From: Salinicola socius
Lineage (GTDB): Bacteria; Pseudomonadota; Gammaproteobacteria; Pseudomonadales; Halomonadaceae
Direction of reading: 5' to 3'
Length of the DNA: 44,091 nt
Assembly: GCF_001937195.1 (NCBI RefSeq)
Contig: NZ_MSDO01000028.1
Location: 1 to 44,091 of the forward strand
Of the stretch, positions 1 through 44,091 are shown one piece after another. The position numbers and the translations under genes were made by a program. Each line of letters begins with the position of its first letter. Position 1 is the first letter of the stretch. The notes beneath the pieces were generated by a model, which was not told where the DNA came from, searched no databases, and saw nothing but the letters and a program-made list of their open reading frames with translations.

Positions 1-178
1 GCTCATCGCGTTGAGCCAGCACCTCGATAGTGACCCGATCACCGTCGCCCGCATGCAGTAGGCTATTGACCGGCGGTAGTGTCCCGTCGAAGCGAATGTC
101 GATGACGCTGCCACGGACGGTGACGATGGTGCCAAGATTGCCCACGTCGGACTTGGGACCAGATTCAGACGCTGTCAT
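1..178 (-). CDS. atpD: F-type ATPase beta subunit, alternative/N-ATPase type (partial, N-terminus)
   Basis: This is the N-terminal 59 residues of an F1 beta subunit, running off the left edge of the window. The visible protein begins MTASESGPKSDVGN, followed by GTIVTVRGSVIDIRFDG and PPVNSLLHAGDGDRVTIEVLAQ. That is the N-terminal beta-barrel of AtpD, in the form seen in the separate N-ATPase operons, which are often Na+-translocating, rather than in the housekeeping atp operon. The start is set by an AGGAGG ribosome site about 8 bases upstream. The rest of the operon lies outside the window, so ion specificity cannot be judged. An FNR-like box lies about 185 bp upstream, in the region shared with the divergent Crp-type regulator. 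I am sure of the family and less sure of the N-ATPase subtype. Confidence 0.82.
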   Translation of the reverse strand, partial: MTASESGPKSDVGNLGTIVTVRGSVIDIRFDGTLPPVNSLLHAGDGDRVTIEVLAQRDE

Positions 179-361
179 TCCGGGCCCTCCTGTCAGTTGT
201 CGCTCATCCACCCCGAACAGGTGATGCTTATGCATGCCAGATCATGAGCAATGGTCATCATGCCTGTAGGCAGAGATATCCACCGTGCGCTAGCGAACAC
301 AAGAGTTCCCAGCGGGGATCTGGGCTTCTACTTTTAGAGAGTTGCGCCCCTGTTCACCTGA

Positions 362-375
362 TTGACCTGGATCAA
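362..375. promoter_or_regulatory. FNR/ANR-like box
   Basis: TTGAC-CTGG-ATCAA fits the FNR/ANR consensus TTGAY-N4-RTCAA. It lies in the 368-bp region between the divergent atpD (N-type) and the first Crp-type regulator, so it could act on either. The rest of 179-546 shows no convincing gene. A site of this quality suggests oxygen-responsive control, but the regulator that binds it is inferred. Confidence 0.5.
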
Positions 376-546
376 CCTTTTTCGGCACTACCCCATGCTT
401 GGAGCACAGGGGGATCGCATAACCGACTCTGGGGGTCCACTATTGGCTCTCGTTATGTACGCCATCGAACAGAATGTGGGCGCTTCAGCCCTGTGTTTTT
501 CCATCAGGTTTTCCCATCAGGCCGATCTCCTCGGCTGGAGGCTGCG

Positions 547-1260
547 ATGCCTGAGTTACCGCGACCGCAGCAGAATCTCTTATTGGCTGCCTTGCCTCAT
601 GAGTCGAAGAAACGCCTGGTCGATCATCTCGAGCTGGTTTCACTGCCATTGGGCAAGGTGATGTACGAATCCGGAGAAACCATGCGATATGTGTATTTCC
701 CCACTGATTCAATCATTTCGCTGCTCTATGTGATGGAAAGTGGTGCCTCGGCGGAGATCTCCGTCGTCGGTAACGAAGGGGTCGTCGGTATCGCTTTGTT
801 CATGGGTGGGGAGAGCACCCCGAGCCGCGCCATAGTACAGAGCGGCGGCTATGCATTTCGATTACTCGGGCAGCGGCTCAAGGATGAGTTCAATCGTCAC
901 GGCGAGATGCTGGTACTGATGTTGCGCTACACCCAGGCATTGATTACCCAGATGTCGCAGACAGCGGTGTGCAACCGCCACCATTCTATCGATCAGCAGC
1001 TGTGTCGCTGGCTACTACTGTCGCTGGATCGTCTGCCAGACAATCAGATAACCATGACGCAGGAGTTGATCGCCAACATGCTGGGTGTTCGCCGCGAGGG
1101 CGTCACCGAGGCCGCGGGCAAGTTGCAAAAGCTGGGCGTTATCGAATACCGGCGTGGTCACATCACGGTACTGGATCGGCCCAGACTCGAGCAGCTAAGT
1201 TGTGAGTGTTATGCCGTGGTGAAAAAGGAAACCGACCGATTATTGTCAGATCACTTTTGA
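547..1260 (+). CDS. Crp/Fnr-family transcriptional regulator (first of two)
   Basis: A 237-residue protein with an N-terminal cyclic-nucleotide-binding-like beta-roll (about residues 25-125; YFPTDSIISLLYVMESG, VGNEGVVGIALFMGG) and a C-terminal Crp-type winged helix (about 165-230; TQELIANMLGVRREGVTEAAGKL). The longer upstream reading frame back to 244 is rejected because that part does not look like protein of this family; the start at 547 gives the usual length. I see no N-terminal cysteine cluster of FNR type, so it is unlikely to sense oxygen through an Fe-S centre. YFPTDSIISLL and GNEG-VGIA place it in a poorly characterised Crp-like group common in proteobacteria. It is followed by a paralogue at 1605-2390. 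The ligand is unknown. Confidence 0.85.
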   Translation: MPELPRPQQNLLLAALPHESKKRLVDHLELVSLPLGKVMYESGETMRYVYFPTDSIISLLYVMESGASAEISVVGNEGVVGIALFMGGESTPSRAIVQSGGYAFRLLGQRLKDEFNRHGEMLVLMLRYTQALITQMSQTAVCNRHHSIDQQLCRWLLLSLDRLPDNQITMTQELIANMLGVRREGVTEAAGKLQKLGVIEYRRGHITVLDRPRLEQLSCECYAVVKKETDRLLSDHF

Positions 1261-1604
1261 TGTCGCTTGCGTCATTCTCTTGCGACTCATCCATGCCAGA
1301 GTTCGAATCGATGGACGATATCCAGGCAAAGCCGGATTTCATCCGATAGCTGTGAGCCAGGGCGCACCTGAAAAGCATCGGGCAAGCCAGGAAAAAATGG
1401 CACCGATGCAAGGTCGATATGACCAGGAAAAGCCTTATCGGTTCTAGATTGTGTCAGTGCGCCGAAAGCGCCGGCGCAGCCTGACGCTGCGTGCTGTAAC
1501 GAACAGACTGCTGTCCTTTAGACATGCAATCTGGGTGAAGCGGGATCGTCCAGGCACCTTTCTCACGCCGAAATTCTCTACTCCTGTGCTGCTGGAAAAC
1601 CTCC
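1261..1604. other. intergenic region between the two Crp-type genes
   Basis: These 344 bases contain no reading frame with family resemblance and no clear terminator. They presumably hold the promoter of the second regulator. No FNR-type box was seen here. Confidence 0.5.
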
Positions 1605-2390
1605 ATGTCAGTTGCACCTCCAACGTCGATGACCAATCAGTTGCTTGACTGCCTTCCGGATAACGAGCGAAGCAGTGTTGTCGAGCAATGCGAAGCGGTA
1701 GAGCTGGCGTTTGGTAGCGTTCTCTGTGAAAGCGATCACTCTTTTCGGTATCTATATTTCCCGACGACTTGCTTTATCTCTCTGGTCACTACCCTCGGTG
1801 GCAACCATCCATTGGCGCTGGGATTGATGGGTAACGAGGGTATGCTTGGCGCCACGCTGGTACTCGGCGTCAACACCGCCTCGTGCCGAGCGGTGGTTCA
1901 GGGGCCGGGCGCGGCTCTGCGTATAAGTACCATTGGCTTGCACCGCATTCTGAACAATAACCAGATATTACAACGGACACTCAAGCATTATCTTTACGTA
2001 CAAATTGCCCAATTGACGCAAAATGCTGCCTGCGCCCATTTTCACGACATCGAGCCACGTTTGGCGCGCTGGTTACTGATGACTCAGGATCGCGCTCACG
2101 CCGACCACTTCCACCTGACCCACGAATTTCTCGCAGACATGCTTGGCGTCCGTAGAAGTGGTGTCACCCTTGCAGCAGGTACCCTGCAATCGCGCCGACT
2201 CATTCGTTACCGTCGGGGTGACATCACAATACTGGACCGGCAGGGGTTGGAAATGGCCGCCTGCGAATGTTACGACCTTCTCCTGAAGGACCATGCACGG
2301 CTATTTCCATCGCGCACGCCGTTGATGTTGCCTGCGCGTGAGGGCAGCCGCTTGGAGAGCGGCCAGGACGAGACCCAGGCGGCTCCGTGA
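1605..2390 (+). CDS. Crp/Fnr-family transcriptional regulator (second of two)
   Basis: A 261-residue protein with the same architecture as the gene just upstream: beta-roll sensor (YLYFPTTCFISLVTTLGG, LMGNEGMLGATLVLG) and C-terminal winged helix (THEFLADMLGVRRSGVTLAAGTLQ). Shared positions such as YFPT, GNEG, the ARWLLM/CRWLLL helix and MLGVRR-GVT-AAG mark the two as paralogues, probably from tandem duplication followed by strong divergence. The C-terminus (about the last 30 residues) is a charged tail absent from the first copy. An alternative start at 1629 (MTNQLLD) would remove eight residues; neither start has a strong ribosome site. The gene converges with pgk, and a hairpin lies between them. 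Effector and targets are unknown. Confidence 0.83.
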   Translation: MSVAPPTSMTNQLLDCLPDNERSSVVEQCEAVELAFGSVLCESDHSFRYLYFPTTCFISLVTTLGGNHPLALGLMGNEGMLGATLVLGVNTASCRAVVQGPGAALRISTIGLHRILNNNQILQRTLKHYLYVQIAQLTQNAACAHFHDIEPRLARWLLMTQDRAHADHFHLTHEFLADMLGVRRSGVTLAAGTLQSRRLIRYRRGDITILDRQGLEMAACECYDLLLKDHARLFPSRTPLMLPAREGSRLESGQDETQAAP

Positions 2391-2414
2391 TGGGATAAGT
2401 GGTGGCCGAACGAG

Positions 2415-2442
2415 ACGACACCGGCCCGAGGACCGGTGTCGT
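2415..2442. terminator. hairpin between convergent genes
   Basis: A perfect 10-bp stem (ACGACACCGG / CCGGTGTCGT) with an 8-base loop lies between the stop of the second Crp-type gene and the stop of pgk, which converge here. No long T-run follows on either strand, so it may be a weak bidirectional terminator or simply an mRNA 3'-end stabiliser. Confidence 0.5.
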
Positions 2443-2468
2443 GTCTATCACCTGATCGAAAGCCTTCG

Positions 2469-3662
2469 TTACTTGGCGGCTTTTTCCTGCGCGGCTTTTT
2501 CCTGCGCGGCTTTTTCCAGTGCCGCTACCGCGGGCAAGGTCTTGCCTTCGACGTATTCGAGGAAGGCCCCGCCGCCGGTGGAGATATAGGAGACCTGATC
2601 GGCGATACCATACTTGTCGATGGCGGCCAGGGTGTCGCCACCGCCGGCGATGGAGAATCCCGGGCTTGCGGCAATCGCCTTCGACAGCACTTCGGTGCCC
2701 TTGCCGAACTGATCGATCTCGAACACGCCGACCGGGCCGTTCCACAGGATCGTGCCGGCATTTTCCAGCAGGCTGGCGAGGTGTTTTGCGGTCTCCGGTC
2801 CGATATCCAGGATCATCTCGTCATCGCCGACCTGATCGACCGGCTTGACCGTTGCCGTGGCAGATTCGGAAAACTCGGTGGCGACGACGACATCGGTGGG
2901 TAGCGGGATCTCGACCTTGTCCATCAGCTCCTTGGCCTTGTCGACCAGATCCGCTTCATAGAGCGATTTGCCCACGCCATAGCCCGCCGCCGCGATGAAG
3001 GTGTTGGCGATACCGCCACCGACGATCAACTGATCGCACTTCTCCGACAGTGAATAGAGCACGTCGAGCTTGGTCGACACCTTGGAGCCACCGACGATGG
3101 CGGCCATCGGGCGTTTGGGTGCGCTGAGCGCCTTCTCCAGCGCGTCGAGCTCGTTGGCCAGCAGCGGGCCGGCGCAGGATTGCGGTGCGAACCGGATCAC
3201 GCCATGGGTGGAGGCCTGGGCACGGTGGGCGGTGCCGAAGGCGTCCATGACGTAGATGTCGCAGAGGGCGGCGTAAGCCTTGGCCAGCGCTTCGTCGTCT
3301 GTCTTCTCGCCCTTGTTGTAGCGCACGTTCTCGAGCAGCACGACCTCGCCTTCGGCGATCTCGAGCTTGCCGTTCAGGTAGTCCTTCTCCAGCCGTACCG
3401 GCTTGCCGAGCAGGCTGGAGAGGTGTTCTGCCACCGGGGCCAGCGTGAACTCGTCCGCAGGCTCGCCTTCGGTCGGCCGGCCCAGATGGCTCATCAGCAT
3501 CACGCTGGCGCCGGCATCGAGCGCGGCCTGGATGGTCGGCAGACTGGCGCGGATGCGGGCATCGCTGGTGACCTTGCCGCCCTTGACCGGGACGTTGAGA
3601 TCTTCGCGGATCAGCACGCGCTTGCCGGAGAGATCCAGTTCAGACATCTTGAGTACGGTCAT
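2469..3662 (-). CDS. pgk: phosphoglycerate kinase
   Basis: Glycolytic and gluconeogenic enzyme, 3-phosphoglycerate + ATP to 1,3-bisphosphoglycerate, cytosolic. The 397-residue product follows Pgk throughout: [20 protein letters not shown] and the substrate-binding [10 protein letters not shown] in the N-domain, [24 protein letters not shown] at the hinge, then NGPVGVFE and GGGDTLAAI for nucleotide binding and [16 protein letters not shown] at the end. The conserved part stops at ALEKAA; after it comes a lysine/glutamate/alanine tail made of a 15-bp tandem repeat (see 2476-2520). The ribosome site AAGGA lies just before the start and is intact even though a mobile-type element has landed immediately upstream. 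The gene follows epd, the usual epd-pgk order, with 144 bp between stop and start. Confidence 0.97.
2476..2520 (-). repeat. three 15-bp tandem repeats encoding an AAQEK tail in Pgk
   Basis: Two identical 15-bp units (GCGGCTTTTTCCTGC on the + strand) and a third differing at the last three bases. In the pgk frame they encode AAQEK-type pentapeptides, extending the protein beyond the usual Pgk C-terminus with a predicted charged helix. The unit is a multiple of three, so copy-number change would stay in frame. Confidence 0.85.
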
Positions 3663-3677
3663 GAAATCCTTTCCTTA

Positions 3678-3818
3678 GAGGGTGTTTAATAAAGGGCTGC
3701 ACTCGCCGATACGGCGTTGAAACCCTCTTCAACATGCTCATTTACTGCTCGTAAACTGCGCTGTTTCATCTGGTTTCGCCTTGTCTCGTCTTTGTTCGCC
3801 TGTTTCTTAAATACCCTC
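3678..3818. mobile_element. MITE-like element with terminal inverted repeats
   Basis: A 141-bp stretch between pgk and epd bounded by inverted ends: GAGGGTGTTTAAT at 3678 and, on the other strand, GAGGGTATTTAAG ending at 3818 (12 bp, one mismatch). It is flanked by TCCTTA on the left and TCCTGA on the right, a possible 6-bp target duplication with one difference. The interior contains a smaller dyad around TTTACTGCTCGTAAA (about 3751-3765). No protein is encoded. This layout fits a non-autonomous miniature element. It resembles palindromic intergenic repeats that I recall from other marine gammaproteobacteria, but I could not confirm copies elsewhere. The right end overlaps the last codons of epd and supplies its stop. 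Confidence 0.6.
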
Positions 3819-4862
3819 TCCTGAGGAGGTGGCGGGTTCGGAGATGGAAGATGACAGTCCGAGCCAGTGGTGAGCGACGTCGAGCATCCGGTTGGCGAAG
3901 CCCCATTCATTGTCGAACCAGCACAGCAGCTTGAGCAGGTGACCGCCGGCCACGCGGGTCTGAGTGGCATCCACGATACCCGAGCGCGGATCGTGGTTGA
4001 AGTCGACCGAGGCCATCGGCTCGTAGGTCACGCCGAGCAGACCCAGGTAGCGCTCACGGCTGGCGGCTTCCAGGCAGGCGTTGACGGCGGCGGCGTCGGT
4101 ATCGCGTTCGAGCGAGATCGACAGGTCCATGGCCGAGACGTTGATGGTCGGCACGCGAACGTGAAGACATTCGAAGCGATCGGCCAGATGCGGCATCAGG
4201 CGGCCGATGCCGCGAGCCAGCCCGGAGTCCACCGGGATGATCGAATGCATCGCCGAACGCGTCAGGCGCAGATCGCTGTTGTGGTAGGCGTCGATCACCG
4301 GCTGGTCGTTCATGGCCGAGTGGATGGTGGTGGTAACGCCGTGAGAAACCCCGAAGGCATCTTCCAGCACGTCGAGGATCGGCACCAGGCAGTTGGTCGT
4401 GCAGGAGGCTGCCGAAAGAACGCGCATGTCGCGGGTGATCGCGCTCTGGTTGACGCCGTAGACCACGGTGGCATCGACGTCCGCTTCCGCCGGCTGGGAG
4501 AACAGCAGCCGCGCCGCGCCGGCCTGCAGATGTCGCTCGGCGGTGGCGCTATCCTTGAAGCTGCCGGAGCACTCCAGCAACAGATCGATGCCAAGCGCCT
4601 CCCACGGCAGTGCCTCCGGCTCGGCGGCGTTGAGAATACGAATGGATCTACCGTTGACGATCAGGCAGCCGTCGCGCGCTTCGACGTGACCGGGAAACCG
4701 CCCGTGGGTGGTGTCGTAGCGCGTGAGGTAGGCGATCGTCTCCTGGTCGGAGAGCTCGTTGATCGCCACGATTTCCAGCGGGAGATCGGGGCGTTCGATC
4801 AGCGCACGCAGCACGCTCTGGCCGATACGGCCGTAGCCGTTGATGGCGACGCGGTAGGTCAT
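3807..4862 (-). CDS. epd: D-erythrose-4-phosphate dehydrogenase
   Basis: NAD-dependent oxidation of D-erythrose 4-phosphate to 4-phosphoerythronate, the first step of the DXP-dependent pyridoxal phosphate pathway; GAPDH superfamily. The Rossmann start is YRVAINGYGRIGQSVLRAL. The catalytic cysteine sits in SAASCTTNCLVPILDVLE, and HSAMNDQPVIDAYH and RVPTINVSAMDLS are of Epd rather than GapA type. WFDNEWGFANRMLD ends the catalytic domain. I chose the start at 4862 (MTYRVA) by family alignment; an in-frame extension to 4928 is possible but looks like leader. At 351 residues it is slightly longer than usual because the last residues (GEGI) and the TAA stop are read from the inverted repeat of the adjacent element. 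It makes or uses the same metabolite that the tetritol locus further right would produce. Confidence 0.92.
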   Translation of the reverse strand: MTYRVAINGYGRIGQSVLRALIERPDLPLEIVAINELSDQETIAYLTRYDTTHGRFPGHVEARDGCLIVNGRSIRILNAAEPEALPWEALGIDLLLECSGSFKDSATAERHLQAGAARLLFSQPAEADVDATVVYGVNQSAITRDMRVLSAASCTTNCLVPILDVLEDAFGVSHGVTTTIHSAMNDQPVIDAYHNSDLRLTRSAMHSIIPVDSGLARGIGRLMPHLADRFECLHVRVPTINVSAMDLSISLERDTDAAAVNACLEAASRERYLGLLGVTYEPMASVDFNHDPRSGIVDATQTRVAGGHLLKLLCWFDNEWGFANRMLDVAHHWLGLSSSISEPATSSGEGI

Positions 4863-5138
4863 GGGCGAATCTGTTAACCCGATGTTGAGGAGACGGTTCG
4901 AGATCGACATCTTAACGCATTCGATCATGACGAGCCGAGCCTGAACCGGGCACCGATCGGTGAGGACAAATCTCAGCCGAATAGAGGAAACCGCTGGACG
5001 GAAAGGCTGGACGAAAGGAGCACCGCCCCATAGTTTGAGAGGATGTTTCTTGCCTTGAGTGGTGTTGCAGATGGCTATGGTCCCGAATGCGATACCGAAG
5101 TTTCAGCGTTTGATGGCGCATTCGGGGGCTCGATCGTG

Positions 5139-6092
5139 ATGACGCGCCGTCTTGAGTCGCTATCGTTCTATCTCTCCGCCAATGAATGCCTGGTCGAAGG
5201 CGAGGGCAGCGGTGTCGTCATGGCCAGCTCTACGCCGCTCGGTCTATGGGGCGGGGTGGACCCCAGCCGGGGCGAAATCATCGATCCACACCACCCGCTG
5301 TGTGGCGAGTCCCTGGTCGGGCGGGCGCTGGTCGTTCCCCACGATCAGGGTTCCGATATCGGCGGCGCGGTGCTGCTGGAGGCGATTTACGCCGGGCAGG
5401 CGCCGGCGTTGATCGTGCTCGACCGGGCCGATGGCATCATCGCACTGGGTGCCATCGTCGCCGAGGAGGTACTGTCGCTCTCGGTGCCGATCGTGGTGCT
5501 GGACGCCGCGCGGTTTGCCCTGGCGCAGTCGGCGCGTCTCATCACGCTCCATCGCGGCAGGCAACTGGTGCTCAGTGGGCCGCACTTGGCGGGCCTTGCC
5601 AATGTGATCGCCGGCGGCGAGCTCGGTCACGAGCAGCCCCCGGCCACCGCCGCCAACGACGGCTTCGCGCTCTCGCCGCGGGATCGGCGCTGTCTCGACG
5701 GCGAGAACGGCCCGGCGGCCCGTGCCGCGATGCGGGTCGTATTGCGCATGGCCCGTCTGCAGGGGGCGTGCGAACTGGTCGATGTGGCTCGCGTGGCTTT
5801 CGATGGCTACCGTTACGCCGGTCCGGCCGGATTGGCGGTTGCCGAGCGCCTGGCCGGCTGGGAGAAAGCGGCTGACCGGCCGGGGCCCGTCGACACGGTG
5901 GCGACACCGGAGGCGTCGAAGCGGCTCCTCGAGCTATGTCAGAGACTCGGTGGATCGCCCGTGTCTACCGCAGCGCCGAGCGCGCGTCACCCGCCATGGC
6001 CATGGCTGCTCGGTCTCTGCATCGCGGTGACGGGCCGGGCACCGGCGCTAGCCGATGGCCGGCCGGGTTCAGGTCTACCGTTCAGCGGCTAG
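5139..6092 (+). pseudogene. remnant of aconitase X (AcnX, fused small and large subunits)
   Basis: The first 130 or so residues are the AcnX swivel domain (DUF126): GGVDPSRGEIIDPHHPLCGESLVGR, then DQGSDIGGAVLLEAI and ALIVLDRADGIIALGAIVAEE. It is followed by the beginning of the large catalytic domain (DUF521): LSPRDRRCLDGENGPAARAAMRVVLRMARLQGACELVDV and FDGYRYAGPAGLAVAERLAGW. The large domain, normally about 400 residues, then collapses. Only fragments such as LLELCQRLGGSPVST and VTGRAPAL remain, consistent with internal deletions that removed the cysteines binding the cluster. The reading frame stays open for 317 residues. AcnX enzymes dehydrate hydroxyprolines or mevalonate 5-phosphate; this copy should be inactive. 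A hybrid protein with some other function is possible but less likely. Confidence 0.75.
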
Positions 6093-6113
6093 CGCTTAAC
6101 CCTTTGAGTCCAT

Positions 6114-6183
6114 CGATCCGGGCTAAGCGATCCGGGCTATGCGATCCGCGCTAATCGACCCGGTCTCATCGACTTGAGCTGGC
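6114..6183 (+). repeat. degenerate 14-bp tandem repeats at the 3' end of the hydrolase gene
   Basis: Five head-to-tail units of 14 bp beginning CGATCCGGGCTAAG, CGATCCGGGCTATG, CGATCCGCGCTAAT, CGACCCGGTCTCAT and CGACTTGAGCTGGC. Divergence increases from left to right. The last units overlap the stop and final codons of the minus-strand hydrolase, and the others fill the gap to the AcnX remnant. The period is not a multiple of three. Confidence 0.75.
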
Positions 6184-6924
6184 TTGAACAGCGATCGCGT
6201 TGAGCTCTTCGGCCAGTGTCTCCGGCATCTCCATGGGCAGCAGGTGACCATAGCCGGGAAACACCTGGAGCTTGCCTTGCGGCAGGTGCGGCATCACCTG
6301 CTCTCGTTGCGTCCTTGGCGGCAGCGACGGGTCCTTGTCACCGACCAGCACCCAGGCCGGGTAGGGCAGTTTACCGACGGCCTCGCGCCAATCCTCGGCA
6401 TAGGTCGTCATGGGCCAGGCGCGCCACGCCGCCGGGTTGGCATTGATGGCGTCCTCCACCGCCTGCTGGTAAAGCGTGGGGGCGAGCGAGACTTCGCTGG
6501 CACCGTCGATGAACTGGCGTGCCTGGGCTTCGCTGAAATCGAACTCCAGCTGGAATCGATGCTCCTCCTCGCTGATCGACTGCGGGCCCGGCGGCGACGG
6601 GGCGATCAGAATCAGCGCCCGCAGCCACGCCGGGCGATTGGCGGCGACCGTCATGGCGATGCGACCGGAAAACGAGTGCCCCACCAGAATGACGTTGTCG
6701 AGTTCGGCAGATTCGATGCACTGTTCGACGTGTCGTGTCATCGAGGCGACGTCGAATCCCGTCACCTCGCTGGCACGGCCGAATCCTGGCATGTCCAGCG
6801 TGATCGCCCGGTATCGCTCGTCGAGAAGTGGCAGGACCGCTTTCCACTCATGATGGGAGCTGCCGAAAAAGTGCATGAGCACCAGCGTCGGGTCTCCCTG
6901 ACCGCTGTCACTGGCTATCGTCAT
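6166..6924 (-). CDS. alpha/beta hydrolase
   Basis: A 252-residue alpha/beta-fold hydrolase, probably a cytosolic esterase-type enzyme with unknown substrate. The oxyanion region is LVLMHFFGSSHHEWKAVLP, the nucleophile elbow is GHSFSG, the acid is in WVLVGDKDPSLPP and the catalytic histidine is in FPGYGHLLPMEMPE, giving a complete Ser-Asp-His triad. A cap domain lies at about residues 120-190. The start at 6924 has a good ribosome site (AAAGGAGAG); an upstream in-frame start at 6954 does not. It stands alone between the AcnX remnant and lrgB. Its 3' end lies in a short tandem-repeat tract. Confidence 0.85.
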   Translation of the reverse strand: MTIASDSGQGDPTLVLMHFFGSSHHEWKAVLPLLDERYRAITLDMPGFGRASEVTGFDVASMTRHVEQCIESAELDNVILVGHSFSGRIAMTVAANRPAWLRALILIAPSPPGPQSISEEEHRFQLEFDFSEAQARQFIDGASEVSLAPTLYQQAVEDAINANPAAWRAWPMTTYAEDWREAVGKLPYPAWVLVGDKDPSLPPRTQREQVMPHLPQGKLQVFPGYGHLLPMEMPETLAEELNAIAVQASSSR

Positions 6925-7082
6925 CGTGGCTCTCCTTTGCACGGACCTGACCAAGGACGTCGAGGAATTCGACGACTGCTAACAGCGTAGCGGGATCTGC
7001 GTCGCTGTCAGGCATCGGCACCACATGTATCAAGCGCTGATTCGGGTAAAACGCGCGCTGCCCAGTAGCCAACAAGCGACGT

Positions 7083-7811
7083 TCAGTAGAAAAGATGCCA
7101 GACGAGCGGCAGCACGATGGCGGTGAAGGCGCCGGTCAGACTCATGCCCAGCGAGGCAAAAGCGCCGGCGACACCGCTGATCTCGAACGCGCGCACCGTG
7201 CCGAGGGCATGCCCATTGATGCCCAGCGCCAGGCCGATCAGTCGGGGGTCGCGGATTCTTAGCATTCGGCTCAACCATTCCACCCCGAAAATGGCGGTGA
7301 CCCCCGTCGTCAGCAGAGCCCCCATCAGCAGTGCCCGTGAGCCACCCAGCTCTTCGGCCAGACTGAGCGCGATGGGAGAGGTCACCGACTTCGGTGCCAG
7401 TGACGCGAGCACGTCCTGCGGCGCGCCCATGATCGCCGCTATCAATACCGCGTAGCAGGCAGCCAGGGTCGCCGACAGCGGCAGTGTCATCAGAATCGGT
7501 TTCCACAGGGCACGAATCTGCGGTAGCTGCTGATACAGCGGCACGGCCAGCGCCACGGTGGCGGGCCCCAGCAACAGCATCAGCCAACTGGCGCCGCGGT
7601 TGTAGTCGTCGATGCCGATGGGGAGCAGGGCAATCACCGTGGCAATCCCGATCGCCGCGATCAGCATCGGCGGGCACCAGGTGGGGCGGCGCAACAGCTT
7701 GAACAGGCGAACGCCGAAGAAATAGGCGCCAAGCGTCAGCGCGATGGCGGCGATCGGCGACTCGAACCACTGCTGTGGCAACTGTGAAAGGCGATCGAGC
7801 CACTCATTCAT
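7083..7811 (-). CDS. lrgB: LrgB/CidB-family membrane protein
   Basis: A 242-residue integral membrane protein with about seven hydrophobic segments (IAAIALTLGAYFFGVRLF, PPMLIAAIGIATVIALL, WLMLLLGPATVALAVPLYQQ and others). The family signature is clear: LGPATVALAVPLY, KSVTSPIALSLAEELGG, and LGINGHALGTVRAFEISGVAGAFASLGMSLTGAFTAI near the end. Family members act with LrgA as an antiholin-like or metabolite (for example pyruvate) channel in the inner membrane. The start at 7811 gives the standard N-terminus (MNEWLDRL), and the gene overlaps the end of lrgA by 8 bases, implying translational coupling. The longer frame back to 7895 reads the lrgA tail repeat and is not used. Confidence 0.9.
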   Translation of the reverse strand: MNEWLDRLSQLPQQWFESPIAAIALTLGAYFFGVRLFKLLRRPTWCPPMLIAAIGIATVIALLPIGIDDYNRGASWLMLLLGPATVALAVPLYQQLPQIRALWKPILMTLPLSATLAACYAVLIAAIMGAPQDVLASLAPKSVTSPIALSLAEELGGSRALLMGALLTTGVTAIFGVEWLSRMLRIRDPRLIGLALGINGHALGTVRAFEISGVAGAFASLGMSLTGAFTAIVLPLVWHLFY

Positions 7812-8232
7812 GGTCAACGGTTCCGACAGGGCTGGAAGGATCGTCGTTGCGAGGCGTGTCGTTGCGAGGCAAATCGTTGTGAGACAAGTCGTCATGAGCC
7901 AGATAGCGACGCATCAGCAACAGGCTCGACAGCACGCTGAGCAACGTGCCGACGATCAGGGCGGTCAGAATCGCCGTCCATTGATCCGCAAATTGATCGG
8001 CGACAAAGAATATCTCGACCACACCGGGCATGATCAGTAGCGCCAGCATGGCGATCAGCGGTTGGCTGATCTGGACGACATCCCGGTTCATGCGACCGCG
8101 AAAACTGAACCACAAGGTCAGCAGCAGCATCCCGATCACGCCGCTGGGCATCGGAATGTGGAACAGCCGCACCAGGGTTTGCCCCAGCAGCAGGAAGGCG
8201 AGCAGCCACAGGAAGCCGCGCAGAACGGACAT
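7804..8232 (-). CDS. lrgA: LrgA/CidA-family membrane protein with repeat-expanded tail
   Basis: A 142-residue holin-like inner-membrane protein and partner of LrgB. Four hydrophobic helices are seen (LRGFLWLLAFLLLGQTLV, VIGMLLLTLWFSF, PLIAMLALLIMPGVVEIFFV, AILTALIVGTLLSVLSSLLLM), with the family motifs IPMPSGVIGMLLL and LLIMPGVVEIF. After the last helix comes an unusual hydrophilic tail rich in Asp and Asn (LAHDDLSHNDLPRNDTPRND), encoded by 15-bp repeats. Family members normally end soon after the fourth helix. The start at 8232 is chosen as the conventional N-terminus. The gene is first of a two-gene operon with lrgB and is divergent from fba. Confidence 0.9.
   Translation of the reverse strand: MSVLRGFLWLLAFLLLGQTLVRLFHIPMPSGVIGMLLLTLWFSFRGRMNRDVVQISQPLIAMLALLIMPGVVEIFFVADQFADQWTAILTALIVGTLLSVLSSLLLMRRYLAHDDLSHNDLPRNDTPRNDDPSSPVGTVDHE
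7843..7902 (-). repeat. 15-bp tandem repeats encoding pentapeptides in the LrgA tail
   Basis: Four 15-bp units (GTCGTTGCGAGGCGT and three variants on the + strand) translate on the minus strand to LSHND, LPRND, TPRND-like pentapeptides. They lie in the last 35 codons of lrgA, 32 bases ahead of the lrgB start, so copy-number change would alter the LrgA tail without breaking the frame. Confidence 0.8.
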
Positions 8233-8797
8233 CACGGAAGTCTCGGTCGCTGAAAAGAGAGCCATCATATCAAATGCCCGGCGTTACCCGGCCGCAGTGA
8301 TGCTCGAGACAGGGCCATGGCCAACGGCTCAAGACTTTCCCATGACGATTTTCAGCCGTCGCCAGGATACGAAACGTGACAATCTGGGATAGCCCCCGTC
8401 AGGGCGTCGGGCAGAAGAGACGAGCGATGCAGAAATGATGCACGGACGTGATCTGCGGCGCATTGTCGCTTATTCTTGGCGATGATTTCGTTGTCAGTCG
8501 ATGATCGCCGCGACGAAGAGGGGTGTCGGAACGGGCGGCGCGGTGTGAAACGGCGGCAGATGTTGTTCAGTAAACCAGCGCGTGATCGGGTTCGGTGGGA
8601 CCGGTCGTGCGACGCCATCGGGCTGATACCTGCCTTTCCTGGTAGTGCGCGTTATGGTGACGCCGGGACAGGCACTATCGATTTGTCTTCCTTGGCAGAG
8701 CGGGATAGCCATCTTCGGTAGCCATCCATGGTAGAGAGGGAAGCGGCTCAGGTCGAGATTCCCCGATGACCCATCTTGAGGACAGAGGACAAGCAAC
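8233..8797. other. divergent intergenic region between lrgA and fba
   Basis: These 565 bases hold no reading frame with recognisable family features on either strand. They should contain the promoters of lrgAB (leftward) and fba (rightward). The fba start is preceded by a GAGGACA ribosome site. I saw no riboswitch, repeat or operator that I could support. Confidence 0.5.
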
Positions 8798-9850
<1,053 letters not shown>

Positions 9851-9888
9851 ACATGATGACCCGGCGTTAGACGTTGGTTGTCAGTGGC

Positions 9889-9919
9889 AAGAGCCCGGCT
9901 TTGGCCGGGCTCTTTTTTT
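9889..9919 (+). terminator. rho-independent terminator after fba
   Basis: AGAGCCCGGC-TTTG-GCCGGGCTCT followed by seven T residues, 38 bp after the fba stop. Confidence 0.92.
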
Positions 9920-9956
9920 GTCCCGATATCAGCAAGTTGTCATAGCCAGCCTTATG

Positions 9957-9968
9957 CGACTTTGGTCG
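9957..9968. promoter_or_regulatory. GACTTTRGTC dyad upstream of tctC
   Basis: CGAC-TTTG-GTCG, a short inverted repeat about 150 bp upstream of the tctC start. The same 10-mer core recurs in front of several other operons in this window, always outside coding sequence or at a gene end. Probably an activator site; the protein is unknown. Confidence 0.5.
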
Positions 9969-10117
9969 GGATACTTAAGTTGAATTGTCTGACAAAGTCG
10001 CTTTCTCTACCGTGCAAGACGTGTTCGATGATAACGCTATCATTTGATTCCCACCGGTTGGATGACACGGCGAGCCGTGCGTCGAATGGTGACAACGGAA
10101 CATGAGGGAGACGCATC

Positions 10118-11170
10118 ATGAAAGCGATTTGGAGCAAGACCTGCCTGGCAATGCTGGCCAGTGCCGCCATCGGCGTATCGGCAACGGCGCAAGCCGCTGA
10201 AGATTGTCCTATTCCGGGTAACCTGCGCGTCGTGATCGGTTCGACTTCGACCGGTGGTGATACCTATCAGGCGTCCAGCATCGTCGTCGACCAGCTCGCC
10301 AAGAAGCTCGACATCAATGCCAAGGTCGACGCCGTGGGCGTAATGGGCGCCTTCCGCGCCCTCGAGCGTGACCGCCGCGGCAACACCATCATGGTGTTCC
10401 ACGATGGCAGCTATCTCGGCAACCTCTATGGTGTGAACGGCTATCCCGACATCTTCGAGAGCTACAAGGTCGGTCCGACGTTCGCCATCAACCCGGGCAA
10501 CGCGTATCTGGTGCCGAAGGACTCGCCCTATCAGTCGATGGACGACATCATCGCAGCAGCCGGCAACGACAAGAAGATTCGTGTCGCCATCCAGCCCGGC
10601 GGCGTTTCCGAGCTCGGTTTTTCCGCGCTCAAGAACGCGGTTCGCCTCGAGCATCCGGGCAAGGAAGGTAACATCGTTGCGGTCAACACCGGCTCGCAGG
10701 CTGACAAGAACCAGCTGCTGTTCGACGGTGCGGTGGACGTCATCAACGGCTCGGTGCAGGCCAATGAGCAATACACCAACCTGCCGGAAGATGACCAGAA
10801 AGCGATGCGCTTCGTCTGGCTCACCTCGCCCGAGGAAACCATCGCCCAGACCAATGAAGAGGGCATGGGCGATACGACTCGCGAGCAGCTCATGAAGTAC
10901 GCCAACGTCGACATTCCCATGAGTGCGGACTCCGACGAGAGCTTCACCTTCGATAAGGAGTTCTTCTTCCTCTACAACAAAGACATGGATCAGGCGGCGA
11001 TCGATTGCATCGACGACACCCTGGCTCAGGTCTTCGAGGAAGACGAACTCCAGCAGCAGCTCAAGCGCACGTTCCTCGTGCCGGACTTCAAGCCGTCGAC
11101 CGAGGCTTCGGAGTGGATTCAGCAGAAGAACGGCAAGTACGAAAACATCATCAACAACCTCAAGGGTTGA
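10118..11170 (+). CDS. tctC: tripartite tricarboxylate transporter substrate-binding protein (TctC family)
   Basis: A 350-residue periplasmic binding protein with a Sec signal peptide (MKAIWSKTCLAMLASAAIGV, likely cleaved after AQA near residue 26). The mature part has the Bug/TctC layout: an N-terminal lobe with GSTSTGGDTYQASSIVVDQLAKKL, a hinge with YLVPKDSPYQSMDDIIAAA, and AIQPGGVSELGFSALKNA followed by NTGSQADKNQLLFDGAVDVINGS. It is somewhat longer than typical TctC proteins, and its C-terminal half is rich in acidic residues. It heads a tctC-tctB-tctA operon. The substrate is probably a carboxylate but cannot be read from sequence. A GACTTTGGTC dyad lies upstream. Ribosome site GGGAGACGC precedes the start. 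Confidence 0.85.
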   Translation: MKAIWSKTCLAMLASAAIGVSATAQAAEDCPIPGNLRVVIGSTSTGGDTYQASSIVVDQLAKKLDINAKVDAVGVMGAFRALERDRRGNTIMVFHDGSYLGNLYGVNGYPDIFESYKVGPTFAINPGNAYLVPKDSPYQSMDDIIAAAGNDKKIRVAIQPGGVSELGFSALKNAVRLEHPGKEGNIVAVNTGSQADKNQLLFDGAVDVINGSVQANEQYTNLPEDDQKAMRFVWLTSPEETIAQTNEEGMGDTTREQLMKYANVDIPMSADSDESFTFDKEFFFLYNKDMDQAAIDCIDDTLAQVFEEDELQQQLKRTFLVPDFKPSTEASEWIQQKNGKYENIINNLKG

Positions 11171-11263
11171 TCCTGCGGCGTGCCGGCCGGCGTTCGCTGG
11201 CCGGCACGGTTCGTTTTCACCAAAGATACTGCCGGCGACGCCCCGGCGCAGGAGCCGCTTTCC

Positions 11264-11707
11264 ATGGAAAGCCAATGGTTGTCGCTATTCGATGTGACTA
11301 TCGACTTCGATCAATCGCATCTCTTTTTCCCCCGAATCGTCACTTGGATACTGCTCATCCTGCTGGCTGCGATTCTGCTGACTCGTTACCGCTTGCTGGT
11401 GCCGGGCTTGAAACATGCGGGTCGCGTGCTGGCCGGGCGCGAGGGCGATTTCGATCGCAAGCGATTCTTCGGCACGCTGGCGCTGACGACCGTCTACTTC
11501 TACATGATGGGCGTGTTGAGCGATGTCTTTCCCAATACGGGATACAGCTTCCTGATCTGCTCTATCGTTTTCGTGTTCCTGTTATCGCTTTTGTACGTTG
11601 GCCAGTTGTCGCGGCGGCTGGTGGTGATCATTGTGTTGAACGCACTGATTGCACCCGCGATTGCGTGGTATGTGCTCGCGCAACTGTTTCGCATCACGCT
11701 GCCCTGA
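11264..11707 (+). CDS. tctB: tripartite tricarboxylate transporter small membrane subunit (TctB family)
   Basis: A 147-residue membrane protein with about four hydrophobic helices (IVTWILLILLAAILLTRYRL, FFGTLALTTVYFYMMGVL, SFLICSIVFVFLLSLLYVG, LVVIIVLNALIAPAIAWYVL). This is the size and topology of TctB, the small permease subunit. The start at 11264 (MESQWLSLF) is preferred; the frame continues back to 11180 but that leader is not membrane-like. It lies between tctC and tctA, the standard order, and ends 18 bp before tctA. Sequence conservation in this family is low, so the call rests mostly on topology and context. Confidence 0.82.
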   Translation: MESQWLSLFDVTIDFDQSHLFFPRIVTWILLILLAAILLTRYRLLVPGLKHAGRVLAGREGDFDRKRFFGTLALTTVYFYMMGVLSDVFPNTGYSFLICSIVFVFLLSLLYVGQLSRRLVVIIVLNALIAPAIAWYVLAQLFRITLP

Positions 11708-11725
11708 CCATCGGAGACTCGCCTC

Positions 11726-13228
11726 ATGGATATCCTGTCTCACCTAACACCGATGTTCTTCGGGCTGATCGCCGCGGGAACATTGATCGGCATCATTTTC
11801 GGTGCCATTCCCGGTATGACCGCGACCATGGCCGTCGCTGTCTGCCTGCCTCTGACCTACGCCTTCGGTCTCGAGAATGGCGTTGCGCTGCTGCTAGGTC
11901 TCTATGTCGGCGGGATCTCCGGCGGTATGGTGCCGGCGGTGCTGCTCAATATTCCCGGTACGCCTTCGTCGATCTGTACCACGTTCGATGGCTATCCCAT
12001 GGCCCAAAAGGGCGAGGGCGAACGCGCACTCAAGACCGGCATCGTCGCCTCGATCTTCGGCGGGCTTTTCAGTGCGGCCGTTCTTTTCTTCTTTGCTCCG
12101 GTACTGGCGGATTTCGCGATCAAGTTCTCGAACGTCGAGAAATTCCTGATCATTTTGCTGGCGCTGACCGTCATCGCCTCGCTCTGTTCGAACTTGCTGA
12201 TGGGTATTTTCAGCGGCGTGCTGGGCGTCTGGCTGAGTCTGATCGGTACCTACTCGATCATGGAGGGCGGTAACGGCGAGACCCGTCTGATGTTCGACTT
12301 CATGGAGTACTACCTGATCGACGGCTTCTCGCTGCTGCCGGTGCTGATCGGTATCTTCGGTCTGACCACGGTGCTGCTCGATGCCGAGACCGGGTTCAAG
12401 GGCGACAGTGAACACGGCCGGATCTCACTCAAGGGCGGCAAGAAATTCTCTTTCGGCGTGTTCAAGGGTCAGTTGACCAACTTGGTTCGCTCTTCGGGGA
12501 TCGGCACCTTCGTCGGCATGCTGCCGGGCGTCGGCGGCAGTGCGGCGTCGGTACTGGCTTACAGCCAGGAGAAGAACTTTTCGCGTGACTCCTCGCAAAT
12601 GGGCAAGGGCGCACCGCAGGGCATCGTATCCTCGGAGGCATCCAACAATGCTCTGACAGGGGGCGCGCTGGTACCGCTGCTCTCGCTGGGCATCCCGGGA
12701 GATTCCACCACCGCGATCCTGATCGGGGCGTTCACGCTGCAGGGCATCCAGGTCGGACCGCTGTTCATCGGCAATAACATGGATACCTGGTATCTGATCA
12801 TCATTGCGCTGGTCATCGCCAACGTGCTGATGTTCGGCATCATGTACTTTGCGATTCGGCATATTGCCAAGGTGATTGAAGTTCCCAAGTACATTCTCTA
12901 CCCGCTGATCATCATGATGTGCGTGGTCGGGGCGTATGCGATCAATTACGGCATCATGTTCGATGTGTGGACACTGTTGCTCTTCGGCGTCTTTGGTTGG
13001 GTCGCGCACAAGATCGGTCTGGAAACCGTGCCACTGATCATCGGCTTCATTCTTGGCAAGTCGGCAGAGGTCTACTTCGTGAAGAGTCTCGAGTCCTACG
13101 GCAACTATTCGATCTTCTTCACCAAGAGCCCGATCGCCATGTTCCTGTGGGTCTTGATTGCGGTATCACTGGCCTTCGCGATCTATCTCAACATCCGCAA
13201 CCGGCGCCAGCCTGAAATCGAAAGCTGA
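11726..13228 (+). CDS. tctA: tripartite tricarboxylate transporter large permease (TctA family)
   Basis: A 500-residue inner-membrane permease with about twelve hydrophobic segments. Clear family motifs are GAIPGMTATMAVAVCLPLTY near the N-terminus, YVGGISGGMVPAVLLNIPGTPSS in the first half, and their pseudo-repeat in the second half, GMLPGVGGSAASVLAYSQEK with GALVPLLSLGIPGDSTTAILIGAF. It uses a cation gradient with TctB and the TctC binding protein to import a carboxylate. The ribosome site is GGAGA, nine bases before the start. A strong terminator closes the operon. Confidence 0.95.
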   Translation: MDILSHLTPMFFGLIAAGTLIGIIFGAIPGMTATMAVAVCLPLTYAFGLENGVALLLGLYVGGISGGMVPAVLLNIPGTPSSICTTFDGYPMAQKGEGERALKTGIVASIFGGLFSAAVLFFFAPVLADFAIKFSNVEKFLIILLALTVIASLCSNLLMGIFSGVLGVWLSLIGTYSIMEGGNGETRLMFDFMEYYLIDGFSLLPVLIGIFGLTTVLLDAETGFKGDSEHGRISLKGGKKFSFGVFKGQLTNLVRSSGIGTFVGMLPGVGGSAASVLAYSQEKNFSRDSSQMGKGAPQGIVSSEASNNALTGGALVPLLSLGIPGDSTTAILIGAFTLQGIQVGPLFIGNNMDTWYLIIIALVIANVLMFGIMYFAIRHIAKVIEVPKYILYPLIIMMCVVGAYAINYGIMFDVWTLLLFGVFGWVAHKIGLETVPLIIGFILGKSAEVYFVKSLESYGNYSIFFTKSPIAMFLWVLIAVSLAFAIYLNIRNRRQPEIES

Positions 13229-13245
13229 ACCGTCGTTAGTCATGC

Positions 13246-13282
13246 AAAAGCCCCGCCATCAGTGATGGCGGGGCTTTTTTTT
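13246..13282 (+). terminator. rho-independent terminator after tctA
   Basis: AAAAGCCCCGCCATC-AGT-GATGGCGGGGCTTTTTTTT: a 10-12 bp stem and eight T residues. The flanking A-run makes it usable in both directions, so it may also serve ribH, which converges on it. Confidence 0.93.
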
Positions 13283-13331
13283 CCACGCCCGTTGTTGGCG
13301 TGTTCTTGATTCACAGGCCCCGCGGGCCGGA

Positions 13332-13829
13332 TCAGTCGGCGCTAAGCTTCCGCACCTGATTGAGATTCTCCATCGTCGTCAGACACGCCTCGGCCGCTTC
13401 GCGCCCCTTGGTCAGGAAGTGCTGCCGGAAGAACGCGGTATGCGCCTCGTGTTCGTGGAAGTGATGCGGTGTCAGCACGGCGGAGAGCACCGGCACTTCC
13501 TGCTCCAATTGCAGCGCCATCAGCGCGTCGATCACGGCGGTGGAGACGAAGTCATGACGGTAGATGCCGCCGTCGACGACGAACCCTGAGGCGACGATCG
13601 CCGCGTAGCGGCCGCTCTTCGCCAGCAGCTTGGCCTGCAGCGGGATCTCGAACACGCCGGGAACGGTGAAGGTGTCGACCTGATCGGCGGAGAAGCCGCG
13701 TTCGGAGACGGCTTCCAGGAAGGCGGCGTGGCAATTGCCGACGATATCACCGTGCCAGTCGGCGCGGATGAAGGCGATGCGTTGCGACAGCGTCTGGGGG
13801 GAGAGCTGCGGCGGATAGGACTGATTCAT
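13332..13829 (-). CDS. ribH: 6,7-dimethyl-8-ribityllumazine synthase, type II (RibH2-like)
   Basis: Penultimate step of riboflavin synthesis: condensation of 5-amino-6-ribitylaminouracil with dihydroxybutanone phosphate. The 165-residue protein closely follows Brucella-type RibH2 rather than the icosahedral housekeeping enzyme: RIAFIRADWHGDIV, VDTFTVPGVFEIPLQAKLLAKSGRYAAIVASGFVVDGGIYRHDFVSTAVI (with the active-site histidine in YRHDFV), and VLSAVLTPHHFHEHEAH near the end. RibH2 proteins form decamers. An FMN riboswitch lies in its leader, so expression should fall when FMN is plentiful. It is divergent from the EryD-like regulator and not next to other rib genes, suggesting a second, inducible copy. 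Confidence 0.93.
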   Translation of the reverse strand: MNQSYPPQLSPQTLSQRIAFIRADWHGDIVGNCHAAFLEAVSERGFSADQVDTFTVPGVFEIPLQAKLLAKSGRYAAIVASGFVVDGGIYRHDFVSTAVIDALMALQLEQEVPVLSAVLTPHHFHEHEAHTAFFRQHFLTKGREAAEACLTTMENLNQVRKLSAD

Positions 13830-13983
13830 GGTCGTTTCCTGAACGTTGGTTAACCAGAATCAGGGCTGCGGATCCGCTTGAGGTCGGAGCTGGCGGGTAA
13901 GCGTCGATCAATGGTGAAACATCGATAGCGACGGATGAACCGGCCGGATCGTCATTAGGTTTTCAAATCCTAGCAAGGGGAAC

Positions 13984-14142
13984 CGTTCTCTTTCATCCGG
14001 ACTATCACCGTCGGCTTCGGAATGACACCGAATCTGCTGACCTCGAAGGCGATGCCTTCGAGCGCTCGCGGGCTGAGATGCTGGCGTCTTTCCACGCCGC
14101 ATCATCACCGCCGGTGGGGACTTTCACCCCGCCCTGAGAACC
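13984..14142 (-). promoter_or_regulatory. FMN riboswitch (RFN element)
   Basis: Reading the minus strand from 14142, the conserved RFN blocks appear in order: TTCTCAGGGCGGGGTG, CCCACCGGCGGTGATG, AGCCCGCGAGCGC, GGTCAGCAGATTCGGTG, TTCCGAAGCCGACGGTGAT and AGTCCGGATGAAAGAGAA. The variable helix AAGGCATCGCCTT lies in the middle. It precedes ribH by about 155 bases. That gap should hold the expression platform; I could not identify a clear terminator in it, so control of translation is as likely as control of transcription. Confidence 0.97.
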
Positions 14143-14293
14143 GACTGCGGCGAACCGCAATCCGCCAATAGTCTACGCCGTTCCTGGCCCGCGAGAAAGC
14201 CGGAGTCGAGGGCGCTTGTGGTATCGTTGGGCGGCCGAGCCGAGCCGGATTCGACCTTTCAGAATTCGATTTTCTCAAAACATGGAAGCGTGC

Positions 14294-15280
14294 ATGAACG
14301 AGCGCAACGAAAACGCCGATATCGCCCTGATGACGGAAATTGCCACTCTCTATTACACCGAGGGGGAAACGCAGGAGGTCATCGCCAATCGGCTGGGGAT
14401 CTCTCGCGTCAAGGCGGGGCGGTTGCTCAAGCGTGCGCAGGCAGAAGGTATCGTCGACGTCAGGGTGCGTCAGCATCCCGCCGTCAGTGCGGAAATCGAA
14501 CAGGCGCTCAAGCGGCGTTTCGGCATCAAGCGCGCCCTGATCGCGCTCGATCATGCCGATTCCGACGGTCAGCGGGCCAACGTGGCGAGCCTGGTGGCCG
14601 ATCATCTCTCCCGCCAGTTGAGCGAAGGGGCGATCGTCGCCGTCGGTATGGGCCGCAATGTCGGAGCCGTGGCGGACAACGTGTTCGAGCAGGGCCAGCG
14701 CCAGTGTTCCTTCGTTTGCGCCATCGGAGGATCGGTGCGGGCCGGGGAGTACATGAATCCCGACCATATCTGCCGGCGCCTGGCGATCAAGTTCGGCGGC
14801 GACAGCGAGACGCTCTATGCGCCGGCACTGGTGCAGAATCTCGAGCTGCGCGACGCGATGTACGAAAATCCGACCATTCGCCAGACGCTGGACCGAGCCC
14901 GACGCGCCGATCTCGCCCTGATCGGCATCGGCGATCTCAGCGAAAACAGCAACATGGTGCGGATGGGCTGGTTCACGCCGCAGGAGACCGCCGAGGCGCG
15001 GCTTTCCGGCACCGTCGGCGACATGATGGGCTACGACTTCATCGACATCTACGGCCGGCCGTCGATGACACCGATGCAGGGCCGCGTCATCGGCCTGACC
15101 ATCACCGATCTGGCGCGTATTCCCGACGTCATCGCCATCGCCGCCGAGAACACCAAGGCGGCCGGCATTCTCGGGGCGCTACGCACGGGCGTCATCGATA
15201 CGCTCGCGACCAGCGTCACCAACGCCCATACCATTCTGCGCCTGGATGAAGCGACGCGGGTCGACGACAAACCCGACTAG
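14294..15280 (+). CDS. SorC/DeoR-type sugar-binding transcriptional regulator (EryD-like)
   Basis: A 328-residue regulator with an N-terminal helix-turn-helix (ALMTEIATLYYTEGETQEVIANRLGISRVKAGRLLKRAQAEGIV, residues about 10-55) and a C-terminal sugar-phosphate-binding SorC domain with the glycine-rich phosphate loop VAVGMGRNVGAVADNV and VCAIGGSVRAGEY. SorC-family proteins include EryD, the erythritol-operon regulator of Brucella and rhizobia, and proteins of this type bind phosphorylated sugars. Its position beside tkt and the tetritol genes supports an EryD-like role, with a tetrulose phosphate as plausible effector. Start alternatives are 14282 and 14294; the latter has a weak GGAAG site. 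It is divergent from ribH and converges with tkt. Confidence 0.82.
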   Translation: MNERNENADIALMTEIATLYYTEGETQEVIANRLGISRVKAGRLLKRAQAEGIVDVRVRQHPAVSAEIEQALKRRFGIKRALIALDHADSDGQRANVASLVADHLSRQLSEGAIVAVGMGRNVGAVADNVFEQGQRQCSFVCAIGGSVRAGEYMNPDHICRRLAIKFGGDSETLYAPALVQNLELRDAMYENPTIRQTLDRARRADLALIGIGDLSENSNMVRMGWFTPQETAEARLSGTVGDMMGYDFIDIYGRPSMTPMQGRVIGLTITDLARIPDVIAIAAENTKAAGILGALRTGVIDTLATSVTNAHTILRLDEATRVDDKPD

Positions 15281-15366
15281 GTTTTGCCTGACCATCGCTC
15301 GATGGCTTTTCCGACCCATCCGGATCGTTGCGGCGCTCGCCCCGGCTGGCAACGAATCCGCCAACG

Positions 15367-15394
15367 AAAAACGCCCGGCCAGGGCCGGGCGTTT
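15367..15394. terminator. terminator between the convergent EryD-like gene and tkt
   Basis: AAACGCCCGGCC-AGG-GCCGGGCGTTT, a 12-bp perfect stem. On the minus strand it is followed by a T-run (GCGTTTTTCG), so it mainly serves tkt, but it may work both ways. Confidence 0.85.
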
Positions 15395-15446
15395 CGATGA
15401 GTGCCTGCGTCGGGCGTCGATGGTCAGCCCATCCGAGCCTCGAAGG

Positions 15447-17441
15447 TCAACCCAGCAGCTTCTCGGCGCGAGCGACGACGTTGTCGACGGTGAAGCCGAA
15501 GTGCTTGAACAGATCGCCGGCCTTGCCTGACTCGCCGTAGGTGGTCATGCCGATGACGTCGCCGTCGAGACCGACGTACTTGTACCAGGTCGACGGAATG
15601 GCCGCTTCTACCGCCAGACGCGAGCGGACTGCTCTGGGCAGCACGGACTCGCGATAGCTCTCGTCCTGCTCGTCGAAAGCGCTGGTGCAGGGCATGGAAA
15701 CCACGCGGACTCGCTTGCCCTTGCCTTCGAGCTCCTTGGCGGCATCCATCGCCAGGCCCACCTCGGATCCGGTGGCGATCAGGATCAGTTCAGGCTTGCC
15801 ACCTTCGGCATCTTTCAGCACGTAGCCGCCGCGACGGATGTTCTTCAACTGAGATTCGTCACGTGACTGCGCCGGTAGGTCCTGACGCGAGAAGATCAGC
15901 GCCGTCGGCCCTTTCTCCCGCTTCAGCCCCTCGACCCAGGCCGCCGTGGTTTCGGTGGCATCGCACGGACGCCAGGTCGCCAGGCCCGGCAGGTTACGCA
16001 GATCCGCCAGTTGCTCGATAGGCTGGTGTGTCGGGCCGTCTTCGCCCAGGCCGATGGAGTCGTGAGTGAAGACATGGAGGATCCGGGTGTGCGACAGCGC
16101 CGACATGCGCACGGCATTGTGCATGTACTCCATGAACACCAGGAAGGTGGCGTCATAAGGAATGAAACCACCATGGGTGGCGATCCCGTTGGCAATCGCT
16201 CCCATGCCGAATTCGCGCACGCCGTAGTGCAGATAGCCGCCGTTGAAGTCGTCCTTGGTGATCGCCTTGGCGCCTTTCCACAGCGTCAGGTTGGACGGTG
16301 CCAGGTCGGCGCTGCCGCCGAACAGTTCGGGCAGATCCGGCCCCAGTTCATTGAGCACGCCCAGCGACGCCTTGCGGGAGGCGGTGGTCTCGGACTTCTC
16401 CTGAGCGGCCTTGATCAGGGCGTCACCGTCGAAGGTGGCCGGCAGTTCGCCGTTGTAGCGGCGCTTGAGCTCCTTGGCGAGTTCCGGATGCGCCTTCTCG
16501 TAGGCGGCCAGCTTCTCGTCGTATTCGGCTTCGAGCTTCCGGCCCTTGTCGCGCGCGTCCCATGCCTGATAGTACTCGTCGGGGATCTCGAAGGCCGGGT
16601 ATTCCCAGCCGAGTTGCTTGCGCGCCGCGGCGACTTCGTCTTCGCCCAGAGCGGCACCGTGGCTCTCTTCCTTGCCGGCCTTGTTGGGCGAGCCGAAGCC
16701 GATGACCGTCTTGCACATGATCAGCGACGGCTTGTCGGTCACGCGCTTGGCTTCTTCGATGGCGGCGCTGATCTGTTCCGCATCGTGGCCGTCGACATCG
16801 CGGATCACGTGCCAGTGATAGGCTTCGAAACGCTTGCCGGTATCGTCGGTGAACCAGCCTTCGACTTCGCCATCGATCGAGATGCCGTTGTCGTCGTAGA
16901 ACACGACCAGATTGCCGAGACCGAGCGTGCCGGCCAGCGAGCACGCCTCGTGGCTGATGCCTTCCATCAGGCAGCCGTCGCCCGCGAAGACCCAGACGCG
17001 GTGGTCGACGATCTCGTGGCCGTCACGATTGAACTGCGCGGCCAGCGTGCGCTCGGCGATGGCCATGCCGACACCGTTGGCCAGCCCCTGACCCAGCGGA
17101 CCGGTGGTGGTTTCGATGCCGGCGGTGTAGCCGTGTTCCGGATGACCGGGGGTTTTCGAACCCAACTGACGGAAGTTCTCGAGCTCCTTCATCGGCAGGT
17201 CGTATCCGGTCAGATGAAGCAGCGAGTAGTGCAGCATCGAACCGTGACCGTTGGAGAGAATGAAGCGGTCGCGATCTTCCCAATCCGGGTTGGTCGGGTT
17301 GTGCTTGAGATGATCGTTCCACAGCACTTCCGCGATATCCGCCATGCCCATCGGCATACCGGGGTGGCCGGAGTTGGCCTTCTGTACCGCGTCCATGGAA
17401 AGCGCACGGATGGCGTTGGCTAGCTGACGACGAGATGGCAT
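15447..17441 (-). CDS. tkt: transketolase
   Basis: A 664-residue thiamine-diphosphate enzyme that moves two-carbon units between ketoses and aldoses, including from a ketose phosphate to D-erythrose 4-phosphate. The N-terminal motif is [24 protein letters not shown]. The ThDP/Mg site is [35 protein letters not shown] and the catalytic region [23 protein letters not shown] with [13 protein letters not shown]. Its usual neighbours are metK, epd, pgk and fba. Here the EryD-like gene is just downstream and the tetritol TIM and kinase genes are just upstream on the same strand (129 bp to tpiA), so it can absorb the E4P made by that pathway. It is most likely also the housekeeping enzyme. Confidence 0.97.
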
Positions 17442-17570
17442 TGGCTTTCGGATCCCCTAGATCGTATATGGATGATGGCGCGAGACGTGATCTGGCATGC
17501 ATCGTGACGCATGTGTCTGGCTGGATGCGATCACTCGATTCGATGCGATTGTCTCGTCCGAGGTGAATGA

Positions 17571-18338
17571 TTAGTTGGACGCGAGTTCCGAAGCTTCGTT
17601 CACGATCGCCTCGAACGCGGCCGGGTCATGGGCAAACCGTCCCAGGAACAGCCCGTCGACCTGGCCGGCCAGTCGCGTCAACAGGTCCGGACCGGCGCTG
17701 CCGCCATAGATCACGCTGGCCTGCGATTGCGCCCCCAGATACTGGCGCAACCCTCGGCAGACCGCTGCAATATGCGCAAGCGACGCCGGTTGTGCGGCAC
17801 CGATCGCCCAGTGTGGCTCGTAGGCAATCACCACGGGCTGCTGTCGCTGCGCCGCTGTCGCCAGTGCCAGGGCCGAATCGATCTGTCCGCGACATTCGGC
17901 AACGGCGTCGGCCGGATCGCCGCGATCCGCTTCGCCGATACAGAGCACCGGCACCAGACGATGCGACAATGCGACCTGCGTCTTGGCGGCAATGATGGCG
18001 TCATCCTCACCGAACAGGCGTCGCCGTTCGGCATGGCCGATCTCCACGAAGCGGCAGCCCATTTCAGCCAGCATGGCCCCACTCACTTCGCCAGTATAAG
18101 CACCGTTAGGCGACTGATACAGGTTTTGCCCCCCGACGCCAATGGGCGTGTCGGCAAAGCAGTCGAGTACCGGGGGCAGCGCGGGGAAACTCGGCAGCAC
18201 GAACAGCGACACCCTGCCGTCCAGGACGGCAGGGTGATGGACGAGGTTATCGGCGATCTGGCGACACCAGTCCACCGTCTGGGCATAGCCGAAGTACATC
18301 TTGAAGCTGATGCCCAGCGTAACGGAACGTTTTGCCAT
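17571..18338 (-). CDS. lerI: triosephosphate-isomerase-like tetrulose-phosphate isomerase (LerI/EryH type)
   Basis: A 255-residue TIM-barrel isomerase. The catalytic set of triosephosphate isomerase is kept: lysine in GISFKMYFGY, histidine in EIGHAERRRLF and glutamate in VIAYEPHWAIGA, with the phosphate loop YGGSAGPDLL. The motifs differ from the housekeeping enzyme: SFKMYF replaces NWKMN, and GHAERR replaces GHSERR. These features match the distant TpiA paralogues that interconvert erythrulose 1-phosphate and D-erythrulose 4-phosphate (EryH in Brucella, LerI in Mycobacterium). The neighbours fit: kinase upstream, transketolase downstream, RpiB homologue divergent. The start at 18338 (MAKRSV) is chosen over an in-frame GTG at 18362. 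A housekeeping triosephosphate isomerase is the alternative but is unlikely given the motif changes. Confidence 0.85.
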   Translation of the reverse strand: MAKRSVTLGISFKMYFGYAQTVDWCRQIADNLVHHPAVLDGRVSLFVLPSFPALPPVLDCFADTPIGVGGQNLYQSPNGAYTGEVSGAMLAEMGCRFVEIGHAERRRLFGEDDAIIAAKTQVALSHRLVPVLCIGEADRGDPADAVAECRGQIDSALALATAAQRQQPVVIAYEPHWAIGAAQPASLAHIAAVCRGLRQYLGAQSQASVIYGGSAGPDLLTRLAGQVDGLFLGRFAHDPAAFEAIVNEASELASN

Positions 18339-18422
18339 GATGTTCTCGTGTGGATCATTCACTCGGTATGGGCCCAGGCGGCCCTGTCCGGCGCATTGTC
18401 GCCAAGTCTGTTGCCGCGCGGC

Positions 18423-20147
18423 TCATTGCCGATCGATGACGCCCTGGACGGCGGCGACGATCATCGACAGCGAGACGGCGCCCGGGTCGGGTGTGCCCAG
18501 ACTCTTCTCCGCCAGCGGGCGCGCGCGCCCCAATTTTGGCTTCAGCTCGGCCGTGGCCTGGGCGGCATTGGCGGCCGCGTCGACGGCCTTGCGCCACGCG
18601 TCCGAAAAATCGTCTCCGGCGGCGAGGGCGCGTTCCAGCGTCTCACTGAATGGCACCAGCGCATCGACCAGGGTCTTGTCGCCCAGCTTGGCCTTGCCGA
18701 ACGTCATGACGTCGTCCCGGGCCTTGCTGATGCCGCTTGCGTAGTGCGCCGGCGTCGGCTCGTCTTCATCTCCGAGGGTCACGCTCAGCGCGTTGAGCAT
18801 GACACCCCAGATGGCGCCGGAGGTTCCACCGGCGCGGTCTGCCCACGCCTCTGCGGCCAAGCGTAGCAGAGTGCCGGCGCCCGCGTTGCGGCTGACGGCG
18901 TCCTCGGCAGCCAGTTCGGCGGCGACGACACCGCGCTGCATGCCGATGCCGTGGTCGCCGTCGCCGGCGATGGCATCCAGACGGCCGAGTTCTTCGACGT
19001 TCTGGTCGATGATCTTGCGCGTCGCGCTCAAGGCCTGATAGACGCGTCGGGCGGCGGCAATCGACACCTCGCTCGCCGGGGGGATGGCATCGACATCGGG
19101 GATGTCGAGCTGGGAGCGATCGACGGGGGGCGCAGCCTCGAGACTACCCTTGCGGTAGGCAGGGGCATCCGCCGGCGCCTGCCATAGACGCTCCAGTTCG
19201 TCGTCGAGCCAGAACAGCGTCAACGAGGCGCCTGCCATGTCGAGACTGGTCACCAGTTCACCCACTTCCGGCTCGACGATTTCAAGTCCGGCATCGCCGA
19301 GGAGTTGGTGAACCCGGCGATAGACCACGAACAGCTCTTCGTACTTGATCGAACCCAGGCCGTTGAGCAGCACCGAGACCCTGGCGCCTCTGGCGCTGTC
19401 GATGCCGTCGGGAATCTCCTCGAGCAGATGCGAGACAAGCAGTTCCGCCAGGGCATCGGCGGAGGGCACCTCCTGCTCGCTGATGCCCGGTTCGCCGTGA
19501 ATACCCAGGCCAACCGCCATCTTGCCCGAAGGCACATGGAACAGCGCATCCTTCGCGCCCGGCAAGGTACAGCCATCGAACGCGACGCCCATCGAGCGCG
19601 TGCGGAAATTGGCGGCGCGCGAGACACGAACGACCTCTTCGAGCGAATAGCCCGCCTCCGCGGCCGCCGCCGCAATCTTGAACACGGTCAAGTCGCCGGC
19701 GATGCCGCGCCGCTTGTGAATTTCATCCTGACTGGCGCTGGAAACGTCGTCGATGACGGCGACGATCTCGCAGGGAATGCCTTCGCGAATCAGGCGTTCC
19801 CGTGCCTGACCGAAGTGGAGCACGTCACCGGCGTAATTGCCGAAGCTGAGCAGGACGCCAGCACCGTTGTTGGCGGCCTTGCAGACGTTGTAGACCTGCT
19901 GGGCCGACGGGGAGGCGAACAGGTTGCCCATCACCGCGCCGTGGGCCAGACCCTGGCCGACCAGCCCAGCGAAAGCGGGATAGTGGCCCGACCCGCCACC
20001 GATGACCACGGCGACGGTATTGGGTTCGCTGCGGGTACTGCGGATCACCCCGCCGGGCACCTGGCAGACACGTTGGGCATGGGCAGCGACAAATCCTTCG
20101 GTGGCTTCGTCGACGAAATTTACAGGATCGTTGTAGAGACGTGTCAT
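18423..20147 (-). CDS. DhaK-DhaL fusion kinase, probable erythrulose kinase (LerK/DerK type)
   Basis: A 574-residue ATP-dependent ketose kinase. The DhaK domain (about 1-335) begins MTRLYNDPVNFVDEATEGF and includes VVIGGGSGHYPAFAG and GNYAGDV. His217 in GIHGEPG is the residue that forms a hemiaminal with the ketone. The DhaL domain (about 375-574) has AIAGDGDHGIGMQRG for Mg-ATP and ends TPDPGAVSLSMIV. Fusions of this kind phosphorylate dihydroxyacetone, or in tetritol pathways L- or D-erythrulose. The flanking TIM homologue argues for L-erythrulose 1-kinase (LerK). The start at 20147 has a GGAG site and matches the family N-terminus; an extension to 20243 is rejected. It is divergent from rpiB, sharing a 363-bp control region. 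Glycerone kinase remains possible. Confidence 0.87.
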   Translation of the reverse strand: MTRLYNDPVNFVDEATEGFVAAHAQRVCQVPGGVIRSTRSEPNTVAVVIGGGSGHYPAFAGLVGQGLAHGAVMGNLFASPSAQQVYNVCKAANNGAGVLLSFGNYAGDVLHFGQARERLIREGIPCEIVAVIDDVSSASQDEIHKRRGIAGDLTVFKIAAAAAEAGYSLEEVVRVSRAANFRTRSMGVAFDGCTLPGAKDALFHVPSGKMAVGLGIHGEPGISEQEVPSADALAELLVSHLLEEIPDGIDSARGARVSVLLNGLGSIKYEELFVVYRRVHQLLGDAGLEIVEPEVGELVTSLDMAGASLTLFWLDDELERLWQAPADAPAYRKGSLEAAPPVDRSQLDIPDVDAIPPASEVSIAAARRVYQALSATRKIIDQNVEELGRLDAIAGDGDHGIGMQRGVVAAELAAEDAVSRNAGAGTLLRLAAEAWADRAGGTSGAIWGVMLNALSVTLGDEDEPTPAHYASGISKARDDVMTFGKAKLGDKTLVDALVPFSETLERALAAGDDFSDAWRKAVDAAANAAQATAELKPKLGRARPLAEKSLGTPDPGAVSLSMIVAAVQGVIDRQ

Positions 20148-20300
20148 GGCCGACGCTCCGGGCGGTTGGGTGGATATCGGCCTGGACGGTTGATGAGGAT
20201 CCGATCGCTTCAGCCGATGAAAAAATGATCTTGTGGTGCGCATTTGGATATGAAGGGCTTCGAGAGATCATCATAACGAGAGCAGAACCGCGCGATATGA

Positions 20301-20310
20301 GACTTTGGTG
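20301..20310. promoter_or_regulatory. GACTTTRGTC-like site (one mismatch) in the kinase/rpiB divergent region
   Basis: GACTTTGGTG differs from the recurring 10-mer only at its last base. It lies 154 bp from the kinase start and 201 bp from the rpiB start. The region 20148-20510 contains no gene; besides this site it holds the inverted repeat at 20419-20449. Confidence 0.35.
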
Positions 20311-20418
20311 GCGATGGTCAAGGGCCAATAGCACTCGGTAAGGAGTCGGATTCCCCGGGGTGAGTGGCTTTTACCGTCGTATAGCCTCGTTTTTTGGCGC
20401 TTCCGGTCGCGACCTTTT

Positions 20419-20449
20419 GCTCATATGAAGGAATGTTGTTCATATGAGC
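20419..20449. promoter_or_regulatory. perfect 11-bp inverted repeat, candidate operator
   Basis: GCTCATATGAA and TTCATATGAGC, perfect inverted copies with a 9-base spacer, 62 bp upstream of rpiB and in the shared control region with the divergent kinase. The inner core CATATGA-N11-TCATATG recurs upstream of the zinc dehydrogenase gene. Likely operator for the EryD-like or the DeoR-type regulator. Confidence 0.6.
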
Positions 20450-20510
20450 GGTGTATGGCTATGATGTGTCGGTCGGCTATCGACGCCATTGACAGCACGG
20501 GAGGTGAGTG

Positions 20511-20972
20511 ATGGCACAGAAGTGGCGAGTGGCGCTGGGGTGTGATGAAGCGGCGTATGACATGAAGGAGGCCATGATCGAGCACGTCAGGTCGCTGGGG
20601 CACGAAGTCGAGGATTTCGGCACTCACGATGCGAAGCCCGTGCTCTATCCGGATATCGCGATCAAGGTCGCGGAAGCCGTTGCGGAGGGTCGCCATGATC
20701 GCGGGATCCTGATGTGTGGCACCGGTATCGGCGTGGCGATTTCCGCCAACAAGGTGCCGGGCATTCGTGCCGCGCAGGCCCACGACACCTACTCGGCCGA
20801 GCGTGCGCGCAAGAGCAATGATGCCCAGATCGTCACCATGGGGGCGCGCGTGATCGGCATCGAATTGGCCAAGACGATTGTCGAGGCTTTCCTTGGCAGC
20901 GAGTTCGAGTCGGGTGGTCGATCTCAACCCAAGGTGGATCGGATCGAGGCCTACGAACAGAGTCACCGTTGA
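20511..20972 (+). CDS. derI: RpiB-family sugar-phosphate isomerase, probable D-erythrulose-4-phosphate isomerase (DerI/EryI type)
   Basis: A 153-residue RpiB/LacAB-family isomerase. Motifs are VALGCDEAAYDMKEAMIEH, LYPDIAIKVAEAV, the active-site cysteine in ILMCGTGIGVAISANKVPGIRAA and HDTYSAERARKSNDAQIVTMGARVIG. In erythritol and threitol pathways of Brucella and Mycobacterium the RpiB homologue turns D-erythrulose 4-phosphate into D-erythrose 4-phosphate; the position between the kinase/TIM genes and the polyol dehydrogenase gene supports that assignment here. Ribosome site GGGAGGTG fixes the start at 20511. It is a single-gene unit: operator upstream, strong terminator downstream. Allose or ribose 5-phosphate isomerase is the alternative. 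Confidence 0.85.
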   Translation: MAQKWRVALGCDEAAYDMKEAMIEHVRSLGHEVEDFGTHDAKPVLYPDIAIKVAEAVAEGRHDRGILMCGTGIGVAISANKVPGIRAAQAHDTYSAERARKSNDAQIVTMGARVIGIELAKTIVEAFLGSEFESGGRSQPKVDRIEAYEQSHR

Positions 20973-20990
20973 GCCGATGTCCTGCTGTCC

Positions 20991-21018
20991 AAGGCGCCAA
21001 TTCGGCGCCTTTTTTATT
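20991..21018 (+). terminator. rho-independent terminator after rpiB-type gene
   Basis: AAGGCGCC-AATTC-GGCGCCTTTTTTATT: an 8-bp stem and a T-run, 19 bp after the stop. Confidence 0.9.
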
Positions 21019-21023
21019 GGTAT

Positions 21024-21037
21024 TGATCATATGATCA
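21024..21037. repeat. 14-bp perfect palindrome TGATCATATGATCA
   Basis: A perfect palindrome in the AT-rich spacer ahead of the zinc dehydrogenase gene. It contains the CATATGA half-site of the candidate operator, but with the two halves fused instead of 11 bases apart. Function unknown; perhaps an extra binding site. Confidence 0.45.
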
Positions 21038-21103
21038 TTAATCTGTTCTTTAGGTCGTCTTGCGGCATCAATTTCGTCTTGAGGCGTATAAAAAACAATC
21101 AAT

Positions 21104-21113
21104 GACTTTAGTC
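21104..21113. promoter_or_regulatory. GACTTTRGTC dyad upstream of the polyol dehydrogenase/ABC operon
   Basis: Exact GACTTTAGTC, 158 bp before the dehydrogenase start. A second, one-mismatch copy on the opposite strand (GGCTAAAGTC) lies at 21173-21182. The 298-bp spacer 20973-21270 is markedly AT-rich compared with its surroundings and holds no gene. Confidence 0.5.
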
Positions 21114-21227
21114 TCAACCGATCCTTAGTTTTTTCTATAAGCTTTTGAATTTAAAAAATAAAAAAATGCTATGGCTAAAGTCTTAGAAGTTTGTCTATTG
21201 ATGTCTTGAGGGGATTGGGGCTAAAAA

Positions 21228-21252
21228 CATATGACCGAAGTTTGATCATGTG
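21228..21252. promoter_or_regulatory. candidate operator CATATGA-N11-TCATGTG
   Basis: CATATGA and TCATGTG separated by exactly 11 bases, 19 bp before the dehydrogenase start. Spacing and sequence match the site at 20422-20446 apart from one base. The position next to the ribosome site suits a repressor. Confidence 0.55.
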
Positions 21253-21270
21253 TTTTTACGGGAGGCCCTT

Positions 21271-22383
21271 ATGAGCGAGTCCACCGCGGCATCCACGCAG
21301 CCAAGCCCCGCTGGCGATATTCCCAAGACGATGAAGGCGGTGGTCGCCTATGCGCCCAACGATTATCGCTACGAGGAAGTGCCGGTCCCCGAGATCGACG
21401 CCAAGGAGATCCTGGTCAAGGTCGAGGGATGTGGCATCTGCGCGGGGGATATCAAGTCCTACGACGGCGCGCCGAGTTTCTGGGGCGACGAGACGCAGCC
21501 CGCCTATATCAAGGCGCCGATGATCCCGGGGCACGAGTTCATCGGGCGGGTGGTCAAGGTTGGCGCCGAGGTCGAGGGATATGCGGTCGGCGACCGCGTG
21601 ATCTCCGAGCAGATCGTGCCGTGCTGGAACTGTCGTTTCTGCGGTCGCGGCCAGTATTGGATGTGCGAGAAGCACGATCTCTACGGCTTCCAGAACAACG
21701 TCAACGGCGGCATGGCCGAGTACATGAAGTTCACCAAGGAGGCGATCAACTACCACGTCCCCGAGGAGCTGCCGCTGGAGAAGGCGATCCTGATCGAGCC
21801 TTATGCCTGCTCGCTGCATGCGGTGCAGCGCGCCAGAATCGAGCTGGGCGATGTGGTGGTGCTTTCCGGTGCCGGCACGCTGGGGCTCGGCATGGTCGGC
21901 GCAGCCAAGAAAGCGGGCGCGGAGAAATTGATCGTGCTCGACCTGTTCGACGAGCGTCTGGAGCTGGCCAAGAAGTTCGGCGCCGACCTGACCCTCAACC
22001 CCAGGCGCGACGACGTGGTCTCGATCATCAAGGAGATGACCGAGGGCTACGGCTGCGATGTCTATATCGAGGCGACCGGGCATCCCAAGTCGGTCGAGCA
22101 GGGGCTGTCGATGATTCGCAAGCTGGGGCGCTTCGTCGAGTTCAGCGTGTTCAAGGATCCGGTCAGCGTTGACTGGAGCATCATCTCCGACCGCAAGGAG
22201 CTCGACGTGCTGGGCTCCCACCTCGGCCCGTACTGTTATCCGCTGGTCATCGAGGGGATCCGCAACGGCGATTTCCCGACCGAAGGGGTGGTGACTCACA
22301 AGCTGCCGCTGGAGAAGTACGAGGAAGGGTTCGAGCTGATGAAGAGCGGTTCGAAGTCCTTGAAGATCGTGCTGATCCCTTGA
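21271..22383 (+). CDS. zinc-dependent polyol dehydrogenase (L-threitol/erythritol dehydrogenase type), copy 1
   Basis: A 370-residue medium-chain dehydrogenase. Catalytic zinc ligands are in GCGICAGDIKSY and GHEFIGRVVKVG; the structural zinc cysteines are in CWNCRFCGRGQYWMC; the NAD site is VVLSGAGTLGLGMVGAAKKAGAEKLIVLD. The family contains LthD/EltD enzymes, which oxidise L-threitol or erythritol to L-erythrulose. Placement as first gene of the operon with the ABC importer and beside the kinase/isomerase set supports this. The start at 21271 (MSESTAAS) has the ribosome site GGGAGG; the in-frame extension to 21250 overlaps the operator. A paralogue lies at 27758-28864. Substrate stereochemistry cannot be read from sequence. 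Confidence 0.85.
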   Translation: MSESTAASTQPSPAGDIPKTMKAVVAYAPNDYRYEEVPVPEIDAKEILVKVEGCGICAGDIKSYDGAPSFWGDETQPAYIKAPMIPGHEFIGRVVKVGAEVEGYAVGDRVISEQIVPCWNCRFCGRGQYWMCEKHDLYGFQNNVNGGMAEYMKFTKEAINYHVPEELPLEKAILIEPYACSLHAVQRARIELGDVVVLSGAGTLGLGMVGAAKKAGAEKLIVLDLFDERLELAKKFGADLTLNPRRDDVVSIIKEMTEGYGCDVYIEATGHPKSVEQGLSMIRKLGRFVEFSVFKDPVSVDWSIISDRKELDVLGSHLGPYCYPLVIEGIRNGDFPTEGVVTHKLPLEKYEEGFELMKSGSKSLKIVLIP

Positions 22384-22414
22384 GTCGACAGGTTTGCAAA
22401 AGAGGACGCTTTTC

Positions 22415-23065
22415 ATGAGTGCAGCAGTTGCCAGTCGGCCAGCGGCGCCGAACAAGCTGAAGGGACGTCTGATCATCGGTGCCTGCGTGGTCGTAGTGCT
22501 GGCCATAATGGCCTGGGATACCAAGGTGGTCGAGATCGGCTCGGAGGCGGCGCTCGAGGGTGGCTTCTCGGCGGACACCTACGGTGGCGAGCATTTTCCC
22601 GACATCCAGGCCAGCGTCGAAGAGCGTGCGGTCGAGGCCAGTGAGCTGGCATCGGCCGTTCTCGATGACTCCACTGCGGCGGGACAGAAGTACGGCATTG
22701 GTGAAGGCTTCGGGCCGGTGGTGCCGGTCACGTTCACCGGCACTTTCGGCGAGGCCCGTTCCGGCATCTATCCGGTCACGGTGGACGGCGTGTCCGACGA
22801 CATCACCATTCGCGTGCAGACCGGCCCGGCGATCAACGGCACCGACCTGCGCGATGCTACCGGCGAGATATCGTTCGGCGAGTTCACCAACCAGATCGAG
22901 TATCAGAATGCGGGAGCGTCGATCAATGACGCCATGAAGCAGGCGGTGCTGGCGGATATCGATACTGCCAATCTGAGCGGCAAGAGCGTCGGCGTGACCG
23001 GCGTGTTCAAGTTGATCAATCCCAAGAACTGGCTGGTGACGCCCGTCAGTCTGGAGGTGGAATGA
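22415..23065 (+). CDS. DUF2291-family protein associated with a sugar ABC importer
   Basis: A 216-residue protein with one N-terminal membrane segment (LIIGACVVVVLAIMAWDTKVV, about residues 19-39) and a predicted extracytoplasmic domain containing VPVTFTGTFGEARSGIYPVTVDG and an SGKSVGVTGVFKLINPKNWLVTPVSLEVE ending. This is the DUF2291 family, regularly encoded next to ribose-type ABC importers, here between the dehydrogenase and the ATPase gene. There is no lipobox, so it should be membrane-anchored rather than a lipoprotein. Its stop overlaps the ATPase start by 4 bases (ATGA), showing coupling. Biochemical function is not known; a role as transporter accessory is inferred from context. Confidence 0.8.
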   Translation: MSAAVASRPAAPNKLKGRLIIGACVVVVLAIMAWDTKVVEIGSEAALEGGFSADTYGGEHFPDIQASVEERAVEASELASAVLDDSTAAGQKYGIGEGFGPVVPVTFTGTFGEARSGIYPVTVDGVSDDITIRVQTGPAINGTDLRDATGEISFGEFTNQIEYQNAGASINDAMKQAVLADIDTANLSGKSVGVTGVFKLINPKNWLVTPVSLEVE

Positions 23066-24621
23066 TGCCCTCATCTCCCATCCAGCCTGCGCCTGCCAGC
23101 GAACCCGCCGACGACATCGTGCTGTCGGCGCGGGATGTCGCCAAGTCGTTCGGTAGCGTGCATGCGCTCAAGACCGTCAACTTCGACGTCTATCGCGGTC
23201 AGGTGACCACGCTGTTCGGCGAGAACGGCGCCGGCAAGTCGACGTTGATGAAAATCCTCTCCGGCGTGATGCAGCCGACCTCCGGCGAGATCCTGCTGGA
23301 AGGCGAGCCGGTGCGCTTCGCCTCGACCACCGACGCCCAGCGCCTGGGGATATCGATCATCCATCAGGAACTCAGTCTGGCGCCCAACCTCAGCGTTCGC
23401 GACAACATCTTCATGGGGCGCGAGCTGAAGGGGGCGATGGGTATCGACTACGCCGAGGAGGCGCGTCAGACCCGTGCCTTGATGGAAGAACTCGACGAGC
23501 CGATCGATCCGTTGACCCCGGTCGAGGATTTGCGCCTGGGCCAGCAGCAGATCGTCGAGATCGCCCGCGCGCTATCGGTCAATTCGCGCATTCTGATCAT
23601 GGACGAGCCGACCTCGGCGCTGTCGGCGACCGAAGTCGAAGTGCTGTTCCGGGTGATTCGCGATCTCAAGAGTCGCGGGGTGTCGATCGTCTATATCTCT
23701 CACCATCTGGAAGAGGCGCTGCTGATCACCGATCACGCGGTCGTGCTGCGCGACGGCGTGATGACGGCCGACGCCAGGCGCGCGGATATCGATCTGGAGT
23801 GGATCGTGCGCAACATGGTCGGCGAGAACTTCGATCTGGGCTCGCCGCCGACCGGTCACGCCCTGGGCGAGGTGGCGCTATCGCTGGACGACGTCAGCAT
23901 CGCCGATGTCGCCGTGCCGGAGCGCTCGGTGGTCGATCATCTGTCGCTGGACGTGCGTGCCGGCGAGATCGTCTGCATCTACGGGTTGATGGGCGCGGGG
24001 CGAACCGAGCTGCTCGAGTGCGTGGCCGGTCGCGTGCCGCTGAGCGGTGGGCGGGTGGTGCTGGAGGGCGAGGACGTCTCGCACCTGAGTATCGCCGATC
24101 GCATCGCCAAGGGGCTGGTGCTGGTGCCGGAAGATCGCCAGCGCGATGGCCTGGTTCAGACCATGTCGGTGGGCGAGAACCTGTCGCTGGCCAGCATCAA
24201 GGCGTTCACCCGCTGGTTGCTGACCTCGGGCCCGCGGGAACGCGGCGTGGTGGATGAGTCGATCGCCAGCGTGCATATCAAGACGGATGGCCCCAAAGCC
24301 GAAATCGGATCGCTCTCCGGTGGTAACCAGCAGAAGGTGGTCATCGGCAAGATGCTGGCGACCCATCCGCGGGTCGTCGTTCTCGACGAGCCGAGTCGCG
24401 GTATCGATATCGGCGCCAAGGCCGAGGTGTTCAAACTGCTGGCGGAAGGCGCATCCCGACAGGGCCTGGCGGTGATCTTCTCCACTTCCGAAGTCGGCGA
24501 ATGCCTGAGCATCGCACACCGCATCGTGGTGATGAGTCGCGGACGTATCGCGGCCGAATTCGGCGCCGACGCTTCCAAGGAGCAGATCATGGCGGCCTCC
24601 GGCGAAGCCGTGGTCGCCTGA
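23062..24621 (+). CDS. sugar ABC importer ATPase (two-domain, RbsA type)
   Basis: A 519-residue protein with two fused nucleotide-binding domains. Domain 1 has Walker A GENGAGKST, signature LRLGQQQIVEIARAL and Walker B ILIMDEPTSAL. Domain 2 has the degenerate loop GLMGAGRTELLECVAG typical of RbsA/MglA second halves, signature LSGGNQQKVVIGKML and VVVLDEPSRGIDIGAK. It energises import through the permease and binding protein encoded next. By neighbourhood the cargo should be a tetritol, comparable to the EryEFG transporter of rhizobia. The start is one of two adjacent ATG codons overlapping the DUF2291 stop. Confidence 0.95.
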   Translation: MMPSSPIQPAPASEPADDIVLSARDVAKSFGSVHALKTVNFDVYRGQVTTLFGENGAGKSTLMKILSGVMQPTSGEILLEGEPVRFASTTDAQRLGISIIHQELSLAPNLSVRDNIFMGRELKGAMGIDYAEEARQTRALMEELDEPIDPLTPVEDLRLGQQQIVEIARALSVNSRILIMDEPTSALSATEVEVLFRVIRDLKSRGVSIVYISHHLEEALLITDHAVVLRDGVMTADARRADIDLEWIVRNMVGENFDLGSPPTGHALGEVALSLDDVSIADVAVPERSVVDHLSLDVRAGEIVCIYGLMGAGRTELLECVAGRVPLSGGRVVLEGEDVSHLSIADRIAKGLVLVPEDRQRDGLVQTMSVGENLSLASIKAFTRWLLTSGPRERGVVDESIASVHIKTDGPKAEIGSLSGGNQQKVVIGKMLATHPRVVVLDEPSRGIDIGAKAEVFKLLAEGASRQGLAVIFSTSEVGECLSIAHRIVVMSRGRIAAEFGADASKEQIMAASGEAVVA

Positions 24622-24661
24622 CAAGAACACGTTAGCGCCTTTTCTCGAACGGAGTTTTGAT

Positions 24662-25831
24662 ATGTCCAAACACAGCCAAGCGGCAGAGCGCCAACGGGGT
24701 GGCTTCGATCTGGGGCGCCTGCTGCTCGAGGGGCGAGCCTTTTTCGCCCTGATCGCGATCATCATCATCTTTTCGGCGCTGTCACCGGTCTATTTCTCGA
24801 CCGGTAATTTTCTGACCATGTCGTCCCACGTGGCGATCTTCGGGTTGCTGTCGATCGGCATGCTGCTGGTCATTCTCACCGGCGGTATCGATCTGTCGGT
24901 GGGCTCGACGCTGGGACTGTGCGGGGTGGTCGCGGGCTTTCTGATGCAGGGCGTGACCTTCGACATGTTCGGCGTCACGCTCTATCCGCCGGTGTGGGTG
25001 GTGGTAATCCTGACCTGCGCGGTCGGCGCGTTCATCGGCGCCATCAATGGCGTACTGATCGCCTACTTCAAGGTACCGGCCTTCGTCGCGACGCTGGGTC
25101 TGCTCTATGTCGCCCGAGGCGTGGCGCTGCTGATGACCGATGGTCTGACCTACAACAATCTCGGAGGCAGCCCGGAGCTTGGCAACACCGGCTTCGACTG
25201 GCTCGGCTTCAACCGTCTGTTCGGCGTACCGGTGGGCGTGTTGATTCTGGCAGCAGTGGCGGTCATCACCATTCTGGCTCTGGCGCGCACCCCTTTCGGG
25301 CGCTGGGTCTACTCGACGGGCGGCAATGCGCGTGCCGCCGAGCTCTCCGGCGTGCCGGTCAAGCGGGTCCAGGTCTCTGTCTACGTGCTTTCTGGCATCT
25401 GCGCGGCCATCGCGGGCCTCGTGCTCTCTTCTCAGTTGACGTCGGCCGGCCCGACGGCGGGTACCACCTACGAGCTGACCGCCATCGCGGGTGTCGTGAT
25501 CGGCGGTGCCGCACTGACCGGTGGTCGTGGCAACGTGCGCGGCACGCTGCTCGGGGCGTTCGTGATCGGCTTCCTCTCCGATGGCCTCGTCATCATCGGT
25601 GTCTCTTCCTACTGGCAGACCGTGTTCACAGGCGCCGTGATCGTGCTGGCGGTGCTGCTCAACAGCATTCAGTACAGCGGGCGCAAGAAACGCGCCGGCA
25701 AATTGTCCGAGCCTACGTCTCCAGAGCCAAAGACGCCCCAGCCCCCCTCTTCTCCAGCCTCGAACGCCGACGCTGAACGCGTGACGACCGGGGCGGAAAG
25801 TCCCGCCGGCAAGCCGGCAACACAGCATTGA
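24662..25831 (+). CDS. sugar ABC importer permease (RbsC type)
   Basis: A 389-residue inner-membrane permease with about nine hydrophobic segments (FFALIAIIIIFSAL, SHVAIFGLLSIGMLLVILTG, WVVVILTCAVGAFIGAINGVLI and others). The RbsC motifs are present: LTGGIDLSVGSTLGL, KVPAFVATLGLLYVARG, FGRWVYSTGGNARAAELSGV (coupling region) and IAGVVIGGAALTGGRGNVRGTLLGA. The last 45 residues are a hydrophilic Pro/Ser/Glu-rich tail (EPTSPEPKTPQPPSSPASN) not needed by the family. It is separated by 40 bp from the ATPase gene and is part of the same operon. Confidence 0.95.
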   Translation: MSKHSQAAERQRGGFDLGRLLLEGRAFFALIAIIIIFSALSPVYFSTGNFLTMSSHVAIFGLLSIGMLLVILTGGIDLSVGSTLGLCGVVAGFLMQGVTFDMFGVTLYPPVWVVVILTCAVGAFIGAINGVLIAYFKVPAFVATLGLLYVARGVALLMTDGLTYNNLGGSPELGNTGFDWLGFNRLFGVPVGVLILAAVAVITILALARTPFGRWVYSTGGNARAAELSGVPVKRVQVSVYVLSGICAAIAGLVLSSQLTSAGPTAGTTYELTAIAGVVIGGAALTGGRGNVRGTLLGAFVIGFLSDGLVIIGVSSYWQTVFTGAVIVLAVLLNSIQYSGRKKRAGKLSEPTSPEPKTPQPPSSPASNADAERVTTGAESPAGKPATQH

Positions 25832-25906
25832 TCCGTGCGTCTCGATCAACGCGAGCTAGAGCACAACACGTTAGACCAACACAACCGCAAAAAAGGGTGA
25901 TCCATC

Positions 25907-26863
25907 ATGTTCAAGACAGGAAAGCGCCTGCTGATCGCAGCCCTCGCCGTGAGTGCGCCGTTACTCGCCGGAAGTGCCATGGCGCAGGACAAGGGGCTGA
26001 TCTCGATCATCGTCAACGATACCTCCAACCCTTACTGGTTCACGGAAGGCAAGATCGCCCGTGAAACCGCCGAGGAGTTGGGGTACGAGGCCAATGTCAG
26101 TGCCCACAAGGGCGATACCAATACGGAAAGTCGACAAATCGATACCGCGATCACCAACCAGGCCAAGGCGATCATTCTCGACCCTGCCAACGCCGACGGA
26201 TCGGTCGGCGCGGTGCGCAAGGCCGTCGATGCCGGCATTCCGGTATTCCTGGTCAACGCCGAGATCAATGAGCAGGGCCTGGCCAAGGCGCAATTGGTGT
26301 CCAACAATGCGCAGGGGGCGGCAATGGGCGCCCAGCAGTGGGTTCAGTCGGTCGGCGACTCGGCCAATTACGTCGAGTTGAAAGGCGCTCCGTCGGACAA
26401 CAACGCGGCGACCCGCTCCAACGGCTACGAAACCGTGCTGAGTCAGTATCCGGATCTCAAGAAGGTCGGCGAGGACGTTGCCAACTGGGATCGCACCCAA
26501 GGGTTCAACAAGATGCAGAGCCTGCTGCAGGCCAACCCGGATATCCAGGGCGTGATCAGCGGCAACGACGAGATGGCATTGGGCGCGATTGCGGCCCTCA
26601 AGGAAGCCGGCAAGCTGAAGGATATCGTCGTCGGTGGTTTCGACGGTTCGCCCGATGCGGTCGATGCGATCAAGGCCGGTGAATTGGCGTATACCGTGCT
26701 GCAGCCGGTAGCGATCTTTTCCGAAGACGCCGTACGCATGGCAGACAAGTTCATCACTTCAGGTGAAACCGGGCTCGGCGGCGAGAAGAAACTCTACGAT
26801 TGCATCCTCATCACGCCGGACAATGTCGATCAGTACACCTCTGCGTTCGTCATGGAGCAGTGA
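25907..26863 (+). CDS. periplasmic sugar/polyol-binding protein of the ABC importer (RbsB type)
   Basis: A 318-residue periplasmic binding protein with a Sec signal peptide (MFKTGKRLLIAALAVSAPLL, cleavage likely after AMA at about residue 25). The mature type I fold shows ISIIVNDTSNPYWFTEGKIARETAEELGYEANV, AIILDPANADGSVGAVRKAVDAGIPVFLVNAEI, VELKGAPSDNNAATRSNGYETVL, and VISGNDEMALGAIAALKEAG. A repeated GACTTTRGTC-type site is absent here; it is most likely co-transcribed with the permease (75 bp gap). Ribosome site AAGGGTGA. Ligand unknown, inferred to be a tetritol from the surrounding enzymes. A terminator follows. Confidence 0.93.
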   Translation: MFKTGKRLLIAALAVSAPLLAGSAMAQDKGLISIIVNDTSNPYWFTEGKIARETAEELGYEANVSAHKGDTNTESRQIDTAITNQAKAIILDPANADGSVGAVRKAVDAGIPVFLVNAEINEQGLAKAQLVSNNAQGAAMGAQQWVQSVGDSANYVELKGAPSDNNAATRSNGYETVLSQYPDLKKVGEDVANWDRTQGFNKMQSLLQANPDIQGVISGNDEMALGAIAALKEAGKLKDIVVGGFDGSPDAVDAIKAGELAYTVLQPVAIFSEDAVRMADKFITSGETGLGGEKKLYDCILITPDNVDQYTSAFVMEQ

Positions 26864-26891
26864 TCCTCCGAAACCGGGTTGAGGACGACCG

Positions 26892-26922
26892 ACCGCCGCG
26901 GGCTAAGGCTCGCGGCGGTTTC
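26892..26922. terminator. hairpin terminator after the ABC operon
   Basis: ACCGCCGCGGGC-TAAG-GCTCGCGGCGGTTTCGTT: an 11-12 bp GC-rich stem with one mismatch and a short T-tract. It lies between the binding-protein gene and the convergent DeoR-type gene. Confidence 0.75.
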
Positions 26923-26957
26923 GTTGGGGGGCAGTCGATGACGTTTCGCCGATCAGA

Positions 26958-27761
26958 TTAGATAGCGATCAACCGATACCGAATTTCGGCATCATCCAGT
27001 ACCTGGCGATGCTCGTCCGTCAGGCCCGCATCGATCAGGACCAGGTCGAATTCGCCCAGGTCGGCCAGCCGATGCAATGCGCCGTGGCCGAACTTGGCGC
27101 TGTGGACGAGCAGTATCCGGCGCTCTGCCGCCGCCATCTGTGCGCGCTTGATCTGGGTCACTGCGGGGTCCTGCACGTAAGCCGTGGTGCCGAGGATGGC
27201 CGATGCGGAAAGCACCGCGACGTTGGCCCGCAGGTTGGCGAGCGTTTGCTCGCACAGCAGGCCGAACGTTGCGTTGAAGCGCGGCTGGTAATCCCCGCCC
27301 AGGGTGATCAGCTTGATGCCGCTGGCGGCCTTGAGCCGTTCGATGCTCTCCAGACTATTGGTGATGACGGTCAACGGCTCACGGCTGGGCAGCAGTGAAG
27401 CCAATTCGGCAGCCGTCGTGGAGTCGTCCAGCATCACCGCTTCGCCGGACGCGATCTCCTCCAGCGCCGCACGGGCCAGCGCCTGCTTTTCCCGCGTGGC
27501 GATATGCGAACGCAGCGCGAAGTTGCTTTCGAACACGCTGGAGGAGCGAGTGGTGACCCCGCCATGCTGCTTGTTGACCATGCCCTGGTCGGAGAGGGCG
27601 TCGAGATCGCGATGTACCGTCATCCGGCTGACGCCGAAGCGCTCGGCCAGCTCGTCGACCTGGGCCGAGCCGGCCTGAATGATGTAGTCCAGCATCGCCT
27701 GGCGGCGTGCTGTTGCGCCCCTTGTCGCGGTGCGAGGCGGTACGGCTTCGAGCGAGCTCAT
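26958..27761 (-). CDS. DeoR-family transcriptional repressor
   Basis: A 267-residue DeoR/GlpR-type regulator. The N-terminal helix-turn-helix is RRQAMLDYIIQAGSAQVDELAERFGVSRMTVHRDLDALSDQGMVNKQHGG, and the C-terminal DeoRC sensor domain holds ALEEIASGEAVMLDDSTTAAELASLL, LTVITNSLESI and LGGDYQPRFNATFG. Its start overlaps the stop of the second polyol dehydrogenase by 4 bases, so the two are co-transcribed. The pair is divergent from the FGGY kinase operon and is probably auto-regulatory. It is the second regulator in the locus besides the EryD-like protein. Effector is likely a phosphorylated tetrulose by family analogy. Confidence 0.92.
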   Translation of the reverse strand: MSSLEAVPPRTATRGATARRQAMLDYIIQAGSAQVDELAERFGVSRMTVHRDLDALSDQGMVNKQHGGVTTRSSSVFESNFALRSHIATREKQALARAALEEIASGEAVMLDDSTTAAELASLLPSREPLTVITNSLESIERLKAASGIKLITLGGDYQPRFNATFGLLCEQTLANLRANVAVLSASAILGTTAYVQDPAVTQIKRAQMAAAERRILLVHSAKFGHGALHRLADLGEFDLVLIDAGLTDEHRQVLDDAEIRYRLIAI

Positions 27762-28864
27762 GACGCGCCCGTCGTCAGCACGACCTTGATCGAGTCGCGC
27801 TGGGCGGCGATCTCGAAGCCTCGCTCGAAATCGGCCAGCGGAACGTGATGGGTGACGATGCCGCGGGTCGTCACCAACCCGCGAGCGAGCAGGTCGATCG
27901 CCACCGGATACGTGTGCGGTGATAGGTGCGAGCCGCGAATATCCAGCTCCTTGCGATCACCGATCGTCGACCAGTCGACGGTAGTGGGTTCCTTGAACAC
28001 GCTGAACTCGACGAAACGGCCCAGCTTGCGTAGCGATTCCAGGCCCTGGACTACGCCGCTCGATGAACCGGTGGCGTCGATATAGACCTCGCAGCCGTAA
28101 CCGCCGGTGAGAGCACGTATCTCCTTGGCGATATCGTCGCGATGCGGAGTGAAGCCGTGATCGGCGCCGTAGTCGCGAGCCAGATCCAGGCGGTCGTCAT
28201 GAGTGTCGACCAGAATCAGCTGTCTGGGCGTCTTGAGCCTGGCGAGCTGAACCATGGCCAGGCCGATCGGGCCGCCGCCGGCGATCACCACGGTATCGTC
28301 GAACTGGATCTCGGCGCGATTGACCGCATGGATACCGCAGGCCAGCGGCTCGAGGAAGGCGGCGTCCTCGACGCTCAGGCGAGGATCGACCCTATGCAGC
28401 ACCGCGTTGGCCGGCACGCGCAGGTATTCCGCCATGCCGCCATCGGCGACGCCACCCTGAAAGCCGAAGATGTTGTGCACCTCGCACATCCAGTAGTGGC
28501 CGCGCTGACAATAGAAGCACTGTCGGCAGGGCAGAATCTGCTCCGGCACCACCCGATCGCCCAGCGAGACGCCAAAACGCTCGGCAGCCTCTTCGCCCAG
28601 CGCGACCACCTCGCCGGCGAATTCGTGGCCGACGATCATTGGCGGCTTCACGAAAGGCGCGAAGCGGTCGCCGTCGCCCCAGTACATCGCGGCTCCGTCG
28701 CGGCATTTGAGATCGCTCGAACAGATGCCGCAGGCCTGGATCCTGAGGATCAGCTCGCCCTGGCCGGGCCTGGGCGTCGGCGCGCGTTCGAGGCGATAGT
28801 CGCCGGGCCCGCGACAGACCACGGCCTGCATGCTGTCGGGAAGAGACACTCGAGAATCGGGCAT
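27758..28864 (-). CDS. zinc-dependent polyol dehydrogenase, copy 2
   Basis: A 368-residue medium-chain dehydrogenase and clear paralogue of the one at 21271. Shared features are GCGICSSDLKCRDG against GCGICAGDIKSYDG, GHEFAGEVV, the structural zinc cluster CRQCFYCQRGHYWMC, the LRKLGRFVEFSVFK segment and DRKELDIRGSHL. The NAD site is VVIAGGGPIGLAMVQLARLK. Divergence is large enough to expect a different substrate or stereoisomer (for example erythritol against L-threitol). It is transcribed with the DeoR gene and away from the kinase operon. The spacer 28865-29145 is AT-rich and contains one GACTTTRGTC dyad. Confidence 0.85.
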   Translation of the reverse strand: MPDSRVSLPDSMQAVVCRGPGDYRLERAPTPRPGQGELILRIQACGICSSDLKCRDGAAMYWGDGDRFAPFVKPPMIVGHEFAGEVVALGEEAAERFGVSLGDRVVPEQILPCRQCFYCQRGHYWMCEVHNIFGFQGGVADGGMAEYLRVPANAVLHRVDPRLSVEDAAFLEPLACGIHAVNRAEIQFDDTVVIAGGGPIGLAMVQLARLKTPRQLILVDTHDDRLDLARDYGADHGFTPHRDDIAKEIRALTGGYGCEVYIDATGSSSGVVQGLESLRKLGRFVEFSVFKEPTTVDWSTIGDRKELDIRGSHLSPHTYPVAIDLLARGLVTTRGIVTHHVPLADFERGFEIAAQRDSIKVVLTTGAS

Positions 28865-28945
28865 GAGCTACCTCGGCGGTGACATGTTGGGATAACTGAA
28901 GCGAGTGCCAATTAAATAACATCAAAAAGTGATGATTTGCCGTAT

Positions 28946-28955
28946 GACTTTGGTC
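28946..28955. promoter_or_regulatory. GACTTTRGTC dyad between dehydrogenase 2 and the kinase operon
   Basis: Exact GACTTTGGTC, 82 bp from the dehydrogenase start (leftward) and 191 bp from the kinase start (rightward). The 281-bp spacer is AT-rich and also contains CTAAC and GTTAG half-sites (about 29046 and 29072) that might be bound by the DeoR-type protein; that is only a guess. Confidence 0.5.
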
Positions 28956-29145
28956 TTGAAGAGGATTTACCTTTTAGCGATAAACTTTAATTGATTGAAA
29001 TTAAAATAATATCTGTTGTCAGCGGTGATGTTTAACACCAACGTCTAACGTCGCTCGATCACAAAAGAGTGTTAGAAATGGCGGCATGAAGCGTTCATTC
29101 CGTACCTTTTCGGCGGTGCGGGGATGCGATTGACGGGAGACAGCC

Positions 29146-30708
29146 ATGTCACGCGGTTATCTGCTGGGGCTCGACGGAGGCTCCAGTTCCACCAAAGCGG
29201 TGATTTTCGATACCGACGGCAATGTCGTGGGCATCGGGCGGGAGGCGTCCCGGCTCGAGCATCCTCAGGCACACTGGGTCGAACGTGACATGAATGCCAC
29301 CTGGGCAAGTGCCGCTCAGGCGATACGCGCTGCGCTGGCCGCTGCCAACGTGGATGGCAGCGAGATTGTGGCGATCGGCGTCACGGCGCACGGCGATGGG
29401 CTCTATCCGCTCGATCGGAAAGGCGAGCCGCTCGGCCAAGCCATCACCTCGCTCGATAGCCGCGCGGCGGGCATCGTCGAACGCTGGTGTCGAGAAGGCG
29501 TGCGTGACGAGGCGCTGGCGCGGATCGGACAGATGCCTTTTGCCTTCTCGCCGGTGACCTTGCTGGCATGGATGCAGGAACATCAACCCGAACGGTTGTC
29601 CGCGCTCGGCCACGTGCTGACCTGCAAGGACTGGCTGCGATTCAAGCTGACCGGCGAGGTTGCCACCGACTTCACCGAGGCCAGCACCGGCTATACCGAT
29701 GTGAACACGCAGCGTTATAGCCGGGAGGCGCTGTCGATGCTGGGTATCGATAGTGTCTTCGACACGCTGCCGGCTGTCCGCATGCCCGACGAGATTGCCG
29801 GCCATGTCAGCATGGCGGCTGCGCGCGCCACCGGCCTCAAAGCCGGTACGCCGGTGGCGGCGGGGCTTCACGATGTCACGGCCAGCGCGGTGGGGTTGGG
29901 AAATGTCGAGTCGGATACCCTGACCATCGCAGCCGGCACCTTCAGCATCAACGAGGTCTTCTCCGACGCGCCGAAGCCCGACTCGCGCTGGGCCACGCGC
30001 AACGGACTGCGCCCTGGCCAATGGCTCAACATGGCGATTTCACCGGCTTCCTCGAGCAATCTCGAATGGTTTCATCGCCAATGGGGGCGGGCCGGCGACG
30101 GCGATACCGGTGCCTTTTTCGCCGAGATGGAAGCATCGCTGGACGCCGCGTTCCAAAGCCCGTCTCGACTGGTCTATCACCCGTTCCTTTACGGCTCACC
30201 CTATGACGAACCCGCCAGCGCCGGGCTGTTCGGGCTGCAGGGCTGGCATGATCGCGGCCATGTACTCCGCGCGATTCTGGAAGGCGTGGTGTTCAATCAT
30301 CGCGTCCATGTCGATGCGCTGGCGTCGACTTTCCCCATCGACCGCGTGCGCATCACCGGCGGCGGCAGTCACTCGCCGCGGCTGGCGCAGCTCTTCTCCG
30401 ATTCGCTCGGCCGGCCGCTGGAGACGTCCCGTATCCAGGAAGCGGCCGCCTGGGGTGCCGCCATCTGCGCGGGGGTGGCGGCCGAGGTGTTTCCCGCCAT
30501 TGCGTCAGCTACACCGCTTTGCGAGATCGACCATCGCTATACACCCGAGGCCCGGCGCCAGGCCGAGTGCCAGCGGGGCTTCGAACGTTACCAGCGGTTG
30601 GTGGAGTGCCTGCGTCCGCTGTGGGCGACGCTCGATGCCGACGCGCCGCCGTTGGCATCGCCGGCAGTCGAACCTCAACCCAGTCCAACGGCGGGAGCCG
30701 CACGATGA
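29146..30708 (+). CDS. FGGY-family carbohydrate kinase (EryA-like)
   Basis: A 520-residue sugar/polyol kinase. The N-terminal FGGY domain begins GYLLGLDGGSSSTKAVIFDTDG and has GVTAHGDGLYPLDRKGEPL with LDSRAAG in the substrate region. The C-terminal domain carries the ATP site TLTIAAGTFSINEVF and VRITGGGSHSPRLAQLFSDSLGRPLE. It is the first gene of an operon with a GlpD-like dehydrogenase and an aldolase-like protein, all overlapping by ATGA. In erythritol catabolism of Brucella the corresponding pair is EryA (erythritol to L-erythritol 4-phosphate) and EryB. The residue pattern does not settle the substrate; a pentitol or another polyol is possible. The last 30 residues are a Pro/Ala-rich tail. 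Confidence 0.85.
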   Translation: MSRGYLLGLDGGSSSTKAVIFDTDGNVVGIGREASRLEHPQAHWVERDMNATWASAAQAIRAALAAANVDGSEIVAIGVTAHGDGLYPLDRKGEPLGQAITSLDSRAAGIVERWCREGVRDEALARIGQMPFAFSPVTLLAWMQEHQPERLSALGHVLTCKDWLRFKLTGEVATDFTEASTGYTDVNTQRYSREALSMLGIDSVFDTLPAVRMPDEIAGHVSMAAARATGLKAGTPVAAGLHDVTASAVGLGNVESDTLTIAAGTFSINEVFSDAPKPDSRWATRNGLRPGQWLNMAISPASSSNLEWFHRQWGRAGDGDTGAFFAEMEASLDAAFQSPSRLVYHPFLYGSPYDEPASAGLFGLQGWHDRGHVLRAILEGVVFNHRVHVDALASTFPIDRVRITGGGSHSPRLAQLFSDSLGRPLETSRIQEAAAWGAAICAGVAAEVFPAIASATPLCEIDHRYTPEARRQAECQRGFERYQRLVECLRPLWATLDADAPPLASPAVEPQPSPTAGAAR

Positions 30709-32510
30709 CCGAATCTCTGAATCCACCACCGCTGACGCGTCAGCAGACGCTGGAACGACTGCGGGCCGATCCGGCGGTCTCGGTGCTGATCATCGGCGCC
30801 GGCATCAACGGTGCCGGCCTGTTTCGCGATCTGGCGTTGCAGGGTGTCGATACGCTGATCGTCGACAAGCAGGACTTCTGTGCCGGGGCCAGCGCGGCGC
30901 CTTCGCGACTGATTCACGGCGGCCTCAAGTATCTGGAGACCGGGGAGTTCCGCCTGGTGGCGCAGTCGACCCGCGAGCGTAATCTGCTGCTGCGCAACGC
31001 GCCGCACGTGGTGCATCCGCTGCGCACCGCGATGCCGACGCACAGCTGGTGGGGGGGCATCTGGCCGTCGATCCAGCGGTTCTTTCGTCGCCCGGCGAAG
31101 ATCGACGACCGCGGCATCCTGATCAGTGAAGTCGGGCTGACGCTCTATGACTTCTTCGGTCGCCACTTTCGCAGCATGCCGCGTCATTCGCTGATGCTGG
31201 GGCGCCGGGTGCGGGAATCGCTGCCGGACATTCGCCGCGACGTTCGTGCGCTTCACACCTACTACGATGCCGCGATCAGCCAGGCCGAACGCCTCGGCTA
31301 CGAGCTGATCGACGATGGCTGCCGGACCCATCGCGGGGCGATGGCACTCAACCATGTGACCCTGACCGGTGGCGAAGGCGGAGCGGTGAGTTTCAACGAT
31401 GAAGACGGCAACGCTTTCACGGTCCGCCCCCAGCTCATCGTCAACGCCGGCGGCGCCTGGATCGATGAGATCAACCGTCGGTTGGGGCGCGGAACGCAGC
31501 ACATCGGTGGTACCAAGGGCGGCCATCTGATCGTCGATGTGCCGATCCTTCGGGATCAGCTCGACGGGCGGATGATCTATTTCGGCACCCCGGATGGTCG
31601 CATCTGCCTGATCTATCCGTTCATGAATCACGTACTGGTCGGCGCCACCGACATTCGTTGCCCCGATCCGGACCAGGCCGTCTGCGAGGATGCCGAACGC
31701 GACTACATGCTCGAGGCGGTGCGCTATCTGTTCCCCGACGTGCCGATCGGACCGGATCAGGTGCGTTATCGCTATAGCGGGGTGCGTCCGCTCCCGCGCA
31801 GCGACGCCGCCGATCCGGGCCAGATCAGCCGAGATCACGCCATCGTCGAGGATCGCATCCAGGATTGGCCGGTGCTGTCGCTGGTCGGCGGCAAATGGAC
31901 CACATTTCGCGGGTTTGCCGAGGAGGTCGCCGACGACGTGCTTGCCAGGCTCGGCTGCCGACGCGAGATCGATACCCGCGAGCTGGCGATCGGAGGCGGG
32001 AAGGATTACCCCCGCGATGCGATATCGCGGGAGGCCTGGCTTGCGCGGGTAACCGCGCTCTGCGACGGCGACCGGCATCGGGCGATCACCCTGTTGAGCC
32101 GCTATGGCACTCGAGGCGAAGCGGTAGGGCGGCACTGCGCGAGGATGAGCGCTGATGGTGTCTGTCGTCAGCGCCCGCTGAATTCGATGACGGATTATCG
32201 TGTCGGGGAGATCGATTTCGTCTGCCGCTTCGAGCGCGTCGAGCATCTGGCAGACGTGCTGTTCCGTCGTCTGCCGATTGCGCTCTCCGGGCAACTGGAC
32301 GGCGTCGTGGTCGAGGAGGTCGCATCGCATTGCCGAAGGGCCCTGGAATGGTCCGAATCACGCTGCCGGGACGAAATCGAGGCGGTGCGAGAGGTGGCCC
32401 TGCGGGCGCATGGCGTTTCGCTCGCGCCAATTTGCGGGGAGCCGCCGGAGGCTGTCGCGGCTGCCACTGAAGACCCGGGAACGTCCTCTGCCCAGGAGAT
32501 CACACCATGA
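30705..32510 (+). CDS. FAD-dependent polyol-phosphate dehydrogenase (GlpD/EryB-like)
   Basis: A 601-residue flavoprotein of the GlpD family. The FAD-binding start VLIIGAGINGAGLFRDLALQGVDTLIVDKQDF is followed by SAAPSRLIHGGLKYLETGEFRLV. The middle has GTKGGHLIVDVPIL, YPFMNHVLVGATDI and RYRYSGVRPLPRS, and the end of the catalytic part is LVGGKWTTFRGFAEEVADDVL. A C-terminal DAO_C domain (about 420-560) and a 40-residue acidic tail follow, so it is longer than GlpD or EryB (about 500). It would oxidise the carbon next to the phosphate and pass electrons to the quinone pool at the inner membrane. Start overlaps the kinase stop by ATGA; the frame upstream (30519) is not used. EryB is the best analogue; a glycerol-3-phosphate dehydrogenase is the alternative. 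Confidence 0.85.
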   Translation: MTESLNPPPLTRQQTLERLRADPAVSVLIIGAGINGAGLFRDLALQGVDTLIVDKQDFCAGASAAPSRLIHGGLKYLETGEFRLVAQSTRERNLLLRNAPHVVHPLRTAMPTHSWWGGIWPSIQRFFRRPAKIDDRGILISEVGLTLYDFFGRHFRSMPRHSLMLGRRVRESLPDIRRDVRALHTYYDAAISQAERLGYELIDDGCRTHRGAMALNHVTLTGGEGGAVSFNDEDGNAFTVRPQLIVNAGGAWIDEINRRLGRGTQHIGGTKGGHLIVDVPILRDQLDGRMIYFGTPDGRICLIYPFMNHVLVGATDIRCPDPDQAVCEDAERDYMLEAVRYLFPDVPIGPDQVRYRYSGVRPLPRSDAADPGQISRDHAIVEDRIQDWPVLSLVGGKWTTFRGFAEEVADDVLARLGCRREIDTRELAIGGGKDYPRDAISREAWLARVTALCDGDRHRAITLLSRYGTRGEAVGRHCARMSADGVCRQRPLNSMTDYRVGEIDFVCRFERVEHLADVLFRRLPIALSGQLDGVVVEEVASHCRRALEWSESRCRDEIEAVREVALRAHGVSLAPICGEPPEAVAAATEDPGTSSAQEITP

Positions 32511-33328
32511 CGACCGTCTTTTCTGCCAGCGGCTTGCGCACCGGACGGCTGTTTCGCCGCGAGACCGGATCGAGCTGCATGGTGGCGTTCGATCGTACGC
32601 TGCTGGCGGGACCTGTGGAGCATGCCATCGATGCGCGTCGGACCTGCGAGGCGATCGTCGCGGCCGGTCCGGAAGCGGTGCTGTTGTCGCCCGGCATGCT
32701 CAAGTCTTGCGCTGACCTGTTCGCCGACAGCCGCGCGCCCAAAGTGGTGCTTCGGATCGACTATCCGATGGTGGGCGACTTCACGCTGGCGGGAGAGGAG
32801 TATCACCGCATGATCGCAACGCCCGCCCAGGCGCAGGCGATGGGGGCGGACGCGGTAGTGATGTGTCTGATTTCCGGTTACGACGACCCCGGGCGCGAAG
32901 CCGACAACCTTCGGGCGGTAGCGGAGACCGCCCGCCAGTGCGAGGCGATCGGACTGCCACTGATCGTCGAGGCGGTGGTGTGGGGGCACCGTGAGCAAGG
33001 GCGCGAAGACGGTCGTCTCGATGGCGAGCGCATCGCGCGGGTGGCGAGGATCGGCGCCGAGCTGGGAGCCGATCTGATCAAGGCGCAGTTCACCGGCGAC
33101 CCTCGGGACATGCAGGGCCTCGTACAGAGCTGTCCGGTTCCGGTACTCGTCCTGGGTGGGTCGGCGATGAACGACGACGAGGCGCTGGCGTGTTTCACCC
33201 GGGATGCACTGGATAACGGCGCACGGGGCGTGATTTTCGGCCGCAATGCCTGGCAGCGGGAGAATGCCACGGCGGGTATCGAGCGGCTGGTCGATATCGT
33301 GCACGGTACCGGTAGCCCTCGCCGCTAG
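32507..33328 (+). CDS. DhnA-class (DeoC/FbaB/LsrF-like) aldolase or isomerase of unknown substrate
   Basis: A 273-residue TIM-barrel protein. The C-terminal half matches the DhnA family: LPLIVEAVVWG, then GAELGADLIKAQFTGDPRDM with the likely Schiff-base lysine (Lys192), CPVPVLVLGGSAMNDDEAL, and NGARGVIFGRNAWQRENATAGI. The N-terminal active-site motif, usually DHG, is here AFDRTLLAGP, so the histidine is replaced by arginine. It overlaps the GlpD-like gene by ATGA and must act on its product, probably a ketose 1-phosphate. A class I aldolase would give DHAP plus a short aldehyde (formaldehyde from a tetrulose phosphate, glycolaldehyde from a pentulose phosphate); an isomerase or racemase role replacing EryC is also possible. 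The stop codon lies within a 13-bp tandem array. Confidence 0.8.
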   Translation: MTTVFSASGLRTGRLFRRETGSSCMVAFDRTLLAGPVEHAIDARRTCEAIVAAGPEAVLLSPGMLKSCADLFADSRAPKVVLRIDYPMVGDFTLAGEEYHRMIATPAQAQAMGADAVVMCLISGYDDPGREADNLRAVAETARQCEAIGLPLIVEAVVWGHREQGREDGRLDGERIARVARIGAELGADLIKAQFTGDPRDMQGLVQSCPVPVLVLGGSAMNDDEALACFTRDALDNGARGVIFGRNAWQRENATAGIERLVDIVHGTGSPRR

Positions 33329-33425
33329 CCCTCGCCGCTAGCCCTCGCCGCTAGCCCTCGCCGCTAGCCCTCGCCGCTAGCCCTCGCCGCTAGCCCTCGC
33401 CGCTAGCCCTCGCCGCTAGCCCTCG
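33313..33425 (+). repeat. 8.7 copies of a 13-bp tandem repeat at the end of the aldolase-like gene
   Basis: Eight identical TAGCCCTCGCCGC units in a row (33313-33416) and a partial ninth. The first unit encodes the last residues of the aldolase-like protein (GSPRR), and the TAG of the second unit is its stop codon. The remaining units are non-coding. Perfect identity implies recent expansion by slippage. No other function is evident; no stem-loop terminator was seen in it. Confidence 0.97.
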
Positions 33426-33630
33426 ATAGCACCGGTCAATCATCCGCGCGGGTGGCAAAACATAGGCAGCTAGCCATTCTGTGTGTAGACTTTTGTACCC
33501 TGTCCCGGCGTGTCCGGGAGAGCGATGTCGTGCGTCGTTTCATCCGTCTTCCCGACCGACGGCGCTGCGTTTTGTCAGGCGGGTCGCACGTGCGGGCCGC
33601 AACCAGTGAACGAAGGGATCTCCGTACGCC

Positions 33631-34851
<1,221 letters not shown>

Positions 34852-34918
34852 TCGCGAGTCCCTGGAGAGCCCTGCATGTCGGCGCCGGCCTGCAGGGTCT
34901 GATCGGCACACGACGACG

Positions 34919-34952
34919 AAGCGGACCCGGATTTCCGGGCCCGCTTTTTTTG
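34919..34952 (+). terminator. rho-independent terminator after metK
   Basis: AAGCGGACCCGG-ATTT-CCGGGCCCGCTTTTTTT: a stem of about 12 bp with one wobble pair and seven T residues. Confidence 0.92.
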
Positions 34953-35069
34953 TCACCGATCGGCTGAATGAACCCTTATCAAGCCCGCCCCGCTGCGATC
35001 CTCTATCGTAAAGGCTCCGGGCCGGACGCTCACCGACAATTCGCCGCGGCAGGCACAGGGAAGAATTCC

Positions 35070-36317
35070 ATGCTGGAAATCGCAGCAGTCTTCATCACGA
35101 TCACCGCGCTGTTTGCGTGGTTCAACTACCGGTTCCTCAAGCTGCCGGCGACGATCGGGGTGATGTGCATCTCGCTGCTGGCTTCGATGTTGTTGATCGC
35201 GTTGAGCCACGCTGGCTTCGACGGGATTACCGATTGGGCCGAGGCCTGGCTGGGGCAGATAAACTTCAACACCTTGCTGATGGACGGGATGCTGTCGCTG
35301 CTGCTGTTCGCCGGGGCGTTGCACGTCGATTTCCACAAGCTCAAGCGTTATCGCTACTCGATCGGTCTGCTGGCGACCGTCGGTGTGGTGATCTCGACCG
35401 TGGTGATCGGTAGCGCGGCCTGGTGGCTTTTCGCCACCTTCCATATCGCGGTGCCTTATCTCTACTGCCTGGTCTTCGGGGCGTTGATCTCGCCGACGGA
35501 TCCGATCGCCGTACTCGGGATCATGCGTAGCGCGGGCGCGCCGGAAGATATGGAGATCAAGATCGTCGGCGAGTCGCTGTTCAACGACGGCGTCGCGGTG
35601 GTGGTGTTCACCATGATGCTGGGAGCGGCGAACGCGACCGAAGCGCTGACGGTCACGCACTCCGCGATGCTGTTCCTGGAAGAGGCCGGCGGCGGCATTC
35701 TGCTCGGGCTGGTGATGGGGTATGTCGCCTACTGGATGATGAAGAGCATCGATCAGTATCAGATCGAGGTGCTGGTCACCCTTGCGCTGGTGCTGGGCGG
35801 TTATACGCTGGCGACGCATCTTCATGTGTCGGGGCCGATCTCGATGGTCATTGCCGGGCTGTTCATCGGCAATCGCGGCCGCGAACATGCCATGTCGGAT
35901 ACCACCCGTCGCTACGTCGACGGCTTCTGGGAACTGATCGACGAGATTCTCAACGCGGTGCTGTTCGTACTGATCGGCCTCGAACTGCTGCTCATTCCCT
36001 TCGAGTGGTCGTACCTCATCGTTGCTGGCCCGATCATCGTCGTCATTCTGGTGACGCGCCTGCTCACCATCGGTCTACCCATTGCCATATTGAACCGGTG
36101 TGTCCATTTTCGTCACGGCACCACGCGTGTGCTGACCTGGGGCGGGCTGCGAGGTGGCATCTCGGTGGCCTTGGCGCTGGGCCTGCCCGAGAGCGATTAC
36201 CGAAATACCATGGTGATGGTGACCTACATCATCGTGCTGTTCTCGATCCTGGTTCAGGGGCTGACCATCGGTGGCGTGGTACGACGCGTGTTATCGCAGG
36301 ATGCCAAAAAATCTTAG
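35070..36317 (+). CDS. Na+/H+ antiporter, CPA1/NhaP type
   Basis: A 415-residue inner-membrane antiporter with about twelve hydrophobic segments (for example AAVFITITALFAWFNYRFL, GVMCISLLASMLLIALS, FNTLLMDGMLSLLLFAGAL). CPA1 hallmarks are FGALISPTDPIAVLGIMRSAG and the ion-binding ND motif in IVGESLFNDGVAVVVFTMML, plus LTWGGLRGGISVALALGLP near the end. It exports Na+ (or K+) in exchange for protons, useful for a halophile. The start at 35070 (MLEIAAVF) follows a weak GGGAAG site; the frame to 34968 is not hydrophobic and is left out. A single-gene unit after the metK terminator. Confidence 0.93.
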   Translation: MLEIAAVFITITALFAWFNYRFLKLPATIGVMCISLLASMLLIALSHAGFDGITDWAEAWLGQINFNTLLMDGMLSLLLFAGALHVDFHKLKRYRYSIGLLATVGVVISTVVIGSAAWWLFATFHIAVPYLYCLVFGALISPTDPIAVLGIMRSAGAPEDMEIKIVGESLFNDGVAVVVFTMMLGAANATEALTVTHSAMLFLEEAGGGILLGLVMGYVAYWMMKSIDQYQIEVLVTLALVLGGYTLATHLHVSGPISMVIAGLFIGNRGREHAMSDTTRRYVDGFWELIDEILNAVLFVLIGLELLLIPFEWSYLIVAGPIIVVILVTRLLTIGLPIAILNRCVHFRHGTTRVLTWGGLRGGISVALALGLPESDYRNTMVMVTYIIVLFSILVQGLTIGGVVRRVLSQDAKKS

Positions 36318-36326
36318 ACTTTAGTG
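36317..36326. promoter_or_regulatory. GACTTTRGTC-like site (one mismatch) upstream of the TAXI-TRAP operon
   Basis: GACTTTAGTG starts on the last base of the antiporter stop codon and lies 117 bp before the TAXI binding-protein gene. It differs from the exact 10-mer at the last base. No terminator was seen between the antiporter and this site. Confidence 0.35.
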
Positions 36327-36442
36327 GTATGCAGTGGTTCAGGCATGGTATCGCCGCCGGGCGTTCCTTACTCTTGGGTCACTGTACGGTTTCTTTTTCG
36401 TCGATCAGATGGGTCGATGACGTTTCAATGACGGGGTGAACC

Positions 36443-37789
36443 ATGATGTTACGCACAGGAATGCTGGTCGCGGCGCTGGGCCTTTCCGGCGCACTGCTGG
36501 TGGGTTGCGGTGACGACAGTGATGATCAGGCCAAAAGCGAGTCTCAAGAGTCATCATCGTCGCAACAGGAGACCCAGTCCTCCGGTTCCAGCACTCAGGA
36601 CACGGCGTCTTCGGACACCGCCGGCAGTGCAGATAATGCCGATAGCCAGGACACCGCTGCCGCCGGCGGCGAACCCGTCAATCTGATCTTCGGCACCGGC
36701 GGTACCGGTGGCAGCTACTATCCGATCGGCGGGGCGCTGAAGAGCGTGTTCGAAAAGAGCGACCTGGTCGACGGCGTACAGGTGGTGTCGACCGGTGCCT
36801 CCGTGCAGAACATCAACAACATCAACGATGGTCTGAATCAGGTCGCCATCGTGATGAGCGACGTGGCTTACGACGCCGTCAAGGGCCAGAACCAGTTCGA
36901 GGGCCAGCCTGCCGATATCGAGACCATCGCTGGTCTGTATCCCAACGTGGTGCAAATCGTCGCCACGGCCGACAGCGATGTCCACAGCATTGCCGATCTG
37001 AAAGGCAAGCGTGTCGGCGTGGGCAAGGTCGGCTCCGGGGTCGAACAGAGTGCTGCCAAGGTGCTGGAATCGGCGGGCCTCAGCTACGACGATCTGGCCC
37101 AGGTCAGCCATACCGGCTATGCCGACAGCGTGACCGAGATGAGCAACGGCAACCTCGATGCCGCGTTCTTCACCTCCGGCGTGCCCAACTCCAGCATCAC
37201 CGGGCTGATGCAGAGCACCGACGTGACCTTCGTTCCGGTCAGCGGCGACGTTGCCTCCACGCTGCTGGAAAAGTATCCGTACTACGAGAACTACGAGATC
37301 CCGGCCGGGGCGCCCGAGCGCTACAATCTGGGTGACGCCGTGGATACCGTGGCGATCCGCAACATCATGATCGTGCCGTCCTCCATGCGGGACGATGTGG
37401 CCGAGGATCTGGCCAAGCGGTTCCATGACTATCTGGAATCCGACAGCGTCTCCGTGGGTGCGCTCAAGCAGTTCGATCCCAGCACCATGGACAAGAATCT
37501 GGTCGTACCGGTGCATCCGGGCGCCGAAGCCTTCTACGAAACGCTGTCTTCTTCCGAGGGTGCAGCAACTGATGGCGATGCGGCTAGTGCCGGTGATGAC
37601 AGCGATCTGTCGGAAGAGACCGCTTCGATGCCGGCCAACGAGAAAGCGTCGACGACGACATCCGATGGTGCCGAAGCTGAACCGTCCAAGCAGACCAGCG
37701 CCGAGACGCCCGAAGACAACATCGACGCTGCCGAGGGGAGCGAGACCAGCGGTGATGACAACGCGCAGGACAAGGAGCCGCAATCCTGA
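36443..37789 (+). CDS. TAXI-family TRAP transporter substrate-binding lipoprotein with acidic low-complexity arms
   Basis: A 448-residue exported lipoprotein. The signal peptide ends in a lipobox (LLVGC, Cys22). Residues about 24-75 are a Ser/Asp/Gln/Thr-rich linker (DDQAKSESQESSSSQQETQS and on). The TAXI domain (about 77-370) starts VNLIFGTGGTGGSYYPIGGALKSVF and contains STGASVQNINNINDGLNQVAIVMSDVAY and LKGKRVGVGKVGSGVEQSAAKVLESAGL. A second acidic low-complexity arm of about 75 residues ends the protein. Usual TAXI binding proteins are about 320 residues without these arms. It is first in an operon with the DUF1850 protein and the fused permease. Substrate unknown; some TAXI systems take up glutamate or other carboxylates. 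Confidence 0.92.
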   Translation: MMLRTGMLVAALGLSGALLVGCGDDSDDQAKSESQESSSSQQETQSSGSSTQDTASSDTAGSADNADSQDTAAAGGEPVNLIFGTGGTGGSYYPIGGALKSVFEKSDLVDGVQVVSTGASVQNINNINDGLNQVAIVMSDVAYDAVKGQNQFEGQPADIETIAGLYPNVVQIVATADSDVHSIADLKGKRVGVGKVGSGVEQSAAKVLESAGLSYDDLAQVSHTGYADSVTEMSNGNLDAAFFTSGVPNSSITGLMQSTDVTFVPVSGDVASTLLEKYPYYENYEIPAGAPERYNLGDAVDTVAIRNIMIVPSSMRDDVAEDLAKRFHDYLESDSVSVGALKQFDPSTMDKNLVVPVHPGAEAFYETLSSSEGAATDGDAASAGDDSDLSEETASMPANEKASTTTSDGAEAEPSKQTSAETPEDNIDAAEGSETSGDDNAQDKEPQS

Positions 37790-37840
37790 GCGGGATGGCG
37801 TGACCGACCGATCAAGGCGCCAGTCATGATGACGGTCTCG

Positions 37841-37905
37841 ATGAATCGCCCTGGTGGATCGCCCTGGTGGATCGGTCTGATAAATCGTTCTGATGAATCG
37901 TCTTG
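37841..37905 (+). repeat. five degenerate 13-bp tandem repeats abutting the DUF1850 start
   Basis: ATGAATCGCCCTG, GTGGATCGCCCTG, GTGGATCGGTCTG, ATAAATCGTTCTG and ATGAATCGTCTTG, in direct succession, ending exactly at the ATG of the DUF1850 gene. They occupy the spacer where the ribosome site should be, and no clear site is left. Several units begin with in-frame-looking ATG or GTG, but the 13-bp period shifts frame from unit to unit. Confidence 0.85.
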
Positions 37906-38400
37906 ATGCGTAAAATCTGGCTGAGTATCGCAGCGGTGGTGATCCTGGGGGTCGCCACCGCTGCGTATCCGCTACCGTGGTTGGTCATTCGTGATGGGCC
38001 GCAGTGGCGTTTTGCCTTTCCGGGGTGGCAGGGCACGACCTTTACGCTGCGCTGGATGCATTCGGTCGAGAAAGAAGATTGGGAAGAGTGGTTCGCGGTG
38101 ACCGCGGGCGACGCCATAGAGATCACCGGCACGCGCTTCAAGACGTTCGGTGCGGGTGTTCCGTCGCATGCGGGTACCGAAACCCATCTCGAGGATGGCT
38201 GGGTGGTGATGACCGGCATCGATCGCGTGGTCGATCCGCTGGCGGTGCAGGCAGCCGTGGAAGAGCATTACCGTCTGATCTTCGCGGGCCATACCATTCC
38301 GCTGTCGCGCGGCGATCCGCCCCGAATACTGACTTTTTCCATACTCAGGGTGCCGTTGTGGCAAGTCTTGCCGGCACTGGTGCGACCCTGGTTGTCATAG
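37906..38400 (+). CDS. DUF1850-family protein of the TAXI-TRAP operon
   Basis: A 164-residue protein with an N-terminal hydrophobic segment (MRKIWLSIAAVVILGVATAA) that could be a signal anchor or signal peptide. The DUF1850 core is WMHSVEKEDWEEWFAVTAGDAIEITGTRFKTFGAGVPSHAG. The family is regularly encoded between a TAXI binding protein and its fused permease, as here, and is thought to be an accessory of the transporter; its exact job is not known. The start at 37906 is the first ATG after the tandem repeats, with no good ribosome site; a TTG at 37903 is an alternative. The gene ends 24 bp before the permease. Confidence 0.85.
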   Translation: MRKIWLSIAAVVILGVATAAYPLPWLVIRDGPQWRFAFPGWQGTTFTLRWMHSVEKEDWEEWFAVTAGDAIEITGTRFKTFGAGVPSHAGTETHLEDGWVVMTGIDRVVDPLAVQAAVEEHYRLIFAGHTIPLSRGDPPRILTFSILRVPLWQVLPALVRPWLS

Positions 38401-38424
38401 ATCCCCGCTTGGCGAGGAAGGCAC

Positions 38425-40614
38425 ATGTCCGAACAGAAAAACACGATCTCCGCCGACGATTCACAGGATCCGTCGGTCAAGGAGGCACTGGAAAAATTCG
38501 ACCGCGAAAGTCTGGTACGAGACAGACTGCCGCGCTCGGTGATCCGGTTCGTCATGGCCGTGTCGGTACTGCTGGCACTGTTTCATCTCTACACCTCGTT
38601 TTCGGGGCCGCTGGTTGATGTCGCCCAGCGCAGCATCCACCTCTATACCCTGCTGGGTCTGGCCTTCATTCTCTATCCGTTGACTCGCAAGGGAGCCCGC
38701 GACCGGGTGCCATGGGGCGACGCCATCGTGGCACTGATCGCATTCGGCATCGGTGTCTACATGCTGATGGTGTCCGATCGCGTGATCGCTTCGGCAGGAC
38801 GCATCAACAATGTCGACATGGTGGTCGGCATGGTGGCGATTCTGCTGGTGCTGGACGCAACCCGGCGTGTCACCGGCTGGGGCCTGACGATTCTGGCCGC
38901 TTTGTTCCTGGTCTACGGCTTCTATGCCAAGCTCTCGTTCTACCCGCAGGTCAACGAGGCGATCGTCCTCGCCACCTGCAAGCAGATCATCTCCCATCTG
39001 GTGTTTATCACCGAAGGGCTGCTGGGCACGGCGATCGGGGTCTCGGCGAGCTATATCATTCTGTTCATCCTGTTCGGTGCCTTTCTCGGCAAGTCCGGAC
39101 TGGGGCAGCTGTTCAACGATCTTGCGCTGGCCATCGCCGGACATACCCGGGGCGGGCCGGCCAAGGTGGCGGTCATCGCCAGCGGCTTTCTGGGTTCGAT
39201 CAACGGCTCCGCCATCGCCAATGTGGTGACGACAGGGGCCTTTACCATTCCGTTGATGAAGAAGACCGGCTACAAGGCGAACTTTGCCGGAGCGGTCGAA
39301 GCCGCTGCCAGCGTCGGCGGTCAGATCCTGCCGCCGATCATGGGCGCAGCGGCCTTCATCATGGCCGAGGTGCTGGCAGTTCCCTACACCCAGGTCATTC
39401 TGGCGGGGATCATTCCGGCGCTGCTCTACTATCTTGGCGTGCTGTTCCAGGTACATCTGCGCGCCATGCGCAACGGCCTGGAGGGTATTCCTCGCTCCCA
39501 GCTCACGCCGCTCAAGGAGGTCATGCTCAAGCGCGGTCACCTGCTGATACCGATGGCCGTGCTGCTATGGCTGCTGTTCGAGGGGCGGGCGCCGTTCTTC
39601 GCGGCATTCTGGTCGATCGCGGCAACGGTACTGATCTGCGGTACGCGCCGCGTGGCGATCGGGCTCAGCCTGATTCTGGCACTGCTGATCTTCGAGCCGC
39701 AGCTGCGGGCGTTGATCGGTGGACACGCGCTGCCCAATTTTCCGGCCAGCCGCTGGACGCTGTTCTTGATCATTGCGGTGACGGTGGCCATCAACGCGCT
39801 GCGGGCCAAGCTGGGGATGGTGGCCGAGAAGATGGATGTGGCCGACTGTCGTGATGCCATGCACGACGGGGTGCGCAATGCCATTCCCGTTGCCGTGGCC
39901 TGTGGGGCAGTGGGGATCATCGTCGGGATCGCCACGCTCACCGGTATCGCGCTGGAAGCGGCTGACGCCGTGGTGACGCTGGGCCAGCAGATTCCGATTC
40001 CGATGATCCAGCTGCTGGTCACGCTGGTGCTGACCATGATCGCATCGATCGTGCTCGGCATGGGCCTGCCGAGTATTCCGACCTACATCATCACCAGCAC
40101 CATGGCCGCGCCGATTCTGCTGAATCTGCCGATGTTCCGGGAGCTGGCGGGCAGCAACGAGACGGCGATCTTCGTGGCCCACATGTTCGTGTTCTACTTC
40201 GGGCTGTTCGCCAACCTGACGCCGCCCGTGGCGCTGGCCGCCTATGCGGGCGCCGGTATCAGCGGCGGCTCGCCCAACGCCACCGGTTTCCAGGCGATGA
40301 AACTGGCGATCGCCGGCTTCGTGGTGCCCTACATGTTCGTATTCGCGCACAGCATGCTGATGATCGATGCGACCCTGTGGAACACGCTGTGGGTCATCGT
40401 GACCGGGGTGGTCGGGGTGCTGCTGCTGGCCGTGGCGGTCGAGGGCTATCTGCGACGCCCGCTCAACCCGTTCTGGCGAATACTGGCGGCGGTCGGTGCG
40501 CTGGCGTTGATTTTCCCGGGGTTGATCAGCGACATCGTCGGCGCGGTCATTACCGTGGTGCTGTTCCTGCTGGCCAAGGCGAAGCCGGAGGTAACGCCTG
40601 CCAAAGCCGTGTAG
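38425..40614 (+). CDS. TRAP transporter fused permease (4TM/12TM)
   Basis: A 729-residue inner-membrane protein combining the small and large TRAP permease subunits, as is usual in TAXI systems. The N-terminal part has about five helices (VIRFVMAVSVLLALFHLYTSF, LYTLLGLAFILYPL). The DctM-like part includes SASYIILFILFGAFLGKSGLGQLFNDLALAIAGHTRGGPAKVAVIASGFLGSINGSAIANVVTTG, VGGQILPPIMGAAAFIMAE, MGLPSIPTYIITSTMAAPIL and NLTPPVALAAYAGAGISGG. It carries Na+-driven uptake with the binding lipoprotein encoded upstream. Ribosome site GAGGAAGG. A strong terminator follows. Confidence 0.95.
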   Translation: MSEQKNTISADDSQDPSVKEALEKFDRESLVRDRLPRSVIRFVMAVSVLLALFHLYTSFSGPLVDVAQRSIHLYTLLGLAFILYPLTRKGARDRVPWGDAIVALIAFGIGVYMLMVSDRVIASAGRINNVDMVVGMVAILLVLDATRRVTGWGLTILAALFLVYGFYAKLSFYPQVNEAIVLATCKQIISHLVFITEGLLGTAIGVSASYIILFILFGAFLGKSGLGQLFNDLALAIAGHTRGGPAKVAVIASGFLGSINGSAIANVVTTGAFTIPLMKKTGYKANFAGAVEAAASVGGQILPPIMGAAAFIMAEVLAVPYTQVILAGIIPALLYYLGVLFQVHLRAMRNGLEGIPRSQLTPLKEVMLKRGHLLIPMAVLLWLLFEGRAPFFAAFWSIAATVLICGTRRVAIGLSLILALLIFEPQLRALIGGHALPNFPASRWTLFLIIAVTVAINALRAKLGMVAEKMDVADCRDAMHDGVRNAIPVAVACGAVGIIVGIATLTGIALEAADAVVTLGQQIPIPMIQLLVTLVLTMIASIVLGMGLPSIPTYIITSTMAAPILLNLPMFRELAGSNETAIFVAHMFVFYFGLFANLTPPVALAAYAGAGISGGSPNATGFQAMKLAIAGFVVPYMFVFAHSMLMIDATLWNTLWVIVTGVVGVLLLAVAVEGYLRRPLNPFWRILAAVGALALIFPGLISDIVGAVITVVLFLLAKAKPEVTPAKAV

Positions 40615-40649
40615 CAACGTACTGCCAAGTCGGGTCATTGCGGAACGAG

Positions 40650-40683
40650 CGCCCATTCCCCCTTCCGGGGAGTGGGCGTTTTG
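40650..40683 (+). terminator. rho-independent terminator after the TRAP operon
   Basis: CGCCCATTCCCC-CTTCC-GGGGAGTGGGCGTTTT: a 12-bp stem with one G-T pair and a short T-run, 36 bp after the permease stop. Confidence 0.88.
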
Positions 40684-40696
40684 CCGTTCTGGTGAT

Positions 40697-40710
40697 ACGA
40701 CTTTAGTCGT
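40697..40710. promoter_or_regulatory. extended GACTTTRGTC dyad upstream of the formate dehydrogenase operon
   Basis: ACGAC-TTTA-GTCGT, the longest and most symmetrical copy of the recurring dyad (5-bp arms), 128 bp before the alpha-subunit start. Confidence 0.55.
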
Positions 40711-40837
40711 TACCGACAAATTACCGGGCTTGTGATGACGACAGCTTGCCTAGCCGTTTGCTATAAGAAAAGCGAGGCACCCGCAGAATGACCGTTGAAG
40801 AGTAGAGGTGCCCGCCAATGACCGATGAGGATGACAC

Positions 40838-43800
40838 ATGTCAATCAACGTCACTCGGCGCCAGTTTTTCAAACTGGGCGGGGCGGGATTGGCGAGTTCG
40901 AGCCTGGCGATGATGGGGTTTGCGCCCGAACCCGCCGAAGCCTCGATCCGCCAGTTCAAGCTGACCCACGCCAAAGAGACCCGCAACACCTGCACCTACT
41001 GCTCGGTAGGCTGTGGCATTCTGATCTACAGCAAGGGCGACGGCTCCAAGAACGTCGAGCAGAATGTCTTCCATATCGAAGGCGATCCCGATCATCCGGT
41101 GTCTCGTGGTTCGCTCTGCCCCAAAGGCGCTGGCCTGCTCGACTTCGTTCACAGCAAGGGGCGGCTCGAATATCCGCAAGTTCGTGAAGCGGGCTCCAGC
41201 GAATGGACACGAATCAGCTGGGACGAGGCGCTGAACCGTATCGCCCGGCACATGAAGGACGATCGCGACGCCAATTTCGTCCAGCGCACCGCACAAGGCG
41301 AGACGGTCAACCACTGGACGACGACCGGCTTCCTGGCGGCCTCCGGCTCTTCCAACGAAGCCGGCTACATCACCCACAAGGTGGTGCGCAATCTCGGCAT
41401 GGTGGCGTTCGACAACCAGGCACGCGTTTGACACGGACCGACGGTGGCAGGTCTTGCCCCTTCATTCGGTCGCGGTGCCATGACCAATCACTGGGTCGAC
41501 ATCCGCAATGCCAATCTGATTCTGTCGATGGGTGGCAACTCCGCCGAAGCACACCCTGTGGGCTTTCGCTGGGTCACCGAGGCCATCGAGCACAATAAAG
41601 CCGAGTTGATCACGATCGACCCGCGCTTCACTCGTACCGGCGCCGTGGCGCAGGACAAGGCGTTCATCCGCACCGGCACCGATATCGCGTTTCTCGGCGG
41701 GCTGATCAGCTATCTGATCGAGACCGATCAGATCCAGCGCGAGTACGTGCTGAACTACACCGACGCGGCGCTGATCGTGCGCGAGGATTACGGGTTCGAG
41801 GACGGTCTGTTCTCCGGGTATGACGAGTCGACCCGCAGCTACGACAAGCAGTCGTGGATGTACGAGATGGGCGACGACGGTTTCGCTCGTCGCGACGCGT
41901 CCTTGCAGAATCCGCGCTGCGTCTATCAGTTGCTGCGGGAACACTATTCGCGTTACACCCCGGACATGGTCTCGAGCATTACCGGGATCACGGTCGACAA
42001 CATCCAGCGGATCTGGAAGAAGATCGCGGCGATGGCGGTCCCCGACAAGACCATGACCATCCTCTACGCGCTGGGGTGGACGCAGCATTCGATCGGATCC
42101 CAGATCATCCGTACGGCCGCCATGGTCCAGCTGTTGCTGGGCAACATGGGCATGCCGGGCGGCGGCGTCAACGCCTTGCGCGGACACTCCAACATCCAGG
42201 GCCTGACCGACCTGGGCCTGCTGTCCCAGCTCTTGCCCGGCTACATGACCCTGGCCAACGCCAAGGAGCAGGACTACCGCGCCTATATCGACAAACGCAC
42301 CAAGCAGCCGACCGTCGAGGGCCAGGTCTCCTACTGGAAGAACTACGAAAAATTCCACGTCAGTCTGATGAAGACGTGGTACGGCGATGCGGCCAATGAA
42401 GGCAACGACTGGTGCTTCGACTGGCTGCCCAAGCTCGAGCGGCCGCTCTACGACATCCTCGACACATTCGAGCGCATGTCCAAGGGCGAGCTCAACGGCT
42501 ATTTCTGTCAGGGGTTCAATCCGCTGGCGTCGTTCCCCAATCGGGCCAAGGTGACCAGGGCGCTCTCTTCGCTGAAGTATCTGGTGGTGATGGATCCGCT
42601 CAACACCGAAACCAGCGAGTTCTGGAAGAATTACGGCGAGTACAACGATGTCGATTCCAGCCAGATCGGCACCGAAGTGTTCCGTCTGCCAACCTGCTGT
42701 TTCGCCGAGGACGAGGGCTCGATCGTCAACAGCGCCCGCTGGTTGCAATGGCACTGGGCGGCGGCACCGCCACCGGGGGATTCGCGTCCGGATACCCGCA
42801 TCATGGGCGAGCTGTTTCTCAAGCTGAAGCAGCTTTATCAGGCGGAAGGGGGTGTCTTTCCCGATCCGATTCTCAACCTGACCTGGGATTACCGGATTCC
42901 GGCCGATCCGAAGGCGGACGAGCTGGCACGCGAGTTCAACGGCCGTGCGCTGGAGGATCTCACCGACGAGCAGGGTAATGTCACCCGACGCGCCGGCGAG
43001 CAGCTCGCCGGGTTCGCGGAACTGACCGCTGACGGGCGTACCGCGTCTGGCTGCTGGATATTCACCGGCTGCTGGACCGAAGCCGGCAACCAGATGGCCA
43101 ACCGCGACAATTCCGATCCCTACGGTACCGGCAACACGCTGGGTTGGGCGTGGGCCTGGCCGATGAATCGGCGAATTCTCTACAACCGGGCGAGCGCGGA
43201 CGTCCAGGGACGGCCCTGGGGGCCTGAAAAGGCGTTCATCTGGTGGGATGGCGAGCAGGGTGCCTGGGTCGGCGCCGACGTACCCGACTTCCCGACCAAC
43301 TCGCCGCCGTCGCAAGGGCAGATGCCGTTCATCATGCAGCCGGAGGGCGTCGGCCATCTGTTCGCCGGGCAGAGCATGGTCGACGGGCCGTTCCCTGAAC
43401 ATTACGAACCGTTCGAGTCGCCGGTGCCCCAGAACCTGCTGCATCCGGGCAAGGAAAGGGCTCGCAACAATCCGGCCGCCCGCATTTTCGACGAGGATCG
43501 CGAGGCGCTGGGCAAGCCCGAGGAGTTCCCGCACGCGGCGACCACCTACCGGCTCACCGAGCATTTCCACTTCTGGACCAAGCATGCCGAACTCAATGCC
43601 ATCGTGCAGCCCCAGCAGTTCGTCGAGATCGGCGAAGCGCTGGCCAGCGAGATCGGCATCGTGGCCGGTGACTGGGTGAAGGTGTCGTCGAAACGGGGCT
43701 TCATCAAGGCCGTGGCAGTGGTGACCAAACGGCTGCGACCGATGATGATCGGCGACAGGCAGGTCCACCATGTGGGGATCCCGCTGCATTGGGGATTCAC

Positions 43801-43912
43801 CGGAGTGGCCAAGAAGGGATACCTGGTCAACGCCCTGACGCCGTTCGTCGGCGATGCCAATACTCAGACGCCGGAATACAAGTCGTTCACCGTCCGCGTC
43901 GACAAGGTCTAA
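40838..43912 (+). CDS. fdnG: formate dehydrogenase (FDH-N/O) major subunit, selenocysteine-containing
   Basis: A 1024-residue molybdenum enzyme subunit that oxidises formate in the periplasm. The Tat signal is TRRQFFKLGG. An Fe4S4 site follows (CTYCSVGC with LCPKGAGL). An in-frame UGA at 41429-41431 (codon 198) lies in [29 protein letters not shown], exactly where E. coli FdnG has selenocysteine, and a SECIS hairpin follows. Downstream segments DPRFTRTGAVAQ, LLLGNMGMPGGGVNALRGHSNIQGLTDLG, EVFRLPTCCFAEDEGSI and HWGFTGVAKKGYLVNALTP match the family to the end. Simple gene callers split it into 40838-41431 and 41444-43912. It is followed by the beta subunit. The organism must possess selABC and Mo-bis-MGD synthesis. 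Whether it is of the FdnG or FdoG type cannot be decided here. Confidence 0.96.
41429..41471 (+). promoter_or_regulatory. bacterial SECIS element
   Basis: Immediately after and including the UGA, a hairpin can form: lower stem ACCGA (41437-41441) with TCGGT (41466-41470), upper stem GGCA with TGCC closing a GGTCT loop. The apical AGGTCT is the feature recognised by SelB in E. coli fdnG and fdhF. This supports UGA as selenocysteine and not stop. Confidence 0.88.
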
Positions 43913-43921
43913 GGAGGGCAC

Positions 43922-44091
43922 ATGAACAACTCCCAGAACATCATCGCCCGCTCCGCCACCACGACGACGCCTCCTCAGGTCCGGAGTCACGTCGATGAAG
44001 TGGCCAAGCTGATCGATGTCTCCAAATGCATCGGCTGCAAGGCGTGTCAGGTGGCGTGCATGGAGTGGAACGACCTGCGCGACGATGTCGG
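43922..44091 (+). CDS. fdnH: formate dehydrogenase beta (iron-sulfur) subunit, partial
   Basis: The first 56 codons of the electron-transfer subunit, running off the right edge. The visible sequence [18 protein letters not shown] is followed by [24 protein letters not shown] residues ([20 protein letters not shown], then [13 protein letters not shown]), the first ferredoxin-type cluster motif of FdnH/FdoH. Ribosome site AAGGAGGG lies directly after the alpha-subunit stop, so the two are co-transcribed. The gamma (cytochrome b) subunit should follow outside the window. Confidence 0.95.

Follow-up and report, generated by a model that had tools for sequence, protein, structure and literature searches.

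A three-gene operon of Salinicola socius that may cleave a ketose 1-phosphate in sugar-alcohol catabolism

Here, we describe an operon of the halophilic bacterium Salinicola socius that encodes an FGGY kinase, a GlpD-like dehydrogenase and a DhnA-type protein. In the reading that we find somewhat the more probable, a sugar alcohol would be phosphorylated and oxidised, and a class I aldolase would split the resulting ketose 1-phosphate into dihydroxyacetone phosphate (DHAP) and an aldehyde. The operon adjoins what appears to be a separate, complete-looking gene set for a four-carbon sugar alcohol, and the replacement of one erythritol step is therefore unsupported. The analysis covered a 44,091-nucleotide stretch (GCF_001937195.1, contig NZ_MSDO01000028.1, positions 1-44,091, forward strand), hereafter the window, whose features are given in Table 1.

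Results

The three genes are joined by two ATGA overlaps: the TGA stop of the kinase gene (30706-30708) overlaps the ATG of the dehydrogenase gene at 30705, and the TGA stop of the latter (32508-32510) overlaps the ATG of the DhnA-type gene at 32507. Coordinates, strand and both overlaps agreed exactly with those given by an earlier sequence-only reading of this DNA, and its proposal of one pathway holds in that the genes form one operon and, from the two overlaps, probably serve one pathway. In the co-occurrence survey that it had suggested, the kinase and the DhnA-type gene were each found in 16 of 18 Salinicola genomes (S. socius counted; the DhnA-type match of genome G009 carries an internal TGA), and the kinase, Dak and DhnA-type genes, each present in 16/18, were absent from the same two genomes. 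Given this spread, the operon arrangement is not due to chance. Promoter-like (1 vs 0.8 expected) and terminator-like sites (2 vs 3.0 expected) around the operon showed no excess over chance, and no aldehyde dehydrogenase gene was found within it. Among the matches listed in a literature search, no description of this operon was recognised.

Table 1 Features of the operon and its surroundings in the window
Feature	Position	Strand	Basis
FGGY carbohydrate kinase, probable polyol kinase, not EryA	29146..30708	+	FGGY_N/FGGY_C (PF00370/PF02782); EryA outside its clade
GlpD-like FAD dehydrogenase, probable polyol-phosphate dehydrogenase, not EryB	30705..32510	+	DAO/DAO_C; motifs; clade
DhnA/DeoC-type class I aldolase homologue, probable ketose 1-phosphate aldolase	32507..33328	+	DeoC (PF01791)
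eltD2 (label given here), zinc-dependent dehydrogenase, divergent from operon	27758..28864	-	ADH_N/ADH_zinc_N; below all NCBIfam cut-offs
DeoR/GlpR-type regulator	26958..27761	-	DeoRC, HTH_DeoR
EryEFG-like importer: DUF2291-type protein, ABC ATPase, permease, substrate-binding protein	22394..26863	+	Identity to pRL12; Pfam of three ABC proteins
eltD1 (label given here), zinc-dependent dehydrogenase	21250..22383	+	Pfam; below all NCBIfam cut-offs
RpiB homologue, possible D-erythrulose 4-phosphate isomerase	20508..20972	+	48% identity to pRL12 RpiB
Fused DhaK-DhaL kinase, possible erythrulose kinase	18423..20243	-	Dak1/Dak2; NF011049 subfamily, 762 bits (cut-off 492)
Second TIM-type isomerase, possible LerI/EryH-like	17571..18362	-	Best model NF000722
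Transketolase adjoining the island	15447..17441	-	ORF; named from reading the sequence
SorC-family-like regulator	14216		LsrR model 114.8 bits (cut-off 486); DeoR model 145.5 (cut-off 420)
Separate class I aldolase	8798-9850		638 bits (cut-off 327)

The sequence-only reading had taken these genes for an EryA-EryB route in which an aldolase-family protein stands in for EryC. Its observation that the window lacks EryC was borne out (tblastn, best E 0.084), and an eryC gene elsewhere in the genome, which, if co-regulated, it had named among the findings that would speak against it, was not detected: the ORFs at seven genome places matching the EryC superfamily are unlike four EryC reference proteins (best E 0.22), which are 81-88% identical among themselves. 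A direct EryC search likewise returned none of the 18 Salinicola genomes at E 0.01, in a set holding no known EryC-bearing genome. The kinase and dehydrogenase, however, lie outside the EryA and EryB clades. The kinase, which scores under all NCBIfam cut-offs, GlpK included, is 27-29% identical to four EryA proteins vs 46-48% to seven kinases of a second kinase/GlpD pair, and in the tree it groups with these second-pair kinases of Rhizobiales/Paracoccus, with EryA in a separate clade. Two rows of this tree are faulty (a Rubrobacter wrong-frame ORF on a very long branch and an over-long row from the own genome); both fall outside the clade relied on, and long branches remain in the tree. The dehydrogenase, below the GlpD cut-off, is about 30% identical to four EryB proteins vs 47-52% to nine GlpD2-group proteins, and its clade is separate from EryB and from the two other GlpD-like proteins of its own genome. 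Together, the two proteins are 46% and 50% identical to the second kinase/GlpD pair adjoining an erythritol-type importer in Rhizobium.

The SGVRP, ISRDH and GGKWT motifs, which we take to hold the phosphate-binding residues of E. coli GlpD, were all found in the dehydrogenase. Its nearest tree relatives are from Agrobacterium and Shinella. Their genes adjoin a zinc dehydrogenase gene, an FGGY gene is not among the annotated neighbours, and a pattern search of the proteins found no SG.RP motif; these relatives count against the pathway proposed here. A housekeeping glycerol kinase/GlpD role was rejected, given that the genome encodes two further FGGY_N and two further GlpD-like proteins and that the GlpK and GlpD cut-offs were missed.

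Two tetritol routes, reportedly originating in PNAS 2014 and JACS 2015 papers, were compared with the surrounding island. The EryABC/EryHI systems of Brucella and Rhizobium share with it an FGGY kinase followed by a GlpD-like dehydrogenase, the importer type, and nearby TIM-type and RpiB genes; they differ in that the Salinicola kinase and dehydrogenase (27% and 30% to EryA and EryB) belong to other clades, no EryC was found and the third gene is DhnA-type. The EltD-LerK-LerI-DerI route of Mycobacterium smegmatis runs without EryC, according to the available text of PMC10733421. The window resembles it by enzyme type, having two zinc dehydrogenases, Dak, a second TIM and RpiB. Because the kinase and dehydrogenase are closer to the second pair and the gene types of an EryC-free tetritol route lie in the window, EryC replacement was set aside as a framing. 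The EltD-LerK-LerI-DerI route, unlike the operon, uses no FGGY kinase, GlpD or aldolase and therefore leaves the three genes unexplained.

Within the island, Salinicola regions share the order tkt-tim-dak-rpiB, eltD1 was present in all eight regions covering this part on one contig, and eltD2 adjoins the kinase gene. The RpiB homologue is the only RpiB match of the genome. Compared with its R. johnstonii pRL12 counterparts, the importer shows 53% identity in the DUF2291-type protein and 74-76% in the ABC subunits, and the top scores of its binding protein are two chains named probable ribose-binding proteins. The window TIM shares its best model with pRL12 TpiB and is 36% identical to the latter and 35% to TpiA of its own genome; the genome's other TIM scores better (299 vs 192 bits). 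Against the window TIM, a solved L-erythrulose-1-phosphate isomerase (11ef) scored 118 bits, under five other TIM-type chains.

The DhnA-type protein matches PF01791 at 121.7 bits (gathering cut-off 23.8) and reaches none of the curated cut-offs listed. We aligned 26 relatives hand-picked from 120 listed (264 found), the first row, also used for modelling, being a cluster representative 99% identical to the window product. As the sequence-only reading had described, the Schiff-base Lys192 is kept, here in 26/26 relatives and in register with the lysine of MJ0400 (2-amino-3,7-dideoxy-D-threo-hept-6-ulosonate synthase) and the archaeal aldolase, and the DHG motif reads D29-R30-T31. Position 30 is R in 18 and H in 8 of the 26 chosen relatives; DRT is thus not unique and is weakened as a key change. 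Judged from the alignment, Glu155 and Val157 are more telling: they stand where archaeal-type class I fructose-bisphosphate aldolase has an active-site Trp and Tyr, presumably catalytic residues. The GG217-218 and GRN245-247 regions are retained alongside Lys192.

For structure, that reading had pointed to LsrF and FbaB; in a comparison of the modelled protein, the predicted fold was closest to MJ0400 solved with DHAP and then to archaeal class I fructose-bisphosphate aldolase. These two share with it the predicted fold, the Schiff-base lysine and the GG and GRN regions; they differ in that the protein is under their cut-offs (156.1 vs 241 and 83.5 vs 430, respectively), and the archaeal enzyme also in its Trp and Tyr. 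Of the options first put forward, the best reading is an aldolase-type protein whose substrate would be a ketose 1-phosphate.

The source records name close homologues class I fructose-bisphosphate aldolase, which would suit such an enzyme, or another housekeeping aldolase, carried along with the island. We regard this as very unlikely: all listed curated cut-offs are missed, the window encodes a separate class I aldolase, and no DhnA-type match was found in 43/43 sampled same-family genomes outside Salinicola. With a relative (P0017) as query, 3/398 sampled genomes of the phylum matched at E 1e-30, two Salinicola and one 33% relative. The same query found 0/385 alphaproteobacterial genomes at E 1e-35 in a set without positive control, and relatives do exist there (Tropicimonas P0033, Rhodospirillales L038).

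The retained lysine and lost Tyr/Trp would also allow imine-enamine chemistry, by which the protein might epimerise D-erythrulose 1-phosphate at C3 to the L form through a Schiff base and so feed the TIM-type/RpiB route; the EryC step would then be served by a new fold. The failure to find EryC in 18 Salinicola genomes and the presence of TIM-type and RpiB genes fit this version, but the Dak branch does not need an epimerase and the kinase/GlpD pair is not EryA/EryB, so that we consider it improbable. Loci L038, L043 and those of Rubrobacter show no TIM-type match in 9-12 kb around the DhnA gene, a weak point since the TIM-type gene of Salinicola itself lies 14 kb off.

Homologue loci were drawn from a contig scan as the best 80 of at least 565 confirmed places. 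Among these, an FGGY gene lay within 3 kb in 3/3 loci at >=70% identity (Salinicola), 1/1 at 50-70%, 4/7 at 40-50%, 4/14 at 33-40% and 5/55 below 33%. L038 and L043 each hold an importer, a regulator, the DhnA-type gene and an FGGY kinase; the 9-12 kb around the DhnA gene gave no hit for glpD, dak, tim, rpiB or eltD of the window. In a distant Paracoccus (L105), one run holds GlpD-like, DhnA-type (27-28%), FGGY and importer genes. Gene calls at these three loci drew on ORFs, GC bias and BLAST and were made partly by eye. At L038, whose contig starts 1.8 kb upstream, a cupin-like ORF directly precedes the DhnA gene.

The pairing recalls LsrK/LsrF, also an FGGY kinase with a DhnA protein, and might process a phosphorylated signal such as autoinducer-2. 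The order at L043 (importer, regulator, DhnA, FGGY), together with the SorC-family-like regulator and the sugar-type ABC importer of the window, would agree with this. Yet the operon proteins score far under the cut-offs (LsrF, 86.9 vs 297 for the NF006081 equivalog; LsrK, 184.1 vs 528), the GlpD-like gene lies in the middle and the island around is of tetritol type, which makes such a role the least probable of those considered.

The related kinase/GlpD pair occurs in seven Rhizobiales/Paracoccus records, adjoining the same importer type in five, and no DhnA gene is annotated beside it, in plasmid gene tables that are incomplete; on pRL12, a class II fructose-bisphosphate aldolase gene lies at this place on the opposite strand. 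On two Rubrobacter plasmids, the DhnA gene is near Dak (46-48%), RpiB (53%), zinc dehydrogenase (30-32%) and transketolase (46-47%) genes. In R. radiotolerans, the place between the DhnA gene and the kinase is taken by a 2-hydroxyacid dehydrogenase instead of GlpD, and the R. indicoceani locus lacks a kinase of the window kinase's clade.

Discussion

From the observed gene order, families, conserved residues, predicted fold and co-occurrence, we infer the following substrates and reactions. The kinase would phosphorylate a terminal carbon of a sugar alcohol, and the GlpD-like enzyme would oxidise the adjoining carbon to give a ketose 1-phosphate, passing electrons presumably to the quinone pool. 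Lys192 of the DhnA-type protein would then form a Schiff base with the ketone, and cleavage between C3 and C4 would yield DHAP together with a small aldehyde. The latter would be glycolaldehyde for a pentulose, formaldehyde for a tetrulose and glyceraldehyde for a hexulose. This branch would run beside, not inside, the tetritol route (zinc dehydrogenase, Dak, TIM-type, RpiB) of the same island. The gene overlaps, joint presence or absence in Salinicola, GlpD motifs, conserved Lys192, GG and GRN regions, a predicted fold resembling a DHAP-bound enzyme structure, and FGGY genes beside many relatives argue for the pathway, as do L038 and L043, where the DhnA-FGGY pairing stands apart from tetritol-gene matches, and the three gene classes at L105. 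On the other side stand Glu155 and Val157, the seven kinase/GlpD pairs with no annotated DhnA neighbour, the Rubrobacter variations and the missing aldehyde dehydrogenase. A haloarchaeal ribulose 1-phosphate aldolase route follows the same logic, from ketose 1-phosphate to DHAP and glycolaldehyde, whereas its enzyme is FucA-type and zinc-stimulated and its substrate comes from guanosine, as far as the available text of PMC9700705 goes.

As a special case of this pathway, a tetritol taken up by the EryEFG-like importer might be converted to erythrulose 1-phosphate, with the DhnA-type protein acting as a dedicated formaldehyde-lyase (EC 4.1.2.2). Release of formaldehyde is expected to be uphill, and the product is toxic. 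The 2-hydroxyacid dehydrogenase of R. radiotolerans and a GlcD-like oxidase at Paracoccus L105, both under curated cut-offs, would also better suit a C2 aldehyde. The tie to an island whose importer so resembles that of pRL12, the importers beside related kinase/GlpD pairs and the Rubrobacter neighbourhoods speak for the tetrulose version, as does the reaction itself, which DHAP aldolases are known to catalyse on the side (available text of PMC10733421). Overall, we judge the tetrulose version rather unlikely, and lean slightly towards a pentulose 1-phosphate.

If the proposed pathway is true, a sugar alcohol would be broken down through a ketose 1-phosphate that is formed by a GlpD relative and split by a DhnA-type class I aldolase. 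An aldolase subfamily in which close members now carry just the name fructose-bisphosphate aldolase would thereby gain a role, and the second kinase/GlpD pair adjoining an erythritol-type importer in Rhizobium would become easier to explain. It is doubtful that the 32507-33328 product serves as a dedicated formaldehyde-lyase for erythrulose 1-phosphate; in the available text of PMC10733421, this activity figures solely as a side reaction that other aldolases catalyse. Such a lyase, near TIM-type, RpiB and transketolase genes, would be a naturally occurring analogue of the designed erythrulose monophosphate cycle and could in principle run toward formaldehyde fixation; if its substrate is tetrulose 1-phosphate, the enzyme would be of interest to builders of formaldehyde-fixing cycles.

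The operon enzymes and their surroundings

A check of the sequence showed that the gene boundaries and both ATGA overlaps proposed in the sequence-only reading are exact; the three operon products, none of which passed a curated NCBIfam cut-off, are listed below together with features of their surroundings. The island appears to sit within the tkt-epd-pgk-fba/metK neighbourhood that is usual in gammaproteobacteria.

Coordinates of the operon, nearby features and compared gene runs (window positions unless a locus is named)
Position	Feature	Remarks
29146-30708	FGGY kinase	520 aa
30705-32510	GlpD-like FAD dehydrogenase	601 aa
32507-33328	DeoC/DhnA-type protein (aldolase-type gene)	273 aa
33309-33425	13-base unit CCGCTAGCCCTCG, nine copies	99% match; begins within the final codons of the aldolase-type gene and extends beyond its stop
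2469-17441	pgk, GAPDH-like gene (probably epd), class I fba, tkt	one side of the island; names mostly read from sequence
33631-34851	metK	other side of the island
13981-14145, minus strand	FMN riboswitch	directly before a SorC-like regulator gene at 14216
41426-41484	SECIS element (RF01989)	lies downstream, some 8 kb from the aldolase-type gene; suggests a selenocysteine protein, perhaps formate dehydrogenase
L030:7338-10656	second kinase/GlpD pair, Rhizobium johnstonii pRL12	adjoins the erythritol-type importer; relatives in other Rhizobiales and Paracoccus
L105:5151-15047	GlpD-like, DeoR, GlcD-like, DhnA (27-28%), FGGY, sugar-type importer	Paracoccus marinaquae

The kinase and dehydrogenase belong to a second pair distinct from EryA and EryB

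On R. johnstonii pRL12, genes for a kinase, a GlpD-like protein, a TIM-barrel protein, a regulator, TIM and RpiB, labelled ery here by their order and with reference to PMC3599248, adjoin a DUF2291-ABC importer, and a second kinase/GlpD pair lies beyond it. The importer subunits of the window and pRL12 share 74-76% identity, and the DUF2291 proteins 53%. The window kinase is 46% identical to the second-pair kinase versus 27% to EryA, and the window GlpD 50% versus 30% to EryB. The kinase tree places the window enzyme in one group with seven kinases of the second-pair type (support 100/98), and EryA stands apart; Rubrobacter kinases join this group next, less firmly (82/93). In the dehydrogenase tree, the window GlpD groups with two Agrobacterium/Shinella enzymes (100/99) inside the second-pair clade; EryB and the other two GlpD-like proteins of its own genome are placed elsewhere. 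Thus, unlike in the EryABC operon, the kinase and GlpD of the window fall in clades other than those of EryA and EryB, and the proposal of an EryA-EryB route in which EryC has been replaced was not borne out.

Five records have the second pair next to the importer (pRL12, Rhizobium K1/93, Paracoccus seriniphilus, Sinorhizobium B11, Pararhizobium); in the other two, Shinella HZN7 and Paracoccus AK26, the importer is missing beside the pair. None of these seven records shows an annotated DhnA gene adjoining the pair, nor did tblastn find one near it in the two loci searched (L030 and L034); a class II FBP aldolase gene lies beside the pRL12 pair on the opposite strand. The two nearest GlpD relatives adjoin a zinc dehydrogenase, and the annotation there lists no FGGY gene, so GlpD proteins of this type do not always accompany the kinase.

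The island holds the gene types of an EryC-free tetritol route

The lack of EryC noted from the sequence was upheld, with none found across 18 Salinicola genomes. Among the genes of the window are those for a fused Dak kinase, a TIM-type protein, RpiB (the only match in the genome) and two zinc dehydrogenases that we call EltD-like. The TIM-type protein shares 36% identity with pRL12 TpiB and 35% with the TpiA of its own genome, and another TIM on a different contig outscores it; its putative role is assigned from its position, from its being a second copy and from its best-scoring model, one passed by pRL12 TpiB. According to PMC10733421, EryC converts D-erythrulose 1-phosphate to L-erythrulose 1-phosphate, and EltD, LerK, LerI and DerI support growth of an E. 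coli strain when L-threitol or erythritol replaces erythrose 4-phosphate supplements; PMC12780249 likewise distinguishes two tetritol routes. The zinc dehydrogenase, Dak, TIM-type and RpiB genes are of the types that would serve this EryC-free route.

The island is conserved within Salinicola

The kinase, Dak and aldolase-type genes are each present in 16 of the 18 Salinicola genomes (own included) and all absent from the same two; Dak is split in two pieces at contig ends in G002, and the aldolase-type match in G009 contains an internal TGA. No match was found in 43 sampled genomes of the same family outside the genus, and elsewhere in the order one of 36 sampled genomes showed a match, which was weak and partial. 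Gene order was compared in 12 regions drawn from 11 Salinicola genomes; four of the regions give a partial view owing to contig ends or region choice. The eight single-contig island regions share the order dak, rpiB, eltD1, DUF2291, ABC, deoR, eltD2, kinase, and also have tkt, tim, glpD, aldolase and metK wherever the region extends to them. Variations include an extra sugar-type importer between rpiB and eltD1 (L171, L172, L173, L175 and L180), a binding-protein/LacI-like gene ahead of the kinase (L172, L173 and L182) and additional genes in L173 and L174, the latter with a short deoR match only.

A probable ketose 1-phosphate aldolase and its neighbouring genes

Neighbours were counted at 80 of 565 loci with aldolase-type relatives. 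Among the matches listed, an FGGY gene lies within 3 kb at 3/3 loci with at least 70% identity, 1/1 at 50-70%, 4/7 at 40-50% (two further at 4.6-4.7 kb), 4/14 at 33-40% and 5/55 below 33%, many of the last being archaeal by title. On the co-occurrence of the three genes elsewhere, raised in the sequence-only reading, the counts among the matches listed show a GlpD-like gene within 3 kb at the three Salinicola loci, at none of 22 at 33-70% and at one of 55 below.

The Paracoccus L105 GlpD is nearer to EryB than it is to the window GlpD, so the L105 run is a distant parallel from another lineage. In Rubrobacter radiotolerans, a 2-hydroxyacid dehydrogenase gene and then a kinase gene of the same clade as the window kinase come after the DhnA gene. 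Kinases of this clade also occur at L039, L040 and L044, roughly 1 kb beyond the DhnA gene with one gene between. R. indicoceani has DhnA, Dak and RpiB genes, with no kinase of this clade in the stretch examined. L038 and L043 contain importer, regulator, DhnA-type and FGGY genes, and nothing there matches glpD, dak, tim, rpiB or eltD of the window. The most constant pair among the relatives is the FGGY kinase and the DhnA-type protein, a pairing that fits phosphorylation followed by cleavage.

Because its motifs point to oxidation beside a CH2-phosphate, the GlpD-like enzyme would yield a ketose 1-phosphate; a pattern for the first motif (SG.RP) had no hit in its two closest relatives. Cleavage of this product by the aldolase-type protein is the most likely reading, at somewhat better than even chances. 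That the DhnA-type protein is instead an epimerase seems improbable, and the missing TIM-type gene near the relatives carries little weight against it, since in Salinicola itself 14 kb separate that gene from the aldolase gene. For the aldolase, a C5 substrate is slightly ahead of a C4 one: formaldehyde release from a ketose 1-phosphate is expected to be difficult, and glycolate formed from glycolaldehyde could be a substrate of the 2-hydroxyacid oxidoreductases in R. radiotolerans and Paracoccus L105. A C4 substrate is favoured by the tetritol-type island and importer surrounding the operon, and by Dak, RpiB and transketolase near the DhnA gene on two Rubrobacter plasmids. The ribulose 1-phosphate aldolase of haloarchaea, as described in PMC9700705, is a precedent for the same pathway logic, with an enzyme of a different type. 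The oxidation step varies among the relatives, as would be expected if the imported compound is a ketose in some organisms and a polyol in others. Overall, the operon is not a novel kind of system; it is polyol catabolism in a new form.
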